Positions 1-64,000 of a DNA stretch of 64,000 bases are shown piece by piece. Location of the stretch: positions 2,666,001 to 2,730,000 of the forward strand of contig NZ_CP012981.1 in the NCBI RefSeq assembly GCF_001411495.1, given 5' to 3'. The stretch is from Burkholderia cepacia ATCC 25416. GTDB lineage: Bacteria > Pseudomonadota > Gammaproteobacteria > Burkholderiales > Burkholderiaceae. Below the pieces are notes generated by a model. The model saw only the letters and a list, made by a program, of their open reading frames with translations, ran no database searches and was not told where the DNA came from. The translations under genes were made by a program, and so were the position numbers. Within the stretch, counting starts at the first letter, position 1, and every line of letters begins with the position of its first letter.

Positions 1-906
1 CGTGAAGCACCTTCGTACTCGAGCGCTGACCTGACGGTGGGCGGCCAGGCAGGCACAACGATCTCGAACGGTATCGCGAAGGACGGCAACAACTACCAGT
101 GGGCGCTACCGGCGACGGTCACGATTCCGCCGGCCGGCGAGATCACGGTAACGGCGACCTGCACGACGATCGGCGCGATTGCGGCGCCGGCCGGCACGAT
201 CAACCAGATCGGCACGCCGACGCGCGGCTGGCAGTCGGTCACGAACGCATCTGACGCGTCCCTCGGAGCGCCGGTCGAAACTGACGCAGCGCTGCGCGCG
301 CGGCAGACGGTTTCTACGGCGCTGCCGTCGCAGACCGTGCTCGACGGGATCGTCGGGGCAGTCGCGAACCTTCCCGGCGTGACGCGCTACGCGCCCTATG
401 AGAACGACACGAGCGCAACCGACGCGAACGGCATCCCGTCACACTCGATTTCGCTGGTCATCGAGGGTGGGGACGCAACGGCAATCGCGAACGCGATCGC
501 GGTGAAGAAGACGCCCGGCGGCGGCACGTTCGGCACGACGACGATCGTCACGACCAACCGATACGGGATGCCGGTACCGATTCACTTCTTTCGGCCAACC
601 GATGCACCTGTCTCGGCCGTCGTGGCGATCCGCGTGCTGACCGGGTACACCAGCTCGACCGGCGCAGCGCTGCAGGCCGCCGTCGCGGCGTACATCAACG
701 GCGTTGCGATCGGTGGCGGCGCCGCGCAGGCAGTCGAGTGGGACGACTGTATCGCGGCAGCGAAGTCGATCCCCGGCGCAGCCACGTTCAAGATCGTCAG
801 CCTGGTGCTGACCGGTCCGCGGGGCGCCGGCTCACCGGACGTGGCACTGCTATTCAACGAGTCGGCGTCGTGCACGGCTGACCAGGTGACGATCACGACG
901 GGGTGA
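1..906 (+). CDS. Phage baseplate J-like protein, C-terminal part (5' end outside the window)
   Basis: The reading frame is open from the first base, so the true start lies upstream; the GTG at 37 is internal. About 300 residues are visible. The Gly/Ala/Thr-rich beta region followed by a segment beginning ETDAALRARQ is typical of baseplate J family proteins, which form the wedge that joins tail tube and fibres in contractile-tailed phages. The stop overlaps the start region of the next tail gene, as in tightly packed phage tail operons. Family assignment comes from motif recall and gene order; the missing N-terminus cannot be judged. Confidence 0.8.
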   Translation, partial: REAPSYSSADLTVGGQAGTTISNGIAKDGNNYQWALPATVTIPPAGEITVTATCTTIGAIAAPAGTINQIGTPTRGWQSVTNASDASLGAPVETDAALRARQTVSTALPSQTVLDGIVGAVANLPGVTRYAPYENDTSATDANGIPSHSISLVIEGGDATAIANAIAVKKTPGGGTFGTTTIVTTNRYGMPVPIHFFRPTDAPVSAVVAIRVLTGYTSSTGAALQAAVAAYINGVAIGGGAAQAVEWDDCIAAAKSIPGAATFKIVSLVLTGPRGAGSPDVALLFNESASCTADQVTITTG

Positions 907-908
907 GC

Positions 909-1625
909 ATGGCCGAACTGAACGATTACACGGCGCTGATCACGTCCGAGCATAGCGACAAGCCGAAGTTCATGGCGGTGGTCGAAATGCTGTCCGCGCC
1001 GCTCGTCGACCTGATGAACGTGCTCGGCGGCATGCCGTCGCTGTTCGACCTAGATGTCGCGGTAGGCGATCAGCTCGACGTGCTGGGGCAGTGGATCGGG
1101 TTGAGCCGTTACGTCAGCACGCCGTTGACAGGCGTCTACTTTTCGTTCGACGTCGGTGGTCTCGGCTTCGATCAGGGTGTTTGGAAGGGGCCGTTTGACC
1201 CGGATACAGGCCTCGTCTCGCTCGACGACGACACGTATCGCATGACGCTGCGCGCGAAGATCGCGGCGAACCGATGGGATAGTACGCCGGAAGCGGCGGC
1301 CGACATCCTCGATTCGCTCGCACCCGCCGGCACGCTGGTGTTCCTCGAAGATCCGTGCGACATGTCGATCACGATCGGCATTGCTGGGAAGCAGCCGCCC
1401 GCGCTGTACATCGCGCTGCTGAAGAATGGATTCCTGTCGCTGAAGCCCGAGGCCGTGCGCGTAAACTATGCGGTGACGTCCGTCGACGGTGCACCGATCT
1501 TCGGCTTCGACATGGACAACCAGTACGTCGCCGGTTTCGACGCCGGCGCGTGGTCGGCCGAAACCCTCGCGGCCCCCAACGAGCTCGACTACACCTTCGC
1601 ACTCGACAACTCGACGCTGTCGTAA
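909..1625 (+). CDS. DUF2612 phage tail/baseplate protein
   Basis: This 238-residue protein has the DUF2612 pattern: an N-terminal helix, a segment VGDQLDVLGQWIGLSR (about residues 54-69), then repeated FGFDxD/FxFDxG-type beta segments and a Leu/Asp-rich end. Proteins of this family sit directly after baseplate J in many Burkholderia phages and probably belong to the baseplate or the fibre attachment site. The ATG at 909 is preferred over the GTG at 903 because a GGGGTGAG stretch lies just before it; both are in frame. It overlaps or abuts the upstream gene, suggesting translational coupling. Confidence 0.8.
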   Translation: MAELNDYTALITSEHSDKPKFMAVVEMLSAPLVDLMNVLGGMPSLFDLDVAVGDQLDVLGQWIGLSRYVSTPLTGVYFSFDVGGLGFDQGVWKGPFDPDTGLVSLDDDTYRMTLRAKIAANRWDSTPEAAADILDSLAPAGTLVFLEDPCDMSITIGIAGKQPPALYIALLKNGFLSLKPEAVRVNYAVTSVDGAPIFGFDMDNQYVAGFDAGAWSAETLAAPNELDYTFALDNSTLS

Positions 1626-1657
1626 GCGTCGTCTCGCATTCCCCCTTCGGAGTTTCC

Positions 1658-2962
1658 GTGGCCATTCAAAACGACTTCTTGCCGTTCGCGGTAGGCGCGG
1701 GCGCGAACGTGCTCACGCAATCCGCCTATGCCGCATTGTCGGCGATCGAAAGCGGCTATCAAGCCGGCACAGCGCAGTCCGCGGCGTGTAACAAGACCTG
1801 GCGGCAGAGCAGCATCATGACTGCGGTGATCGCGCAGTTCGTCGTCGCCCAGACCGGGCAGGCCGCTGTCGACGACGGCACGACCGCCGCGTTGCTCGCC
1901 AACTTCACCCAGGCCGTGAGCGCGGCGTCGCGTAACTCGGTGGTGCTCGTCGACACGGGCAGCGCGAACGCATACGCGGCTGCGAATGGCGCGCCGTTCA
2001 CGGCCCTTCCGACTACCACGGGCATCGCGCAGACCTTCAGCGTCGCGCACGCGAACACTGGTGCATCGACGTATGCGCCGGACGGACTTCCGGCTGCACC
2101 GATCTTCGGGGAGGGCGGTGTGGCGTTACAGGGCGGCGAGTTGGTCGCCGGCGGCATCGCGACCCTGATGTCCTATGTCGGCCCGCTCATCAACGGCGGC
2201 TCGTTGTGCTGGGTGCTGGTGAACACAGTTGGAGGGGCGTCACCGGTCGCTCCCGCATCGAAGAGCTGCCATGCAGCGCAGCTCGGGCAGGTCCAGCAGT
2301 CCCAGATCTGCCGGACAGTCCAGAAAGCGGCAAATTACGCGGTGCAGGCATCCGACGCCGGGACGATGTTTTATGCAGGCGCGGCGCTCACGTATCAGCT
2401 TCCGAGCGCCGCCGCCACGGCGGGCATGGTGTTCGGCTTTATGAACCAAGCCGGCTTTGTGCCGACGGTTCAGACGTCGGTTTCGGGACAGCTGATCCAG
2501 GGGGAAAATCTCTCCGGCGCGACTTCCATCGTGCTGAGCAAGCAGGGCGGGGCCCTCATCGTCATGTCCGACGGCGCGAACTACATCGTCCTGTCGGCGT
2601 CTCCGGCGATCTGGTCCCCGAAAGTCGCGCCGGTCTATAACAGCACGTCGATCAATTCGCCTGCTGCCAGCACGACGTACACGACGACGGTCAGCTTTAC
2701 GGCGCCCTGTCCAGGAAGTGTCGCAGCGATGGGCTCGTTGAACGCATCAGGGACTTCGGCGTCTGTACTGAACGCTTCCCTGATGATCAATGGATCGAGT
2801 GTCTCCGGCGATTCCACCCTTTCATCCCAGACGCATATGGGTGTCTTACCGATTCTCGCAGGGCAGACCGTAACGGTGACCATGCAGGTGGCGACGCAGT
2901 CGACCGCCCCCGGTATCGCGCTCGGGATGCACGTGCTGGCGATCTTTTCTCCGAATCCCTGA
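1658..2962 (+). CDS. Phage tail fibre-like protein
   Basis: The product is a 434-residue Ala/Gly/Ser/Thr-rich protein. Its N-terminal part begins AIQNDFLPFAVG and resembles the conserved base of Burkholderia phage fibre proteins; the C-terminal part is beta-rich and probably variable. The GTG at 1658 is chosen because GGAG lies about six bases upstream and because the frame before it overlaps the DUF2612 gene. It probably binds the cell surface, but no receptor-binding domain can be named. The following gene starts 14 bases after the stop. Confidence 0.65.
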   Translation: MAIQNDFLPFAVGAGANVLTQSAYAALSAIESGYQAGTAQSAACNKTWRQSSIMTAVIAQFVVAQTGQAAVDDGTTAALLANFTQAVSAASRNSVVLVDTGSANAYAAANGAPFTALPTTTGIAQTFSVAHANTGASTYAPDGLPAAPIFGEGGVALQGGELVAGGIATLMSYVGPLINGGSLCWVLVNTVGGASPVAPASKSCHAAQLGQVQQSQICRTVQKAANYAVQASDAGTMFYAGAALTYQLPSAAATAGMVFGFMNQAGFVPTVQTSVSGQLIQGENLSGATSIVLSKQGGALIVMSDGANYIVLSASPAIWSPKVAPVYNSTSINSPAASTTYTTTVSFTAPCPGSVAAMGSLNASGTSASVLNASLMINGSSVSGDSTLSSQTHMGVLPILAGQTVTVTMQVATQSTAPGIALGMHVLAIFSPNP

Positions 2963-2976
2963 TAGAGGGCTGATTC

Positions 2977-3513
2977 ATGGACTTCGAATACTACGTTTTC
3001 GCCGACGCCTCGGGGAATATTACCGGCTCCGGAGCGACCCGGGATGGAACAATTCCGGAGGGCGCCATTGCCTGTACGAAGGACCAGGCGTCCGATCCGT
3101 CAGCCTATTCGGTAAGCGGCGGCAGTGTGGTGACGCCGAGCGGCGCGCAACGGTTGAAGCAGGCGCAGGATGCGCAGCTCACCATTGTTGCTGCGTCGTA
3201 CACCGACGCAATCATGCAGCCCGTATCGTTCAAAACTGCGGGCGGCATCACTGACACGTTCCAGGCGGATCCAGGCAGCCAGACGGTGCTGATGCAGACC
3301 ACGCAGGGCTATTCAATCGCCGGAGGTGTGCCCGATGGTTTCTTCTGGGTGGCCGCGGACAACACCCATGTACCTTTCACTCTCGCAGATCTCGAAGGGT
3401 TGTATCAGGCGATGTTGGCCCGCGGCTGGGCAGCTTTCCAGCATAAGCAAGCCCTGAAAGATCAAATCAATGCGGCGACGACCATCGAAGCTGTTCAGGC
3501 AATCACCTGGTGA
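2977..3513 (+). CDS. DUF4376-like phage protein, possible tail fibre assembly or tip protein
   Basis: This 178-residue protein has a short N-terminal domain (FEYYVFADASGN) and a C-terminal region of about 110 residues with the DUF4376 pattern: a helix QRLKQAQDAQLTIV, a beta section, and a helical end GLYQAMLARGWAAFQHKQ. DUF4376 proteins are common next to tail fibre genes and are often annotated as fibre assembly or tail proteins; no biochemical role is established that I can name. It lies between two fibre-like genes in the same direction, which supports the tail role. Confidence 0.6.
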   Translation: MDFEYYVFADASGNITGSGATRDGTIPEGAIACTKDQASDPSAYSVSGGSVVTPSGAQRLKQAQDAQLTIVAASYTDAIMQPVSFKTAGGITDTFQADPGSQTVLMQTTQGYSIAGGVPDGFFWVAADNTHVPFTLADLEGLYQAMLARGWAAFQHKQALKDQINAATTIEAVQAITW

Positions 3514-3520
3514 TCGATCC

Positions 3521-5056
3521 ATGAAAACACGCCTCTCCCGACTCATCGGATGCGCGCTGATCTGCGCGGCAGCGGCTTGGAATGTGGCCGTTGCCCAGTT
3601 CGTGCCCGGTCAGATATTGAGCGCGCAGCAGCTCAACACCGCTTTCTCGAGTGTATTGCCTATTTCAGGCGGTACGCTTGCTGGACCGTTGACCGTTCCG
3701 TCGTTGACCGCCGGCAGCGCCAACATTTCGGGCGGCACGATCACCGGTTTGTCCGCGCCGCTTCCTGTCGCGTCGGGAGGTACCGGCACTGCGATGGCTA
3801 CCGGATCGGGCGCTGTGGTGCTGGCGAACTCGCCGGCGATCGCGAATGGCCTGAGCGTCTCGAACGGCAGTGACGTCATCACGGTGAACAATAACGCGAA
3901 CAACGTTCTCGTGCTTAGCGGTACTGGTACAAGCACCGCAAAGTCCATCGCGGTGACGTCGCTCGGTGGCCTCATCGCCTCATCCACTACCAATGTGGGA
4001 GACGGTGTTGCACTCAAATCGGACTACTACAATACGGCGGTGATTCAGGGGCTCAATTCGAGCGGCACAGCAGGCTACGACACGAACCTGACGCTGTACC
4101 GGCCGGCCAGCACGAACAATGCATTTCTCGGTGTGACAATGTCGGCGAACCCTGCCGCCGAGCAGCATCTGTGGATGGGGACCGACTACACGAACAACCG
4201 GTACGTGTTCACGCAGACGGTGACTGGGTCAGGCGCATATCTGCCTACCATGTTCCGCAACGGACAGGCTGACGCGTTCAGCATCGGCTCTGGGACGACG
4301 CCGCCGATCACGTTCTACGGCGGTGGCGTGGTGCTCGCGGGCACGGAAGGAAATCAGGTTACGTGGGCGCTTGGTGGCCAAATCTGGTCATGGAATATGG
4401 CTCCTGGCGGCAATCTTTATGTGCACGATGGTACCAACAACAAATTCCCACTCGCGATTGTTCCCAACTCAACCGCTGCGCTCAAAATCAACGCTACGTC
4501 GTCGACGTTCACCGGTGGACTCGATTCGACTGCCATTGGCCCGAACACGCCGAGCACTGGCGCGTTCACGACGCTATCGGCGTCGAGCACAGTGAGCGGT
4601 GCGGGATTCACGAGCTACCTCGCGTCACCTCCGGCGATCGGTGGCACAGCAGCCAACGCTGGCTCCTTCACGAACCTGTCGTCGTCCGGGACCGTAAGCG
4701 GGACAGGTTTCTCGAGCTATCTGGCTTCGCCTCCGCCCATCGGCGCAACGACGGCGAATACGGGGCGCTTCTCGACGCTCTCGTCGACCGGCACCGGCGC
4801 GATGCCGATGTACAGCACGACCGGTACCGGCGTGAACGCGCCGCACATGGTTCAAGGCACCGTCGCGCTGTCGTCTGGCTCGGCTACGGTCACGCTCAGC
4901 GGATCGGCGGCGTTCTCTTCCTCCTCGACCTATACCTGCACCGCGAACGATACGACCGCCGCGAATGCGGTGAAAGTCAGCCAGGGCTCCGGCACGTCGA
5001 TCACGTTCACGGGCACCGGCACCGACTCCGTGCAGTTTCTCTGCGCGGGCAGCTGA
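3521..5056 (+). CDS. Exported fibre-like phage protein with C-terminal repeats
   Basis: The ATG at 3521 gives 511 residues and begins MKTRLSRLIGCALICAAAAW, a clear Sec-type signal peptide ending near AVAQ (about residue 25). The mature part starts with a segment of the GGTLAGPL type seen in phage fibre and tailspike proteins. Near the C-terminus there are three similar units of about 33 residues, with the recurring blocks TVSGxGFxSYLASPP and GxFxTLSxS (see the repeat entry). A signal peptide is unusual for a virion protein, so this may be a lysogenic-conversion surface protein rather than a tail part. It ends just before an intrinsic terminator. Confidence 0.55.
   Translation: MKTRLSRLIGCALICAAAAWNVAVAQFVPGQILSAQQLNTAFSSVLPISGGTLAGPLTVPSLTAGSANISGGTITGLSAPLPVASGGTGTAMATGSGAVVLANSPAIANGLSVSNGSDVITVNNNANNVLVLSGTGTSTAKSIAVTSLGGLIASSTTNVGDGVALKSDYYNTAVIQGLNSSGTAGYDTNLTLYRPASTNNAFLGVTMSANPAAEQHLWMGTDYTNNRYVFTQTVTGSGAYLPTMFRNGQADAFSIGSGTTPPITFYGGGVVLAGTEGNQVTWALGGQIWSWNMAPGGNLYVHDGTNNKFPLAIVPNSTAALKINATSSTFTGGLDSTAIGPNTPSTGAFTTLSASSTVSGAGFTSYLASPPAIGGTAANAGSFTNLSSSGTVSGTGFSSYLASPPPIGATTANTGRFSTLSSTGTGAMPMYSTTGTGVNAPHMVQGTVALSSGSATVTLSGSAAFSSSSTYTCTANDTTAANAVKVSQGSGTSITFTGTGTDSVQFLCAGS
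4520..4800 (+). repeat. Three tandem protein repeats of about 33 residues (about 99 bp)
   Basis: Within the exported fibre-like gene, the translated blocks STAIGPNTPSTGAFTTLSAS, then AIGGTAANAGSFTNLSSS, then PIGATTANTGRFSTLSS are spaced about 33 residues apart, each followed by a TVSG-GF-SYLASPP link (the last link is lost). DNA identity between units is partial, so the repeats are old or under selection at the protein level. Confidence 0.7.
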
Positions 5057-5081
5057 TCGAATTCGCACAAAACCATGCATA

Positions 5082-5103
5082 GCCGCCCACTGGGTGGCTT
5101 TTT
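5082..5103 (+). terminator. Intrinsic terminator after the fibre-like gene
   Basis: GCCGCCC pairs with GGGTGGC (one G-T pair) around a three-base loop, followed by five T. It separates the tail genes from the lysis cassette. Confidence 0.75.
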
Positions 5104-5119
5104 CATTTCCGGGGGATGA

Positions 5120-5506
5120 ATGATCGACAACGCATCGGCGCCGGCGAGGGTCGAGGAACGGCTGCGCGCGGGTGACCGCCGCTTCTCGAAGCTGGAGCAA
5201 CGAATCGACGCAAGCGACGCGGCGGTGAAGGCCCACCTTCAGCGGCAGGACGAAAAGATCGATGCCATCGTGGCGTCGGTTTCCTTGATCCAGACGAACA
5301 CGCAATCGATGGTCGATACGTGGGAGGGAGGCGCGCGCGCGGTACGTGCATTGTGCCGCCTTGCCGATGCGTGGCGTTTCCTTGTCCGGCACGTCGCCGG
5401 CCCGACGATCGCGTTCGGCACGGTCGGCGTGATCGTCTTTCGCTACATGCGACACGAACCCATCCCCGACTGGGCGAACGCGGTCGTGAAATTGCTTCTG
5501 GGATGA
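5120..5506 (+). CDS. Phage membrane protein of the lysis cassette, possible holin-type protein
   Basis: The 128-residue product has a charged, helical N-terminal half with coiled-coil character (RVEERLRAGDRRFSKLEQRI, about residues 10-29) and one hydrophobic segment near residues 91-108 (AGPTIAFGTVGVIVFRY). It starts right after a terminator and its stop overlaps the start of the endolysin gene by four bases (ATGA). Genes in this position often encode holins or holin regulators, but the sequence alone does not prove it. Confidence 0.5.
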   Translation: MIDNASAPARVEERLRAGDRRFSKLEQRIDASDAAVKAHLQRQDEKIDAIVASVSLIQTNTQSMVDTWEGGARAVRALCRLADAWRFLVRHVAGPTIAFGTVGVIVFRYMRHEPIPDWANAVVKLLLG

Positions 5507-6075
5507 CCATGACACCACAAACCCTTTCCGCGGCGCTGCAGATGCCTCTCTCGCGCGCCACGCCGTGGGCCGACCCACTGTCGGCAGCCATGGCGCTGTA
5601 TGCGATCGACTCGCCAGCGCGGCAGGCCGCGTTTCTTGCGCAGTGCGGCCATGAGACTGGCGGTTTCCAGTGGCTCCGCGAGATCTGGGGGCCGACGGCC
5701 GCGCAGCGCGCGTACGAGCCGCCGGCGGCGAAGGCGGCCGAGCTGGGCAACACGCAGGCCGGCGACGGTTTTCGGTACCGCGGCGGCGGCCTGCTGCAGA
5801 TCACCGGGCGCTACAACTTCCGTGAGATGGGCCAGAAGATCGGTGTAGACCTGGAGGGCAATCCGGACCTGATCACGCAGCCGTCCACGGCGGCGCATGC
5901 CTCGGCGCAGTTCTGGGCCGACCACGCGCTCAGCGCATTTGCTGATGCTGGCGACTTCCTCGCGATCAGTCGCGCGATCAACCTCGGCAATCCGCGCTCG
6001 GCGGCAACACCGAATGGCATGCCGGACCGCCTGGCGCTCTGGGATTCCTGCAAGAAGGCGCTAGGCGTGGCCTGA
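5503..6075 (+). CDS. GH19 (chitinase class I fold) endolysin
   Basis: The product is about 190 residues with the glycoside hydrolase 19 pattern found in phage endolysins: AAFLAQCGHETGGF with the likely catalytic Glu at about residue 51, then FRYRGGGLLQITGRYNF, and a C-terminal AISRAINLG segment. It should cut the glycan strands of peptidoglycan at the end of the lytic cycle. There is no signal peptide, so release depends on a holin. The start ATG at 5503 overlaps the stop of the upstream membrane gene; the ATG at 5509 is an alternative. An intrinsic terminator follows. Confidence 0.88.
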   Translation: MTMTPQTLSAALQMPLSRATPWADPLSAAMALYAIDSPARQAAFLAQCGHETGGFQWLREIWGPTAAQRAYEPPAAKAAELGNTQAGDGFRYRGGGLLQITGRYNFREMGQKIGVDLEGNPDLITQPSTAAHASAQFWADHALSAFADAGDFLAISRAINLGNPRSAATPNGMPDRLALWDSCKKALGVA

Positions 6076-6111
6076 CGCGCCAGTTTTCGATTTTTCTAAA
6101 TTTCGCAATCC

Positions 6112-6136
6112 AGCCCGGCCGCGCGCCGGGCTTTTT
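6112..6136 (+). terminator. Intrinsic terminator after the endolysin gene
   Basis: AGCCCGG and CCGGGCT form a perfect seven-base-pair stem followed by T residues. Confidence 0.8.
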
Positions 6137-6152
6137 CATTTTCGGACCAGAC

Positions 6153-6785
6153 ATGACCCGATGCAGCCATGACGTTGCGCTCGAGCAGCGCTGCGAGAAG
6201 TGCACGGCCGAGGGCCTCGCCGGCCTGCCGAAGATCGCCGGTGAGCATGCCGTGCGCGTGACTGACGTCGAAATCGAGTACTACCCGGATCACCCGCCGC
6301 GCACCGAGTCGGCGACGTTCCGGCATACGAAGAAGGCAGGGCACGCCGCGGGCCTGCGCTGCTCGATCAGCGGCCAGCCGGCGCCCGAGTATCACCACCT
6401 GTTCTGCGAGTGGGCAGATTCGGACGCGATCGACTGGGCCATCGTGCGCGGCGTCGCGCTGGGCGACGTCAAGGCGCTGCCCGTGCTCGATCCGACCACC
6501 GACCAGCCGACGAAGGAGCTGTACCCGGTCGAGGAATCGTTCCTGTGGCTCGTCTGCAAGCTCGTCGAACTGCGTGGTTTCGACTGGCATGCGTTCGATC
6601 CGGCGAAACCCGAAACCTTCGTCGACGCGATGTCGAACATGTTGCCGCTCTCGGCGAAGTTCCACCGATCGCCGACGCACGGCATCCATCACCGGTCGTT
6701 CCCGACCTTCGTGTTCCAGGCGTTCCCGCGCAAAGCAGGGTTCGTCTTCACCCCGGACGAGCTCGTCCAAGATCGCAAGGAGTAG
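6153..6785 (+). CDS. Phage protein with zinc-binding motif, possible divergent HNH-type nuclease
   Basis: This 210-residue protein opens with a Cys-His-Cys-Cys cluster (C4, H6, C14, C17: CSHDVALEQRCEKC), a likely zinc site. A second cluster CSISGQPAPEYHHLFCEW, together with a later FHRSPTHGIHHRSFP, has the spacing of histidines seen in HNH-like metal-binding cores, but the order is not canonical. It lies in the lysis region between two terminators' worth of small genes. I do not recognise a characterised homologue; the nuclease idea is inference only. Confidence 0.5.
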   Translation: MTRCSHDVALEQRCEKCTAEGLAGLPKIAGEHAVRVTDVEIEYYPDHPPRTESATFRHTKKAGHAAGLRCSISGQPAPEYHHLFCEWADSDAIDWAIVRGVALGDVKALPVLDPTTDQPTKELYPVEESFLWLVCKLVELRGFDWHAFDPAKPETFVDAMSNMLPLSAKFHRSPTHGIHHRSFPTFVFQAFPRKAGFVFTPDELVQDRKE

Positions 6786-6787
6786 CC

Positions 6788-6994
6788 ATGCCCATGAAAT
6801 CCAGCCTCGTCAGCGGCGGCATCACGCTTGGCGTCACCGACCTCATCCCGACCGTCGACTGGGCGCTCGGCGGCTTCCACGGCGCCGTACCGACCAGCGC
6901 ATCGTCGCTCGTCGCGACCCTGATCGTCGCCGGCCTGCATGCGGCCTACAACGCGCTCGTCGCGCGCGCGGCCGCGAAGGCCGCGCAGCAGTAA
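6788..6994 (+). CDS. Small phage membrane protein
   Basis: The 68-residue product starts two bases after the preceding stop and has one good hydrophobic helix (about residues 38-58, SSLVATLIVAGLHAAY) plus an amphipathic N-terminal segment, ending in an Ala/Lys-rich tail. Its size, position near endolysin and lipoprotein genes, and membrane helix fit a holin or antiholin, but there is no diagnostic motif. Confidence 0.5.
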   Translation: MPMKSSLVSGGITLGVTDLIPTVDWALGGFHGAVPTSASSLVATLIVAGLHAAYNALVARAAAKAAQQ

Positions 6995-7037
6995 CCGTCC
7001 CGCCGCACGCCGCGGCACCACTCCCGAAGGAAATCCC

Positions 7038-7502
7038 ATGAAGAAGCTCATGCCGCTCGCGGCAGGCGTCGTTGCGTCCGTCCTCATCGTCGCGGCCGGA
7101 TGCACGACGGCCCAGCAACAGAAACTCGCCGATCTGGCGGCGACCGCCAAGGTGCAGGTCGCGCAAGCCTGCGCGGTCGTGCAGCCGACGCTGCTCGACC
7201 TGAGCGCGTCGCTGCCGAATGACGAGAGCCTGAAGCAGCTCTCCGATGACAACGGCAAGTTGTGCGCGGCCGCGCAGTCGCTCGATCCGACCAGCGCGCA
7301 GACGCTCGTGAACACGCTGATCCCGCAGGCGATCGGCCTCGTTGGCATGCTGCCGATCGATCCGGCCGCGCAGACGTCGATTCGACTCGCGCTCGGCGCC
7401 GCGTCGATCGCTCTGTCGAACTGGCTGGTGGTCTACGGCACGCCGGCGGCGACTGCGCCGGCCGCCGCGTCGACTCCGCTCGCGGGCGCGCCGCTGCAAT
7501 GA
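7038..7502 (+). CDS. Phage-encoded lipoprotein
   Basis: The 154-residue product begins MKKLMPLAAGVVASVLIVAAGC: a basic start, a hydrophobic core and a lipobox ending at Cys22, so it should be lipid-anchored after export. The rest is helical, followed by a Pro/Ala-rich tail. In lysis cassettes lipoproteins often act as outer-membrane spanins, though this one is longer than the classic Rz1 type. A consensus GAAGGAAAT-type ribosome site lies just upstream. Its stop overlaps the start of the hydrolase gene (ATGA). Confidence 0.65.
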   Translation: MKKLMPLAAGVVASVLIVAAGCTTAQQQKLADLAATAKVQVAQACAVVQPTLLDLSASLPNDESLKQLSDDNGKLCAAAQSLDPTSAQTLVNTLIPQAIGLVGMLPIDPAAQTSIRLALGAASIALSNWLVVYGTPAATAPAAASTPLAGAPLQ

Positions 7503-8119
7503 CCCCGCACGACTACGCGCTGCTCGCGCAGGAGGCTTATTACGCGAAGCCGGACATCGGCAAAGCGGACAGCGCCTCGCGCGCGATCGTGCGGCAGACG
7601 GCCGCCGGCCTGGTCGTCGCCTTTCCGGGAACCGACAACCTCGACTGCGTCGCGGCGGATCTCGACGCCCATCCGATCGACGTCATCGGCATCGGCCAAG
7701 TGCATCACGGGTTCTGGAAGGCATGGGGCGCGATCGCAGTTGACGTGCTCGCAGCGATCGACGGCCGACCGGTGACGCTCGTCGGACATTCGCTCGGCGC
7801 CGCGATCGCGATCATGGCTGCGGCCGCGATGGTGGTTGGCGGCAACCCGCCGGGGGCCGTCTACGGCTTCGAGCCGCCGAGGGTGAGCACGAACGGAAGC
7901 GTTGCGTCGCTGCTCGCGAGGGTGCCGATGAACCTGTACAAGAACGGCAACGACATTGTGCCGGACCTTCCGCCAGGCTGGTGTCACGCTGGCGCCGTCC
8001 AGCAAATCGGGCGTCCGGCTCTGCCATTCGCGAACGTTACGGACCATGCGATCTCCCGAGTGATCGAGGCGCTTTCAGTCCTCGGCGTGCCTGGCTTCGT
8101 CCTGCAGAATCAGGCGTAG
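7499..8119 (+). CDS. Lipase class 3-like alpha/beta hydrolase in the prophage
   Basis: The 206-residue product carries the serine hydrolase elbow GHSLG with Ser98, a VVAFPGT segment (about residues 39-45) typical of class 3 lipases, GFEPPR after the elbow, and plausible acid and base residues Asp152 (NDIVPD) and His183 (TDHAI). There is no signal peptide. It is translationally coupled to the lipoprotein gene upstream. It may act on membrane lipids during lysis, or be a cargo gene acting in the lysogen; substrate is unknown. Its 3' end overlaps the opposite-strand SOS gene by 45 bases. Confidence 0.75.
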   Translation: MTPHDYALLAQEAYYAKPDIGKADSASRAIVRQTAAGLVVAFPGTDNLDCVAADLDAHPIDVIGIGQVHHGFWKAWGAIAVDVLAAIDGRPVTLVGHSLGAAIAIMAAAAMVVGGNPPGAVYGFEPPRVSTNGSVASLLARVPMNLYKNGNDIVPDLPPGWCHAGAVQQIGRPALPFANVTDHAISRVIEALSVLGVPGFVLQNQA

Positions 8120-8332
8120 CTTATGGAGCGCCACGAGGTGGCCGCCGACGTCTTCCGACCAGACTTTCTGAACCGTTTGGCGCAGGTCCTCCGCATCTTG
8201 GAACTGGTGGCGGCACCGGGCAATTTCGAGGATCAGGCGCCGCACCTCATGGCCATCCGGGTAGCGACGCCACATCTCGCGCAGCTCGCGATTGGTCGGC
8301 GACTGGAAGGACGGAAGGGGCTGGCGAAGCAT
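8075..8332 (-). CDS. Small SOS-controlled prophage protein
   Basis: The 85-residue product is charged and helical (NRELREMWRRYPDG near residues 14-27; HLVALHKLRLIL near 65-76). Similar short proteins are familiar at the ends of Burkholderia prophages, but I know of no assigned function. It is the only opposite-strand gene of the prophage seen here, and its promoter contains a perfect LexA box. A role in induction or in the SOS response of the lysogen, comparable to LexA-controlled antirepressors in some P2-like phages, is inference. Confidence 0.6.
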   Translation of the reverse strand: MLRQPLPSFQSPTNRELREMWRRYPDGHEVRRLILEIARCRHQFQDAEDLRQTVQKVWSEDVGGHLVALHKLRLILQDEARHAED

Positions 8333-8348
8333 TGGCAGGCAAAAAATA

Positions 8349-8393
8349 CTGTATGGATATACAGTTTATCGCGGCGGAAGGATGGGGTGTCAA
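8349..8393 (-). promoter_or_regulatory. LexA-repressed promoter of the 85-residue prophage gene
   Basis: On the minus strand there is a consensus -35 TTGACA (8388-8393), a 17-base spacer and a -10 GATAAA (8365-8370). A LexA box CTGTATGGATATACAG (8349-8364) lies directly after the -10, where bound LexA would block initiation. The box differs by one base from the first box in front of lexA (33498-33513). The start codon is about 17 bases after the box. Confidence 0.85.
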
Positions 8394-8562
8394 CTCGAAA
8401 AATTGGGGCCCGCACGTGACGTGTCAGCTCGGCCGGCCACCGAAAGGCAGGGGCGAAACGTTGGGAATGAAGAGAAAAAAATCCCATTGAATCAAGGGTC
8501 AGTTTTCCTGTATTATTCCCACGCGCTAGCCTGTGAGGCTTGATGGATAAGGATGGCACGCT

Positions 8563-8611
8563 AGGATTGTGATTCCTGTCGTCGTGGGTTCGAGTCCCAT
8601 CAGCCACCCCA
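8563..8611 (+). other. Prophage attachment site: 3' fragment of tRNA-His
   Basis: From the anticodon arm (loop TTGTGAT with anticodon GTG at 8569-8571) through the T-arm GTGGGTTCGAGTCCCAT to the encoded CCA at 8609-8611, the sequence reads as the 3' part of a histidine tRNA. The bases before 8562 do not form a D-arm and do not pair with the acceptor CAGCCAC, so the gene is not complete. This is what integration into the 3' end of a tRNA gene leaves at the distal prophage end. The exact left edge of the core is inferred. Confidence 0.8.
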
Positions 8612-8625
8612 CCGAATGCATTAAC

Positions 8626-8651
8626 AAAACAGGCGCTTAGGCGCCTGTTTT
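8626..8651 (+). terminator. Terminator behind the tRNA-His fragment
   Basis: AAAACAGGCGC and GCGCCTGTTTT form a perfect eleven-base-pair stem with a TTAG loop. It is probably the original terminator of the host tRNA-His gene, now separated from its 5' part by the prophage. Confidence 0.8.
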
Positions 8652-9033
8652 GCTTTGCGGGAGGCGATCAGGCGCAATAGCGTCGATTCAAGCCTCGTCG
8701 TCTCCCTCCAGAGCGTTCTGCTCGCCATCCATCCATTTTGCGCATCCAGTCGGGAACAACTCGGTGTCGTGCTTGAGCTGTATCGCTCACACGAGCGGGT
8801 CATTCCGGCCAACGGTATCGCGATCGCGTAGACATGCCGAGTGTCGTACTTCGTGCAGTCGAAAATTGCGGTGCCGGGAATCCGAGTGAATGAACGCAGC
8901 CGCGCCAATGCGCCGAAAGGAGCGGGCGGTCAAATTTCCGGTTGCGTTTTGCGCGCGCTATTGGCGGAGCGGCGTTCTACGGTAAATTGATGGGCTCCAC
9001 AGGATTTGGAATTCGAGGCTTCTCGGGGAATCC
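8652..9033 (+). other. Gap with no supported gene
   Basis: Two short overlapping open frames exist on opposite strands (8650-8889 and 8621-8908), but neither has a ribosome site or recognisable features. Base composition is less GC-rich than the rest of the chromosome. It is probably decayed DNA next to the integration site. Confidence 0.5.
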
Positions 9034-9552
9034 ATGCGGTCAAAGAGTAAACCCGTTGGCCAGACAACGGAACGGCAAACCGATTCAAGGCCAAAGATTA
9101 CGGTTATGACGACTCTCAGGGTGGTGAGGACGTCGTTTTATCTGCTCGCTGGAGTCGCGCCGGCGATGCCCCTGCTGATCTTGTCGTGGCTTGTGTTTAT
9201 CCATTTTTTGCTGGATTGGACCGTGGATTGGCCTATAGCGTGGTCTTTTCTTTTTTCCACCGCAGGCGGCATCGGCTTGCTTCTCGCAACTTGCGTTTTG
9301 CCGCAAAAGGCGCGAATCAAATACGTTGCGGGAGTCAGCGTTCTATTGATCTGCGGGAGCGTCGTCAGCTTGCCGTCGGCCATTGCCTCGTTCGAAAAAA
9401 TCATCGATAACCACCGAATCGGTTATCACATGCATCCGGTGGATTTTGGTGACTTTGCCCTCATCGCGTGCAACGTCGTGGCGATCGTGTATCAGCTGGA
9501 GGTGCTTGCAGCACTGCTTGTAAGACGCTTGGCCAGGGTTCCCACCCGATAG
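9034..9552 (+). CDS. Hypothetical multi-pass membrane protein
   Basis: The product is 172 residues from the ATG at 9034, or 148 from the ATG at 9106 (MTTLRVV). Four hydrophobic segments are visible, including FYLLAGVAPAMPLLILSW, AWSFLFSTAGGIGLLL and IACNVVAIVYQLEVLAALL. I do not recognise the family. Base composition is lower in GC than the neighbours and codon use is less biased, suggesting acquired DNA beside the tRNA-His integration site. Confidence 0.5.
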   Translation: MRSKSKPVGQTTERQTDSRPKITVMTTLRVVRTSFYLLAGVAPAMPLLILSWLVFIHFLLDWTVDWPIAWSFLFSTAGGIGLLLATCVLPQKARIKYVAGVSVLLICGSVVSLPSAIASFEKIIDNHRIGYHMHPVDFGDFALIACNVVAIVYQLEVLAALLVRRLARVPTR

Positions 9553-9802
9553 GTTCCGATCCGCGTCATCCTCGCAACGTCATCGCGCTGTTTCCCTTTC
9601 TTGAGCAGGTGAGTCAGGCGCTGAAGCTGGCGCAAGATGCTGGATGCGCTCCGGCCTTCATCTATCAAAACGTCGTCGCCGCTATTCGGACGGCAAGCGC
9701 ATGGCGATGGGGTATGGTGCGACCGAGTGGGATTGTTGTTTTTGCGCGTCCGGTCAGGCGCGCATTCGAACGTAGCGAATGCCGCGAAAAGCAAACCCGT
9801 CC
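9553..9802. other. Intergenic region without a recognisable gene
   Basis: No frame with family features is visible on either strand; the long minus-strand frame through it overlaps the VUT gene in another phase. Confidence 0.4.
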
Positions 9803-10321
9803 TCACCGATCGACCACATTGCTCGCGATTCCCGCCTGAGCCGATCGAGTGTTTCGAAACACCACCCACGACCACAAGGCGCCGCCAGCCACCTTGGCGA
9901 CGAACTGCAGCGCGGCGATCGTCGGAAACACGGCCCCGAACGCAATAAGCGGAAAGATGATGGAGTCGACAGCGGCACCCGCGACGTTCGCGCCGTTTGC
10001 GCGCGCCAGTATCGGAAAGCGACGTGCGAGTTGAAACACGACTGCGCTCGCCACGGCTGCCGAACCGAACGCCACCAGGGACGCGACGGCGATTTCCTTG
10101 GCGGCAGGATTGAGTGCATAACTGACGACACCGGCGGCCGCGATCAACGCAAACATTCGCGACCAAAGCGCGCGGCCTCGCCAATCGAGGTGGAGCCGGT
10201 CTCGAATCGCGAGATCGAGGCCGATCAGCAGGAACGCGATGATCGGTGTAGCAGCCGGCCCGAAATGAGCGACCATCAGGTTGGCGACGGCGACCGCTGC
10301 GATATAGATCAAGACGTACAT
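9803..10321 (-). CDS. VUT family membrane protein (queuosine-precursor transporter family)
   Basis: From the ATG at 10321 the product has 172 residues with about six hydrophobic helices. The blocks LIYIAAVAVANLMV, RDRLHLDWRG and GANVAGAAVDSIIFPLIAFG match the VUT_1/DUF165 family, whose studied members take up queuosine precursors such as preQ0. The ATG at 10321 is preferred over 10381 because AGGGGA precedes it at good distance. Substrate in this organism is not shown by the sequence. The gene stands alone and faces away from the acetyltransferase. Confidence 0.7.
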   Translation of the reverse strand: MYVLIYIAAVAVANLMVAHFGPAATPIIAFLLIGLDLAIRDRLHLDWRGRALWSRMFALIAAAGVVSYALNPAAKEIAVASLVAFGSAAVASAVVFQLARRFPILARANGANVAGAAVDSIIFPLIAFGAVFPTIAALQFVAKVAGGALWSWVVFRNTRSAQAGIASNVVDR

Positions 10322-10474
10322 GATTCCCCTGCGGTAAAGAGTGCGCGCTGCGTCGATTCGGAGCCGAAGTTTGCCATACATGGCCGATTGGACAGGATAT
10401 CGCCACAGTGCCGCCGGTATTCGTCAATCCATCGTCGACGCGAGATTGTATGGCCGTATTCAGTCGACGTGATG

Positions 10475-10502
10475 TTGCGCAATTTCCTTTTTCGACTAAG
10501 GT
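10475..10502 (+). promoter_or_regulatory. Possible promoter of a small RNA
   Basis: TTGCGC (10475-10480), a 16-base spacer and TAAGGT (10497-10502) resemble a sigma-70 promoter. No open frame of note follows before the terminator at 10569-10601, so a transcript of about 95 bases would be non-coding. Confidence 0.35.
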
Positions 10503-10507
10503 TCTCG

Positions 10508-10601
10508 CTCCCGGTGCCGTTATCTTTCCTGGACAGCCCTCGTGCCTCGAATGCTGATCCGTTTTCTTGCCTGCTCGCGTTTCGCGTGAGCAGGCTTTTT
10601 T
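10508..10601 (+). ncRNA. Candidate small RNA ending in an intrinsic terminator
   Basis: No gene lies upstream on the plus strand that could need the strong terminator at 10569-10601, because the nearest upstream gene points the other way. With the promoter-like sequence at 10475-10502 this gives a candidate RNA of about 95 bases. No known RNA family is recognised. Confidence 0.35.
10569..10601 (+). terminator. Intrinsic terminator in a gene-free region
   Basis: GCCTGCTCGCG pairs with CGCGTGAGCAGGC (one bulged T) and is followed by six T. Confidence 0.75.
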
Positions 10602-10713
10602 CGTTTATGGCGGAATGAGACAGGGACTTGGCGCGAGCCGACAGCGCGCAACAGTCTTACATTGGTGTAACGTATCGACTTCCTCGTGCCCTCATGCTTT
10701 GCAGGGCCGTTCG

Positions 10714-10749
10714 ATCCCGACAGCCAATGACAGTGTCGGGATTTTTTTT
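10714..10749 (+). terminator. Second intrinsic terminator in the same gene-free region
   Basis: ATCCCGACA and TGTCGGGAT form a perfect nine-base-pair stem with an eleven-base loop and a run of eight T. The 110 bases between the two terminators contain no supported open frame, suggesting a second short transcript. Confidence 0.75.
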
Positions 10750-11012
10750 GCCTGTGCCTCGTTGTTTTGGCAACGAACTGCAGCGGTGCACGAACCCGGC
10801 ATGGCGTCCGGCAGACAACTGCTGACGCGATCGCGTCAGGCGTGACGGAGGCGAACGCCTGCAAACATCACGAGCCAATGTGCGGCGACGGCGCTTGCAA
10901 GGTACGCGACGATAACCTGCGCGTGGCGACATTGAGCCTTGCGCGCCTCCACGCGGTATATTTCGCGGCGAGACGTCCCGATCAAGAGAACAAGTGGAAG
11001 GAGTGACCACCG

Positions 11013-11528
11013 ATGCCGGAAACCCGTGCCACGCTGCGTGCCGCGACAGCGCAAGACGCACGGCACATCGCTCGCCTGCACACGCTGAGCTGGCAAACTG
11101 CATACAGCCATATCTTGCCGGCGACCTACCTGTCCGACGAGGTGCCGACGGAACACGCGACCCGGTGGCGGCGATATTTCGATCGCAACGAAAACGAGCG
11201 GGGCCTGGTGCTGATCGCCGAGGCGGACGGCGAGCCCGTGGGGTTCGTCAGTGCCGAGCGCCCCGTCGATCCGGCGCTGGGCGTGCTGCTCGACTGCCTG
11301 CACGTCCATCCTTCGCATCACGGAGGCGGCACGGGCAAGCACATGATCGAAGCCGTCCGTGCATGGGCGCGAACGCTCGGCGTGCACCAGGTCCATCTGA
11401 AGGTATTGGCGGGCAACGAGCGCGCGATCGGTTTCTACGAGCACAACGGATGGCAACTGGCGGGTATCGAAACGAGCCGCATCGGCCAGACGGAAGTCAC
11501 CGACCGGATCTATGCGATACAGGCCTAG
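11013..11528 (+). CDS. GNAT family N-acetyltransferase
   Basis: The 171-residue product has the GNAT fold signals: an N-terminal RAATAQDARHIARLH, a central LLDCLHVHPSHHGGGTGKHMI with the acetyl-CoA pyrophosphate loop (HHGGGTGKH, about residues 96-104), and a C-terminal NERAIGFYEHNGW typical of motif B. It should transfer an acetyl group from acetyl-CoA to an amine. The SWQTAYSHILP segment near residues 28-38 is common in the RimI-like/YhhY-like branch. Substrate unknown. A GGAAGGAG ribosome site precedes the ATG. Confidence 0.85.
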   Translation: MPETRATLRAATAQDARHIARLHTLSWQTAYSHILPATYLSDEVPTEHATRWRRYFDRNENERGLVLIAEADGEPVGFVSAERPVDPALGVLLDCLHVHPSHHGGGTGKHMIEAVRAWARTLGVHQVHLKVLAGNERAIGFYEHNGWQLAGIETSRIGQTEVTDRIYAIQA

Positions 11529-11597
11529 CCACCTGGCCACATTCGAGCGAACGGCCGCATGATGCGCGGCCATCGCCGGGCGAAAGCCGAACGTACT

Positions 11598-12068
11598 TCA
11601 CGGTGACACGCCGCAGTACCGCACGAGCAAATCGGCTTCCGTCTCGTGCACTTCGACGGGCAGGGTCGTTGCACCTGCATAGGCAAGATAGCGAGCGCGA
11701 TGCTGGCCGTTCCGGAACGACGCGACGCCGACCTTCGACAGCCCGGGGATGCCGAGCAGCGTTCGCGTTCTCGTCTCGCGAAACGTGATGTACGGCATGT
11801 CCGGAATCCTGTCCTGTTCAGGATCGAGGAATTCGCGAATGCCCGCGGCTTTTCCTGGGGCCCAGTAAAGAACAGGCGGCAACACGTAGTCCGTCGTGTC
11901 CCGGTCGGCACATGCCAGCAGTTTCGGCAGGTCGATCGTCACGACCCGGTGTCGCGTATCGTCGCACGAGAATACCCGCTTGAGGTGCGTATGGGCATAC
12001 GGAGTGTGCCCGGGAAGCTGGACAATCCAGACCTCTACGCCATTTTGTTGTGCGCGGGCGAGTGCCAT
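11598..12068 (-). CDS. Conserved protein resembling plasmid fertility-inhibition factors
   Basis: The 156-residue product contains FRNGQHRARYLAYAGA (about residues 117-132), a ParB-like motif that I associate with the plasmid fertility inhibition factor family (FiwA-like), followed by LPVEVHETEA. Chromosomal copies of this family are frequent in Burkholderia and their role is unclear; blocking conjugative DNA transfer is the plasmid precedent. An AGAGGA ribosome site supports the ATG at 12068. The assignment rests on motif recall and is uncertain. Confidence 0.6.
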   Translation of the reverse strand: MALARAQQNGVEVWIVQLPGHTPYAHTHLKRVFSCDDTRHRVVTIDLPKLLACADRDTTDYVLPPVLYWAPGKAAGIREFLDPEQDRIPDMPYITFRETRTRTLLGIPGLSKVGVASFRNGQHRARYLAYAGATTLPVEVHETEADLLVRYCGVSP

Positions 12069-12355
12069 TTTTTCCTCTGGTATTGCAAGCGGCCGTCTTG
12101 GCCGGAGTTTAGCAGTGCGATTGCGATGGCGAAGCAGGGCAATACCCGGTACAGGAAAGCGCCGAGGGGAATGGTGAGCAAATCGAGTACAGTCATTTGT
12201 CGGCGATCGTTATCGACAGGTTATGAGAATATCGTGATCCCGCCAGCGGGAATGATCCGTCGCGCGAAATTCATGCAGAGTTCACACTGTGTCGCGAAAC
12301 CCGTCAAGCGCGGATGATCACAAGAACAGAGAGGGCGGATTGACCGGAGAAAACC
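12069..12355. other. Intergenic region between divergent genes
   Basis: About 290 bases between divergent genes, probably holding the promoters of both. No operator palindrome or extra gene is evident. Confidence 0.4.
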
Positions 12356-12778
12356 ATGTCGTCGAAACTTGAGATCGAATATCTCGATTACTGTTTCACC
12401 GCGACGCTCGAAGTCAGGGAGTCCGGTCGGACGGGCGTTGTCGATTGGCATCTCGAATCCGCTTCGCGAAGCAAGACACTTGCGTGGACCGTATTCGACC
12501 GCTATCTCGAGCGGAATGATTTCGCGGATGAAGAGGATGCGCGTGCCAATATCGTCGACTGGCTGGAGCGGCTGGCCGCTCCGGGATTGGGTGCTTCCGC
12601 GGAAATGGCGAAGGCGAATGTGGTCGTTGCCGGCGCGGTGGTGACGGGCGCATCGACTGCATCGAACGCGTCAACGACATCGACCACATCGACTGCCGAA
12701 ATCGTCGGCGAAACCGTCATCGACATCGCCAGCGATCTCGACTGGATCGAGATGGTTGCCGAATGGCTTTTCAGCTGA
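12356..12778 (+). CDS. Hypothetical acidic protein
   Basis: The 140-residue product is acidic, with a conserved-looking N-terminal domain (EYLDYCFTATLEVRE; NIVDWLERLAAPG) and a low-complexity Ser/Thr/Ala stretch (about residues 98-112) before the end DLDWIEMVAEWLFS. No signal peptide or membrane helix. I do not recognise the family. CGGAGAAAACC before the ATG gives a good ribosome site, and codon use is like that of the host. Confidence 0.6.
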   Translation: MSSKLEIEYLDYCFTATLEVRESGRTGVVDWHLESASRSKTLAWTVFDRYLERNDFADEEDARANIVDWLERLAAPGLGASAEMAKANVVVAGAVVTGASTASNASTTSTTSTAEIVGETVIDIASDLDWIEMVAEWLFS

Positions 12779-12987
12779 CCGGCATGAGGACGAAACCCGG
12801 CTGTCATGATGCGGGCTCTTGTGTTCGCGAAACATGGTTTCAAAAAAAGATGCAGAAAAAATGAAGCCTGAATCGTGTCGATCGGAAAAATAGAATAAAC
12901 CTGCTTTGACAGCAGCCGCGACTTACCGGAGACTTGCGCCGGGCCTGAAAATATCCGCTTGCATTAAAACAAGATCAAATTCCAGAC

Positions 12988-13611
12988 ATGAAAAGAAGAG
13001 CGCTGCTGACGGCGGGCGCGATCGTCGCCGCCGGCCTGACAGGCTGCACGGCAATGCTGTTCGAAGATGGCCGATATGAAGAGACGGTCGACCGATTTCT
13101 CGTCAGCGAGGACGGCAAGAAATTCGTCGTGCTCGGCGAGAAATATCACTACATCTTCGATATGCCCGAGCATCTCGGTGCCGTGCTGGCATCGCCCTAC
13201 CGCAAGTCGATCAACGCGTCGCTCTATGAATTCGTCGCGCAGGGCAGCAAGATCTCGGGCAAGTTCCGGCTCCGGCTCCGTCGCGCCGATATGACCGACG
13301 AGGGCTGGGACCGCGCGCTGGAGGACGGCTTCACGATGCGCGGGAGCAGGGATCTGGAGATGAAGGGTGAACTGGCCGGTTCGCGTTATCTGGCCGATGG
13401 TTTTGCACAGGGCAAGACGTGGTCGTCGTTTGCGCATTCGTACAAGATCGACGTCACCGATCGCATCACCACGGCGGGCAAGGCCGTGCGCGTGCTCGCG
13501 ACGCCCGTCACGCTCGCGGCCGACGGCGTGATGATGATCGGGGCGGTGGTGCTGTCGCCTGTCATCGTGGTGTTGCTCGCGCCGGTCGCGGGCGTCGCGC
13601 TCGGGCCGTGA
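12988..13611 (+). CDS. Putative lipoprotein with C-terminal hydrophobic segment
   Basis: The 207-residue product starts MKRRALLTAGAIVAAGLTGC, a lipoprotein signal with Cys20 as the lipidated residue. The middle holds a beta-rich region (KKFVVLGEKYHYIFDMP), and the C-terminus is strongly hydrophobic (about residues 165-205, VMMIGAVVLSPVIVVLLAPVAG), unusual for a soluble lipoprotein. It is probably envelope-bound at both ends. I do not recognise a function. A hydrophobic tail of this type suggests insertion in or contact with the inner or outer membrane. Confidence 0.7.
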   Translation: MKRRALLTAGAIVAAGLTGCTAMLFEDGRYEETVDRFLVSEDGKKFVVLGEKYHYIFDMPEHLGAVLASPYRKSINASLYEFVAQGSKISGKFRLRLRRADMTDEGWDRALEDGFTMRGSRDLEMKGELAGSRYLADGFAQGKTWSSFAHSYKIDVTDRITTAGKAVRVLATPVTLAADGVMMIGAVVLSPVIVVLLAPVAGVALGP

Positions 13612-13748
13612 CGCGATCCGCGCGGCACGCGAGCGTGCCGGTTGCCGCGGCATTGTCACCAAATGGTGAGTTGCCGCACAGATCGTTGCGCGGCCGGCGC
13701 TCACAATCTGGCCGGTTGACCGTTCTTCCCCGGCCCGGTCAACCATTT

Positions 13749-13781
13749 CCCCGCTCGCTCGCGCAGGAGCGGGGGCTTTTT
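13749..13781 (+). terminator. Intrinsic terminator
   Basis: CCCCGCTC and GAGCGGGG form an eight-base-pair stem followed by GC and five T; it may end the lipoprotein transcript. Confidence 0.75.
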
Positions 13782-13954
13782 GCCCGTCCGACGCCGCAAG
13801 GCCGCGTCGGCGGAACCGGACAGGCGTTCGGCGGGCAGCGCAATCGCACCGGTTGCGTGTCCCTGCATCCGATCGCCCGGTCCGCACGTATCGCTTTCCT
13901 CGTGCCTGAGCGAACCCTCAGGCCCATCGCCGGTTTCGGCCGGTGATGCCTTGG

Positions 13955-13992
13955 TCCCGGCGGCGCGCATCAATGCCGCCGGGATGTTTTTT
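13955..13992 (+). terminator. Intrinsic terminator without an upstream gene
   Basis: TCCCGGCGGC and GCCGCCGGGA form a perfect ten-base-pair stem followed by TGTTTTTT. Confidence 0.75.
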
Positions 13993-14032
13993 GCGCCGGA
14001 TGCGTTGCATCACGTCGCTTGCGGCGGGCAGG

Positions 14033-14785
14033 TCAACCCGCTCGGCCAGCCTGTTCGACGCTGGTTTCCCATCCGTCGTATTCCCCTCCGAACGAATGTA
14101 CCTCGCGATTGATCGCGACCGTATGGCGTGTGATGTCGGCCAGTGCCATGGTGCCCTCGTGCGAGAACCGTACGGCCGACTTGCCGTCCTCGGTGGGGGC
14201 GACCGATTCGACCGGATAGCCTTTCGCTTCGGCCCAGTCCGCGAACTGATGCGCGTCGCTCTGGTCGGGGAAGTACGCCCAGTGCATCACGCGCCGGCTT
14301 ACATCGCCGGCGTCGCCTTTCTTCCGCAATTCGTCCAGCACGCGCATGTCGCGCATGATCTGCCGGTCGTCGTCGGTCGGGTAGAGCGTCTGCCAGTACG
14401 CTTCCTTGTCCGGATCGTCCTGGTGCGCGTACTGCAACGCGTAGGTCGTCTGATCGGCCAGCGCGTCGATGATCTCCGCCGCGGCCTCTTCGTCGAGCGA
14501 TACGTAGAAAAGGAAATCCCGATGGCCGTCGACGGTGATGCGGCCGACCTGCACACCACCTTTCGCCGTGATCGTGGCGTCCAGCAGGTTCTCGATCTTC
14601 GCGAGATCGGCGAATTCGTCGCCGGTCGGCAGGCCTTCCGGCGTCGGATGCGCAAAGGGGACGCGCACGCTGAGCAGCGACGTGCGCGGATCGCCTTCTG
14701 CGATTTCCGCAAAGTCGTGGTTGAAGCTGATGAAAGCCTGATGGTCGCCCATTCTGGCAGGGAAGGTTCCCCAGGCGTCGGTCAT
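14033..14785 (-). CDS. DUF695 plus RraB-like domain protein
   Basis: The 250-residue product has an N-terminal DUF695 region (WGTFPARMGDHQAFISFN) and a C-terminal RraB-like domain (MHWAYFPDQSDAHQFADW, then GYPVES, and REVHSFGGEYDGWET near the end). In Escherichia coli RraB binds RNase E and changes mRNA decay; proteins with the domain fused to DUF695 are widespread but not shown to do so. It is soluble, with no signal peptide. The ATG at 14785 has GGGAGA upstream. It is divergent from the VOC gene. Confidence 0.8.
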   Translation of the reverse strand: MTDAWGTFPARMGDHQAFISFNHDFAEIAEGDPRTSLLSVRVPFAHPTPEGLPTGDEFADLAKIENLLDATITAKGGVQVGRITVDGHRDFLFYVSLDEEAAAEIIDALADQTTYALQYAHQDDPDKEAYWQTLYPTDDDRQIMRDMRVLDELRKKGDAGDVSRRVMHWAYFPDQSDAHQFADWAEAKGYPVESVAPTEDGKSAVRFSHEGTMALADITRHTVAINREVHSFGGEYDGWETSVEQAGRAG

Positions 14786-14871
14786 GTGTTTCTCCCGTGC
14801 ACGATTGTCTGTTGACGGTTGTAAAGCGTCCCAATGTATCATCGAAAATCGCGTTGACCGGAGGGGCGCAC

Positions 14872-15255
14872 ATGATCGCGAGTCTGGGCATCCTGGTGCC
14901 GGTCGAAGACGATCGCTTTCGGGCGGTGGTGGATTTCTACCGTCTGGCGCTTGCGCTGCCGGTTCACTCCGAAGGCGTGTCGGCCGCGGGGAATCCGTGG
15001 CACCGCTTTGTGATGGGCGGAGCAACGCTGACCGTTCACACCGGCAGCGGCGGCAGGTTTCCGTATCCGGAGTTTCGGCCGACCGGCCATGGCATTGCGC
15101 TGGCCGTCGAAGTCGCGCATGTGTCGGAAGTCGTCGCACGGCTCGAGTCGTGCCGCGTCGGCATCCTGAACGAGTGGGACTACGGCGACGGCACGGTTGC
15201 GATTTCCGTGGCGGACCCGGCGGGAAACGTCTGCGAGATCTGGGGCCGTCCGTGA
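14872..15255 (+). CDS. VOC family (glyoxalase/bleomycin resistance) protein
   Basis: The 127-residue product has a single VOC unit pair: GILVPVEDDRFRAVVDFYRLAL at the start and a closing ISVADPAGNVCEIWG, where the Glu of CEIWG is a typical metal ligand. VOC proteins are small dioxygenases, isomerases or drug-binding proteins; the actual substrate cannot be read here. GGAGGGG lies 5 bases before the ATG. It is followed at short distance by a small gene and may form an operon with it. Confidence 0.8.
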   Translation: MIASLGILVPVEDDRFRAVVDFYRLALALPVHSEGVSAAGNPWHRFVMGGATLTVHTGSGGRFPYPEFRPTGHGIALAVEVAHVSEVVARLESCRVGILNEWDYGDGTVAISVADPAGNVCEIWGRP

Positions 15256-15302
15256 CCGTGCATCGGTACGGCGGGCCGCAAAAATATTCGAAGGAGATGC
15301 CG

Positions 15303-15611
15303 ATGTCGATGTTTGCGGTGAATGGTGTGCGAATCGATCCGCTCAGCGCGCGCGTGACGCACGTGCGCTGGGCGGCCGTGAATCCGTCCGACCGGTCGTG
15401 GGCGGCGACGCCGAGCGAAGCGCCGGTGGCGGACGTGGCGCGCGCGCTCGCGTCCGGCAACGATGTCCGCGCAATCTTTTCGGCATCGGACGTCACCGCG
15501 ATCGGGCCCCGGCTCAAACGCGTGCTGTATCGCGATGCATCGGAAGGCATCGAGCTCGACATCGATGCAACGAACGAATCGCGCACGTTGCGCGATCTGC
15601 CGCAAATCTGA
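15303..15611 (+). CDS. Small conserved hypothetical protein
   Basis: The 102-residue product (SMFAVNGVRIDPLSARVTHV at the start, ending RTLRDLPQI) has no signal peptide or membrane segment. AAGGAG at 15291-15296 favours the ATG at 15303 over the one at 15297, which would leave no spacing. It resembles short hypothetical proteins of Burkholderia, but I know no function. It lies 47 bases behind the VOC gene. Confidence 0.6.
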   Translation: MSMFAVNGVRIDPLSARVTHVRWAAVNPSDRSWAATPSEAPVADVARALASGNDVRAIFSASDVTAIGPRLKRVLYRDASEGIELDIDATNESRTLRDLPQI

Positions 15612-15800
15612 CCGAAGCGGCATGCGTCGTCGCATGAATGGCGGCACCTGGCCGAACGGTAGCTCGCACGACGTCGATCGCGAGGAGTAGTATTGGACGA
15701 TCGTCGTGCCGCATGGCCGGTTGTGCCGAACGGTTTGACGGGTCACGCGATCTTCGGCGAGCCGTTACCGGAAGCGAACTTCGCAAACGCGTACGAGATC

Positions 15801-16043
15801 ATGTCCAGATCCCTCATCGCTCCGTGGGCATCCGCGTTTTGTCTGGCGCTGTCGGCTTGCCAGACGGCGTCCGAGCCGCCTCCGCTGCCGTCGCCCGACA
15901 CCGCGTCGGCGGCCGCAGCCGTTCCGGCATCGTCGCCAGCCGCGCCGATCCGTGGCATCGGCCTGGCACCTCATCTGGCAGGGCAGAGTCACTGGGCCAC
16001 CGGTCAATGCACGACCAACGGCACCGTCAAGGTGTGCAACTGA
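15801..16043 (+). CDS. Small putative lipoprotein
   Basis: From the ATG at 15801 the product has 80 residues: MSRSLIAPWASAFCLALSAC is a lipoprotein signal with the lipidated Cys20, followed by a Pro/Ala/Ser-rich linker and a short end with two Cys (QCTTNGTVKVCN) that could form a disulfide in the periplasm. No function is recognised. A longer in-frame start at 15693 exists but would place the signal in the middle of the protein. Confidence 0.6.
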   Translation: MSRSLIAPWASAFCLALSACQTASEPPPLPSPDTASAAAAVPASSPAAPIRGIGLAPHLAGQSHWATGQCTTNGTVKVCN

Positions 16044-16221
16044 ATATGACCGGTGCCGACCGGGCACTGCCCGTTCCGCGTGGACGAGTGCGTGCTGCCG
16101 TGCGTCGATGCGTACCTTTTTCGATCACGATCATTTCCCGTCGGCACGCCGACCGTTTCAGCGCATCGACGGGGTGTCCAACTTCGCTCACCCGGCGGCC
16201 GTCGAGGTGAGCGATCGCACA

Positions 16222-16764
16222 ATGAAAGACGCACTTGAATCCATCGATTCCGGCTGGCACGTCGATCCGGTCGCGGGAACGATCATCGGCCAGTTGCCGG
16301 TGACGCTGGCGGTTGACAGCCGGAGCCTGAAAAGAAGGGCGATCGCGTGCATGGTGCTGGCCGCGGCAAGCCTGTGCGGTTATGCGGCCGCTCCGGCACT
16401 CTGGCCGGTAGCGGCGCTGGCCGGATTGCTGGCGCTGGCGGGGGCCGCCTTCTTCGTGTCGTCGCGACGCAGGATGGTGCTGCATGTCGACGAGACGGGT
16501 TTCAGGCTGATCGGAGGCGTACGCGAACAACCCGCCACGCCATGGCGTGATGTCACCGAATTCCGGATCATCAGCGTCGCAGGCAATCGCTACATCGGCT
16601 ACCAGTTCTCGGCGCATTCGTCGCGCACCAGGGTGCCGGGCGGCGTGATGCTGCCGATTGCCCGGTTTGCCGATCTTCCGCTCGATGCGGTGGCAGGACT
16701 GCTCGAGGCATGTCGGCGGCAGTTCGGCATGCCGGACAACGAGGTCGACCGAACGGGCGGGTGA
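16222..16764 (+). CDS. Two-helix membrane protein with PH-like domain
   Basis: The 180-residue product has a cytoplasmic start, two adjacent hydrophobic helices (about residues 37-75) and a C-terminal beta-rich region (MVLHVDETGFRLIGG, then PWRDVTEFRIIS) of the kind found in bacterial PH-like membrane proteins. It probably sits in the inner membrane. Function unknown. It runs alone between a lipoprotein gene and a VOC gene. Confidence 0.65.
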   Translation: MKDALESIDSGWHVDPVAGTIIGQLPVTLAVDSRSLKRRAIACMVLAAASLCGYAAAPALWPVAALAGLLALAGAAFFVSSRRRMVLHVDETGFRLIGGVREQPATPWRDVTEFRIISVAGNRYIGYQFSAHSSRTRVPGGVMLPIARFADLPLDAVAGLLEACRRQFGMPDNEVDRTGG

Positions 16765-16926
16765 CGCCCGATGCGGCGACTCCGGGCGTCCTGATACTCG
16801 AGAAAACAAAAAAATGCAGGACGCCGTGTCGATTTCCGCCGGAGTCGTCCGTCGTAGCATCGGAGGCGTGCGCATCGCGCGTCCGTCCCGATTCCGATAC
16901 GACAACCGACCGAAGGAGCGACACCC

Positions 16927-17400
16927 ATGTCCACGTCCGTCAAACCGATCCCGGAAGGGATGCGTACGCTGACGCCGCACCTGATCTGCGCCGGCGCAGC
17001 CGCAGCCATCGACTTCTACAAGCGCGCGTTCAATGCGAGCGAACAGTTTCGCCTGGCGATGCCTGACGGCCGGCTCGCGCACGCGTGCCTCGTGATCGGC
17101 GATTCGACACTGATGCTGGTGGATGAAATGCCCGAACACGGCGCGCTCGGGCCGAAGGCCCTGAAAGGCACGCCGGTCTGTCTGCACCTGTACGTGCCTG
17201 ATACGGACGCGGCGATCGCGAAGGCGGTCGCGGCCGGCGCGACGGTGACGATTCCCGCCGCAGACATGTTCTGGGGCGACCGCTACGGACAGGTCGAGGA
17301 TCCGTTCGGACATCGCTGGTCGCTCGCGACGCACCAGCGCGACCTGACGCCCGAGCAGATCGCGGAGGCGATGGCCAGCGCGCCGCCGTGCGGCAGCTGA
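16927..17400 (+). CDS. PhnB-like VOC family protein
   Basis: The 157-residue product shows the PhnB/YdcJ-like VOC pattern: TLTPHLICAGAAAAIDFYKRAF at the start, LMLVDEMPEHG in the middle, and a closing GDRYGQVEDPFGHRWSLATH. Members of this branch are small metal-dependent or binding proteins; the phn link in the name is historical and does not show a phosphonate role here. CGAAGGAG precedes the ATG. It is convergent with the diguanylate cyclase gene. Confidence 0.85.
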   Translation: MSTSVKPIPEGMRTLTPHLICAGAAAAIDFYKRAFNASEQFRLAMPDGRLAHACLVIGDSTLMLVDEMPEHGALGPKALKGTPVCLHLYVPDTDAAIAKAVAAGATVTIPAADMFWGDRYGQVEDPFGHRWSLATHQRDLTPEQIAEAMASAPPCGS

Positions 17401-17451
17401 CACAGCCGCGCCACCGCAGTTGAACGGCCGGGCGGCGGCATGTGCCCGCGC

Positions 17452-18423
17452 TCACGCGCCGGCCTTCCTGCCGCGCTGCTTGTGCTCGTACATCCGCTGG
17501 TCGGCCGATGCGAGCAGGCCGGCCACGTCGTGATGGTGCGCGGGGTCGTAGTCGACGTGCCCGACACTGAACCGGATGTCATAGCCGCGCGCGTCGGCCG
17601 TGTTGCGCAGCGCAAGCGCCTGCGTCACGCGGTCGACCGGCTCGGCGACGTCGGCCGGATCGGTGGCACTCAGCAGCACGACGAACTCGTCGCCGCCAAG
17701 CCGTGCGATCACGTCGCTGTCGCGCAGTGCGCCCGTCAGCGTGTCGGCAAATGCCTTGAGCGCGCGGTCGCCCTCGGCATGGCCGAAGCGGTCGTTGATC
17801 GCCTTGAAATCGTTCAGGTCGAAGAACAGCAGCACCGCGTGACGACCCAGGCGATCGCACAGGCTCAGCACGTGGCGGGCCAGGATCTCGAAGCCGCGGC
17901 GGTTCGTCAGCTGGGTGAGCTCGTCGGTGGTCGCGAAATGCAGCGCGGCGATCTCGCGTTCGGTCATGTGGGCGAGATCGCCGAGCAGCGCGAGCTCGTC
18001 GGGTTCGAGCGAGCGCGGCCGCGTGTCGATCAGGCACAGCGTACCGATGGGCGCGCCGTTCGGCGCCGCGAGCGGCCGGCCGGCGTAGAAGCGGATGCCG
18101 GGCGCGCCGGTGACGAGTGGATTGTCGTGGAAGCGATCGTCGTTCAGCGCATCCTGGATCACCATCGTATTGCCCGCGAGCAGCGCATGGGAGCAGAACG
18201 ACACGTCGCGCGACGTTTGCGTGACGTCGAGCCCGGCATGGCTCTTGAACCACTGGCGATCGTCGTCGACGAGGCTGACGAGTGCGATCGGCACGTCGAA
18301 CAGCCTGCGTGCAAGACGCGTCAGGCGATCGAAGCGTTCTTCGGGCGGCGTGTCGAGGATCGAGAGCGAATGAAGCGTATCGAGCCGGGCCGCCTCGTCG
18401 GCCGGTTTCGGTGCAATTTGCAT
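17452..18423 (-). CDS. GAF-GGDEF diguanylate cyclase
   Basis: The 323-residue product has an N-terminal GAF domain (about residues 25-160, with the FCSHALLAG segment common in redox or light-sensing GAFs) and a C-terminal GGDEF domain. The active-site motif GGDEF is intact in ARLGGDEFVVLL, and RDSD five residues before it is a complete inhibitory I-site, so it should make cyclic di-GMP from GTP under product inhibition. There is no membrane segment, so it senses a cytoplasmic signal. It stands alone on the minus strand. Confidence 0.92.
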   Translation of the reverse strand: MQIAPKPADEAARLDTLHSLSILDTPPEERFDRLTRLARRLFDVPIALVSLVDDDRQWFKSHAGLDVTQTSRDVSFCSHALLAGNTMVIQDALNDDRFHDNPLVTGAPGIRFYAGRPLAAPNGAPIGTLCLIDTRPRSLEPDELALLGDLAHMTEREIAALHFATTDELTQLTNRRGFEILARHVLSLCDRLGRHAVLLFFDLNDFKAINDRFGHAEGDRALKAFADTLTGALRDSDVIARLGGDEFVVLLSATDPADVAEPVDRVTQALALRNTADARGYDIRFSVGHVDYDPAHHHDVAGLLASADQRMYEHKQRGRKAGA

Positions 18424-18687
18424 GGGTCGTGTCCTTTGTCCCGGCTGCGAGGCCGGTCACGGGATCGTATGCTGGACAGTATCGCGCATTGCGCGGCGCA
18501 TCGCCATGCCGGCAATCCGGAAGCGGGCGGTTTCGGCCTGGCCCGGATCGTTGCAGATGCGGTGAGGAGCGGGCGTCATGGGCCCGCGTTTCGCCCCGAT
18601 GCGCAATCCGGTGCGCGACGTCTCAAGGTGCCCGGCGCAGTGCCGTAAACAGGGCGAGTCCAATCGTTCATCGCCTCCCACTCCACC

Positions 18688-18915
18688 ATGGTTCGAATTC
18701 TGTACGCGGGCTATCTCGCGTTTGCGCTGTATCTGCTTTATCCGATGGTCCAGAACACGTTTGCGTTCGGCGTCGTATGTGTGAGCAACGCGCTGCCGGG
18801 CGGCGCCAGCGGCTTGTCGACGTCGTCGGCACGCGGCGCGGATGCGCATGCGAATCGCTGCGCGCCGATGACGCAGGCCGGTGCCGCGGCCGGGCGGACG
18901 GCTGAAATCCATTAA
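18688..18915 (+). CDS. Small exported or membrane protein
   Basis: The 75-residue product begins MVRILYAGYLAFALYLLYPM, a hydrophobic start that is either a signal peptide or one membrane helix, and carries Cys residues in the remaining 50 residues (VVCVSNAL; NRCAPM). Nothing more specific can be seen. Codon usage and the distance to the upstream gene support a real gene, but there is no family match that I know. Confidence 0.45.
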   Translation: MVRILYAGYLAFALYLLYPMVQNTFAFGVVCVSNALPGGASGLSTSSARGADAHANRCAPMTQAGAAAGRTAEIH

Positions 18916-19016
18916 GCAGGCGACGCGTTGGCCATTCGGCCGAATTGAGCTTCGCGCGACGCTCGCCGATCATCTGCAATACGGCGGATCGAACACGGGG
19001 GTGAGCGCGGCGCGTG

Positions 19017-19640
19017 TCAGTAGCTGGAGCGGTACGGCGTGCCCTGGTCGAAACGGCTTTGCCAGTGCGTGAGATAGCGCGACGCGAGTTGCGGGTTGTT
19101 CCACACCACGACGACGTTCTCGGAATTGCGGCTGGCCGCCGACGCGCTGTAGTTGAACGAGCCCGTTTCGACGTGCTCGGCGTCGATCACGAGGTACTTG
19201 TCGTGATGGATCGCATAGGCGTCGATCGTGCGTGTCGGGATGCCTGCGTTGACGAGCAGGTTCAACGCCTGCTTGCTGCTCTTTGCGCGATTGCCCTTGT
19301 CGTCGACCACCACCGCGACATTCACACCGCGTCGCTTGGCGGCGAGCAGTGCGCGCGTGACGGGCGGCGACGTGAACGAATAGGCGGCGACGCGGATCGA
19401 ACTGCGCGCGGCGCCGATCGCTTTCAGCACCAGCGCTTCGGCACCGCCATCGGGCGAAAATGCCGATTCGACGACCTGTGTTGCGGGCGCTTCGTGAGTG
19501 GGGGCCGGTAGCCACCGCGACACGAAGTCGATCGCCTGCTGGAGCAGCGATTCGCTTTGCGTCTTGCCGAAAGCGGTGAACGGTGTGGCGAGCAGGGAGG
19601 CGGCGAGACAGGCAGCGGCGAGGCGATTGCGCGACAACAT
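19017..19640 (-). CDS. Exported phospholipase D-like nuclease (Nuc family)
   Basis: From the ATG at 19640 the product has 207 residues. It starts MLSRNRLAAACLAASLLA, a signal peptide ending near AFG. A single HKD motif is present, HDKYLVID with His146 and Lys148, followed by GSFNYSASA. Single-HKD enzymes of this size are the Nuc endonuclease group, which work as dimers and cut DNA without metal; phosphodiester or phospholipid targets are both known for the superfamily. It should act in the periplasm or outside. It stands alone. Confidence 0.85.
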   Translation of the reverse strand: MLSRNRLAAACLAASLLATPFTAFGKTQSESLLQQAIDFVSRWLPAPTHEAPATQVVESAFSPDGGAEALVLKAIGAARSSIRVAAYSFTSPPVTRALLAAKRRGVNVAVVVDDKGNRAKSSKQALNLLVNAGIPTRTIDAYAIHHDKYLVIDAEHVETGSFNYSASAASRNSENVVVVWNNPQLASRYLTHWQSRFDQGTPYRSSY

Positions 19641-19983
19641 CTTGGACAGCGAATAATTTCGAGACAGCGGGCCGTGAGTGTAACGCACACGTGGCGGCCC
19701 GGTCACGTGCGGATGCAACGGGATGACGCATCGCGAAGACCGGCGATGGCAGAGGCGATGACGCAAAGTTGCGTTGTGCGGGATCCGTGTGTGCGATCGG
19801 GGCGATCGGCGGATGGGGGCGATGGCAGCGCGTGAATGCGCTTGCGGCGGCAGGGTGTCGGCGTGCAAGCCGTGCGAGAGTGCAACCAGGTAGGCTCGCT
19901 GGAACCGGCGGCAGCAACGCGAACGCAACGAACGATCCGTGTGCGTCACGCGCTCCCGTATGCGTTTCCGTACGCGCGATGCG
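19641..19983. other. Intergenic region without a supported gene
   Basis: About 340 GC-rich bases between two genes on the same strand. Open frames run through it in several phases but none has a ribosome site or features; the upstream extension of the nuclease frame is discussed under rejected items. Confidence 0.4.
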
Positions 19984-20472
19984 TCAGTCCTCGGCCGAAG
20001 CCCTTCCGGCAGCTTCGGCTGCGACCCATCCGGGGCCACGCTCCGGCTGCACGTCGCGGGCGTCGAGCGGCTCGCCGCACGCCGAGCATACGGTGACCGC
20101 GTGCATCAGATGGCCGCAGGTACGGTGACGCAACTGCACTGGCGGCCCCTGGCCGTCGTCTTTCCAGCGGTCTCCCCATGCGGTCAGCGCAAGCAGGGTC
20201 GGGTAGAGGTCGAGGCCCTTGTCCGTCAAACGATATTCGAAACGCGGCGGGCGTTCCTGATAAGCGCGCTTGGCCAGCACGCCTTCGTCGACGAGCCGCG
20301 CGAGCCGCTCCGCCAGCACATGGCGCGTGACGCCGAGCTGGGTCTGGAACGCGTCGAAGCGGCGGCAGCCGAGGAACGCGTTGCGGAGGATCAGCATGGT
20401 CCAGCGGTCGCCGAGCACGGCAAGCGTACGCGCGACCGAACAGTTCAGCGTGCCGATGTCATCCCATTTCAT
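19984..20472 (-). CDS. HxlR family transcriptional regulator
   Basis: The 162-residue product has the HxlR winged-helix pattern: CSVARTLAVLGDRWTMLILRN at the start (Cys11 is the redox-reactive position in some members), FDAFQTQLGVTRHVLAERLARL as the recognition part, and PPRFEYRLTDKG at the wing. It carries a C-terminal extension with a Cys pair (CGHLMH; CSACGEP) that may bind zinc. It is divergent from a thioesterase gene and a perfect inverted repeat lies between them (20586-20600). Confidence 0.9.
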   Translation of the reverse strand: MKWDDIGTLNCSVARTLAVLGDRWTMLILRNAFLGCRRFDAFQTQLGVTRHVLAERLARLVDEGVLAKRAYQERPPRFEYRLTDKGLDLYPTLLALTAWGDRWKDDGQGPPVQLRHRTCGHLMHAVTVCSACGEPLDARDVQPERGPGWVAAEAAGRASAED

Positions 20473-20585
20473 CGTCGAGTCTCTTGCGGCGGTTCAGCGA
20501 AATAGCGGGCTCGATTATAGAACCCGCCTTCGACTGCAACGAGCCCGGCCACGTTGACAACGACCGTGATCGTTGTGAATAATCA

Positions 20586-20600
20586 GTTCCAATTTGGAAC
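20586..20600. promoter_or_regulatory. Inverted repeat between HxlR and thioesterase genes
   Basis: GTTCCAA-T-TTGGAAC is a perfect palindrome with seven-base arms and a single central base. It lies in the divergent intergenic region and 41 bases before the thioesterase ATG, where a repressor bound to it would block that promoter. It is the likely HxlR operator. Confidence 0.6.
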
Positions 20601-20641
20601 TTACTCGCGCGGCGACGCGCTTTCAACCCGGAGACAACCCG

Positions 20642-21079
20642 ATGAACCCGCTTTCCCTGTCTGGTCTCGATCTGCTGCGCGCAGCGGTATCGGGCGATGC
20701 GCCGCTCGCGTCGATTTCCGAGACGATCCCGATGCGTCCGCTCGACGTCGAGCTCGGTTATGTGAAATTTTCGGCGCGGGCGGACGGCCGGCACCTGAAC
20801 CCGCTCGGCGGCGTGCACGGCGGGTTCGCGGCGACGGTGCTCGATTCTGTCACGGGGTGTGCGGTGCATTCGATGCTTGATGCGGGCGTCGGCTACGGTA
20901 CGGTCGATCTGCATGTGAAGATGCTGCGGCCCGTGCCGCGCGACGTCGAGCTGGTTGCGGAAGGGCGCGTGATTCACCTGTCGCGTTCGCTGGGCGTTGC
21001 CGAGGGCACGCTGAAGACGCCGGACGACAAGATCGTCGCGCATGCGTCGGCGACCTGTTTCATCCAGCGGCCGCAGTAA
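20642..21079 (+). CDS. PaaI-type hotdog thioesterase
   Basis: The 145-residue product has the hotdog thioesterase signature: HLNPLGGVHGGFAATVLDS (about residues 51-69), where the HGG loop binds CoA, and TVDLHVKMLRPVP following it. Enzymes of this group split acyl-CoA or phenylacetyl-CoA esters in the cytoplasm. The SISETIPMRPLDVELG start is common in the branch of uncharacterised thioesterases. It is divergent from the HxlR gene. Confidence 0.85.
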   Translation: MNPLSLSGLDLLRAAVSGDAPLASISETIPMRPLDVELGYVKFSARADGRHLNPLGGVHGGFAATVLDSVTGCAVHSMLDAGVGYGTVDLHVKMLRPVPRDVELVAEGRVIHLSRSLGVAEGTLKTPDDKIVAHASATCFIQRPQ

Positions 21080-21226
21080 CGGCGGCTGCAACGCCTTCGT
21101 TCGGGCCCTGCGCGTGAACGCTCGCACCTTTACCGAAGGCCGCCTGTAAGCGTGTGCGGCACCTGTCTGAAGCGGTCGCTTCAATGTGATAGCGTTCCTG
21201 CTTTCCACTGACGCGACAGGAACAGC

Positions 21227-22279
21227 ATGGAATACCGCACACTCGGCGATTCGGGCATCGAGGTCAGCCTGATCGGCCTCGGCACGATGACGTGGGGCGA
21301 GCAGAATTCGGAGCGCGATGCGCACGAGCAGATCGACTACGCGATCGGGCAAGGCGTGACGCTGATCGATGCCGCGGAGATGTATCCGGTGCCGCCGAAG
21401 CCCGATACGCAGGGGCGCACCGAACAGTACATCGGCACGTGGCTCGCGCAGCATCGCGCGCAGCGCGAGCGCATCGTGCTTGCGACGAAAATCGCGGGGC
21501 CGGCGCGGCAGCCGCACAATCCGCGCCATATTCGCGGCGAAGGCAACCAGTTCGACCGGAAGAACCTGACCGAAGCGCTCGACGGCAGCCTCAAGCGCCT
21601 GCAGACCGACTACGTCGATCTTTATCAGCTGCACTGGCCCGATCGCAGCACGACGACGTTCGGCCGTCCCGCCTATCCGTGGGTCGACGATGCCTACACG
21701 GTGCCGATCGAGGAAACCCTCGGCGTGCTCGCGGAATTCGTGAAGGCCGGCAAGGTACGCGCGATCGGCGTGTCGAACGAAACGCCATGGGGCGTCGCGC
21801 AGTTCCTGCGCGCGGCCGAGAAGCTCGGGCTGCCGCGCATCGCGAGCATCCAGAATCCGTACAGCCTGGTGAATCGCACGTTCGAGAACGGGCTGTCGGA
21901 GTTCACGCATCGTGACGGCGTCGGCCTGCTCGCGTATTCGCCGCTCGCGTTCGGCTGGCTGTCCGGCAAGTACGAGAACGGTGCGCGTCCGGCCGGCGCG
22001 CGCATCACGCTGTTCGAGCGTTTCCAGCGCTACAGCAAGCCGCAGGCCGTCGAGGCGACGTCGCGCTATGTCGCGCTCGCGCGGCGTCACGGGCTGTCGC
22101 CCGCGCAGCTCGCGCTGGCGTTCGTCAACAGCCGTCCGTTCGTGCGCAGCAACCTGGTCGGCGCGACGTCGCTCGAGCAGTTGAAGGAGAACATCGGCAG
22201 CGTCGACGTGAAGCTGTCCGACGAGATCCTCGCCGAGATCGATGCGCTGCACGAACGGCAGCCGAACCCGGCGCCGTAA
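21227..22279 (+). CDS. Aldo/keto reductase (Tas-like)
   Basis: The 350-residue product follows the NADPH-dependent aldo/keto reductase pattern: IGLGTMTWGEQN and the catalytic Asp and Tyr in TLIDAAEMYPVP (Asp and Tyr spaced as in the family), Lys in LATKIAGPAR, His in LYQLHWPDR, and an NADP-binding end NLVGATSLEQLKENI. The order and length match the Tas protein group. It reduces aldehydes or ketones; the natural substrate is unknown. The gene is monocistronic, with a converging transporter gene behind it. Confidence 0.9.
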   Translation: MEYRTLGDSGIEVSLIGLGTMTWGEQNSERDAHEQIDYAIGQGVTLIDAAEMYPVPPKPDTQGRTEQYIGTWLAQHRAQRERIVLATKIAGPARQPHNPRHIRGEGNQFDRKNLTEALDGSLKRLQTDYVDLYQLHWPDRSTTTFGRPAYPWVDDAYTVPIEETLGVLAEFVKAGKVRAIGVSNETPWGVAQFLRAAEKLGLPRIASIQNPYSLVNRTFENGLSEFTHRDGVGLLAYSPLAFGWLSGKYENGARPAGARITLFERFQRYSKPQAVEATSRYVALARRHGLSPAQLALAFVNSRPFVRSNLVGATSLEQLKENIGSVDVKLSDEILAEIDALHERQPNPAP

Positions 22280-22366
22280 ACGGCGCGCGGCCCGCGCGGC
22301 GACGATGCCGCGCCGGGCCGCACCGGGCCGCACCGGCGGCGTGTCGCCGCGCCGTCGTTTCTTCCG

Positions 22367-23653
22367 TTATCGCATCTTGAGCCGGGTGCGCGCGACGAAC
22401 AGCGCGACGAGGCTCAGCACCGCACACCCCATCAGGTAGAGCGCCGGCGACAGCCGGTTGCCGGTCGCGCTGATCAGCCAGGTGATGACGAACGGCGCGA
22501 AGCCGCCGAACAGCGTGACCCCCGTGTTGTAGCTGACCGCGAGCCCCGTTGCGCGCGTCTGCGACGGGAACAGCTCGGCCATCAGCGCCGGCAGCGCGCC
22601 GCAGTACATCGCCTTCAGCGCGCCGATCCAGACCAGTGCGGCGAGCATCGTTGCGAACGACGCGTGGCGCGTGAGCCAGGCGAACGTCGGCCACACGCTG
22701 ACGAGCATCAGCACGGCCGCGGCCGCCATCATGCGGATCCGCCCCGTGCGATCGGACAGGTGGCCGACGACCGGCGTGACGAGCGTGAGTACGAAACCGG
22801 TCGCGAGCGTCGCCGCGAAGCCCGTCGACGCGGGCAGGCCGAGCTGCTTGATCGCATAGGTCGGCATGTACAGCACCATGTAGTTGATCGCGGTCGAGAT
22901 CACGAGCGCGCCGATCGACAGCAGCAGCCGCAGCTTCTGATCCGCGAACAGTTCGCGCACGGGCGCTTCCGAGCGTGCCTGCGTCTTGAACTCGACGCCT
23001 TCGTCGACGTAACGGCGGATGTACAGCCCGACCGGGCCGATCGCGAGCCCGAACAGGAACGGCACGCGCCAGCCCCAGCTTTCGAGTTGCGCGGTTGTCA
23101 GCGTGGACGTCAGCAGCGCACCGAAGCCCGACGCGAGCAGCGTCGCGAGGCCCTGGCTCGCGAACTGCCAGCTCGACATGAAACCGCGCCGCTGCGGCGC
23201 GTGCTCGACGAGGAACGCGGTCGAGCTCGCGAATTCGCCGCCCGCGGAAAAGCCCTGCATCAGTCGCGACAACATGATCCCGAGCGGCGCAAGTATGCCG
23301 ATCGATGCATAGGTCGGCATCGACGCGATCAGCAGCGTGCCGGCCATCATCATCGCGATCGACAGCAGCAGCGACGCCTTGCGGCCCGCGCGATCCGCGT
23401 ACGCGCCGAGCACGAAGCCGCCGATCGGCCGGATCAGGTAGGACAGCCCGAACGTGCCGAGCGTGAGCATCAGCGACGTCGCTTCGCTCGTGGCGGGGAA
23501 GAACAGCTTGGCGATCGTCACCGCGAAGAAGCCGTAGACGATCAGGTCGAACCATTCGAGTGCGTTGCCGATCGACGCCGCGAAGATGATGCGCCGGATC
23601 TTCGCGGCGCTGGGGAGGGCGGCTTCCTGCGAGGTCAGGGTGGTCGTGTTCAT
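22367..23653 (-). CDS. MHS family MFS transporter (metabolite/H+ symporter)
   Basis: The 428-residue product has twelve predicted helices and the MHS marks: GNALEWFDLIVYGFFAV in helix 1 (about residues 29-45), RPIGGFVLGAYADRAGRKASL in the loop after helix 2, and LMQGFSAGGEFASSTAFLVE in helix 4. These proteins import organic acids, osmolytes or amino-acid derivatives with protons. It is read in the same direction as the M20 peptidase gene (36 bases apart) so it may import the substrate of that peptidase. Substrate is inference. Confidence 0.88.
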   Translation of the reverse strand: MNTTTLTSQEAALPSAAKIRRIIFAASIGNALEWFDLIVYGFFAVTIAKLFFPATSEATSLMLTLGTFGLSYLIRPIGGFVLGAYADRAGRKASLLLSIAMMMAGTLLIASMPTYASIGILAPLGIMLSRLMQGFSAGGEFASSTAFLVEHAPQRRGFMSSWQFASQGLATLLASGFGALLTSTLTTAQLESWGWRVPFLFGLAIGPVGLYIRRYVDEGVEFKTQARSEAPVRELFADQKLRLLLSIGALVISTAINYMVLYMPTYAIKQLGLPASTGFAATLATGFVLTLVTPVVGHLSDRTGRIRMMAAAAVLMLVSVWPTFAWLTRHASFATMLAALVWIGALKAMYCGALPALMAELFPSQTRATGLAVSYNTGVTLFGGFAPFVITWLISATGNRLSPALYLMGCAVLSLVALFVARTRLKMR

Positions 23654-23688
23654 CGTGTGGGCAGATCCCGTGAAAGGGGCGAAGCGCG

Positions 23689-25110
23689 TTACAGGGTGGC
23701 GCCGGCCGCGGCGGGCGCCGCGCGGCGAACGGTCGGGGCGTCCTCGCCGAGATCCCAGAAGAGACCGGCCATCATCTGCAGGCCCTCACTGACGACGCTC
23801 GCGAGCAGGTGCTCGTCGGGCGCGTGCTGCGAGCACGCGGGGTACGAATGGGGTACCCACAGGGTCGGCAGCCCGAGCGTGTCGGCGAACACTTCGTTCG
23901 GCAGCGTGCCGCCGAGATTCGGCAGGATCGCGGGTTTCTTGCCGGTGGTCCGCGCCAGCGACGCGACCGCCCAGCGGACCCACGGATCGTCCGGCGGCAC
24001 GCGCGTCGCCGGTGCACCGCGCTCGACGTCGATCTCGATGTCGGCGAAGCCGTGCGCATCGAGGTGCGTGCGCAGGTGCGCATGCAGCGCCTGCCAGTCG
24101 GTGCCGACGACGAAGCGCAACTGGCAGTGCGCATACGCGGCGGGCGGGATCGCATTGACGGGGTGCTCGGGGTTGCCGGCCTTGAATGCGAGGATCTCGA
24201 ACGTGTTCCAGCCGAACACGCGTTCGGGCGCGGTGAGGCCGGGCTCGCCCCAGCCGGCGTCGAGCGCCGGATCGCCGGGGCCGCCGCCGACGCAGAGATC
24301 GGCGAGCGCCTCGCGCACGTCGGCCGGGATCGGCGGCGGACGCAGCCCCGCGACGCGAATCGCGCCGCGCGCGTCGACGAGGCTCGCGAGTGCGTGCGCG
24401 AGCACGATCGCCGGATTGCGCAGCAGCCCGCCCCAGTTGCCGGAGTGATGCGCGCCGTCACGGGCACGCAGGCTCAGCTTGAAATTGACCGAGCCGCGCG
24501 AGCCGAGGAACACCGTGGGGCGCGCGGCCGCGATGCGCGGGCCGTCGGACGCGATCAGCACGTCGGCCGCGAGCGCATCGCGCTCCTGACGGCACAGTGC
24601 GTCGAGGCCCGGCGAACCCGTTTCCTCGCCCATCTCGATCAGCAGCTTCGCGTTGAAGCCCATCCGGCCGCCGCGTGCATCGAGCACGCTCGCCAGCGCG
24701 GCCAGGTTGATGGTGTGCTGGCCCTTGTTGTCGGCGCTGCCGCGGCCGTACCAGCGGTCGCCGTCGGCCGTCAGCGTCCACGGCGACAGCGGTGCGCGCC
24801 ACTGCGCGTCGTAGCCGCGCACGACGTCGCCGTGGCCGTAGATCAGCACGGTCGGCAGTGCATCGTCTTCGTGGCGCGATGCGAGCAGGAACGGGCCGCC
24901 GCCGTCGACGGGGTTGTCGACGATCCGCGACGTGAAGCCGAGGCGCGCGGCCTCGGGTGCGATCTCGTCGGTCAGGTAGGCGCGCAGCGCGGCACCGTTG
25001 CCGCTCTCCTGGCTTTCGGTTCGCAAGCCGACGCGGCGGCTCAGAGTCGTGAAGAACGCACCGGATTCGAACTGGTTCAGCGCGTGCTGGATGGCGGCGG
25101 TACGGCTCAA
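23689..25110 (-). CDS. M20 family metallopeptidase (dipeptidase/deacylase type)
   Basis: With a TTG start at 25110 (preceded by AGAGGAGA on the minus strand) the product has 473 residues. The M20 metal-binding signals are present: VLIYGHGDVV with the first His, YGRGSADNKGQ with the bridging Asp, EMGEETGSPG with the catalytic Glu pair, and a closing PHSYPACSQHAPDEH with the last His. The central dimer domain is present. M20 enzymes hydrolyse dipeptides or acyl-amino acids. It lies between an MHS transporter and a divergent LysR gene, suggesting a uptake-and-cleavage unit. Confidence 0.88.
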   Translation of the reverse strand: MSRTAAIQHALNQFESGAFFTTLSRRVGLRTESQESGNGAALRAYLTDEIAPEAARLGFTSRIVDNPVDGGGPFLLASRHEDDALPTVLIYGHGDVVRGYDAQWRAPLSPWTLTADGDRWYGRGSADNKGQHTINLAALASVLDARGGRMGFNAKLLIEMGEETGSPGLDALCRQERDALAADVLIASDGPRIAAARPTVFLGSRGSVNFKLSLRARDGAHHSGNWGGLLRNPAIVLAHALASLVDARGAIRVAGLRPPPIPADVREALADLCVGGGPGDPALDAGWGEPGLTAPERVFGWNTFEILAFKAGNPEHPVNAIPPAAYAHCQLRFVVGTDWQALHAHLRTHLDAHGFADIEIDVERGAPATRVPPDDPWVRWAVASLARTTGKKPAILPNLGGTLPNEVFADTLGLPTLWVPHSYPACSQHAPDEHLLASVVSEGLQMMAGLFWDLGEDAPTVRRAAPAAAGATL

Positions 25111-25276
25111 GTCGTGTCTCCTCTGTCGGGTTCGCTGCACGCCGCGGATCGTGCGTGCAGCGTGAAGTGCGATCGATTCTAGAAAGCCGTTTTTTTTGTC
25201 ACAATGATCGAATTTCGAACCTTTCTTTGCCGAAAAGGCAAAGCAGCGCGGCCGGCAGCCGGGCGGAGACAGAACG

Positions 25277-26230
25277 ATGGCGGCTTTCCTGCATGGCCTG
25301 GCGTTGCGGTATTTCGTCGAGGTGGCGCGCACCGGTTCGATCAGCGACGCGTCCGCGCGGCTGCACGTGGCCGTCTCGGCGATCAGCCGCCAGATCGCGA
25401 AACTCGAGAGCGAGCTCGGGGCACCGCTGTTCGAGCGCCGGCCGCGCGGGATGGCGCTGTCGGAGGCCGGCGAGCGGCTTCTGGCGTTCGCGCAGCGCAG
25501 CCTGCTGGAGGCCGAGCACGTGATGAAGGACATCGGCGGGCTCGACGCGCTGCACGGCAGCCTGCTGAAGATCGCCTGCTCGGAAGGGTTCGCGATCGAT
25601 TTCCTGCCCGGCACGCTCGCGCGCTTCAAGGCGCGCCATCCGGGCGTCGATTTCTCGGTGTGGGTCGTGTCGCCGGCGGACGCGACGCGGCGCGTGCGCG
25701 ACGGCGACGTGGACATCGCGTTGAGCTTCAGCCTCGCGCCGGAGAAGGGCGTGCGCGTCGAACATACCGAGCGCGCGCCGATCTTCGCGCTGGTGCGGCG
25801 CGACCATCCGCTCGCGACGCGTGAAGCGGTGTCGCTCGCCGATGTCGCGCGTCACCCGCACGTGCTGCCCGAGGCCGGCACCACGGTGCGCCAGTTGATC
25901 GACATCGCATGCGCGCTCGACGGGCTGCTGCTCGAGCCTGAACTGACGAGCAACAACACGGCGGCGATGTACGGTTATGCGCGGCGCACGGGCGCGGTGA
26001 TGTTCACGGGGCTGCTGTCGGTGCGCGACCGCTGCGCCGCGGACGGCTTCGTCGTCGTGCCCGTGACGAACCCGCAGTTGCGCGAGCGCAGCATCCAGAT
26101 ACAGACGATGGCGGGGCGCGATCTGCCCGCATCGGTTCGCGCGTTCCGCGACCATCTGATCGACGCGATGCAGGCCGCATCGCCGCCGCCGGCCGCCGCG
26201 CGCGGCCCGAGACGCCGGCCCGTGAGATAA
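25277..26230 (+). CDS. LysR family transcriptional regulator
   Basis: The 317-residue product has an N-terminal helix-turn-helix (YFVEVARTGSISDASARLHV, then AISRQIAKLE) and a LysR effector-binding domain. It is divergent from the M20 peptidase gene with a 167-base gap that should hold its binding site, so it probably controls the peptidase and the MHS transporter. The C-terminus is Pro/Arg/Ala-rich and probably disordered. The effector is not known. Confidence 0.88.
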   Translation: MAAFLHGLALRYFVEVARTGSISDASARLHVAVSAISRQIAKLESELGAPLFERRPRGMALSEAGERLLAFAQRSLLEAEHVMKDIGGLDALHGSLLKIACSEGFAIDFLPGTLARFKARHPGVDFSVWVVSPADATRRVRDGDVDIALSFSLAPEKGVRVEHTERAPIFALVRRDHPLATREAVSLADVARHPHVLPEAGTTVRQLIDIACALDGLLLEPELTSNNTAAMYGYARRTGAVMFTGLLSVRDRCAADGFVVVPVTNPQLRERSIQIQTMAGRDLPASVRAFRDHLIDAMQAASPPPAAARGPRRRPVR

Positions 26231-26294
26231 TCGCCAATCCGCCTTCCGTGCCCATGCGGCTCATCGAGCCGCATCGCCCCTGTTCGACGCCAAA

Positions 26295-27422
26295 TTGAAG
26301 AACCTGATTGTCACCCTCGATCGCGCCGGCGAGTTCGACGAGATCATCGACGTGCGCACGCCGCTCGAGTTCGCCGAGGATCATATCCCCGGCGCGCTGA
26401 ACGCGCCCGTGCTCAGCAACGAGGAGCGCGTGCTCGTCGGCACGATGTACCGGCAGGTGTCGCCGTACGAGGCGACGCGCGTCGGCGCAGCGATGGTGGC
26501 ACGCAACATCGCGCGTCATCTCGACACGACGTTCGCCGACCGGCCGCGCAACTGGCGGCCGCTGATCTACTGCTGGCGCGGCGGCAAGCGCTCGGGCTCG
26601 ATGACGACCTGGTTCAACCTGATCGGCTGGAAGGCGCGCCAGCTCGACGGCGGCTACAAGTCATACCGCCAGTCGGTATGCGCGACGCTCGACTCGCTGC
26701 CGACGCGCTTTCGCTACATCGCGCTCGTCGGCCATACGGGCTGCGGCAAGACGCGCCTGCTGAACGCGCTGCGCGACGCGGGCGCGCAGACGCTCGATCT
26801 CGAGGCGCTCGCGTGCCATCGCGGTTCGCTGCTCGGCGCGCTGCCGGGCAAGCCGCAGCCGGCGCAGAAGGGGTTCGATTCGGGGCTCGTCGAAACACTT
26901 GGGCGTTTCGACCCCGAATGGCCGGTGTTCGTCGAGTCGGAAAGCCGCAGGATCGGGCTCGTGCAGTTGCCGATCGCGTTGATCGAAGCGTTTCACGCAG
27001 GGCCGTGGGTGCATGTCGACGCGGCGCATGACGAGCGCATCGCGTTCCTCCTCGACGATTACGCGCACCTGTTCGACGAACCGGACGCGTTCAAGGCACA
27101 GCTGCACCGGCTGATCGGCCTGCACAGCCGCGAACAGGTGACGCACTGGAAGGCGCTGATCGATGCCGGCGCGCGTGCCGAACTGTTCACCGAACTGATC
27201 GACAAGCATTACGATCCCGCCTATGCGCGCACTTATCGCGCGACGTACAACAAGCCGAACCGGGCGCTGACGTTCACCTTCCGGCCCAACGCGGCCGATG
27301 TGTGCGACCAGGCGCGCACGCTGCTGGCGCAACTCGCGCAGGCCGGGCTGCCCGCGTCGGCCGCGCTTGCGGCAGGCGTGAAGCCCGCCACCGACAAAAA
27401 CCAATCGACGATCACACGATGA
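26295..27422 (+). CDS. selU: tRNA 2-selenouridine synthase
   Basis: The 375-residue product (TTG start) has an N-terminal rhodanese-like domain with the catalytic Cys93 in LIYCWRGGKRSGS, and a P-loop GHTGCGKT at residues 146-153, the exact two-domain layout of SelU/MnmH. The enzyme replaces sulfur by selenium in 5-methylaminomethyl-2-thiouridine at the wobble position of tRNAs for Lys, Glu and Gln, through a geranylated intermediate. Its stop overlaps the start of a DUF318 permease by four bases. No selD is in the window. Confidence 0.92.
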   Translation: MKNLIVTLDRAGEFDEIIDVRTPLEFAEDHIPGALNAPVLSNEERVLVGTMYRQVSPYEATRVGAAMVARNIARHLDTTFADRPRNWRPLIYCWRGGKRSGSMTTWFNLIGWKARQLDGGYKSYRQSVCATLDSLPTRFRYIALVGHTGCGKTRLLNALRDAGAQTLDLEALACHRGSLLGALPGKPQPAQKGFDSGLVETLGRFDPEWPVFVESESRRIGLVQLPIALIEAFHAGPWVHVDAAHDERIAFLLDDYAHLFDEPDAFKAQLHRLIGLHSREQVTHWKALIDAGARAELFTELIDKHYDPAYARTYRATYNKPNRALTFTFRPNAADVCDQARTLLAQLAQAGLPASAALAAGVKPATDKNQSTITR

Positions 27423-28477
27423 CGACCACACGCACCCAACCCAATCCGGCACTCGGCTGGATGACCTTCCTGCTGATCGCGGTCGCGGGACTGTTCTATG
27501 TGAAATGGTTCCCGTACTACAACAAGGCGTTCGTTGCCGCCGAGCATCATTCGATCGGACAGTCGATCCTGATGGGCACGTCGGCGGCCGCGCCCGAGCC
27601 GTCGCTGAAGGCCGCGCTCGACTACGCATGGGCGTACGGCAAGGCGATCTGGCAGGCGATGGTGCTCGGCTTGCTGCTCGGTTCGGCCGTGCAGGCGCTG
27701 CTGCCCGCGCACTGGGTCGCGCGCGTGCTCGGCCGCACCGGCTTCGGCAGCGTCGCCGCGGGCGGCCTGCTGTCGCTGCCCGGCATGATGTGCACGTGCT
27801 GCGCGGCGCCGGTCGTCGCGGGGCTGCGTGCACGCCATGCCTCGCCGGGCGGCGCGGTCGCGTTCTGGCTCGGCAACACGGTGCTGAACCCGGCGGCGCT
27901 GGTTTTCATGGGCTTCGTGCTCGGCTGGCACTGGAGTGCGCTGCGCCTCGTGCTGGGCGTCGCGATGGTATTCGGGATCGGCTATCTGCTGAACCGGATC
28001 GCGCGCCCTGAAGACGCCCGCGTCGACGATGCGCAGCTCGCCGCGCTGGCGGCCGAGCAGGCCGCGGCCGGCAATCCGTTCGTCCGCTGGATGAAGCTGC
28101 TCGCGCGCATGGCCGTGCGGCTCGTGCCCGAATACATCGTGCTCGTGCTGCTGCTCGGCGCCGCGCGCGCATGGCTGTTCCCGCATATCGGCCCGGACAT
28201 CGGCAATCATCTCGGCTGGATCGTCGCCTTCGCGGTCGCGGGCATGCTGTTCGTGATCCCGACGGCGGGAGAGGTGCCGATCATCCAGGCGATGCTGTCG
28301 CTCGGCATGGGCGTCGGCCCGGCCGCCGCGCTGCTGATGACGCTGCCGCCGATCAGCGTGCCGTCGCTCGCGATGCTCGCGCGTTCGTTCAAGCCTTACA
28401 TGCTGGCCATCGTCGCGATCCTCGTCGTCGTGTTCGGGATCGCGAGCGGCCTGCTCGCGGTCGCGCTCGGGTTCTGA
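27419..28477 (+). CDS. DUF318/UPF0718 family permease
   Basis: The 352-residue product has about eight membrane helices and the family Cys motif MMCTCCAAP (Cys125, Cys127, Cys128), comparable to the TPFCSCS motif of ArsP, a methylarsenite efflux permease of the same superfamily. A second conserved block is IPTAGEVPIIQAMLSLG. It is translationally coupled to selU (ATGA overlap), a striking pairing that suggests handling of a soft chalcogen or metalloid. What it transports is unknown. Confidence 0.75.
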   Translation: MTTTRTQPNPALGWMTFLLIAVAGLFYVKWFPYYNKAFVAAEHHSIGQSILMGTSAAAPEPSLKAALDYAWAYGKAIWQAMVLGLLLGSAVQALLPAHWVARVLGRTGFGSVAAGGLLSLPGMMCTCCAAPVVAGLRARHASPGGAVAFWLGNTVLNPAALVFMGFVLGWHWSALRLVLGVAMVFGIGYLLNRIARPEDARVDDAQLAALAAEQAAAGNPFVRWMKLLARMAVRLVPEYIVLVLLLGAARAWLFPHIGPDIGNHLGWIVAFAVAGMLFVIPTAGEVPIIQAMLSLGMGVGPAAALLMTLPPISVPSLAMLARSFKPYMLAIVAILVVVFGIASGLLAVALGF

Positions 28478-28578
28478 CGCGCGCAAGCGGTGCGCCGGCC
28501 GGGCGCAATCGTCGTATTCATCCGGCGCCGCCGTTTCACGCGTGCGGCGCCATTTACAAGAAGCAAACAGGAAAACGC

Positions 28579-29001
28579 ATGACCCAACCGAAGATTCATC
28601 CTCGACTCGAAAAGGCGCTGACGCGCGGCGATCTCGCGATCCGCCAGGCCAATTCCGCGCGGGCGACTGCCGTGCTGAACGCACTCGGCACGATGATCAT
28701 CGAGGCCTCCGCAACGATCGGCGTCGAGGCCAGCATCGACATTCCGCAAGGCGACCGCATTTACGATCCGGTCAACGGCCTGTGGCCGCAGAAGATGCTG
28801 GTGTCGTTCGACGGCCCGGTGGACGAGGCCGACAAGGAAGAGCTGCGCTCGGTTTATCTGGTCGCCGACGATCCGGGCACGCAGTTCCGCGTCGAATGGC
28901 ATCGTGCGGACGGCAAGCTCGGCCGCCAGGAAGGTGGCCCGCTCGCGACCGTCGCGTTCCTGACCGACGTCGAGATCCCGTGGAGCGACGACGACGAGTA
29001 A
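28579..29001 (+). CDS. Conserved hypothetical protein
   Basis: The 140-residue product has no signal peptide or membrane helix. A helical start (HPRLEKALTRGDLAIRQ) leads to a beta-rich centre (MLVSFDGPVDEADKEELRSV) and an acidic end. I do not recognise the family. GAAAACGC precedes the ATG only weakly. It follows the permease at 101 bases and converges with the nodJ gene. Confidence 0.6.
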   Translation: MTQPKIHPRLEKALTRGDLAIRQANSARATAVLNALGTMIIEASATIGVEASIDIPQGDRIYDPVNGLWPQKMLVSFDGPVDEADKEELRSVYLVADDPGTQFRVEWHRADGKLGRQEGGPLATVAFLTDVEIPWSDDDE

Positions 29002-29038
29002 CGTCGTCGCATGAAGCCGGCGCCCGGTGCGCCGGCCG

Positions 29039-29872
29039 TCAGCGCATCATCCGCCGCCGGAACAGCCAGGCGGACAGCAGGAACCCGCCGATCGCGTAGC
29101 CGGCGAGCACCGCGACATGCAGCGCGACGTCGGTCGCCGGCCGGCCGAGCATCGCGGGCCGGATCAGCTCCACGGCGTTCGCGAGCGGCAGTGCCTGCGC
29201 CGCGTGCCGCGCGATCGGCGGCAGCTGCGTGGTCGGGAAGAACACGCCCGACAGCAGCAGCATCGGCGTCAGCACGAGCGTCTGATAAAACATGAAGAAA
29301 TCGTAGGACGGTGCGAGCGCCGTGACGATCATCGCGACGCTTGCGAACGCGAGGCCCGCGAGCGCGATCACGGGTAGCGCCGCGAGCATCGACGGAAACT
29401 GCGCATAGCCGAGCGCCCCCGCGACGAGCATGATCGCGGCCCCCGACAGCATCGCCTTGCTGGCCCCCCAGACGATCTCGCCGAGCACGATGTCGCCGAG
29501 CGCAAGCGGCGTATGCATGATCGCTTCCCACGTGCGCTGCACGTGCATCCGCGAGAAACCCGAATACATCGACTCGAAGCTCGCGGACATCATCACGCTC
29601 GAGCCGACCGTACCGGCCGCGAGGAACGCGATATACGACACGCCGTCGACGTGGCCGAGCATCAGGCCGAGCCCGAACCCCAGACCGAACAGATAGATCA
29701 TCGGATCGGCAAGATTGCCGAACATCGACGCGAGCGCGAGCTTGCGCCAGACGAGATAGTTGCGCCGCCAGACGGCGATCCAGTTGGTTGCGTTCGCGGG
29801 CATCGCGATCGCGAAGCGTGACACGCGTGGCGGTGCCGACGGGGCGGTGGCGGAATAGTTACGCACGTCCAT
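29039..29872 (-). CDS. nodJ: NodJ-type ABC transporter permease
   Basis: The 277-residue product is an ABC-2 type permease with six helices. [19 protein letters not shown] and [12 protein letters not shown] are typical of the NodJ group. In rhizobia NodIJ exports lipo-chitooligosaccharide signals; in Burkholderia the pair is conserved without a nod cluster and the real substrate is unknown. It is six bases behind nodI and clearly cotranscribed with it. Confidence 0.85.
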
Positions 29873-29878
29873 GATCGA

Positions 29879-30793
29879 TCAGTCCTGCATTTCGCGGCCC
29901 GTGAGCCGCAGGAACACATCTTCCAGATTGGCCGGGCGATGCAGATAGCGCAACCCCGTGCGACCCTTGAGTCGCGCACTGAGCGGTTCCGGGTCGCTCA
30001 CGTAGCAGAACAGCGTCTCGCCGCTGATCTCGGTGTGCTTCGCGAACGCCGCCAGCTCGTCGCGCAGCGTGGCCGGATCGGGCCCGTAGATCTCGATCAC
30101 GTCGCAGCCGATCTCCGATTCGATCAGCGCGTGCGGCGCTCCTTCGGCGATCTTGCGGCCTTCCTCGATCACGCATAGCCGGTCGCACAGGCGCTCGGCT
30201 TCTTCCATGAAGTGCGTGGTGATCAGGATCGTCTTGCCTCGAGCGAGCAGCGAGCGCAGGCGTTCCCACATGAGGTGGCGCGCCTGCGGGTCGAGGCCCG
30301 TCGTCGGCTCGTCGAGCACCAGCACATCGGGATCGTTGACGAGCGCACGGGCGAGCGTGAGCCGGCGCTTCATGCCGCCCGACAGCTCGCCGACCTTCGC
30401 ATCGGCCTTGTTCTCGAGCTTCGCGAATTCGAGCAGGGGTTTCACGAGCGCGTGCGCAGCCTGCGCAGACATGCCGAAATAGCGGCTGAAGACGAGCAGG
30501 TTCTCGCGCACGGTGAAGTCGGGGTCGAGATTGTCGAACTGCGGGACGACCCCGACACGCTGGCGCGCATGTCGCGCACGCGATGGAACCGGTTCGCCGC
30601 AGAGCGAAATGGTGCCTGCATCGGGGTGCGTGAGGCCGAGCAGCATTTTCAGCGTGGTGGTCTTGCCCGCGCCGTTGGGGCCGAGCAGGCCGTAGCATTC
30701 GCCGGCCTGTACGGTGAACGACAGGCCGTTGACGACGAGCTTGTCGCCATAGCGCTTTTCGACGTTCCGGAAATCGATCGGTGCAACGAGCAT
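29879..30793 (-). CDS. nodI: NodI-type ABC transporter ATP-binding protein
   Basis: The 304-residue product has a complete ABC ATPase: Walker [10 protein letters not shown] (about residues 37-45), Q-loop VVPQFDNLD, signature [15 protein letters not shown], Walker [13 protein letters not shown] and H-loop TTHFMEEAE. Length and the C-terminal segment [19 protein letters not shown] match NodI. It powers the NodJ permease encoded next to it. A 337-base gap upstream holds the promoter. Confidence 0.9.
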
Positions 30794-31130
30794 GGGTGTG
30801 TTGTCGTTGTATGCGGGCGCGGCAGCGTTCCGCTGCCGGATGCGTGGCCGGTTGGCGAACCGATCGGACGATTGCCTGTCACACGGGCATGACCGAAGCG
30901 CACGACGCCGGCGCCTGGTGGCCCGCTGGAGTACGAACGGGCCATTCTAGTGCATCGGCTGCGTCTCTTCAGGGCATGCCTGCGCGGTGCGATGCATGCG
31001 CGCACCGATCGTGCACCGCATCATCGCGCACGCGCCGAGCGGGGCGAATCAGCGTTTTCCATCCCTTGCGTCCTGAATTGCGGCGCACCATGATGAATGC
31101 GTAGGCTCGTTGTTGCGATAGGGAGGTTTC
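30794..31130. other. Intergenic region between divergent genes
   Basis: About 340 bases between nodI and the universal stress gene. It should hold both promoters; I see no distinctive operator or extra gene. Confidence 0.4.
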
Positions 31131-31628
31131 ATGGCTAGCTACAACAAGATTCTGCTGTGTTACGACGGCACGCTCGAAGGGCGCAAGGCACTGCGCTGCG
31201 GCGCCAATCTCGCGATGGACCTGAAGGCCGAGACGCATTTGCTGTCGGTCGTCGACATGCGCTCGAGCATTGCACAGAGCGCGGGTTTGCTGACCGACGT
31301 CGCGTGCGGCCGGTTTGAGGAAACCGCGCGTGAAATCCTGCAGGAAGGGGTGAACTGGCTGCGCGAGCGCGGCGTGCAGGCCGAAGGCCATTTCGCATTC
31401 GGCTATCCGATCGACGAAATCGCGAATCTCGCGACCGAACTGAACGCCGATCTCGTCGTCGTCGGCCACCGGTGCCGCAGCGGGCTGTCGAGATGGTGGA
31501 TGGGCTCGGGCAACACGCAACTGCTCGATCGCGTGAATTGCAGCATTCTGGTTGCGTGTTCGTCGGCGCAAGAGCAGAAGGCTGAAATCGCACGCGAGCG
31601 TGAAGCGGCCACGGCGAACGGCAAATGA
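31131..31628 (+). CDS. Universal stress protein
   Basis: The 165-residue product has the UspA fold: ILLCYDGTLEGRKAL at the start, DLVVVGHRCRSGLSRWWMGSGNTQLLDRVNCSILVA towards the end. The GxxGS-like loop (GHRCRSG, then GSGN) indicates nucleotide binding. Such proteins support survival during growth arrest and low oxygen. GGGAGG precedes the ATG. The gene stands alone. Confidence 0.9.
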   Translation: MASYNKILLCYDGTLEGRKALRCGANLAMDLKAETHLLSVVDMRSSIAQSAGLLTDVACGRFEETAREILQEGVNWLRERGVQAEGHFAFGYPIDEIANLATELNADLVVVGHRCRSGLSRWWMGSGNTQLLDRVNCSILVACSSAQEQKAEIAREREAATANGK

Positions 31629-31691
31629 TCCAATGATTCGATGACTGCCTGACTGGCGAACCGTGCCGGTCGGGCAGTCACGCCGCCTCAG

Positions 31692-31716
31692 TGGCTCGGG
31701 CGACTCCCCCGAGCCA
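31692..31716 (+). terminator. Hairpin between converging genes
   Basis: TGGCTCGGG and CCCGAGCCA form a perfect nine-base-pair stem with a seven-base loop, between converging genes. No long T run follows on either strand, so it is a weak or Rho-assisted terminator, or protects RNA ends. Confidence 0.45.
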
Positions 31717-31737
31717 GTCAAGTCCTGTCGAGCCCTG

Positions 31738-32451
31738 TCAAGCGTGCAGGTCGATTGCGGACAACTTCCACGAGAACAGGCCGAAGCGGTGGAATATCGC
31801 CGCATAGCGTGTGCCGTCGGCACTGCGCTGGTAGGTCACGACGAATTCATCGATATTCCGGTAGCCGGCGCTGGTTTGTTGCTGATGCGGCGAATGCGTT
31901 GCATCGACCGGGCTGGCCGGCGCGGCAGCAGCAGGGGGCGGCGATGATGCGGCTGCCGCGTTGCTGCCCGGAGCGGCTGCGCTTGCCGAAGCCTGATTGG
32001 GCGTTGGTGCGGCCGGCGTGTTGCCCGATGCATCGCTGCCTGGTGGCAGATTCGACAAGTCAGGTGGACGCTCTCCCGGATTGCCACGCGGTGGCAATCC
32101 GCTCATCAGCGCGGCCACGCCCTCCGGGGTCGCGTATGCATCGACCAGCGGGCCGATCAATGCCGACCCGATCAGTGCACCGAGCACCGCGAACGGATTG
32201 CTCTTCTTCACCGCGTCGATCCGGCGCATCAGCTCTTCCGTGACCTGCTGCTTCAGGCTGATGCGCAGCGACGGAAAATCGACATATTCACTGATGGCCT
32301 GTGCATCACGCGCATCGATCGCCGTTTTCAGGCGGCCGAGCGCGACGTACGGCGATGCGTAGGCATAGCCGATCGCCGCAACGGCGGCGATGGACAGCAC
32401 GATGATCAGCAGGGGTTTGAGCCGCCATGCGCGGCCCGAAGATCCGGTCAC
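31738..32451 (-). CDS. DUF2939 membrane-anchored protein
   Basis: From a GTG at 32451 (GGAGG seven bases upstream) the product has 237 residues: one N-terminal helix (LLIIVLSIAAVAAIGYAYA), then the DUF2939 domain (ALGRLKTAIDARDAQAISEYVDFPSLR), a long Pro/Ala/Ser-rich linker with Gln-rich end, and a closing EFVVTYQRSADG region. It is most likely periplasmic and anchored in the inner membrane. Function of DUF2939 is unknown. It lies near but in the same direction as the lexA pair. Confidence 0.75.
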   Translation of the reverse strand: MTGSSGRAWRLKPLLIIVLSIAAVAAIGYAYASPYVALGRLKTAIDARDAQAISEYVDFPSLRISLKQQVTEELMRRIDAVKKSNPFAVLGALIGSALIGPLVDAYATPEGVAALMSGLPPRGNPGERPPDLSNLPPGSDASGNTPAAPTPNQASASAAAPGSNAAAASSPPPAAAAPASPVDATHSPHQQQTSAGYRNIDEFVVTYQRSADGTRYAAIFHRFGLFSWKLSAIDLHA

Positions 32452-32480
32452 GTTGCCTCCGGTGCGGGGATGTTCCGCAA

Positions 32481-32816
32481 TCAGAGACCGCCAGGCGTGG
32501 CCGATCGTTCCTCTGCGATGCAGCGATCGATCATCCGGCACACGGCATCGATCGTGCCGACCATGATCAGGCGTGAACGACCGTGATAGACGCGCACCGG
32601 CGCGCGACGCGCGGGTTCCGCGTGATTCAGGCCGGCGTTCAGCGATACCCGCGCGAAAGCGGGGAGCGCCGACGGCAGCAGGGACGCCTGCCGTTCGACT
32701 GCGACTTCTTCTTGCACAGGCGCCGCCGCGGACAGCGGTGCGCAGGGCGTGCGGCCGCGCAGGTGACGCAGGCGACCGAATTGACGGAAAGGCAGCAGGC
32801 GGGCAAGGCGTTCCAT
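32481..32816 (-). CDS. Small protein behind lexA
   Basis: The 111-residue product starts 26 bases after the lexA stop, with GGAG upstream of its ATG, so it is almost certainly cotranscribed with lexA and thus SOS-induced. It is Arg-rich at the start and ends with a block RVYHGRSRLIMVGTIDAVCRMIDRCIAEE. It has no resemblance to SulA that I can see, although in Pseudomonas lexA is followed by sulA. The function is unknown; a division or repair role is inference. Confidence 0.7.
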   Translation of the reverse strand: MERLARLLPFRQFGRLRHLRGRTPCAPLSAAAPVQEEVAVERQASLLPSALPAFARVSLNAGLNHAEPARRAPVRVYHGRSRLIMVGTIDAVCRMIDRCIAEERSATPGGL

Positions 32817-32842
32817 GATGTTCTCCTCAGCGAGACGGAATG

Positions 32843-33490
32843 TCAGAGTTCGCCCGAGCGGATCAGCCCGACGGCGATGCCTTCCAGCGCGAATTCCGCG
32901 CTGCCGGCCTTGACGAAGATGTTTTCGTAATCCGGGTTCTCCGCGATCAGCTCGAGACCGCCCGGCCGGCGCATCAGGCGCTTGACCGTGACGTCGTCGC
33001 CGAGACGCGCGACGATGATCTGGCCGTCCTTCGCTTCCGTGCGCTTCTGCACGGCGAGCAGGTCGCCATCGAGGATGCCGGCGTCGCGCATCGACAGGCC
33101 GCGCACTTTCAACAGGTAGTCGGGCTTGCTGGTGAACAGCGCGGGATCGCACGCGTAATGCTGCGAGATGTGCTCCTGCGCGAGGATCGGGCTACCGGCT
33201 GCCACACGGCCGACGAGCGGCAGCGACAGCTGCATCAGGCCGGCGTGCGGGAGCGTGAACTGGTGCGGGGCATCGTCGATGCCGAGCAGGCGGATGCCGC
33301 GCGACGCGCCGGCGGCCAGCTCGATCACACCCTTGCGCGCCAGCGCGCGCAGGTGCTCTTCGGCCGCATTCGGCGAGCTGAAGCCCAGTTCGGCCGCGAT
33401 CTCGGCACGGGTGGGCGGGAATCCGGAGCGCTCGATCGCGCGGCGGATCAAGTCGAACACTTGCTGCTGACGGGCGGTGAGTTTGGTCAT
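32843..33490 (-). CDS. lexA: LexA repressor
   Basis: The 215-residue product has the winged helix domain ([18 protein letters not shown] near residues 22-39), the self-cleavage site Ala98-Gly99 in GRVAAGSP, and the catalytic pair Ser133 (GLSMRD) and Lys170 (VTVKRL). It represses the SOS genes until RecA filaments trigger self-cleavage. Two LexA boxes lie directly upstream, so it controls its own transcription. Confidence 0.98.
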
Positions 33491-33497
33491 GGCTCAA

Positions 33498-33513
33498 CTG
33501 TATGGATAGACAG
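33498..33513 (-). promoter_or_regulatory. LexA box 1 of the lexA promoter
   Basis: CTGTATGGATAGACAG fits the CTG-N10-CAG consensus, 8 bases upstream of the lexA ATG. It differs by one base from the box in front of the prophage gene at 8349-8364. Confidence 0.9.
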
Positions 33514-33517
33514 TGAG

Positions 33518-33533
33518 CTGTATTTTTATACAG
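33518..33533 (-). promoter_or_regulatory. LexA box 2 of the lexA promoter
   Basis: CTGTATTTTTATACAG is a perfect LexA palindrome, 4 bases from box 1, and overlaps the likely -10 region; TTGAAA lies upstream as a possible -35. Confidence 0.9.
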
Positions 33534-33654
33534 TAGTTCGCGAATTTCAAGTGTTACGTGAGGTTCGACGCGATCACGCCGGTTCCGACGTGATTTTGCG
33601 ACGTCCGGACGCCGGTTCATCTGCCGCAACCGTCCATCCCGTCTGCGTTAGCAC

Positions 33655-33714
33655 TTTTGAGTATTAAAAAATGAGGAACGATTATTTTTAATCATGTAAC
33701 CCGTTCGCTAGACT
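33655..33714 (+). promoter_or_regulatory. AT-rich activator region and promoter of the sulfate operon
   Basis: In a GC-rich genome this block (33661-33700) is strikingly AT-rich (TATTAAAAAATGAGG; GATTATTTTTAATCATG). A -10-like TAGACT is at 33709-33714 but the -35 is poor, as expected for a promoter that needs CysB. CysB sites are degenerate, so the exact boxes are not defined. Confidence 0.5.
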
Positions 33715-33754
33715 GGCCCGACATCGCAATACCGACAACACTGGAGAACCAAGG

Positions 33755-34792
33755 ATGGGCAAGCGCAATACGGGGCTGGTGGGCGGAGTGGGCCGCCTGA
33801 TCGCAACACTCGCGCTGGGCGCGGCGGCGGCGCTGGGCGTCGCGACGCACGCCCAGGCCGATACGACCTTCCTGAACGTGTCGTACGACCCGACGCGCGA
33901 GCTGTATCAGGACTTCAACCAGGCGTTCGGCAAGGAGTGGAAGGCGAAGACGGGCGAGACCGTCAACTTCAAGCAGTCGCACGGCGGTTCGGGCGCGCAG
34001 GCGCGCTCGGTGCTCGACGGCCTGCAGGCCGACGTCGTCACGCTGGCATTGGCGTACGACATCGACGCGCTCGCGAACAAGGGCCTCGTCAACAAGGATT
34101 GGCAGAAGCGCCTGCCCGACAACGCGTCGCCGTATACGTCGACGATCGTGTTCCTGGTGCGCAAGGGCAACCCGAAGGGGATCAAGGACTGGGACGACCT
34201 GACCAAGCCGGGCATCTCGATCGTCACGCCGAACCCGAAGACGTCGGGCGGCGCACGCTGGAACTACCTGGCCGCATGGGCGTACGCGGTGCACAAGCCG
34301 GGCGGCAACGAGCAGACGGCGAAGGAATTCGTCACGAAGCTCTACAAGAACGCGGGCGTGCTCGATTCGGGCGCACGCGGCGCGACCACGAGCTTCGTGC
34401 AGCGCGGGATCGGCGACGTGCTGATCGCATGGGAAAACGAGGCGTTCCTGTCGGTCAAGGAATTCGGTACCGACAAGTTCGAGATCGTCGTGCCGTCGGT
34501 GAGCATCCTGGCCGAGCCGCCCGTCGCGGTGGTCGACAAGGTGGTCGACAAGAAGGGCACGCGCAAGCTGGCCGATGCGTACCTGAACTTCCTGTACAGC
34601 CCGCAGGGCCAGGAGATCGCGGCACGCAACTACTACCGGCCGCGTTCGAAGAACGTGCCGGCGGAGCTGACCAAGCAGTTCCCGAAGCTGAAGCTGTACA
34701 CGGTCGACGATACCTTCGGCGGCTGGACGAATGCGCAGAAGACGCATTTCGCGGACGGCGGCGTGTTCGATTCGATCTACAAGCCGCAGTAA
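33755..34792 (+). CDS. sbp: Sulfate-binding protein of the ABC importer
   Basis: The 345-residue product has a Sec signal peptide (cleavage near THAQA-D, residue 35) and the sulfate-binding signature: [29 protein letters not shown], and [16 protein letters not shown]. It captures sulfate in the periplasm and hands it to CysTW. The first gene of the locus; two GC-rich hairpins separate it from cysT, which may keep its mRNA more abundant than the membrane genes. Confidence 0.95.
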
Positions 34793-34805
34793 CACCATAA
34801 CGACA

Positions 34806-34869
34806 GCGGCGCGCCACGACAGCGCGCCGCACCCTCGGCGGGCCGCCGGCGCAAAGCATCGCGCCGGCG
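34806..34869 (+). other. Two GC-rich hairpins in the sbp-cysT gap
   Basis: GCGGCGCGC/GCGCGCCGC (34806-34814 with 34822-34830) and CGCCGGCGC/GCGCCGGCG (34844-34852 with 34861-34869) are two perfect nine-base-pair stems without T runs. They may stop 3'-to-5' decay of the sbp message. Confidence 0.55.
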
Positions 34870-34914
34870 TTTGCGTCGGACCCATGAGCAGCATCGACCC
34901 AGCAAGAGCATCCG

Positions 34915-35808
34915 ATGACGACGTACACCTTTCGCAAGCCGAGCGCGCTGCCCGGTTTCGGCGTGACGCTAGGCATCACGGTGGCCTATTTGAGCCTCGT
35001 GGTGCTGATACCGCTCGCCGCCACGTTCCTGAAGACCGCGACGCTGTCGTGGGACCAGTTCGTCACCGCCGTCGCGTCGCCGCGCGTGCTCGCGTCGTAC
35101 CGGCTGACGTTCACGTCCGCACTCGGCGGCGCGCTGATCAACGCCGTGTTCGGCTTCCTCGTCGCGTGGGTGCTCGTGCGCTACACGTTCCCGTTCAAGC
35201 GCCTCGTCGATGCGATCGTCGACCTGCCGTTCGCGCTGCCGACGTCGGTTGCCGGCATCTCGCTCGCGGCCGTCTATGCGACCAACGGCTGGGTCGGCCA
35301 GTATCTCGCGCCGCTCGGCATCAAGATCGCGTTCACGCCGGCCGGCGTGCTGGTCGCGCTGACCTTCATCGGGCTGCCGTTCGTCGTGCGCACCGTGCAG
35401 CCGGTGCTCGAGGATTTCGAGCGCGAGCAGGAAGAGGCGGCCGCGTGCCTGGGCGCGTCGCGCTGGCTGACGTTCCGCCGCGTCGTGCTGCCGGCCGTGC
35501 TGCCGGCGCTCCTCACCGGGTTCGCGCTCGCGTTCGCGCGTGCGCTCGGTGAATACGGCTCGGTGATCTTCATCGCCGGCAACGTGCCGATGAAATCCGA
35601 GATCACGTCGCTGCTCATCATCACGAAGCTCGAGCAGTACGACTACGCGGGCGCGACCGCGCTGGCGGTCGTGATGCTCGTCGTGTCGTTCCTGATGCTG
35701 CTGCTGATCAACACGCTGCAGTGGTATCTGCAGCGCCGCACGAGCAAGGGTGCGAGCGGTCCCGCGCCTGCTACCGTCACCGCCGCCGCAGCAGGAGGCC
35801 AGCAATGA
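34915..35808 (+). CDS. cysT: Sulfate ABC transporter permease CysT (CysU)
   Basis: The 297-residue product has six helices and the permease coupling loop [21 protein letters not shown] (about residues 177-197). [17 protein letters not shown] matches CysT. It pairs with CysW to form the membrane channel. The stop overlaps the cysW start by four bases. Confidence 0.95.
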
Positions 35809-36752
35809 GCCAGGAGGCCACCGTCGTGCTGAAAACCCCGTCTTCGGCCGAGCAAGGGCGCGCCGCGAAGCGGCTCGACCCCGTCAGCGAGTCGCGCGTC
35901 GTGCGCTGGCTGCTCACGGGCATCGCGCTGGCGTTCCTTGCGTTCTTCCTCGTCGTGCCGCTCGCCGCGGTGTTCGTCGAGGCGCTGAGAAAAGGTGTCG
36001 GCTTCTATCTCGAATCGCTGGCCGATCCCGACGCGTGGTCGGCGATCAAGCTGACGCTGACCGTCGCCGTGATCGCCGTACCGCTGAACCTCGTGTTCGG
36101 CGTGTGCGCGTCGTGGGCGATCGCGAAATTCGAATTCCGCGGCAAGGCGCTGCTGACGACGCTGATCGACCTGCCGTTCTCGGTGTCGCCGGTGATCTCG
36201 GGTCTCGTGTACGTGCTGCTGTTCGGTGCGCAGGGCTGGCTCGGGCCGTGGCTGCAGGCGCACGACGTGCAGATCATCTTCGCGGTGCCGGGCATCGTGC
36301 TCGCGACGATCTTCGTCACGTTCCCGTTCGTCGCGCGCGAGCTGATTCCGCTGATGCAGGCGCAAGGCACCGACGAGGAAGAAGCCGCGCGCGTGCTCGG
36401 CGCGTCGGGCTGGCAGATCTTCCGCCGCGTGACGCTGCCGAACGTGAAGTGGGGTTTGCTGTACGGCGTGATCCTGTGCAACGCGCGTGCGATGGGCGAG
36501 TTCGGCGCGGTGTCGGTCGTATCGGGCCACATCCGCGGCGTGACCGACACGATGCCGCTGCACGTCGAGATCCTGTACAACGAATACAACTTTGCGGCAG
36601 CGTTCGCGGTGGCGTCGGTGCTCGCGCTGCTCGCGCTCGTCACGCTCGCCCTGAAACTGATCGCCGAGCGTCATCTCGCCGCCGAACTGGCCGGCGCGAG
36701 CGACACCGTTCCCGCACACGCCGGCCCCGCCGCCGTTTCGTCGAAATCGTAA
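35805..36752 (+). CDS. cysW: Sulfate ABC transporter permease CysW
   Basis: From the ATG at 35805 the product has 315 residues. The blocks [19 protein letters not shown] and the coupling loop [19 protein letters not shown] identify CysW. It is translated directly from the cysT end (ATGA overlap). Confidence 0.95.
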
Positions 36753-36765
36753 AGAGGCAACCAGA

Positions 36766-37824
36766 ATGGGTATCACCGTCCGTAACCTTCAGAAGCGCTT
36801 CGGCGATTTCACGGCGCTCGACAACGTGTCGCTCGACTTCCCGCCCGGCGAACTGGTCGCGCTGCTCGGGCCGTCCGGCTGCGGCAAGACCACGCTGCTG
36901 CGCGTGATCGCGGGCCTCGAGCACGCGGACGCCGGCCAGGTCGTGCTGCAGGGGCTCGATGTCGCGTCGGTCGGCGCGCGCGATCGGCAGGTCGGGTTCG
37001 TGTTCCAGCACTACGCGCTGTTCCGCCACATGACCGTGTTCGAGAACGTCGCGTTCGGGCTGCGCGTGAAGCCGCGCCGCGAGCGGCCGTCGGAAAGCGC
37101 GATCCGCGACAAGGTGCACGAGCTGCTGAAGCTCGTGCAGCTCGACTGGCTCGCGCAGCGTTATCCGTCGGAACTGTCGGGCGGCCAGCGCCAGCGCATC
37201 GCGCTCGCCCGCGCGCTCGCGGTCGAGCCGAAGGTGCTGCTGCTCGACGAGCCGTTCGGCGCGCTCGACGCGAAGGTCCGCAAGGAACTGCGCGGCTGGC
37301 TGCGTCGTCTGCACGACGACCTGCACATCTCGACGATCTTCGTCACGCACGACCAGGAGGAGGCGCTGGAAGTCGCGGACCGCATCGTCGTGCTGAACCG
37401 CGGCCACGTCGAGCAGGTCGGCAGCCCGCAGGACGTCTACGATCATCCGCAGAGCGCGTTCGTCTACGAGTTCCTCGGCGCGGCCAACCGGCTGCCGGGC
37501 ACGGTCGCCGGGCGCGGCTTCGTGGCCGAGGGCGCGGCTGCGCCGATCGAGGTCGACGCCGATTTCGCGGGCCCTGCGAACGCGTACGTGCGGCCGCACG
37601 ACCTGCAGCTCTGGCCGGCCGGTGAGGGGCACCGCGACGGCATCGCGGTGGACGTGCGCCGCGTGATTCCGCTCGGCGGTTCGGTGCGCGTGGAGCTCGA
37701 GGCGCGCGCGGGCGGCGCGCTCGAGGCGGAACTCGATCGCGACGCATGGCGTGCGCTGTCGCTGCAGGTCGGCGACGGTGCGACGGCCGTGCCGCGCGCG
37801 GTGCGTGTGTTTCCCGCGCGTTGA
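36766..37824 (+). CDS. cysA: Sulfate/thiosulfate ABC transporter ATP-binding protein CysA
   Basis: The 352-residue product has Walker [10 protein letters not shown] (residues 35-43), Q-loop FVFQHYAL, signature [15 protein letters not shown], Walker [13 protein letters not shown] and an H-loop [15 protein letters not shown] segment; the C-terminal TOBE-like domain (about residues 240-350) is typical of CysA. It powers sulfate and thiosulfate import. Confidence 0.95.
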
Positions 37825-37899
37825 CGCCAGAATGCAGGGCAGGGGGCGGAGCGCGCTCCGATCAGACAATCAAACAACGACAGCCTAAGAGGCATACCC

Positions 37900-38826
37900 A
37901 TGAATTTTCAGCAATTGCGGTTCGTGCGCGAAGCGGTGCGCCAGAACATGAACCTGACGGAAGTCGCGAACGTGCTGTACACGTCGCAGTCCGGCGTGTC
38001 CAAGCAGATCAAGGATCTCGAGGATGAACTGGGCGTCGATATCTTCATCCGGCGCGGCAAGCGGCTGACGGGGCTCACGGAGCCCGGCAAGGCCGTGCAC
38101 CAGCTGATCGAGCGGATGCTGCTCGATGCCGAGAACCTGCGCCGCGTCGCGCGCCAGTTCGCCGACCAGGACAGCGGCCACCTCGTCGTCGCGACGACGC
38201 ACACGCAGGCGCGCTACGCGCTGCCGAAGGTGATCCGGCAGTTTACCGACGTGTTCCCGAAGGTCCATCTCGCGCTGCGCCAGGGCAGCCCGCAGCAGAT
38301 CGCGCAGATGATCCTGAACGGCGAGGCCGATCTCGGCATCTCGACCGAAGCGCTCGACCGCTATCCGGACATCGTCACGTTCCCGTGCTATTCGTGGCAC
38401 CACACGGTCGTCGTGCCGAAGGGCCATCCGCTCGTCGGTCGCGAGAACCTGACGCTCGAGGAAATCGCCGAGTACCCGATCATCACGTACGACCAGGACT
38501 TCACGGGCCGCTCGCACATCGACCAGGCATTCACGCAGGCGGGTGCCGTGCCCGACGTCGTGCTGACCGCGATCGACGCCGACGTGATCAAGACCTATGT
38601 CGAGCTCGGGATGGGGATCGGCGTCGTCGCGGCGATGGCCTACGATCCGCAGCGCGACACGGGGCTCGTCGCGCTCGATACGCAGCACCTGTTCGAGGCG
38701 AGCACGACGCGGGTCGGCCTGCGCAAGGGCGCATTCCTGCGTGCGTATGCGTACCGGCTGATCGAGATGTTCGCGCCACACCTGAACGAAGCGGAAATCG
38801 CGGGGCTGTTGCGCGAAGCCGTTTGA
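37900..38826 (+). CDS. cysB: LysR-type regulator CysB
   Basis: The 308-residue product has the CysB helix-turn-helix start MNFQQLRFVREAVRQNMNLT with VLYTSQSGVSKQIK and the effector domain block LVVATTHTQARYALPKVI. It activates sulfate assimilation in response to N-acetylserine when cysteine is low. It sits 75 bases behind cysA in the same direction, so the regulator is encoded within its own regulon. Confidence 0.95.
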   Translation: MNFQQLRFVREAVRQNMNLTEVANVLYTSQSGVSKQIKDLEDELGVDIFIRRGKRLTGLTEPGKAVHQLIERMLLDAENLRRVARQFADQDSGHLVVATTHTQARYALPKVIRQFTDVFPKVHLALRQGSPQQIAQMILNGEADLGISTEALDRYPDIVTFPCYSWHHTVVVPKGHPLVGRENLTLEEIAEYPIITYDQDFTGRSHIDQAFTQAGAVPDVVLTAIDADVIKTYVELGMGIGVVAAMAYDPQRDTGLVALDTQHLFEASTTRVGLRKGAFLRAYAYRLIEMFAPHLNEAEIAGLLREAV

Positions 38827-38888
38827 AGACAGTACGTCGTGCGCCGTCCGCGCGATCAACGCGGATGGCGCGACGTCCCGTCATGCAT

Positions 38889-38919
38889 CAGGCGGCGGCA
38901 GGCGATCTGCCGCCGCCTG
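38889..38919 (+). terminator. Strong hairpin behind cysB
   Basis: CAGGCGGCGGCAG and CTGCCGCCGCCTG form a perfect 13-base-pair stem with a five-base loop. No long T run follows, so it is a stem-only or Rho-assisted terminator. Confidence 0.6.
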
Positions 38920-39322
38920 GTTGTTCGACCCAGACTCACCGAATCACCGGCCGCAATCGCGGTTTCCTGCCGATTCATCCCCGCACTCCATGACATGCGC
39001 TCGCCTGCCAGCGAGAAATCAAGACGGCACGTTCGAGCGCCTCACATCGGGCCTTGCCATCCTGCACACCGGCCGCCCCGTTTCTCCTTGTCTGTGATTC
39101 AATGCGCGTGAATACCGGCTGACGGGTGTTGACGCGACTCTCCGGCACCATCCCGACTGGCCCGCCCGCTTCAACGACACCCTGCGCGACGCCGGAACGA
39201 AGCGCGGGGCACATGACCGACAGCCCGTTCGCATTCGCAACACAACGCACGCGGATTGCCCGTTCGGACACATTCGGCAGCATGGCGCACAGCACGCAAC
39301 ACGCGTGACGACGAGGTAAACA
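38920..39322. other. Intergenic region without a supported gene
   Basis: About 400 bases. Short open frames on both strands lack ribosome sites and family features. It separates the cys locus from the DUF805 gene. Confidence 0.4.
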
Positions 39323-39709
39323 ATGAACCTGAAATGGTTTCTCTTTTCCTTCGAAGGCCGGATCGGACGCCTGCCGTGGTGGATCTACGCACTGGTTTCC
39401 GCGTTGCTCAGCGTGTTTTTCGATGCGGATTCGCACCGCTCGCCGGATGATGATCTGCCGCTGCTGGCGATGCTGGTGCTCATCGTGGTCGCCGTCGTCG
39501 CGGCGTGGTCGTCGATTGCGGTCGGTGTGAAGCGGCTGCACGACATCGACAAGTCGGGATGGTGGATGCTGTTGGTGTTCGTGCCGATCGTCGGCGCGCT
39601 CGCGTTGTTCGTGATGAACGGCTTCATCGCCGGCACGCCGCATGCGAACCGCTTCGGCGAGCCGCCGTCAGCCGATGAAGACGAGCCGGCGCCGCGGGAT
39701 CCGGCGTGA
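39323..39709 (+). CDS. DUF805 membrane protein
   Basis: The 128-residue product matches DUF805: FEGRIGRLPWWIYALV at the start, then two or three helices, and the conserved VGVKRLHDIDKSGWWMLLVFVPIVG (shown in parts: KRLHDIDKSGWW). It is an inner-membrane protein of unknown role that is widespread in bacteria. GAGGTAAAC upstream of the ATG gives a ribosome site. Confidence 0.9.
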   Translation: MNLKWFLFSFEGRIGRLPWWIYALVSALLSVFFDADSHRSPDDDLPLLAMLVLIVVAVVAAWSSIAVGVKRLHDIDKSGWWMLLVFVPIVGALALFVMNGFIAGTPHANRFGEPPSADEDEPAPRDPA

Positions 39710-39912
39710 CACGCGCTCCGAATAAACCCTTAAATATTGATCAGACAGGTTGCGCGCCGACGCGAATCGGTACAGCATAGCCTTCACTCCGCCGGCTTCC
39801 CGCCGGCGGCGGCGCGTAAACAACAGCACGCGTCAGGCAGTCGGCCGTCTGCCTCGCTTCCATTCCGTGGTACCGACAGCAGCATCGATGGCCATTGCCC
39901 GGGTAGTGTGGC

Positions 39913-39924
39913 GCAAACGTTTGC
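39913..39924. promoter_or_regulatory. LacI-family operator of the ribose-type operon
   Basis: GCAAACGTTTGC is a perfect palindrome with the central CG typical of LacI/GalR-family operators. It lies 63 bases before the ATG of the substrate-binding gene. The LacI regulator encoded by the fourth gene of the operon is the obvious ligand. Confidence 0.8.
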
Positions 39925-39986
39925 TCACATTAAAACAACAGTCAAACAATAGTCCGGTCCTTGGGGCCGGTCGCCAGGAGATGTGT

Positions 39987-40937
39987 ATGAATGTCCTCTT
40001 TCGCCGTCGCTTCCTGACCGCCGCGCTCGCCGCCGTCGCGGTTGCCGCCGCACCGGCCGTCCATGCGCAATCATCGGCCAAGCCGAAGGTCGCGCTCGTG
40101 ATGAAGTCGCTCGCCAACGAGTTCTTCCTGACGATGGAAACGGGCGCGAAGGAATACCAGAAGCACAACGCGAACCAGTTCGACCTGATCACCAACGGCA
40201 TCAAGGACGAGACCGACACCGCGAACCAGATCCGCATCGTCGAGCAGATGATCGTGTCGAAGGTCGACGCGATCGTGCTCGCGCCGGCCGATTCGAAGGC
40301 GCTCGTGCCGGTCGTGAAGAAGGCGGTCGACGCCGGCATCATCGTCGTGAACATCGACAACCGGCTCGATCCCGACGTGCTCAAATCGAAGAACCTGAAC
40401 GTACCGTTCGTCGGCCCGGACAACCGCAAGGGCGCGCGCAAGATCGGCGATTACCTCGCGAAGCGGCTGAAGGCGGGCGACCAGGTCGGCATCGTCGAGG
40501 GCGTGTCGACGACGACCAATGCGCAGCAGCGCACGGCCGGCTTCGAGGATGCGATGAAGGCGGGCGGGATGAAGGTCGTATCGGTGCAGTCCGGTGAATG
40601 GGAGATCGACAAGGGCAATGCGGTCGCGGCCGCGATGCTCAACGAATACCCGAACCTGAAGGCGCTGCTGTGCGGCAACGACAACATGGCGATCGGCGCC
40701 GTGTCGGCCGTGCGCGCGGCCGGCAAGCAGGGCAAGGTGTTCGTGGTCGGCTACGACAACATCAACGCGATCAAGCCGATGCTGAAGGACGGCCGCGTGC
40801 TCGCGACGGCCGATCAGTACGCGGCGAAGCAGGCCGTGTTCGGCATCGACACGGCGCTCAAGGCGATCTCCGAGCATCGCAAGCAGGCCGACATGTCGGG
40901 CGTGGTCGAGACGCCGGTGGATCTCGTGACGAAGTGA
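39987..40937 (+). CDS. rbsB: Ribose-type ABC transporter substrate-binding protein
   Basis: The 316-residue product starts with a signal peptide (cleavage near AVHA, residue 27) and has the sugar-binding (peripla_BP_4) pattern: VALVMKSLANEFFLTMETGA, DAIVLAPADSKALV and DKGNAVAAAMLNEYP. GGAG at about 39976 supports the ATG at 39987. The operon order with ribokinase points to D-ribose, but other pentoses are possible. Confidence 0.9.
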   Translation: MNVLFRRRFLTAALAAVAVAAAPAVHAQSSAKPKVALVMKSLANEFFLTMETGAKEYQKHNANQFDLITNGIKDETDTANQIRIVEQMIVSKVDAIVLAPADSKALVPVVKKAVDAGIIVVNIDNRLDPDVLKSKNLNVPFVGPDNRKGARKIGDYLAKRLKAGDQVGIVEGVSTTTNAQQRTAGFEDAMKAGGMKVVSVQSGEWEIDKGNAVAAAMLNEYPNLKALLCGNDNMAIGAVSAVRAAGKQGKVFVVGYDNINAIKPMLKDGRVLATADQYAAKQAVFGIDTALKAISEHRKQADMSGVVETPVDLVTK

Positions 40938-40952
40938 CGCAACCCCGATACA

Positions 40953-40983
40953 GCCGCCGCCCTCAAGAATCGGGCGCGGCGGC
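40953..40983 (+). other. Hairpin between rbsB and rbsA
   Basis: GCCGCCGCCC pairs with GGGCGCGGCGGC (two bulged bases) in the 145-base gap. It lacks a T run; it may stabilise the rbsB message relative to the rest. Confidence 0.45.
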
Positions 40984-41082
40984 CGTTATCAGGGGTGAGC
41001 GCGATCACGGCCACTGCATGCACATGCACTTGTGAGCGTCATACCCGCGCGCCGCGTGCGCGCGGCCGCAATCAGGATCGCG

Positions 41083-42696
41083 ATGGACCCGACTTCCCAA
41101 CCCTCCCGCGCAGCCGCTCCCGTGCTGTCCGTATCCGGCATCGGCAAGACCTATGCCGAACCCGTGCTCGCCGAGGTCACGCTGACGCTCGAGGCGGGCC
41201 ACGCGCTTGCGTTGACGGGCGAGAACGGCGCCGGCAAGAGCACGCTGTCGAAGATCATCGGCGGGCTCGTCGAGCCGACCGCCGGCACGATGCAGCTGGG
41301 CGGCCAGCCCTATGCGCCGGCGAGCCGGACGCAGGCCGAGGCGCTCGGCGTGCGCATGGTGATGCAGGAGCTGAACCTGCTGCCGACCCTGACGGTCGCC
41401 GAAAACCTGTTCCTGAACCGCCTGCCGCGGCGCTTCGGGATCATCGATCGCGCGCGGTTGCGCGACGACGCGCGGGCCGCGATGGCCCAGGTCGGGCTTG
41501 ACACGGTCGATCCCGATACGCCGGTGGGCGCGCTCGGCATCGGCCATCAGCAGATGGTCGAGATCGCGCGCAACCTGATCGGCGACTGCCGCGTGCTGAT
41601 TCTCGACGAACCGACCGCGATGCTGACCGCGCGTGAAGTCGAGCTGCTGTTCGAGCAGATCGACCGGCTGAAGGCACGCGGGGTCGCGATCATCTACATC
41701 TCGCATCGGCTCGAGGAGCTCGCGCGTGTCGCCGAGCGGGTCGCGGTACTGCGCGACGGCCGGCTCGTCCATGCGGGCGACATGGCGGCGACGACGTCCG
41801 ACGGGCTCGTCACGCTGATGGTCGGGCGCGAGATCGGCGAGCACATCGATCTCGGCGAGCGCCGTATCGGCGCACCGCGGCTCGTCGTGTCGGGCCTCGC
41901 CCGCGGGACGGCGGTGCGCGACGTGTCGCTCGAGGTGCGCGCGGGCGAGATCTTCGGCATCTCGGGGCTGATCGGCGCGGGACGTACCGAACTGCTGCGG
42001 CTGATCTACGGCGCGGATGCGCCGGATGCGGGAACGATCGCGATCGGCCAGCCGCCGAAGCCGGTGCGGATCGGCTCGCCCGTCGAGGCGGTGAAGCACG
42101 GCATCGCGCTGATCACCGAGGATCGCAAGGGCGAAGGGTTGCTGCTCACGCAGTCGATCACCGCGAACGTGTCGCTCGGCCAGCTCGACCGGCTGGCGCG
42201 CGGCGGCATCGTCGACAGCGCGCGTGAAACGGCGCTCGCCGAGCAGCAGATCGACGCGCTGCGAATCCGCACGCACGGTGCGGCGCAGGCGGTCGGCGAG
42301 CTGTCGGGCGGTAATCAGCAGAAGGTCGTGATCGGCCGCTGGCTCGCGCGCGACATGGGCGTGCTGCTGTTCGACGAGCCGACGCGCGGGATCGACGTCG
42401 GCGCGAAGTTCGAGATCTACACTTTGATGGGCGCGCTCGCGCGCGAAGGCCGCGCGCTCGTCGTCGTGTCGAGCGACCTGCGTGAGCTGATGCTGATCTG
42501 CGACCGGATCGGCGTGATGTCGGCCGGGCGCATGACCGCCGTGTTCGAGCGCGGCAACTGGACCCAGGATGCACTGCTGGCCGCGGCATTCGCCGGCTTC
42601 GGCCGCGAGACGCCGCCGGACGGCGCTCGGCATCCGGACGCGGGGCAGGCGCAAGGCGCCGCTCCGGGCACTTCGACGACAGGACGACAGCAATGA
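41083..42696 (+). CDS. rbsA: Ribose-type ABC transporter ATP-binding protein (two ABC domains)
   Basis: From the ATG at 41083 the product has 537 residues with two ATPase halves. The first has Walker A GENGAGKST and Walker B VLILDEPTAML; the second has the altered P-loop GLIGAGRTE usual in RbsA/MglA and the signature LSGGNQQKVVIGRWLARD. It energises sugar import through the RbsC permease. An earlier in-frame start at 41032 is less likely. Its stop overlaps the permease start. Confidence 0.93.
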   Translation: MDPTSQPSRAAAPVLSVSGIGKTYAEPVLAEVTLTLEAGHALALTGENGAGKSTLSKIIGGLVEPTAGTMQLGGQPYAPASRTQAEALGVRMVMQELNLLPTLTVAENLFLNRLPRRFGIIDRARLRDDARAAMAQVGLDTVDPDTPVGALGIGHQQMVEIARNLIGDCRVLILDEPTAMLTAREVELLFEQIDRLKARGVAIIYISHRLEELARVAERVAVLRDGRLVHAGDMAATTSDGLVTLMVGREIGEHIDLGERRIGAPRLVVSGLARGTAVRDVSLEVRAGEIFGISGLIGAGRTELLRLIYGADAPDAGTIAIGQPPKPVRIGSPVEAVKHGIALITEDRKGEGLLLTQSITANVSLGQLDRLARGGIVDSARETALAEQQIDALRIRTHGAAQAVGELSGGNQQKVVIGRWLARDMGVLLFDEPTRGIDVGAKFEIYTLMGALAREGRALVVVSSDLRELMLICDRIGVMSAGRMTAVFERGNWTQDALLAAAFAGFGRETPPDGARHPDAGQAQGAAPGTSTTGRQQ

Positions 42697-43712
42697 CCCA
42701 GCCTCCCGTATCCCCGACCGACGCAGGCGCGCAGCAGGACGTGACGGGGCGCCGCGCGCGCACGCTGTCCGGCACGCGGCTCGGCCTGTCGAACTATCTC
42801 GGGCTCGCCGGCGCGCTTGCCGCGATGATCGTGCTGTTTTCGACGCTGAGCTCGCATTTCCTGACCTACGATACGTTCAGCACGATCGCGAACCAGATTC
42901 CCGATCTCGTCGTGATGTCGGTCGGGATGACCTTCGTGCTGATCATCGCCGGGATCGACCTGTCGGTCGGCTCGGTGCTCGCGCTCGCCGCGTCGATGGT
43001 CAGCGTCGCCGCGCTGAAATGGCAGTGGGGGCCGCTGCCGGCCGCGCTGATCGGCATCGCGGTCGCGACCGTCACGGGCGCGCTGACGGGCGCGGTCACG
43101 GTCGGCTGGCGGATTCCGTCGTTCATCGTGTCGCTCGGCGTGCTGGAGGCCGCACGCGGCCTCGCGTACCAGCTGACGAATTCGCGCACCGCCTATATCG
43201 GCGACGCGTTCGATTTCCTGTCGAACCCGATCGCGCTCGGCATCTCGCCGGCGTTCCTGATCGCGGTCGCGGTGATGATCGCGGCCCAGTTCGTGCTGAC
43301 GCGCACCGTGTTCGGACGCTATCTCGTCGGGATCGGCACGAACGAAGAAGCCGTCCGACTTGCCGGGGTTAACCCGAGGCCGTATAAAATTCTCGTATTC
43401 GCGCTGATGGGCGCGCTCGCGGGGCTCGCGTCGCTGTTCCAGATTTCGCGGCTCGAGGCGGCCGACCCGAACGCGGGCGTCGGCCTCGAACTGCAGGTGA
43501 TCGCGGCCGTCGTGATCGGCGGCACGAGCCTGATGGGCGGGCGCGGCTCGGTGATCAGCACGTTCTTCGGCGTGTTGATCATCTCCGTGCTGGCCGCGGG
43601 GCTGGCGCAGATCGGCGCGAACGAGCCGACGAAACGGATCATCACCGGCGCGGTGATCGTGGTGGCGGTCGTGCTCGATACGTATCGCAGCCGGCGCACG
43701 CGCGTGCGGTAG
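42693..43712 (+). CDS. rbsC: Ribose-type ABC transporter permease
   Basis: The 339-residue product has about ten helices and the BPD_transp_2 blocks GIDLSVGSVLALAASMVS and AVVIGGTSLMGGRGSVIST. Start overlaps the rbsA stop (ATGA). It forms the homodimeric sugar channel. Confidence 0.93.
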   Translation: MTQPPVSPTDAGAQQDVTGRRARTLSGTRLGLSNYLGLAGALAAMIVLFSTLSSHFLTYDTFSTIANQIPDLVVMSVGMTFVLIIAGIDLSVGSVLALAASMVSVAALKWQWGPLPAALIGIAVATVTGALTGAVTVGWRIPSFIVSLGVLEAARGLAYQLTNSRTAYIGDAFDFLSNPIALGISPAFLIAVAVMIAAQFVLTRTVFGRYLVGIGTNEEAVRLAGVNPRPYKILVFALMGALAGLASLFQISRLEAADPNAGVGLELQVIAAVVIGGTSLMGGRGSVISTFFGVLIISVLAAGLAQIGANEPTKRIITGAVIVVAVVLDTYRSRRTRVR

Positions 43713-43747
43713 AAAGACAGACAGAACAGACCAGAGAGAAACGGGAA

Positions 43748-44779
43748 ATGGCGACGATCAAGGATGTGGCAGCCATGGCGGGCGTGTCGTTTACGACCGT
43801 CTCGCACGTGGTGAACAACTCGCGGCCGGTGTCTGCGGATGTGCGTGCGAAGGTCGAGGGCGCAATCCGCGAGCTGAATTACGTGCCGTCGGCCGTGGCG
43901 CGCTCGCTGAAGGCGCGTGCGACGGCGACCATCGGCCTCGTCGTGCCGAACAGCACGAATCCGTATTTCGCGGAACTTGCGCGCGGCATCGAGGATCAGT
44001 GCGCGGCCAATGGCTATTGCGTGTTCTTCTGCAACTCGGACGACGATCCCGTGAAGCAGCGCAACTACCTGCGCGTGCTGCAGGAAAAGCGCATCGACGG
44101 GCTGATCGTCGCGTCGGCGGGCGAGGATGCGGTGCTCGCGCAGACGCTTGCGGACATCCATGCGCCGCTCGTCGTCGTCGATCGCAACATCGAGGGGCTC
44201 GCGGCCGACCTCGTGCAGATCGACCACGAGCGCGGCGCGTACCTGGCGACGCGCCACCTGCTCGAGCTCGGGCACGCGAAGATCGGCTGCATCACGGGGC
44301 CGACCGACACGGCGGTCAGCGCGATGCGCGTGCACGGTTTCATCCGTGCGATGGCCGAGCGCGGTGTCGACATCGTGCCGGGCGCGATCGCGGAAAGCGA
44401 CTTCTCGTGCCTCGGCGGTTATCACGCGGCGTCGCGGCTGTTCGAATCGGTGCGGCCGAGCGCGATCTTCGCGGGCAACGACCTGATGGGCGTCGGCGCG
44501 CTGCGTGCGGCGGCCGAGCGCGGCATGCGCGTGCCCGACGACTGTTCGATCATCGGATTCGACGACATCGAATTCTCTCGCTACACCTATCCGGCGCTGT
44601 CGACGGTCGGCCAGTCGGTGCGCGCGCTCGGCGAAATGGCGGCGCAGACCCTGATCGAGCGGATCGGCGGCGGCTCGTCGGCCGTGCCGAGCCGCCGTCG
44701 CGTCGTGTCGCCGCGTCTCGTGCTGCGTGAATCGACGGCGATCTACCGCGAGCCGCCGGCTTCCGGCGGTCGCGCATGA
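43748..44779 (+). CDS. rbsR: LacI-family regulator of the ribose-type operon
   Basis: The 343-residue product starts MATIKDVAAMAGVSFTTVSHVVNN, the classic LacI helix-turn-helix with hinge, followed by a sugar-binding domain (SIIGFDDIEFSRYTYPALSTV near the end). It is the fourth gene of the operon and probably represses it by binding the palindrome at 39913-39924. Its stop overlaps the ribokinase start. Confidence 0.9.
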   Translation: MATIKDVAAMAGVSFTTVSHVVNNSRPVSADVRAKVEGAIRELNYVPSAVARSLKARATATIGLVVPNSTNPYFAELARGIEDQCAANGYCVFFCNSDDDPVKQRNYLRVLQEKRIDGLIVASAGEDAVLAQTLADIHAPLVVVDRNIEGLAADLVQIDHERGAYLATRHLLELGHAKIGCITGPTDTAVSAMRVHGFIRAMAERGVDIVPGAIAESDFSCLGGYHAASRLFESVRPSAIFAGNDLMGVGALRAAAERGMRVPDDCSIIGFDDIEFSRYTYPALSTVGQSVRALGEMAAQTLIERIGGGSSAVPSRRRVVSPRLVLRESTAIYREPPASGGRA

Positions 44780-45705
44780 CGGCGCCCGCAGCGGGCGCCG
44801 GCCGCGTGACGGTGGTCGGCAGCCTCAACATGGATCTCGTCGTGCGGGCGCCGCGCCTGCCGCTGCCCGGCGAAACGCTCGCTGGTCATGCGTTCGCGCA
44901 GGCGGCGGGCGGCAAGGGCGGCAACCAGGCCGTCGCTGCCGCGCGGCTCGGCGCGCAGGTCGCGATGATCGGCTGCGTCGGCGCGGATGCGCACGGCGCG
45001 GCACTGCGTGCGGGTCTCGAAGCCGAGGGGATCGACTGCGCGGGGCTCGCGACGAGCGCGTCGGCGTCGACCGGCGTCGCGCTGATCGTCGTCGACGATG
45101 CGAGCCAGAACGCGATCGTGATCGTCGCGGGCGGCAATGGCGAGGTCACGACCGATACGGTCGCGCGGCACGAGGCCGCGCTGGCGTCGGCCGACGTCGT
45201 GATCTGTCAGCTCGAGACGCCGCCGGATGCGGTGTTCGCGGCGCTGTCGGCCGGACGTCGGCTCGGCCGCACGGTGGTGCTCAATCCGGCCCCGGCCGTC
45301 GCGCCGCTGCCGGAGGGCTGGCTGCCGCTCGTCGATTACCTGATCCCGAACGAGGTCGAGGCGGCCGCGTTGACCGCGCTGCCGGTGCGCGACCCGGCGG
45401 AGGCGGAAGCCGCCGCCCGCGCGCTGCAGGCTGGCGGCGCGCGCAACGTGCTGGTCACGCTGGGCGCGCGCGGCGTGCTTGCGCTGACGGCCGACGGCGC
45501 CGCGCGGCATTATCCGGCGCCGGCCGTGCAGGCCGTCGACACGACGGCGGCCGGCGATACCTTCATCGGCGGCTTTTCCGCGCGGCTCGCGGCCGGGGCG
45601 GACGTCGACACCGCGATCCGTTTCGCGCAACGCGCGGCGGCACTGTCGGTCACGCGGGCGGGCGCGCAACCGTCGATTCCCACGCTTGCCGAACTGGCCG
45701 GATAG
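44776..45705 (+). CDS. rbsK: Ribokinase
   Basis: The 309-residue PfkB-family protein has VVGSLNMDLVVRAPRLP and GGKGGNQAVAAARLGAQV near the start and the catalytic block DTTAAGDTFIGGFSARLA with the Asp base (AGD). It phosphorylates ribose to ribose 5-phosphate. Translationally coupled to the regulator gene (ATGA overlap), closing the operon. Confidence 0.94.
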   Translation: MTAPAAGAGRVTVVGSLNMDLVVRAPRLPLPGETLAGHAFAQAAGGKGGNQAVAAARLGAQVAMIGCVGADAHGAALRAGLEAEGIDCAGLATSASASTGVALIVVDDASQNAIVIVAGGNGEVTTDTVARHEAALASADVVICQLETPPDAVFAALSAGRRLGRTVVLNPAPAVAPLPEGWLPLVDYLIPNEVEAAALTALPVRDPAEAEAAARALQAGGARNVLVTLGARGVLALTADGAARHYPAPAVQAVDTTAAGDTFIGGFSARLAAGADVDTAIRFAQRAAALSVTRAGAQPSIPTLAELAG

Positions 45706-45980
45706 GGCCTGATCACGCATCGCAGCCGGTTCGTCGCAAACGACGGCCGGCCGCGTATCCGCGATGCGCGCCGGCGACGGAGGGCCTTCCATCGATGTGC
45801 GCTCTAGTGCACGGCGATGCACGTATTTTCGTTCAGCTATTTGTAATAAACAGACGAATAATTCGAAAAAATAGCGGAAACGCCATCAAGTTGTGCGATG
45901 CATGGTCGTAAATGCATCAGGTGAAGCAATGCTTCGAAGCGACGGGTCCGTCCCGTCCATCACGACGCAACACAGGAAGG

Positions 45981-47747
45981 ATGATGGCGTTCAAAAACCT
46001 GACGATTCGTGCGCGCATCGGTTTCACGATGGCGTTTCTGGCGGTGCTCCTCGGTGTGATCGGTGGGCTCGGCGTGTATGGAATGACGCGCGCGAACGGC
46101 ACGACGCGCGAGATCTTCAAGAATCAGATGCCAAGCGCGGTCGATGTCTCGCTTGCCGAGATCTATTCGGCGCGCGAACGCCTGGCCCTCGACCGGGCGG
46201 CGCTCCTGGCCGGCACGCCCGATGCGGCGGCTGCCATCGAGCGAAGCCGCGGGATGCGCGCGCAGTCGGACACCTGGTGGCAAAAGTATCTCGCGTTGCC
46301 GCGCGGCCCGGAGGAGGATCGCATCGCACAGGACGTCGCCGCGAAGCGGCAGGCGTTGCAGCACGAGTGCGACGCGTTCGCGAGCGTGCTCGGGGCGAAT
46401 CAGGCCGACCGCATCGGCGACGGCGCCAAGCAGCTCCAGGCGCGCTACACCGACCTCTCGACGGCGAGCGAGGCGTTGCGCAACTACCAGTTCAGTGACG
46501 CGCAAGCCAACTTCGATCATGCGGAATCGGTGTACGAGACGCTGCGTGTGCTGGCGATCGTCGCGCTGGTGGCCGGCTTCGCTGCCGCGGTGGTGTCGTG
46601 GCTGACGCTGAGCCGCGCGATCGGCCGCCCGATTGCCGACGCGCTCGCGCATTTCGACGCGATTGCCGCCGGCGACCTGCGCCGGCCGATCGTCGTGGAC
46701 CGGCGTGACGAGATGGGCCAGCTTCTCGAGGGCCTCGGCAAGATGCAGCGCGGGCTCGTCGAGACGGTGCGCACCGTGCGCGGCGGCAGCGAGTCGATCG
46801 CGACCGCGGCGCGCCAGATTGCGGCCGGCAACATCGACCTGTCGTCGCGCACCGAGGAGCAGGCCGCTGCGCTGCAGGAAACCGCGTCGAGCATGGAGCA
46901 GCTGACCGGCACCGTGAAGCAGAACGCAGACAATGCACGCCAGGCGAGTTCGCTGGCCGCGAATGCGTCGGAGATTGCAAACAAGGGCAATACGGTGGTC
47001 GGCCAGGTGGTCGGCACGATGGGCGAGATCAACGACAGCTCGGCGAAGATCGCGGACATCATCGCGATCATCGAGGGAATCGCGTTCCAGACCAACATTC
47101 TTGCGCTGAATGCAGCGGTGGAAGCCGCGCGGGCCGGCGAGGAAGGCCGCGGTTTCGCGGTCGTCGCGGGCGAGGTGCGCAGCCTGGCCCAGCGTTCGTC
47201 GGCCGCGGCCAAGGAGATCAAGGTGCTGATCGACGCGTCGGTGGAGCGCATCCGGTCGGGTTCCACGCTGGTCGACGAGGCAGGGCGCACGATGAGCGAC
47301 GTGATCGGCGCGGTGCAGCGCGTGACGGACATCATGGGCGAGATCGCGGCGGCATCCGAGGAGCAGAGCGGCGGGATCGACCAGGTGGCGCGCGCGGTCG
47401 CGCAGATGGACGAGGTCACGCAGCAGAACGCGGCGCTCGTCGAGGAAGCCGCGGCCGCCGCGCAGTCGCTCGACGAACAGGCCGGGCGCCTGCGTGAAAC
47501 GGCAGCGGTATTCCAGCTCGCCGACGACACGTCGCGGCCGGGTGCCGCGGCACCGGTTGCGGTGCGTCACGCGCCGCGTGCGTCTTCCGCGGCGGTTGCC
47601 GCGCCTGTCGCTGCTGCGCGCGACGATCGCGATGCCCCGCCGAAACGCGCGGCTGCGGCGGCGCCGGTGCGCAAGCCCGTCGCGGCCGCCGCTGCGCCCG
47701 CGCAGGCGGCCGCTCCCGGTGGCGCGGACGACTGGGAAACCTTCTGA
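45981..47747 (+). CDS. Methyl-accepting chemotaxis protein with CheR tether
   Basis: From the ATG at 45981 the product has 588 residues. One helix near the start ([19 protein letters not shown]), a periplasmic ligand domain of the Tar type (about residues 40-185), a second helix ([19 protein letters not shown]), a HAMP domain and a signalling hairpin with the conserved tip [20 protein letters not shown]. The last five residues DWETF match the CheR-binding pentapeptide (NWETF in Tar/Tsr) behind an Ala/Pro-rich tether. It lies next to the ribose operon, but a ribose link is only suggested by position. Confidence 0.92.
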
Positions 47748-47785
47748 TTCGCGCGTGCCGCGCATCTATCCCCATTTGGTAGCGA

Positions 47786-47818
47786 ACGACGCCCGCAACA
47801 CGCGGGCGTCGTCGTTTC
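47786..47818 (+). terminator. Terminator behind the chemoreceptor gene
   Basis: ACGACGCCCGC and GCGGGCGTCGT form an 11-base-pair stem, followed by CGTTT. Confidence 0.6.
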
Positions 47819-48298
47819 TGCGGCGGAGAAATGTGACAGTCGACGTACATGAACGACGATCGTGCAGGGTTGCGTGCATCGAGCGATCTGCATCGACGGA
47901 AGTTGCGCACAGGTGCGAGTGAAGTTCCCGCATCCGTCGTACGGGTATCTCCGTAAGGGCGCTGCGAAAAAAATTTGTAACGGCGCGCGCAACGTGTCGT
48001 CGCAAACGGCTGCTCGAACGTATAGGGATGAAGGGGGAAGTGACGACGTCGGATGTGTCCAACGCACAAGACGTTCCGTTGTTCGACGAGACGCGACGGA
48101 TGCAGTTTCTGCGGCTCGGGAGATCGATTGTAAAACGACGAAATGCGTTGTCCAAGCGGTGTTGTCGAGAATGACGAACTTCATACGAAGAGTTCGTGAA
48201 AAAAAATAAGAAAGGGTTTAGGATGAATTCGAACGCGCTTGCTTCTGCGCAGTCGTACGAAGGCAGGCACGTCTTCAGACTCAGGCGAGGGAGGTAGC
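47819..48298 (+). other. Long leader region in front of prkA
   Basis: About 480 bases with no supported gene (a 115-residue open frame at 47862-48209 lacks features). It contains AT-rich blocks (AAAAAAATTTGTAA near 47968; GAAAAAAAATAAGAAAGGG near 48200) and an inverted repeat ACGAACT-N10-AGTTCGT around 48173-48196. It probably holds the prkA promoter and a long untranslated leader. I see no clear sigma-54 site. Confidence 0.5.
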
Positions 48299-50221
48299 AT
48301 GGATATTTACAGCAGCTTCGCGAACCGCTTCGAAAAAACGCGAGAGGAAGAGCTCTCGCTGGAGGAGTATCTCGCGCTCTGCAAGAACGATCCATCCGCG
48401 TACGCGACGGCTGGTGAACGCATGCTGGCAGCAATCGGGGAACCTGAACACATCGATACCCGCAACGATCCGCGCCTGTCGCGGATCTTCGCGAACAAGG
48501 TCATCAAGGTCTATCCCGCGTTCCGTGAGTTCTACGGAATGGAGGAGGTGATCGAGCAGGTGGTCGCATATTTCCGTCACGCTGCGCAAGGGCTCGAAGA
48601 GAAGAAGCAGATCCTCTATCTGCTTGGCCCGGTGGGCGGCGGCAAGTCGTCGATCGCCGAGCGTCTGAAGCAACTGATGGAGCGTGTGCCGTTCTATTCG
48701 CTGAAGGGTTCGCCCGTCAACGAATCGCCGCTCGGGCTGTTCGACTACGACGAAGACGGCCCGATCCTCGAGGAACAGTACGGCATTCCGCGCCGCTACC
48801 TGAAAAACATCCTGAGTCCGTGGGCCGTCAAGCGCCTGCACGAATACAACGGCGACATCCGCCAGTTCCGCGTGGTGCGTCGTTATCCGTCGATCCTGCG
48901 GCAGATCGGCATCGCGAAGACGGAGCCGGGTGACGAGAACAACCAGGACATCTCGTCGCTGGTCGGCAAGGTCGATATCCGCAAGCTCGAACAGTACGCG
49001 CAGGACGACGCCGACGCGTACAGCTACTCCGGTGGCCTGTGCCTCGCGAACCAGGGCCTGCTCGAGTTCGTCGAAATGTTCAAGGCGCCGATCAAGGTGT
49101 TGCACCCGCTGCTCACCGCCACGCAGGAAGGCAACTTCAAGGGCACCGAGGGTTTCGGCGCGATTCCGTTCGACGGGATCATCCTCGCGCACTCGAACGA
49201 GTCGGAATGGAAGGCGTTCCGCAACAACCGCAACAACGAGGCACTGCTCGACCGGATCTTCGTCGTGAAGGTGCCGTACTGCCTGCGCGTATCGGAAGAG
49301 ACCAAGATCTACGAGAAGCTGATCCGCAACTCGTCGCTGGCCGAGGCCGTCTGCGCACCGGGCACGCTGAAGATGATGTCGCAGTTCTCGGTGCTGTCGC
49401 GCCTGCACGAGCCGGAGAATTCGAGCCTGTTCTCGAAGATGCAGGTGTACGACGGCGAAAACCTCAAGGATACCGATCCAAAGGCGAAGTCGTACCAGGA
49501 ATACCGCGACTACGCGGGCGTGGACGAAGGGATGACGGGCGTGTCGACACGCTTCGCGTTCAAGATCCTGTCGCGCGTGTTCAACTTCGATTCGAGCGAG
49601 GTCGCGGCCAACCCCGTGCACCTGATGTACGTGCTCGAGCAGCAGATCGAGCGCGAGCAGTTCCCGCCGGAAACCGAGCAGAAGTATCTGTCCTTCGTGA
49701 AGGACGTACTGGCGTCGCGCTACGCGGATTTTATCGGCAAGGAGATCCAGACGGCCTACCTCGAGTCGTATTCGGAGTACGGCCAGAACATCTTCGACCG
49801 CTACGTCACGTATGCGGACTTCTGGATCCAGGACCAGGAATTCCGCGATCACGATACGGGCGAGAGCTTCGACCGCGCCGCGCTCAACGCGGAGCTGGAG
49901 AAGATCGAGAAGCCGGCCGGCATCAGTAATCCGAAGGATTACCGCAACGAGATCGTGAACTTCGTGTTGCGTGCACGGGCGGCGAACGCCGGCAAGAACC
50001 CCGTGTGGACGAGCTACGAGAAGTTGCGCGTCGTGATCGAGAAGAAGATGTTCTCGAATACCGAGGAACTGTTGCCGGTGATTTCGTTCAACGCGAAGGG
50101 TTCGGCGGAGGAGCAGCGCAAGCATGAGGACTTTGTGAACCGGATGGTCGCGAAGGGCTATACGCCGAAGCAGGTGAGGCTGCTTTGCGACTGGTACCTG
50201 CGCGTGCGCAAGTCATCATGA
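48299..50221 (+). CDS. prkA: PrkA-type serine protein kinase (YeaG)
   Basis: The 640-residue product matches PrkA/YeaG: an AAA+ domain with Walker A GPVGGGKSS (residues 110-118) and LVGKVDIRKLEQYAQDD, and a C-terminal PrkA domain (about residues 390-640). GGGAGG precedes the ATG. In enterobacteria the homologue is induced by nitrogen and other starvation and acts with YeaH. Here it leads a three-gene set with yeaH and spoVR. Confidence 0.95.
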   Translation: MDIYSSFANRFEKTREEELSLEEYLALCKNDPSAYATAGERMLAAIGEPEHIDTRNDPRLSRIFANKVIKVYPAFREFYGMEEVIEQVVAYFRHAAQGLEEKKQILYLLGPVGGGKSSIAERLKQLMERVPFYSLKGSPVNESPLGLFDYDEDGPILEEQYGIPRRYLKNILSPWAVKRLHEYNGDIRQFRVVRRYPSILRQIGIAKTEPGDENNQDISSLVGKVDIRKLEQYAQDDADAYSYSGGLCLANQGLLEFVEMFKAPIKVLHPLLTATQEGNFKGTEGFGAIPFDGIILAHSNESEWKAFRNNRNNEALLDRIFVVKVPYCLRVSEETKIYEKLIRNSSLAEAVCAPGTLKMMSQFSVLSRLHEPENSSLFSKMQVYDGENLKDTDPKAKSYQEYRDYAGVDEGMTGVSTRFAFKILSRVFNFDSSEVAANPVHLMYVLEQQIEREQFPPETEQKYLSFVKDVLASRYADFIGKEIQTAYLESYSEYGQNIFDRYVTYADFWIQDQEFRDHDTGESFDRAALNAELEKIEKPAGISNPKDYRNEIVNFVLRARAANAGKNPVWTSYEKLRVVIEKKMFSNTEELLPVISFNAKGSAEEQRKHEDFVNRMVAKGYTPKQVRLLCDWYLRVRKSS

Positions 50222-50234
50222 CGCGCGCGGTACT

Positions 50235-50266
50235 GCGCCCGTACGGCGAGACCGTACGGGCGCTTT
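50235..50266 (+). terminator. Hairpin between prkA and yeaH
   Basis: GCGCCCGTACG and CGTACGGGCGC form a perfect 11-base-pair stem with TTTC behind it. In a set of cotranscribed genes it is probably a partial terminator or processing site that lowers yeaH-spoVR output. Confidence 0.55.
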
Positions 50267-50346
50267 CAGAGGCGCCGCCCGCATGACGGCAGACGGCATG
50301 CGCGGCGAGTGCCCCGGCAGATCGACTTTCGAGCGGGAGACCGGGA

Positions 50347-51615
50347 GTGCTTCATCAAATCATCGACCGCAGGCTGGCCGGCAAGAACAAGAGTATCGCC
50401 AACCGCGAACGCTTTCTGCGTCGCGTCAAGAACTACATTCGTCGTGCCGTGTCCGACGCGGTGCGCGACCGTAGCATCAAGGATATCCAGAGCACGCAGA
50501 GCATCACGATCCCGCGCAAGGACATCGCGGAGCCGAATTTCCGGCACGCGCCTGGCGGGCGTCGTGAATACGTGCACCCCGGCAACGAGGACTACGTGCG
50601 CGGCGACAAGATCCCGCGCCCGCAGGGCGGCTCGGGCGGCGGAGGCAGTCAGGCGAGCAACGAGGGCGAAGGGCAGGACGACTTCGTGTTCGAGTTGTCG
50701 CGCGACGAGTTCATGCAGTACTTCTTCGACGATCTCGAACTGCCTCGCCTCGTGAAGACGCACCTGCTGACGGTGCCGAGCTGGAAGAACGTGCGCGCGG
50801 GCTGGTCGGCGGAAGGCACGCCGAACAACATCGACGTCGTGCGTTCGCTGCGCAGCGCACTCGGGCGTCGCATCGCGCTCGGCTCGCCGCTCGTCAACGA
50901 GCTGCGAGAGCTGGAGGCGCAGCTCGAGGCGATGAAGAGCGACCCGGAAGACCGGCGCGCGGAGATCGCGGTGCTCGAGGCCGAGATCCATCACCTGAAG
51001 GGGCGCATCTGGCGGATTCCGTTCATCGATCCGTTCGACCTGCGCTACATCAACCGCGTGAAGCAGCCGCAACCCTCGAGCCAGGCCGTGATGTTCTGCC
51101 TGATGGACGTGTCGGGCTCGATGGACGAGCAGCGCAAGGATCTGTCGAAGCGCTTCTTCATCCTGCTTTACCTGTTCCTCAAGCGTAACTACGAGCGCAT
51201 CGAGGTGGTGTTCATCCGCCACCACACGCGTGCCGAGGAAGTCGACGAGGACACCTTCTTCCATTCGACCGAGAGCGGCGGCACGGTGGTGTCGAGTGCG
51301 CTCGAGCTGATGCGCAAGGTGATGAACGAGCGCTACTCGCCGACGGAGTGGAACATCTACGGCGCGCAGGCGTCCGACGGCGACAACTGGACTGACGATT
51401 CGCCCAAGTGTCGCAAAATCCTGGAAGAGGATATCCTCACGAAGGTGCGTTACTTCGCGTATATCCAGGTCGCGCCGGAAGAGCAGAACCTGTGGCTGGA
51501 ATACGCGCAACTGGCCCTGTCTCAGCCGCATCTCGCGATGAAAAAAGTGGAATCGGCTGCCGACATTTACCCGGTGTTTCGCGAATTGTTCGAAAAGCAG
51601 GTGGAAATGTCATGA
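50347..51615 (+). CDS. yeaH: YeaH/YhbH family protein (DUF444)
   Basis: The GTG at 50347 gives 422 residues beginning LHQIIDRRLAGKNKSIANRE, the DUF444 start. A Gly-rich, low-complexity linker lies at about residues 94-112. A von Willebrand A-like metal site DVSGSM (Asp254, Ser256, Ser258) follows. YeaH works with PrkA/YeaG in stress responses by an unclear mechanism. Its stop overlaps an in-frame ATG of the SpoVR frame. Confidence 0.93.
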   Translation: MLHQIIDRRLAGKNKSIANRERFLRRVKNYIRRAVSDAVRDRSIKDIQSTQSITIPRKDIAEPNFRHAPGGRREYVHPGNEDYVRGDKIPRPQGGSGGGGSQASNEGEGQDDFVFELSRDEFMQYFFDDLELPRLVKTHLLTVPSWKNVRAGWSAEGTPNNIDVVRSLRSALGRRIALGSPLVNELRELEAQLEAMKSDPEDRRAEIAVLEAEIHHLKGRIWRIPFIDPFDLRYINRVKQPQPSSQAVMFCLMDVSGSMDEQRKDLSKRFFILLYLFLKRNYERIEVVFIRHHTRAEEVDEDTFFHSTESGGTVVSSALELMRKVMNERYSPTEWNIYGAQASDGDNWTDDSPKCRKILEEDILTKVRYFAYIQVAPEEQNLWLEYAQLALSQPHLAMKKVESAADIYPVFRELFEKQVEMS

Positions 51616-51767
51616 CGACCCGCCATCTGCACAACGAGTCGCGCGGCTATGCGCCGCGCCCTTCCGGCGACGACACGGCCGGCCCTGCCGCACCGCAGCA
51701 ACGCGGGCAGGCCGAACCGCCGCCGCCGGCCGCCGATTTGCCCGGCCCAGGGCAAAAGGAAGCGCGT

Positions 51768-53291
51768 ATGAACGTTGCCGAACGCAAGCCGCTGCCGTGC
51801 CCGTCCGACTGGACGTTCGAATTGCTCGAGGAATACGACACGCACATCTCGCAGGTCGCCGAACAATACGAGCTCGACATCTACCCGATCCAGCTCGAAC
51901 TGATCAGCGCCGAGCAGATGATGGACGCGTATGCGTCGGTCGGGATGCCCGTCAACTACCGTCACTGGTCGTTCGGCAAGCACTTCCTGTCGACCGAGAA
52001 GAGCTACCGTCGCGGCCAGATGGGCCTCGCGTACGAAATCGTCATCAACTCGAACCCGTGCATCGCGTACCTGATGGAAGAGAACACGATGACGATGCAG
52101 GCGCTCGTCATCGCGCACGCGGCGTACGGGCACAACTCGTTCTTCAAGGGTAACTACCTGTTCCGGCTGTGGACCGACGCGCACGCGATCATCGACTATC
52201 TCGTGTACGCGAAGAACTACGTCGCGGAATGCGAGGAGCGCTACGGTCTCGATCGTGTCGAGGAACTGCTCGATTCGTGCCATGCGCTGATGAACTACGG
52301 CGTCGACCGCTACAAGCGGCCGCAGAAGCCTTCGCTGTCGAAGGAGGCCGCGCTGCGGCGCGAGCGCGAGGCGTACCTGCAGTCGCAGGTGAACGAACTG
52401 TGGCGCACGCTGCCGGGCAAGAAGCCCGAGCTGATGGAGGAGCAGGAAGACCGCTATCCGCCCGAGCCGCAGGAGAACCTGCTGTATTTCGCGGAAAAGA
52501 ATGCGCCGCTGCTCGAACCGTGGGAGCGGGAAGTGATCCGCATCGTGCGCAAGATCGGCCAGTATTTCTACCCGCAACGGCAGACGCAGGTGATGAACGA
52601 AGGCTGGGCGACGTTCTGGCACTACACGCTGCTGAATACGCTGTACAACCAGGGGAAGCTGGAAGACAGCTTCATGATGGAGTTCCTGCATTCGCACAGC
52701 AACGTGGTCTACCAGCCGCCCGTCACGAAGCCGTACTACAGCGGGATCAACCCGTACGCGCTCGGCTTTTCGATGATGAGCGACATCCGGCGGATCTGCG
52801 AAGCGCCGACGGAGGAAGACTACAAGTGGTTTCCCGAGATCGCGGGCACCCCGTGGCTGCCGGCGATGCACTACGCGATGCGCAACTTCAAGGACGAGAG
52901 CTTCATCGCGCAGTACCTGTCGCCGAGCCTGATCCGCGACATGCGGCTCTTCTCGGTGCTCGACGACGACATGCGCGATTCGCTCGAGGTGTCGGCGATC
53001 CACGACGATTCGGGCTACCAGTATGTGCGGCAGGCACTGTCGAGGCAGTACGACATCCATCACCGCGAACCGAACATTCAGGTGTGGGCGGTGAACACGC
53101 GCGGCGACCGCAGCCTCACGCTGCGCCACTTCATGACCGACAACCGTCACCTGTCGAACGACAGCGACGAAGTGCTCAAGCACATGGCCCGGCTCTGGCA
53201 ATTCGACGTGTTCCTGGAAAGCGTCGACGAGGCCGGTACCGTGCGCAAGCGCTACGAGTGCCGCTACGTGCCGCCGGAGGTGCGGATCTGA
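51768..53291 (+). CDS. spoVR: SpoVR family protein (YcgB)
   Basis: From the ATG at 51768 (AAAGGA upstream) the product has 507 residues, close to 510 for Escherichia coli YcgB. It begins NVAERKPLPCPSDWTFE and has the conserved block KIGQYFYPQRQTQVMNEGWATFW. An ATG at 51612 that overlaps the yeaH stop would add a 52-residue Pro/Ala-rich extension; translation may start at both. SpoVR proteins accompany PrkA and YeaH in many proteobacteria; their biochemical role is unknown. A strong terminator follows. Confidence 0.92.
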   Translation: MNVAERKPLPCPSDWTFELLEEYDTHISQVAEQYELDIYPIQLELISAEQMMDAYASVGMPVNYRHWSFGKHFLSTEKSYRRGQMGLAYEIVINSNPCIAYLMEENTMTMQALVIAHAAYGHNSFFKGNYLFRLWTDAHAIIDYLVYAKNYVAECEERYGLDRVEELLDSCHALMNYGVDRYKRPQKPSLSKEAALRREREAYLQSQVNELWRTLPGKKPELMEEQEDRYPPEPQENLLYFAEKNAPLLEPWEREVIRIVRKIGQYFYPQRQTQVMNEGWATFWHYTLLNTLYNQGKLEDSFMMEFLHSHSNVVYQPPVTKPYYSGINPYALGFSMMSDIRRICEAPTEEDYKWFPEIAGTPWLPAMHYAMRNFKDESFIAQYLSPSLIRDMRLFSVLDDDMRDSLEVSAIHDDSGYQYVRQALSRQYDIHHREPNIQVWAVNTRGDRSLTLRHFMTDNRHLSNDSDEVLKHMARLWQFDVFLESVDEAGTVRKRYECRYVPPEVRI

Positions 53292-53317
53292 ACATCGCCA
53301 GCGGGAAGTTTGCATCG

Positions 53318-53343
53318 AACGCCAGCCTGCGGGCTGGCGTTTT
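53318..53343 (+). terminator. Intrinsic terminator of the prkA-yeaH-spoVR set
   Basis: AACGCCAGCC and GGCTGGCGTT form a ten-base-pair stem with a TGCG loop and a short T run. Confidence 0.85.
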
Positions 53344-53522
53344 CATATGACGAACGCATGGCGGGAGAAAAATTTTCTACATCCGGACGAACCCGGAGAG
53401 CCTGTTACTTTACATTTCGCTAAAATCCCGTAGCGCCGTGCGCCGGAACCGGTGCCACGTTCGATCGCACGCGGCGGCCCAGCCGCCTCGCCCAGAAAGT
53501 ACTACAAGGAACAGACCAATCC

Positions 53523-54827
53523 ATGGATGTCCAGACCGAACAAGCCGCGCTGTCCGCGCATGACACCCGGCGGCGCGTGTTCGCCATCGTCGGCGCCTCG
53601 TCGGGCAACCTCGTCGAGTGGTTCGACTTCTACATCTACTCGTTCTGCGCGCTGTACTTCGCGCCGGCATTCTTCCCGAGCGGCAACACGACGACGGAGC
53701 TGCTGAACACGGCGGGGGTATTCGCGGCCGGCTTCCTGATGCGTCCGATCGGCGGCTGGCTGTTCGGCCGCATCGCCGACCGCCACGGCCGCCGCAACGC
53801 GATGATGATCTCGGTGCTGATGATGTGCGGCGGCTCGCTCGTGATCGCGGTGCTGCCGACCTATGCGCAGATCGGCGCGCTCGCGCCGGCGCTGCTGCTG
53901 GTCGCGCGGCTGTTCCAGGGGCTGTCGGTGGGCGGTGAATACGGCACGAGCGCGACCTACATGAGCGAGGTGGCGCTGAAGGGCCGCCGCGGCTTCTTCG
54001 CGTCGTTCCAGTACGTGACGCTGATCGGCGGCCAGCTGTGCGCGCTGCTCGTGCTCGTGATCCTGCAGCAGACGCTGTCGGGCGACGAACTGAAGGCGTG
54101 GGGCTGGCGCATTCCGTTCGTGGTCGGCGCGGCGGCCGCGTTGATCTCGCTGTACCTGCGCAAGTCGCTCGACGAGACGTCGACGTCCGAATCGCGCGAC
54201 AAGAAAAACGCGGGCACGATCCGCGGCGTGTGGCAGCACAAGGGGGCGTTCTTCACGGTGGTCGGCTTCACGGCCGGCGGCTCGCTGATCTTCTACACGT
54301 TCACGACGTACATGCAGAAGTACCTCGTGAACACGGCCGGCATGCATGCGAAGACGGCCAGCAACGTGATGACCGTCGCGCTGCTCGTCTACATGCTGAT
54401 GCAGCCGGTGTTCGGCGCGCTGTCCGACAGGATCGGCCGCCGCACGTCGATGATCCTGTTCGGCTCGTTCGCGGTGATCGGCACGGTGCCGCTGATGCAC
54501 GCGCTGAAGGACGTGACGAGCCCGGTGGCGGCGTTCGTGCTGATCACGGTCGCGCTCGCGATCGTCAGCTTCTACACGTCGATCAGCGGGCTGATCAAGG
54601 CCGAGATGTTCCCGCCGGAAGTGCGCGCGATGGGCGTCGGCCTGTCGTATGCGGTCGCGAACGCGATCTTCGGCGGCTCGGCCGAGTACGTCGCACTGTG
54701 GTTCAAGTCGATCGGCAGCGAGGAAACCTTCTACTGGTACGTGACCGTGCTGTGCGCGATCTCGCTGATCGTGTCGTGGCGGATGCGCGATCCGAGCAAG
54801 GAAGGGTACCTGCGTCACGAGCCGTGA
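53523..54827 (+). CDS. MHS family MFS transporter (KgtP-like)
   Basis: The 434-residue product has twelve helices and the MHS marks [39 protein letters not shown], and [20 protein letters not shown]. It is closest in pattern to alpha-ketoglutarate permeases, proton symporters for dicarboxylates. Substrate is not certain. It stands alone between a terminator and the agmatine regulator, with its own terminator behind. Confidence 0.9.
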
Positions 54828-54861
54828 TCGGCCGCGCATCGTACGCATTCGCATCATGACG

Positions 54862-54893
54862 AACGTCCCGCCAGCCGGCGGGACGTTTTTTTT
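54862..54893 (+). terminator. Intrinsic terminator of the MHS transporter gene
   Basis: AACGTCCCGCC and GGCGGGACGTT form an 11-base-pair stem with an AGCC loop followed by seven T. Confidence 0.9.
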
Positions 54894-54903
54894 CGGCGTT
54901 CGA

Positions 54904-55833
54904 TTACGCGGGCGGAGGCGGTGCGTGGTCGGGCGCCGGGTCGGCCACGCTCGACAGGATGCCTTGCTGGACCAGCCAGTCGAACATCTGCTCGACGATC
55001 GGCGAGCGCGACGGGCCTTCCATCCGCGACAGCCACCATGTGGTGCCGGGCAGGCGCGGGTAGTCGGCGAGCACGGTCAGCGTGTGCTGGTCGAGGCCGG
55101 CCTGCGCGACGAGGCGCGGCAGGCACGCAATGCCGCGGCCGCGCTGCACGGCGTCCAGCACGAGCCGCTGGTCGTCGTAGATCGCCTGCATCCGGAAATC
55201 CGACAGCTGCTCGCGAAAGACGGTCGCCATGCGCTCGTCGGTCAGGCTCGCTTCGAGGCAGACGAGCCCCGCGTGCCGCGCGTGTTCGGCGCGCGGCACG
55301 CGGGCGAGCGTCTCGGCCAGCGGCGTCGCGCATACCGTCACCCATTCGTCCCGCATGAACGGAATATCGACCAGGCCCGGTTGCAGCATCGGCCGCGTGC
55401 CGATCGTCATGTCGACGTCGATCTCGTCGACGTAGCGCGCGGTTTCGTCGGTCGACAGCAATGGGCACAGGTCCGGCAGCGCCTGCTGCAACTGCTCGAG
55501 GCGCGGCTGCAGCCAGCCGTGCAGCAGCGGCGCCGGACACACCAGCACGACGAGCCCCGGGTTCAGGTAGGTTGCGATGCGGTCGAGCCCGCCGCGCAAC
55601 GTGTCCATCGCGCGCTGGACGCTGCGCTGCAGGACCTCGCCGGCGATGGTCAGCTCGACGCCGCGGCCGCGCCGGCGGAACAGCGGTTGACCGAGCTGCG
55701 CTTCGAGCTGCTGGATCTGATGGCTGATCGCCGACTGCGACAGGTGCAGCTCGTCGGCCGCGCGCGAGAAATTGCCCAGCCGGGCCGCGGCTTCGAAGCC
55801 GGTCAGTAGTTTCAGGGACGGAACGCGTTGCAT
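54904..55833 (-). CDS. LysR family regulator of the agmatine cluster
   Basis: From the ATG at 55833 the product has 309 residues: helix-turn-helix LKLLTGFEAAARLGNFSRAA with LSQSAISHQIQQLE, then an effector domain. A TTG at 55866 in frame lacks a ribosome site. The gene is divergent from aguA with a 101-base gap that carries an inverted repeat (55869-55880). Control of the agmatine genes is inferred from this position. The C-terminus is Pro-rich. Confidence 0.88.
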   Translation of the reverse strand: MQRVPSLKLLTGFEAAARLGNFSRAADELHLSQSAISHQIQQLEAQLGQPLFRRRGRGVELTIAGEVLQRSVQRAMDTLRGGLDRIATYLNPGLVVLVCPAPLLHGWLQPRLEQLQQALPDLCPLLSTDETARYVDEIDVDMTIGTRPMLQPGLVDIPFMRDEWVTVCATPLAETLARVPRAEHARHAGLVCLEASLTDERMATVFREQLSDFRMQAIYDDQRLVLDAVQRGRGIACLPRLVAQAGLDQHTLTVLADYPRLPGTTWWLSRMEGPSRSPIVEQMFDWLVQQGILSSVADPAPDHAPPPPA

Positions 55834-55868
55834 CGAGGTATGAGGCGAATTGATTGATTCGGCCAAAA

Positions 55869-55880
55869 AATATCAATATT
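55869..55880. promoter_or_regulatory. Inverted repeat in the LysR-aguA intergenic region
   Basis: AATAT-CA-ATATT lies in an unusually AT-rich block (55861-55895) between divergent genes, as expected for a LysR-type binding site and promoter. The arms are only five bases, so it is a candidate, not a proof. Confidence 0.45.
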
Positions 55881-55934
55881 CATCAAGTTTAACCTGGCGG
55901 AAAATCGCTCATCAATCACAACGGAGTCGGATCG

Positions 55935-56972
55935 ATGGGTCGCTTTGATGCTCGCCAGCGCGGTTACCGGATGCCCGCCGAATGGGAATCCATGCACACG
56001 ACGTGGCTCGGATGGCCGGTGCTCGACAATCGCGAGGACCTGTGGGGGACGCATTACGCGCAGGTCTGCCGCGAATTCGCGCTGGTCGCGCGCACGATCG
56101 CGCGCTATCAGCGCTGCGTGGTCGCGGTGCACCACAGCCAGGCCGATGCCGCGCGCGAACTGGTAGGCCCGAGCGTCGACGTGCTGCCGGTCGCGGCCGA
56201 GGACAACTGGCTGCGCGATTGCGGGCCGATCTTCCTCGTCAGCGAACGGCACGGTCTGGGCGCGGCCGTGTTCCGCTTCAACTGCTGGGGCGAGAAGTAC
56301 CAGCCGTACGACGGCTGCCAGCAGGCCGGTCAGGACATCGCGCGCGCGGCCGGCGCCGAGATCTTCAATTCGCACATGGTGCTGGAGGGCGGCTCGTTCT
56401 ACGTCGACGGGCAGGGCACGCTGGTCACGACCGAGAGCTGCCTGCTGCATCCCAACCGCAATCCGCACCTGAGCCGCGCGGAGATCGAGGCGGAGCTGCG
56501 CCGCATGCTGGGCGTCGAGAAGATCGTGTGGCTGCCGGGCAACCCCGACGAAGTGGAGACGAACGGGCACGTGGACGGCATCGCGTCGTTCATCGCACCG
56601 GGCCGGATGCTGTGCCAGACCGCACTGCCGGAACAGGGCGACTATTTCCGCGTGATGCGGGAAAACCGCCGCGCGCTGGAGCTCGCGACCGATGCGGCGG
56701 GGCGCCGTTTCGAGCTGCTCGACCTGCCGTCGCCGATCGTCAGCGAACGCTTCGGCTCCGAGCGCTACTGCGACTGCTATGCGAACTACATTCTGGTGAA
56801 CGGCGCGGTGATCGTGACCGCATTCGGCGTCGAGCAGGACGAGGCCGCACGCGACGCTTTCAGCCGGGCGTTCCCGACGCGCAAGGTGCAGATGCTGCCG
56901 ATCCCGACGCTGTCGATCGGCGGCGGGAGCATCCACTGTTCGACGCAGCAGCAGCCGTCCGTCGCGCACTGA
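55935..56972 (+). CDS. aguA: Agmatine deiminase (cytoplasmic)
   Basis: The 345-residue product matches agmatine deiminase: EDNWLRDCGP with the guanidine-binding Asp, NGHVDGIASF with catalytic His and Asp, VLEGGSFYVDG, and the nucleophilic Cys335 in GGGSIHCSTQQQP. It has no signal peptide. It converts agmatine to N-carbamoylputrescine and ammonia, the step before AguB. First gene of a row of four in the same direction. Confidence 0.95.
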   Translation: MGRFDARQRGYRMPAEWESMHTTWLGWPVLDNREDLWGTHYAQVCREFALVARTIARYQRCVVAVHHSQADAARELVGPSVDVLPVAAEDNWLRDCGPIFLVSERHGLGAAVFRFNCWGEKYQPYDGCQQAGQDIARAAGAEIFNSHMVLEGGSFYVDGQGTLVTTESCLLHPNRNPHLSRAEIEAELRRMLGVEKIVWLPGNPDEVETNGHVDGIASFIAPGRMLCQTALPEQGDYFRVMRENRRALELATDAAGRRFELLDLPSPIVSERFGSERYCDCYANYILVNGAVIVTAFGVEQDEAARDAFSRAFPTRKVQMLPIPTLSIGGGSIHCSTQQQPSVAH

Positions 56973-57018
56973 GCGACGTCCCGTGAGCGGTTTCCGGTTC
57001 CATCGAGGAGCAATCGCA

Positions 57019-57933
57019 ATGCCGTCCAAACACATCACCGTCGCCGCCGTCCAGATGGCGTCGGGCAGCTGGAATCTCGAAGACAACATGGCCACCGCGG
57101 AGCGCCTGATCCGCGCGGCTGCCGCGCAGGGCGCGAATCTCGTGCTGTGCCCGGAGCTGTTCGCGATGCCGTACTTCTGCCTCGACCAGAACGTGCGCCA
57201 TCTCGAACTCGCGCAGCCGTTCGAAGGCAACGCGCAGATCGCCCGTTTCGCGGCGCTGGCCGGCGAACTCGGCGTCGTGCTGCCGATCGGCTTCTTCGAG
57301 CGTGCGGGCAATGCCGCGTACAACTCGATCGCCGTGGCGGACGCGGACGGGCGCGTGCTCGGCGTCTATCGCAAGACACATATCCCGGACGGGCCGGGTT
57401 ATACGGAGAAGTTCTATTTCACACCGGGCGATACCGGCTTCAAGGTGTGGGATACGCGCTTCGGCCGGATCGGCATCGGTATCTGCTGGGACCAGTGGTA
57501 TCCGGAGACGGCGCGTTGCCTCGCGCTGATGGGCGCCGAGATCCTGTGCTTTCCGACCATCATCGGCTCGGAGCCGTTCAGCAGTGCGTTCGATTCGTCC
57601 GGCCACTGGCAGCGCACGATGCAGGGCCACGCGGCCGCCAACATGGTGCCGGTGGTGGCGGCCAACCGGATCGGCCGCGAAGCCGGCTTCGGCAACGGCA
57701 ATCCGCAGCAGCAGGCGCTCACCGGCGTGTTCTACGGGTCGAGCTTCATCGCGGATCACACCGGCGAGAAGCTGGCCGAGGCGCACCGCACCGACGAGGC
57801 GGTGCTCGTGCATACGTTCGATCTCGATGCGATCCGCGCCGACCGGCAATCGTGGGGCTTCTTCCGCGATCGCCGTCCGGAGATGTATCGCACGTTGCTG
57901 ACCAGCGACGGCGTATCGTCCTGCTATCGATGA
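57019..57933 (+). CDS. aguB: N-carbamoylputrescine amidase
   Basis: From the ATG at 57019 (CGAGGAG upstream) the product has 304 residues of the nitrilase superfamily. The catalytic triad is visible: Glu46 (LCPELFA), Lys119 (VYRKTHIPDG) and Cys156 (GICWDQW). It splits N-carbamoylputrescine to putrescine, carbon dioxide and ammonia. It follows aguA by 46 bases and precedes a PotF-like binding protein by 10 bases. Confidence 0.95.
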   Translation: MPSKHITVAAVQMASGSWNLEDNMATAERLIRAAAAQGANLVLCPELFAMPYFCLDQNVRHLELAQPFEGNAQIARFAALAGELGVVLPIGFFERAGNAAYNSIAVADADGRVLGVYRKTHIPDGPGYTEKFYFTPGDTGFKVWDTRFGRIGIGICWDQWYPETARCLALMGAEILCFPTIIGSEPFSSAFDSSGHWQRTMQGHAAANMVPVVAANRIGREAGFGNGNPQQQALTGVFYGSSFIADHTGEKLAEAHRTDEAVLVHTFDLDAIRADRQSWGFFRDRRPEMYRTLLTSDGVSSCYR

Positions 57934-57943
57934 GGGACGCCCG

Positions 57944-59056
57944 ATGAAACGGCAAGGATGGTTGCGTGTCGCGGCGCCGGGCCTCGCGCTGTGCGTGCTG
58001 GCGGGAACGGCGCGCGCCGACGAAGAGACGGTGCTGAACCTCTATAACTGGAGCAATTACTTCGCGCCGGATACGCTGGCCGGCTTCGAGAAGGAAACCG
58101 GCATCAAGGTGCGCTACGACGCGTACGACAGCGACGAGACGCTGCAGTCGAAGCTGCTGACCGGCAACAGCGGTTACGACCTCGTGTGGCCGACCAACGA
58201 CTTCATGGCCCGGCAGATCCAGGCGGGTGTGTTTCGCAAGCTGGACAAGCACCGGCTGCCGAACCTGAAGTATCTCGATCCGTCGCTGCTGAAGCAGATG
58301 GCGCAGTCCGATCCCGGCAACCAGTACGGCGTGCCGTACATGTGGGGCACCGTGGGCGTCGGCTACGACCGCGCCAGGGTGCGCGCGATCCTCGGCAAGG
58401 ACATGCCGGCCGACAGCCTCGACCTGCTGTTCAAGCCGGAGATCGCGTCGCGCGTCGCCGCGAAGTGCGGCCTGGGCCTGCAGGACTCCGCGAGCACCGT
58501 GCTGCCGCTGGCGCTGCGCTATGTCGGCCGCGATCCGATGCATCCGTCCGCACAGGACTACGCGGCCGCGCAGGCGATGCTGATGAAGATCCGGCCATTC
58601 ATCCGCGAGTTCGTGGGTTCGTCCGACGCCAACGAGCTGATCGACGGTGAGCTGTGCGTAACGGTCGGTTTTTCCGGCGCGATCAACCTGGCCGCGCAGA
58701 AGGCGAAGGCGCGCGATCCGAAGCGCGACGTCGTGTACGACATTCCGAGGCTCGGCACCCTGATGTGGTTCGATGCGATGGTCATTCCGGCATCCGCGAA
58801 ACATCCGGACAACGCGCATGCGTTCATCAACTACATCCTGCGTCCGGACGTGATCGCGAAGATCTCGAACTCGACGCGCTACGCGAATGCGAACCAGGGC
58901 GCGCTGAAGCTGATGGATCCGGCGCTGGTGCGCGATCCGGGCGTCTATCCGGACGAATCGACGCGGCGCACGCTGTTCACGCCGATCGCCGAATCGCCGG
59001 CCGCGATGCGTCTCGAAGGCCGGACCTGGCTCGGCTTCAAGACGGCACGACCGTGA
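57944..59056 (+). CDS. PotF-like polyamine substrate-binding protein
   Basis: The 370-residue product has a signal peptide ending near ARA-D (about residue 25) and the polyamine-binding pattern: VLNLYNWSNYFAPDTLAGFE near the start and KLLTGNSGYDLVWPTNDFM. It binds polyamines such as putrescine, or perhaps agmatine or N-carbamoylputrescine, in the periplasm. No permease or ATPase gene is in the cluster, so it either uses a distant transporter or acts alone. It is 10 bases behind aguB. Confidence 0.9.
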   Translation: MKRQGWLRVAAPGLALCVLAGTARADEETVLNLYNWSNYFAPDTLAGFEKETGIKVRYDAYDSDETLQSKLLTGNSGYDLVWPTNDFMARQIQAGVFRKLDKHRLPNLKYLDPSLLKQMAQSDPGNQYGVPYMWGTVGVGYDRARVRAILGKDMPADSLDLLFKPEIASRVAAKCGLGLQDSASTVLPLALRYVGRDPMHPSAQDYAAAQAMLMKIRPFIREFVGSSDANELIDGELCVTVGFSGAINLAAQKAKARDPKRDVVYDIPRLGTLMWFDAMVIPASAKHPDNAHAFINYILRPDVIAKISNSTRYANANQGALKLMDPALVRDPGVYPDESTRRTLFTPIAESPAAMRLEGRTWLGFKTARP

Positions 59057-59106
59057 CGGCCTGCCCTGCAACAACCGAAATAACCGGCAAGCGAAAGAGG
59101 AATGCC

Positions 59107-60219
59107 ATGACTACACGACGTCAACTGTTGAAACGCGGCCTGTCCGTCTCCGGCGCGGCGCTGGCCGCCGGCGCGATGGGCGGGTTGTTCGGCCGCGCCG
59201 CGCATGCGCAGCAGGGCGCCACCTGGCACATGCCGGACGAAGGCGCGCCGCACACGGCGACCTGGATGGCGTTCGGCCCGAGCGCGGACATCTGGGGCGC
59301 GCGGCTGCTGCCGGTGGTGCGCGAGCATCTTGCCGCGGTCGCGAAAGCGATCGCCGCGCACGAGCCGGTCAAGATGCTGGTGCGGGAAGAGGATTACGCG
59401 GTCGCGTCGCGCCTGTGCGGCTCGTCGGTCGAGCTCGTCCAGCATCCGGTCGACGACCTGTGGATGCGCGACACCGGGCCCGTGTTCGTGAAGAACGCGT
59501 CGGGCCAGCTCGGTGGCGTGAGCTTCAATTTCAACGGCTGGGGCAACAAGCAGGAACACGACCAGGACGCGCAAGTCGCGCCGTTCGTGGCCGAACGCGC
59601 CGGTGCGCGGCTGATCGACACGAAGCTCGTGCTGGAAGGCGGCGGCATCGAGGTGGACGGCGAGGGCACGGCGATCATCACGCGCAGCTGCGTGCTCAAT
59701 TCGAACCGCAATCCGGGCGTCAGTCAGGCGCAGTGTGAAGCCGAGCTGAGCCGCCTGCTCGGGCTGAAGAAGATCATCTGGTTGCCGGGCATCGCCGGCA
59801 AGGACATCACCGACGGGCATACCGATTTCTACGCGCGCTTCACGAGCCCGGGCGTCGTGGTGGCCGGGCTCGACACGGACCCTTCGTCGTACGACCACGC
59901 GGTGACGCGGCAGCATCTGGAGATCCTGCGGAAATCCACCGATGCGAAGGGGCGCCCGTTGAAGGTCGTCGTGCTGCAGGGCCCGAAGACCGTCCGGCAC
60001 CAATACGAGAACGCGGAGTTCGCGGCCGGCTACATCAATTTCTACGTGTGCAATCGCGCGGTGATCGCGCCGCAATTCGGCGACAGCCGTGCCGACCGCA
60101 ATACGCGCGACACGCTCGTCGACCTGTTTCCCGGCCGCGAGGTCATCCAGCTGAACATCGACGGCATCGCCGCGGGTGGCGGCGGCATCCACTGCACCAC
60201 GCAACAGCAGCCGGCGTGA
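59107..60219 (+). CDS. Exported agmatine deiminase paralogue with Tat signal
   Basis: The 370-residue product begins with a Tat-type signal (TTRRQLLKRGLSVSG, twin Arg at 4 and 5; cleavage near AHA-Q, residue 34). The agmatine deiminase catalytic sites are all present: DLWMRDTGPVF, VLEGGGIEVDGEG, TDGHTDFYARF and the nucleophile Cys363 in GGGGIHCTTQQQP. It should be a folded enzyme in the periplasm that turns external agmatine into N-carbamoylputrescine. It shares little sequence with the cytoplasmic copy, so it is not a recent duplicate. A role other than agmatine cannot be excluded. Confidence 0.88.
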   Translation: MTTRRQLLKRGLSVSGAALAAGAMGGLFGRAAHAQQGATWHMPDEGAPHTATWMAFGPSADIWGARLLPVVREHLAAVAKAIAAHEPVKMLVREEDYAVASRLCGSSVELVQHPVDDLWMRDTGPVFVKNASGQLGGVSFNFNGWGNKQEHDQDAQVAPFVAERAGARLIDTKLVLEGGGIEVDGEGTAIITRSCVLNSNRNPGVSQAQCEAELSRLLGLKKIIWLPGIAGKDITDGHTDFYARFTSPGVVVAGLDTDPSSYDHAVTRQHLEILRKSTDAKGRPLKVVVLQGPKTVRHQYENAEFAAGYINFYVCNRAVIAPQFGDSRADRNTRDTLVDLFPGREVIQLNIDGIAAGGGGIHCTTQQQPA

Positions 60220-60323
60220 GCGTGTCGCGTCATATCGTTATCGAAATCGATTCGTTGTCCGTTGCGGACGATTTCCGTAACCTGAACCCGTAGTTCGTGT
60301 GACACCTCCTTGACTGGGATTCG

Positions 60324-60354
60324 CGCCCGCTGCGTGCAGCGGGCGTCTTTTTTT
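60324..60354 (+). terminator. Intrinsic terminator of the agmatine cluster
   Basis: CGCCCGCTGC and GCAGCGGGCG form a perfect ten-base-pair stem followed by TC and seven T. Confidence 0.9.
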
Positions 60355-60432
60355 GTTCCGATCATTCGCGTGTCCAGGATATACAATCGCCAACGCCTGT
60401 CCGAGGCGCCATCGACGATTGAAAAAATATCC

Positions 60433-62367
60433 ATGAAAGAACAACGATCATCCGTTCCGGGCCTGACGATCCTGCTGGCCGTCGTCAACCTCGCCGTCTT
60501 CGTGCTGATGTGGCGACAGGCATCGTACGGTGCGCTGACGAACAGTCTGCTGCTCGGCTGGGGCGCCAACTTCGCGCCATATACGCTGACCGGGCAGCCG
60601 TGGCGCCTGCTGACCAGCGCGTTCCTGCACGGCGGTTGGCTGCATCTGGCGCTGAACCTTTACATGCTGATCGTGCTCGGCACCGTGCTCGAGCGCGCGG
60701 GCGGCTCACTGCGGTTCGGCGTCGCGTACCTGCTGTCGGCGCTCGGCGGCTCGCTGCTGAGCGCGCTCTGGTCCGGGCATCACGAGGTCAGCGCAATGCA
60801 GGTCGCGTTCGGCATCGTGATGCCGACGAGCGGCATCCGCCCGGTCGTCAGCGTCGGTGCGTCGGGCGCGCTGATGGGACTGGCCGGCGCGGCCGCCGCG
60901 CTCGCATTGCACCGGCGTGCGGACCGCGGTCGCGATGCGGGCGTCGTCATCAATCTCGGCGCGGTGGCCCAGGTGATCGCCATCAACCTGGCGTCGGGAT
61001 TCTTCATTTCCGGTATCGACCAGGCTGCGCATCTTGGCGGTGTCGTCACGGGTTTCGTCGCCGGCTGGATACTGTACGGTTTTCGTCCTTCGGGCGCTTC
61101 GCTGCGTGGCGCGGTGCTGCCGGTCACGCTGGCGGTGCTGGGTAGCGGCGTGATGTTGTTTGCGGCGCAGCGCGCGGGCAGCGCGGAGCTGCAGGAGCTA
61201 CGCACGGCCGTGGATCGCGAGCGTGCGCAGGACGACGCGCGGCAGCAGGCGAAGCGCGATGCGGACACGATCGCCGAGCAGATCCGCGAGGACGAGCAGC
61301 ATCGCGCCGCACCTGTGTCCGCGGAACTGGCCGCAGGCACGGTCGTCCCGGTCGGCAAGGGTACCTATGCAATGGTCATGGGAGCGTCGGGCAAGCGCCT
61401 GTACATCACCGACAACGACGAGAACACGCTCGTCGTCGTCGACGTCGACAAGCGCACGGTGGTCCAAACGATTGCCGGCGAGCCATTCAAGACGGGGCTC
61501 AACGGTTGTCCAAGCAACATGTGCCGCGGCCGCGGCGCGAGCGGAGTAGTTGTCAGCCCGGATGAGCGCTATGCGTATGTGACGTCGATGCGCGAGGACA
61601 GCGTCGTACGTATCGATCTGGCGAGCGGCAAGATCGTCGACAGTGCGATGCTCGGTCGGTTTCCGCGTGCGATCGTCGCATCGGCATCGCACGACAGGCT
61701 CTACGTGCTGAACGGCGTCGACGATACGGTGTCCGTCGTCAGCATTACGCACTGGCCGCAGGTCGTCGCGACGCTGAAACTGGGTGATGGCGACGGGGCG
61801 GGCGTCGAGTTCGGGCGGTCACTGTCGATGTGGCTGTCGCCGGACGGCAAGCAACTGAATGTCAACGCGATGCAGAAAGGCACGATCGTCGCGTTCGATA
61901 CGTCGACGAACGAGCCGCTCCGCTCGTATCCGCTCGATGCAGGTTTCATCCGGGCGGAACCGGGCGCGTCGGGCGCGGGAACATGGTTCTACGGCGCGTC
62001 GTCGGTCAAATGGGTGGACCCGGCGAGCCTGGCGTCGCTGAAGACCTATCCGGTCTGCCAGACTTCGGCACACAGCTTCGACGGCAGCGATGATGGCAAG
62101 CTGATCGCCGTGACCGCGTACGACGGTTCGCCGATGCGCGTGATCAAGATGGCGACCCGCCGAACGGTCGGCGAATTTCCGGTGGCGGGCGGCGTGTCGC
62201 AGGTGATCTTCGCGCCAGACCATCGCACGCTCTACGCACTGGGCGCTGCGGGCACGCTGTCGTTCCTCAGCATGGACCGCTCGCTCGATTATCTGCAAGA
62301 CACGGACGCAGGCGAATTCCTGTGTGCGGCGTCCGCGGACGGGGAAGAGGGCGCTGACGGCGCATGA
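60433..62367 (+). CDS. Rhomboid protease fused to a YVTN-type beta-propeller
   Basis: From the ATG at 60433 the product has 644 residues. Residues 1-245 form a rhomboid intramembrane protease with seven hydrophobic segments, HGGWLHLALNLY near 66-77, the catalytic Ser144 in GASGALMGL and the His200 in DQAAHLGGVVTGF. Then follows a charged coiled-coil linker (about 247-290) and a propeller domain of about 340 residues with repeats such as KRLYITDNDENTLVVVDVDK and RYAYVTSMREDSVVRIDLAS. Four Cys in the propeller suggest a periplasmic site. The domain pairing is rare; function unknown. Confidence 0.85.
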   Translation: MKEQRSSVPGLTILLAVVNLAVFVLMWRQASYGALTNSLLLGWGANFAPYTLTGQPWRLLTSAFLHGGWLHLALNLYMLIVLGTVLERAGGSLRFGVAYLLSALGGSLLSALWSGHHEVSAMQVAFGIVMPTSGIRPVVSVGASGALMGLAGAAAALALHRRADRGRDAGVVINLGAVAQVIAINLASGFFISGIDQAAHLGGVVTGFVAGWILYGFRPSGASLRGAVLPVTLAVLGSGVMLFAAQRAGSAELQELRTAVDRERAQDDARQQAKRDADTIAEQIREDEQHRAAPVSAELAAGTVVPVGKGTYAMVMGASGKRLYITDNDENTLVVVDVDKRTVVQTIAGEPFKTGLNGCPSNMCRGRGASGVVVSPDERYAYVTSMREDSVVRIDLASGKIVDSAMLGRFPRAIVASASHDRLYVLNGVDDTVSVVSITHWPQVVATLKLGDGDGAGVEFGRSLSMWLSPDGKQLNVNAMQKGTIVAFDTSTNEPLRSYPLDAGFIRAEPGASGAGTWFYGASSVKWVDPASLASLKTYPVCQTSAHSFDGSDDGKLIAVTAYDGSPMRVIKMATRRTVGEFPVAGGVSQVIFAPDHRTLYALGAAGTLSFLSMDRSLDYLQDTDAGEFLCAASADGEEGADGA

Positions 62368-62542
62368 CCGCGCCGCCAGCCTCATCACGAAACCCGCTGA
62401 GCAAAGCACCATTTGTTGGTTCGGATTCGCCGCACGCGCTGATACGTTAGCGGCTTCGCGACGACACACTCCGTCGCGATGTTCTTCGAACCGGGCCGCC
62501 GCGCGATCCGCGGCGGCCTTCATAACAAATCAGGTCGTGCTC

Positions 62543-63358
62543 ATGAAAATCCACACTCTCGCTACGTGGCTCGTCGGGGCTGCGCTCGTTACCGCAGGTA
62601 CCGTCGCGCATGCGGACCGTCTCGACGATATCAAGAAGGCCGGCGTGCTGCGCGTCGCGACGTTCGACAGCAACCCGCCGTTCGGCTATGTCGACGGCAA
62701 AAGCAATCACATCGTCGGTCTCGACGTCGACTATGCGAAGGCGCTCGCCGACAAGCTCGGCGTGAAGCTGCAGCTCCAGCCGACCAACCCCGCGAACCGC
62801 ATTCCGTTCCTGACGTCCGGCAAGGTCGATCTCGTGCTCGCGAACTTCACGATCACCGATGAGCGCGCGAAGCAGGTCGACTTCAGCATCCCGTATTTCT
62901 CGTCGGGCCAGCAGTTTCTCGCGAAGAAGGGCGTGCTGAAATCGGCCGACCAGCTGAACGGGCTGCGCGTCGGCGCCGACAAGGGCACGACCAACGAGAT
63001 CACGCTGCGCGAGAAATTCCCGAAGGCGACGATCGTCGCGTACGACGACACGCCGTTCGCGTTCGCCGCGCTGCGCGCCGGCAACGTGCAGGCGATCACG
63101 CAGGACGGCCCGAAGCTGATCGGCCTGCTCGCGAACGTGCCGGACAAGCAGAACTACGAGATCCCGGCGTTCACGATCTCGAACGACTACATGGGCGTCG
63201 GCGTGCCGAAAGGCGAGACGCGCCTGCTCGGCTTCGTCAACGACACGCTGAAGGGGCTCGAGGCGAACGGCCGCGCCGTGCAGATCTACGACGCATGGTT
63301 CGGGCCGACGACGAAGACGCCGCTCACGCGCATCTTCCGGATCGGCGACAAGACCTGA
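62543..63358 (+). CDS. Amino-acid ABC transporter substrate-binding protein
   Basis: The 271-residue product has a signal peptide ending near AHA-D (about residue 24) and the bacterial solute-binding (SBP_bac_3) pattern: RLDDIKKAGVLRVATFDSNPPFGYVDG and PNSGKVDLVLANFTITDERA-type blocks (here TSGKVDLVLANFTITDERA). It binds an amino acid or small dicarboxylate in the periplasm. The permease gene follows at 94 bases. Confidence 0.93.
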   Translation: MKIHTLATWLVGAALVTAGTVAHADRLDDIKKAGVLRVATFDSNPPFGYVDGKSNHIVGLDVDYAKALADKLGVKLQLQPTNPANRIPFLTSGKVDLVLANFTITDERAKQVDFSIPYFSSGQQFLAKKGVLKSADQLNGLRVGADKGTTNEITLREKFPKATIVAYDDTPFAFAALRAGNVQAITQDGPKLIGLLANVPDKQNYEIPAFTISNDYMGVGVPKGETRLLGFVNDTLKGLEANGRAVQIYDAWFGPTTKTPLTRIFRIGDKT

Positions 63359-63452
63359 TCCGCATCGCACGCGCGCCGCGACCGGCCGGATCACCGGCCT
63401 CGCGGCGCTTTCCGTTTTCTTCCGATCGCGCGCTTCGCGCCCGCAACACAGC

Positions 63453-64000
63453 ATGCTCGGGTTGGCTCCCAAATATCTGTCCTGGCTCTGGCAGGGCTTC
63501 CTGCTGACGCTCGGTCTCGCGGCCGCGTCGGCCGTCGCCGCGACCGCCGGCGGTCTGCTGCTCGCGGTCATGCGGCATGCGCGCGGCACGGCACCGCGCG
63601 CGGTAGCAGCCGCGTACGTCGTCACGTTCCGCAACACGCCGCTGCTCGTGCAGTTGCTGTTCTGGTATTTCGGTGTCGCGTCGCTGCTGCCCGACACGTG
63701 GGTCGCATGGCTGAACGCGCGCCATGCGTTGAGCATGGGTCCGTTCACGCTCGCATGGCCGTCGTTCGAATTCGTCGCGGGCTGGGTCGGGCTGAGCGCG
63801 TATACGGCCGCGTTCGTCGCGGAGGAATGCGAAGCCGGCCTGCGCGGCGTGCGGCGCGCGCAGCACGATGCGGCGGCCGCGCTCGGCCTCACGCCGATGC
63901 AGTCGCTGCGCTACGTGGTGCTGCCGCAGGCCGTGCGCATCGCGTTGCCGCCGCTGTTCGGCCAGTACATGAATCTCGTGAAGAACTCGTCGCTCGCGAT
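63453..64000 (+). CDS. Amino-acid ABC transporter permease, N-terminal part (3' end outside the window)
   Basis: The frame is open from the ATG at 63453 to the end of the window. It begins LGLAPKYLSWLWQGFLLTLG and has RNTPLLVQLLFWYFG, a hallmark of GlnP/HisM-type amino-acid permeases, and the coupling loop AQHDAAAALGLTPMQSLRYVVLP. It forms the channel for the binding protein upstream; a second permease and an ATPase should follow beyond the window. Confidence 0.93.
   Translation, partial: MLGLAPKYLSWLWQGFLLTLGLAAASAVAATAGGLLLAVMRHARGTAPRAVAAAYVVTFRNTPLLVQLLFWYFGVASLLPDTWVAWLNARHALSMGPFTLAWPSFEFVAGWVGLSAYTAAFVAEECEAGLRGVRRAQHDAAAALGLTPMQSLRYVVLPQAVRIALPPLFGQYMNLVKNSSLA

Follow-up and report, generated by a model that had tools for sequence, protein, structure and literature searches.

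A probable agu2ABCA'-type agmatine-use operon with a predicted Tat-exported deiminase in Burkholderia cepacia ATCC 25416

Pseudomonas aeruginosa has an operon, agu2ABCA', with two deiminases. The second of these, Agu2A', is reportedly periplasmic, as judged by fractionation and mutagenesis, and its loss is said to alter the response to agmatine. Agu2A' (PA14_48450) is among eight Tat substrates that were experimentally identified in P. aeruginosa (PMC6085387, citing Williams 2010). The operon appears to respond to agmatine in the environment and enhances biofilm formation in its presence (PMC4211729). P. aeruginosa also has aguBA, a pathway named for its two genes alone and controlled by the TetR-type regulator AguR (PMC4287709).

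We analyzed a window of 64,000 nucleotides from B. cepacia ATCC 25416 (NZ_CP012981.1, positions 2,666,001 to 2,730,000). Sequence comparison indicates that the genes between positions 54904 and 60219 of this window constitute an agu2ABCA'-type operon. The P. aeruginosa record that we used has the same five genes: a divergent LysR gene, and then AguA, AguB, a binding protein and a Tat-signalled deiminase. In that record, the second deiminase carries the PA14_48450 signal peptide as printed in PMC6085387, save for one extra start Met. The exported enzymes of the two organisms are 53% identical and the AguB proteins 62%; identity is lower for LysR (32%), AguA (44%) and the binding protein (46%), and the ligand pockets of the two binding proteins are unlike each other. 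The preliminary description knew of no earlier account of such a split-compartment route. That part of it has to be corrected, as the arrangement is already known from P. aeruginosa, where Agu2A' is a Tat substrate (PMC6085387). In contrast to P. aeruginosa, which has aguBA besides agu2ABCA', the B. cepacia genome has exactly two PF04371 genes, both inside the cluster. The cytoplasmic AguA and AguB belong to the same families as those of aguBA, to which the window adds the LysR gene, the binding protein and the exported deiminase.

A plasmid of Phyllobacterium sp. T1293 (NZ_CP088276.1) also brings together a Tat-signalled deiminase, AguB, a LysR gene and a cytoplasmic deiminase. There, the gene for the exported enzyme is followed by genes for an ABC ATPase, two permeases, a binding protein, a class III aminotransferase and AguB. 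The complete ABC importer and the aminotransferase are additions relative to the window. The Phyllobacterium binding protein is a distant relative; its 99% identical counterpart at another locus (L047) is 29% identical to that of the window.

Table 1. Features in and next to the cluster, by position in the window
Feature	Position	Strand	Basis
LysR-family regulator (GcvA-like), divergent from operon	54904..55833	-	PF00126 and PF03466
Divergent intergenic region; expected place of promoter and LysR site	55834..55934	.	Position
Agmatine deiminase of the cytoplasmic AguA / Agu2A type; signal peptide not seen	55935..56972	+	PF04371; TIGR03380 below cut-off
AguB, N-carbamoylputrescine amidase	57019..57933	+	TIGR03381 above curated cut-off; ATG start
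PotF-like periplasmic binding protein (Agu2C position), altered ligand pocket	57944..59056	+	PotF model NF007962; pocket comparison
Predicted Tat signal peptide (34 aa), probably cleaved at AHA-QQ	59107..59208	+	Cleavage read by eye; twin-arginine motif
Predicted exported agmatine deiminase (Agu2A' type), 370 aa	59107..60219	+	PF04371; pentein catalytic residues
Terminator-like hairpin and T-run between upstream MFS gene and LysR gene	54861..54888	+	12 pairs, 8 G-C
Terminator-like hairpin and T-run, 3' of exported deiminase gene	60323..60346	+	10 pairs, 8 G-C

All five genes are intact and lie at or near the positions given previously, with the deiminase, AguB, binding protein and second deiminase genes in that order on one strand (Table 1). 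The LysR protein is likely the regulator of the operon, based on its position; a LysR gene scoring above 150 bits against it was present at 45 of 80 related loci. In our judgement, a start at an in-frame ATG gives a more fitting N-terminus for a LysR protein than does the TTG at position 55866. A scan for sigma-70-like promoters found no site, in the divergent intergenic region included; shuffled sequence gave a mean of 0.9, and the scan was uninformative. We also considered T-N11-A motifs as LysR sites in the gap between the LysR gene and aguA, and rejected them: ten overlapping matches in approximately 100 bases are too many to mean anything. Terminator-like sites were no more common in the scan than in shuffled sequence (3 versus a mean of 3.3), and thus the two hairpins in Table 1 are candidates by position and sequence.

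We found that the second deiminase has both an export signal and a full set of catalytic residues, as had been claimed. The protein matches PF04371 (E 2.3e-109) and scores 273.9 bits against TIGR03380, below the equivalog cut-off of 381.8. Its N-terminus reads MTTRRQLLKRGLSVSGAALAAGAMGGLFGRAAHA-QQ (abbreviated MTTRRQLLKR...AHA-QQ). At 78 of the 80 related loci, which come from many genera, a pattern scan found a twin-arginine motif ahead of the enzyme, so that chance in a single strain does not account for the motif. TatC is encoded in the genome (232 bits; cut-off 132.7). The catalytic Cys and His, both Asp residues and the Glu of LEGG were kept in all of the 201 homologues compared (matches of at least 250 residues). 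These sequence features give good support to a periplasmic agmatine deiminase encoded beside cytoplasmic AguA, AguB and a binding protein, and the wider interpretation as periplasmic agmatine processing is supported in part.

The cytoplasmic AguA also matches PF04371 (E 2.9e-99) and also falls below the TIGR03380 cut-off (284.9 versus 381.8 bits). AguB exceeds the cut-off of its equivalog, TIGR03381 (468 versus 410.25 bits), and its best start is the ATG at 57019. The equivalents of Cys366, His224, Asp226 and Asp94 of the plant enzyme MtAIH (residue numbers carry an offset of 7, counted from Cys366) are kept in AguA and the exported deiminase alike. A search for SpeA, the one arginine decarboxylase sought, did not find it in the genome (best score 30 bits; cut-off 624). 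The absence of SpeA fits with the use of agmatine from outside, although it is not proof that agmatine synthesis is absent from the strain.

The binding protein is an orphan within the window, in agreement with the preliminary description of AguA and AguB beside an orphan polyamine-binding protein. BLAST searches of the window with E. coli PotG, PotH and PotI found no permease and three ATPases, which are of the sulfate, sugar and NodI types. A PotG-like match near 36661 was considered and belongs to a sulfate ABC system. Two complete PotF-G-H-I-type systems are encoded elsewhere in the genome. The binding protein is 43% identical to E. coli PotF, and scores 366 bits against the PotF model NF007962, below the cut-off of 636. 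It is of the same family as PotF and keeps W37 and D278, but it lacks adjoining permease genes and differs from PotF at D247 (Ala), E185 (Thr), W244 (Phe), S87 (Asp) and D39 (Asn). The PotF carboxylate set D39, D247, E185 and D278, with roles as given in PMC8666671, therefore reads N, A, T and D. Position 276 is Trp, the residue that PMC8666671 gives for PotD.

Loss of the proximal carboxylate (D247 to Ala) suggests a ligand with one charged end, for example N-carbamoylputrescine. The D247 position is Ala in all 19 syntenic binding proteins, and Asp is kept there in the four closest PotF paralogues from the same genome. A more distant relative in that genome (30% identical) also has Ala in this column, and thus the change by itself is not unique to the Burkholderia-type lineage. 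In contrast, the P. aeruginosa-type Agu2C keeps both D247 and E185 (5 of 5 examined), so that N-carbamoylputrescine capture cannot be a property of all operons of this type. These comparisons suggest that the Burkholderia-type protein takes a singly charged-end ligand such as N-carbamoylputrescine, a prediction that does not extend to P. aeruginosa Agu2C. A binding-protein tree (a chosen subset of 48 rows) sets the window protein apart from Agu2C. We do not claim the independent recruitment that this tree would suggest for Burkholderia and Pseudomonas, because its branches are long and an AU test does not reject a single clade (p = 0.345).

Based on sequence comparisons, Tat-signalled agmatine deiminases form a lineage of their own, old and widespread, apart from cytoplasmic AguA and often standing alone. 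Our tree, built from 65 selected deiminases, has a branch with 100/98 support that separates the exported enzyme and its kin, including P. aeruginosa Agu2A', from cytoplasmic AguA. The exceptions are two long-branched Tat-bearing proteins (L167 and L168) and a divergent paralogue (the third of L077), which are placed close to the midpoint root with the cytoplasmic enzymes. With neighboring genes labelled by direct BLAST, 20 of the 80 related loci had AguA, AguB and the binding protein beside the exported gene; the binding protein of one locus (L055) was counted by a hand-written rule, as its gene is outside the coordinate range used elsewhere. At 54 of the 80, no AguA, AguB or such binding protein was nearby. 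We also looked at 23 whole genomes, a sample that excludes the genomes of loci L045 and L086. Two of these (loci L034 and L042) have the exported gene as their sole PF04371 gene together with an AguB over the cut-off, and eight have a single, exported PF04371 gene and no AguB over the cut-off.

Within the genus Burkholderia, 20 of 65 genomes carry the exported-deiminase gene. Paraburkholderia has such a cluster too, with orthologues that are approximately 80% identical, and a binding protein of this type also occurs in Aquitalea. B. cepacia was described as "agmatine neutral" in culture (PMC4211729), which counts against our main reading, although the gene is in only those 20 genomes of the genus.

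Our main reading is that the cluster is an agmatine-use operon of the agu2ABCA' type in which agmatine would be deiminated outside and the product captured and imported; as a whole, we judge it about evenly poised between right and wrong. The gene identities and order, the export signal, the catalytic residues, the kinship to agu2ABCA' and the pocket changes are read from sequence. The LysR protein would probably control the operon. The exported enzyme would convert periplasmic agmatine to N-carbamoylputrescine and ammonia. The PotF-like protein would capture a polyamine-type ligand, in the Burkholderia-type lineage most likely N-carbamoylputrescine, and may deliver this ligand to a polyamine-type ABC permease whose genes lie at another place in the genome. 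Once in the cytoplasm, N-carbamoylputrescine would be converted to putrescine by AguB, and AguA would handle agmatine that enters unaltered. The two genomes that have AguB and no PF04371 deiminase but the exported one, and the Phyllobacterium plasmid, fit a route in which agmatine is deiminated outside and the resulting N-carbamoylputrescine is imported and then cleaved in the cell. Of the roles proposed previously, making N-carbamoylputrescine outside for import thus gains support from other genomes. A narrower proposal is that the Burkholderia-type Agu2C is a dedicated N-carbamoylputrescine binder: the exported deiminase would remove one charge outside the inner membrane, and the rebuilt pocket, with its lost carboxylate and new Asp87, would import the product for AguB. 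We put this forward tentatively, as a rather doubtful specific case.

It is also possible that the exported enzyme is a sink that removes agmatine near the cell as a signal, a competitor or a toxic amine, that agmatine or putrescine is the ligand of the binding protein, as in PotF, and that recovery of the product is incidental. The biofilm effect of agu2ABCA' may, by analogy, point that way, as do the 54 loci and eight genomes in which the exported gene lacks these partners and the carboxylates kept in P. aeruginosa-type Agu2C. On the other hand, the linkage to AguB and the binding protein at 20 of 80 loci and the whole importer in Phyllobacterium suggest use of the product, and we consider a sink somewhat unlikely.

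The exported enzyme might instead have a different guanidino substrate, such as a compound whose far end is a carboxylate or uncharged, with "agmatine deiminase" being just the name of its family. In the plant enzyme, Asp220 binds the terminal amine of agmatine (PMC6447857). The equivalent residue in the exported enzyme is Ile, and Ile or Val in 201/201 homologues, so the substrate could differ from agmatine; the Asp218 position is Lys or Arg in 175/201. In contrast, the window AguA and 24/24 cytoplasmic AguA proteins from related loci have Glu at both positions. The score below the TIGR03380 cut-off also fits a different substrate, but cytoplasmic AguA is below it too. P. aeruginosa Agu2A', whose loss reportedly changes the response to agmatine, has an Arg-Asp-Ile version of the motif, and the cytoplasmic P. 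aeruginosa-type Agu2A likewise has no acidic residue at the equivalent of Asp220. An Asp between the two positions (198/201) could serve instead, and the gene adjoins those for AguA and AguB. A different substrate seems improbable to us. Membership in the same family and cluster would also fit a recent, perhaps decaying duplicate of aguA with no role of its own. The 100/98 branch contradicts a recent duplication, the catalytic residues are kept and the reading frame has no internal stop, which makes such a duplicate extremely unlikely.

Our results link the cluster in Burkholderia to an operon already described in Pseudomonas. New here are the clustering of both PF04371 genes of the genome, the old exported lineage, the genomes with an exported deiminase and AguB, and the loss of pocket residues in the binding protein. 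A phrase search of the open-licence literature found no report of N-carbamoylputrescine uptake; if the Burkholderia-type Agu2C is a dedicated binder, it would be such an uptake route. The question of why agmatine would be deiminated outside then becomes one of whether the binding protein prefers N-carbamoylputrescine to putrescine or agmatine. Plants and animals also make agmatine, and thus it matters for host contact which bacteria break this compound down outside their cytoplasm.

We found the cluster to be intact, with the gene families and the Tat signal of the second deiminase as the preliminary description had given them. The genome (8.6 Mb, four contigs) has two genes of the agmatine deiminase family (PF04371), both in this cluster. 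The gaps within the plus-strand run from AguA to the exported deiminase are short (46, 10 and 50 bases), and a purine-rich stretch precedes the start codon of all four genes, so a single transcript is likely. Terminator-like sites are not enriched (three, against a shuffle mean of 3.3). Upstream are three genes (48239-53291) that we take to be a stress trio of PrkA kinase, YeaH and a SpoVR-like protein, and an MFS metabolite:proton symporter gene (53523-54827; NF007710, 744 bits, cut-off 550) that precedes the hairpin ahead of the LysR gene.

Features of the agmatine cluster (window coordinates)
Feature	Position	Strand
LysR gene	54904-55833	minus
AguA gene	55935-56972	plus
AguB gene	57019-57933	plus
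PotF-like binding protein gene	57944-59056	plus
Second deiminase gene (exported)	59107-60219	plus
Terminator-like hairpins with T-runs	54861-54888 and 60323-60346	

Downstream, the product of the gene at 60433-62367 joins a rhomboid protease domain to a C-terminal half that resembles a beta-propeller (PF01694 match; weaker matches to Lactonase and other propellers). DNA similarity to three related loci (L011, L014 and L015) returns only near 62381. L011 has a third, larger deiminase-like gene after the exported enzyme, whose product bears both a twin-arginine motif and an LAAC resembling a lipobox; a gene of this type is missing from the window. We compared window positions 60004-60354 with 7898-8113 and 9713-9912 of L011. 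Sequence at and just past the end of the exported gene matches that at the 3' end of the L011 third gene and downstream of it (86%), as if tandem 3' ends of the exported and third genes had recombined.

The second deiminase begins with MTTRRQLLKRGLSVSGAALAAGAMGGLFGRAAHA-QQ, which reads as a Tat signal, and TatC is encoded in the genome. We confirmed 407 relatives of this enzyme in named genomes, the closest in Burkholderia sp. D-99 (98%) and B. arboris (97%), and retained the best 80. When these loci were scanned by pattern, a twin-arginine motif preceded the enzyme in 78 of 80; the two without it (L086 and L089) are both from Bradyrhizobium. Some family members may be membrane-anchored rather than soluble, because the exported-deiminase N-termini of three loci (L057, L078 and L175) have a lipobox-like cysteine after the Tat motif.

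This arrangement is already known from P. aeruginosa. Among plasmid records searched by tblastn, the P. aeruginosa record NZ_CP131792.1 has the same order as the window: divergent LysR, agmatine deiminase, AguB, binding protein and second deiminase. Save for one extra Met, the N-terminus of its second deiminase is the signal peptide of PA14_48450 (Agu2A') as given in PMC6085387, where Agu2A' is one of eight experimentally identified Tat substrates of P. aeruginosa. Identities between window and record are 53% (exported enzyme), 62% (AguB), 46% (binding protein), 44% (AguA) and 32% (LysR). The window thus contributes another member of the agu2ABCA' type, and the earlier suggestion that a split-compartment route was new does not stand. 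Searches of the open-licence literature for an agmatine deiminase located in the periplasm or exported by Tat listed a single genome paper, and silence there means little.

The full catalytic set attributed to the exported enzyme was borne out. In the plant enzyme, as described in PMC6447857, the triad is Cys366, His224 and Asp226, Asp94 (Asn94 in one printing) is at the guanidine, Trp91 and Trp125 line the tunnel, and the terminal amine of agmatine meets Asp220 and, via water, Asp89. We transferred these residues through PDB alignments and compared 201 homologues of the exported enzyme (81 rows from loci and 120 database proteins chosen by homology, not by signal peptide; the sets may overlap). 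The triad, Asp94, Asp89 and Trp91 are conserved in all 201, and Trp125 in 200. The Asp218 position is Lys or Arg in 175/201 and the Asp220 position Ile or Val in 201/201, as the latter is in 16/16 second exported copies and 18/18 divergent paralogues; more distant Tat-bearing rows have Asp-Ile-Thr at this site (11/11). Cytoplasmic AguA of the same loci has Glu at both positions (24/24). These residues show that the exported enzyme has an amine site of different construction. Agmatine is still a possible substrate, since Agu2A', with the Arg-Asp-Ile form of the motif, and the cytoplasmic P. aeruginosa-type Agu2A both lack the acid at position 220.

A maximum-likelihood tree, built from 65 selected deiminases, shows that the exported enzyme is not a copy of the neighbouring AguA. 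One side of a 100/98 branch holds 36 exported rows and four of five divergent 'third' paralogues; the opposite side holds 13 cytoplasmic AguA of such clusters, five P. aeruginosa-type Agu2A, one further cytoplasmic row (from L168) and three other aguA genes. The cytoplasmic side also takes in two Tat-bearing rows on long branches (L167 and L168) and the outlying third paralogue of L077. The exported side spans Agu2A', enterobacteria, rhizobia, many betaproteobacteria and an actinobacterium (Tsukamurella). Given this split and span, the exported enzymes form an old lineage. Counting the own genome, matches at E up to 1e-90 occurred in 11 of 398 genomes drawn evenly across the phylum, and the gene was present at >=77% identity in 20 of 65 genomes of the genus.

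The binding protein departs from E. coli PotF in its pocket. According to PMC8666671, PotF has proximal residues S38, D39 and D247, an aromatic box of W37, W244 and F276, and distal residues S85, S87, A182, E185, D278 and L348; D247 belongs to a pair of major carboxyls that serve the primary amine, and D247, D278, E185 and D39 are each at >=96% across 250 homologues. The window protein has, in the same order, S, N, A; W, F, W; and T, D, S, T, D, P. Across this protein and its 18 syntenic kin, D247 is Ala, S87 is Asp, position 185 is Thr or Ala and D278 is conserved (19/19 each); the D39 position is Asn in nine, Asp in eight, His in one and Glu in one. The four closest own-genome paralogues (L003-L006), two of them in complete PotF-G-H-I systems, retain D247. 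In L008, a remoter paralogue at 30% identity, this column shows Ala; the alignment omitted the most distant paralogue (L009/L010). Among the best 120 of 4510 homologues, 29 have Ala247, of which 28 have a residue aligned at position 87, Asp in 27 of them; 89 have Asp247, none with Asp87; the remaining two have a Ser and a gap at 247. In a separate set, one protein (L103) has both Asp247 and Asp87. A sister-clade protein (Ala247, Asn87, Glu185) adjoins an AguB-like gene in one genome.

Relative to PotF, the pocket of the Burkholderia lineage thus lacks the proximal acid and carries a new distal one, which suits a ligand that ends in an ammonium on one side and in a neutral polar group on the other. 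N-carbamoylputrescine is such a ligand; putrescine and agmatine are not. Generality across the operon type is contradicted: P. aeruginosa-type binding proteins retain D247 and E185 (5/5), as does that of L055; in that of L076 positions 247 and 185 are Glu and Asp, and that of L168 retains D247 with Gln at 185. A single clade of Burkholderia-type and P. aeruginosa-type Agu2C was not rejected (AU test, p 0.345). Phrases for N-carbamoylputrescine uptake or binding had no match in the open-licence literature, where a looser word search listed nine papers and where silence means little.

Gene neighbourhoods bear on what the exported enzyme does. Contig ends and the 7-kb flank truncate the 80 loci, which makes every count of absence an upper bound. 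AguA, AguB and the binding protein are all close to the enzyme in 20 loci and none is nearby in 54; AguA alone is found in four, AguA with AguB in one and AguB alone in one (L047, where a second deiminase sits just outside the locus). At least two exported copies at >=50% identity occur in 17 of the 80. In these 17 (L035, L036, L053, L083 and 13 more) the exported-type deiminases are adjacent, the second being 52-64% identical to the window's, and 13 have no AguA or AguB nearby. An extra paralogue less than 45% identical also occurs in 17 of the 80 loci; signal motifs were seen in the L011 case.

In a survey of 23 genomes, AguB was above cut-off in nine, and three more scored 284-303 bits, below it. 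The exported gene is the sole PF04371 gene in ten. AguB above cut-off is lacking in eight of them, which have just lower-scoring nitrilase-family matches of a kind also present in most control genomes; it is therefore improbable that the exported enzyme supplies AguB there. That the enzyme is an agmatine sink or signal eraser is a serious rival reading, which may apply where it stands alone. The other two, L034 (Yokenella) and L042 (Rhizobium), have AguB, which implies import of N-carbamoylputrescine, since the exported enzyme is its only PF04371 source; both are drafts, in which a gene may have been missed. A plasmid of Phyllobacterium sp. T1293 carries, after the gene for the exported enzyme, those for an ABC ATPase, two permeases, a binding protein, a class III aminotransferase and AguB; a LysR gene and a gene for a cytoplasmic deiminase come next. 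L047, from another Phyllobacterium, has this importer and AguB too.

The most likely pathway for the Burkholderia cluster is periplasmic deimination, delivery by the binding protein and cleavage by AguB. Agmatine would reach the periplasm, where the exported enzyme would convert it to N-carbamoylputrescine and ammonia; the binding protein would deliver N-carbamoylputrescine to a Pot-type permease encoded elsewhere, and AguB would convert it to putrescine. SpeA, the one decarboxylase searched for, was not found in the genome, so the agmatine likely comes from outside the cell. Four genes score above the agmatinase cut-off, and agmatine may therefore have a second fate. Burkholderia cepacia was scored agmatine-neutral in PMC4211729, which argues against high activity under those conditions, unless the gene was absent from the isolates. 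In kind the cluster is already described; what merits attention is the ligand of its binding protein.
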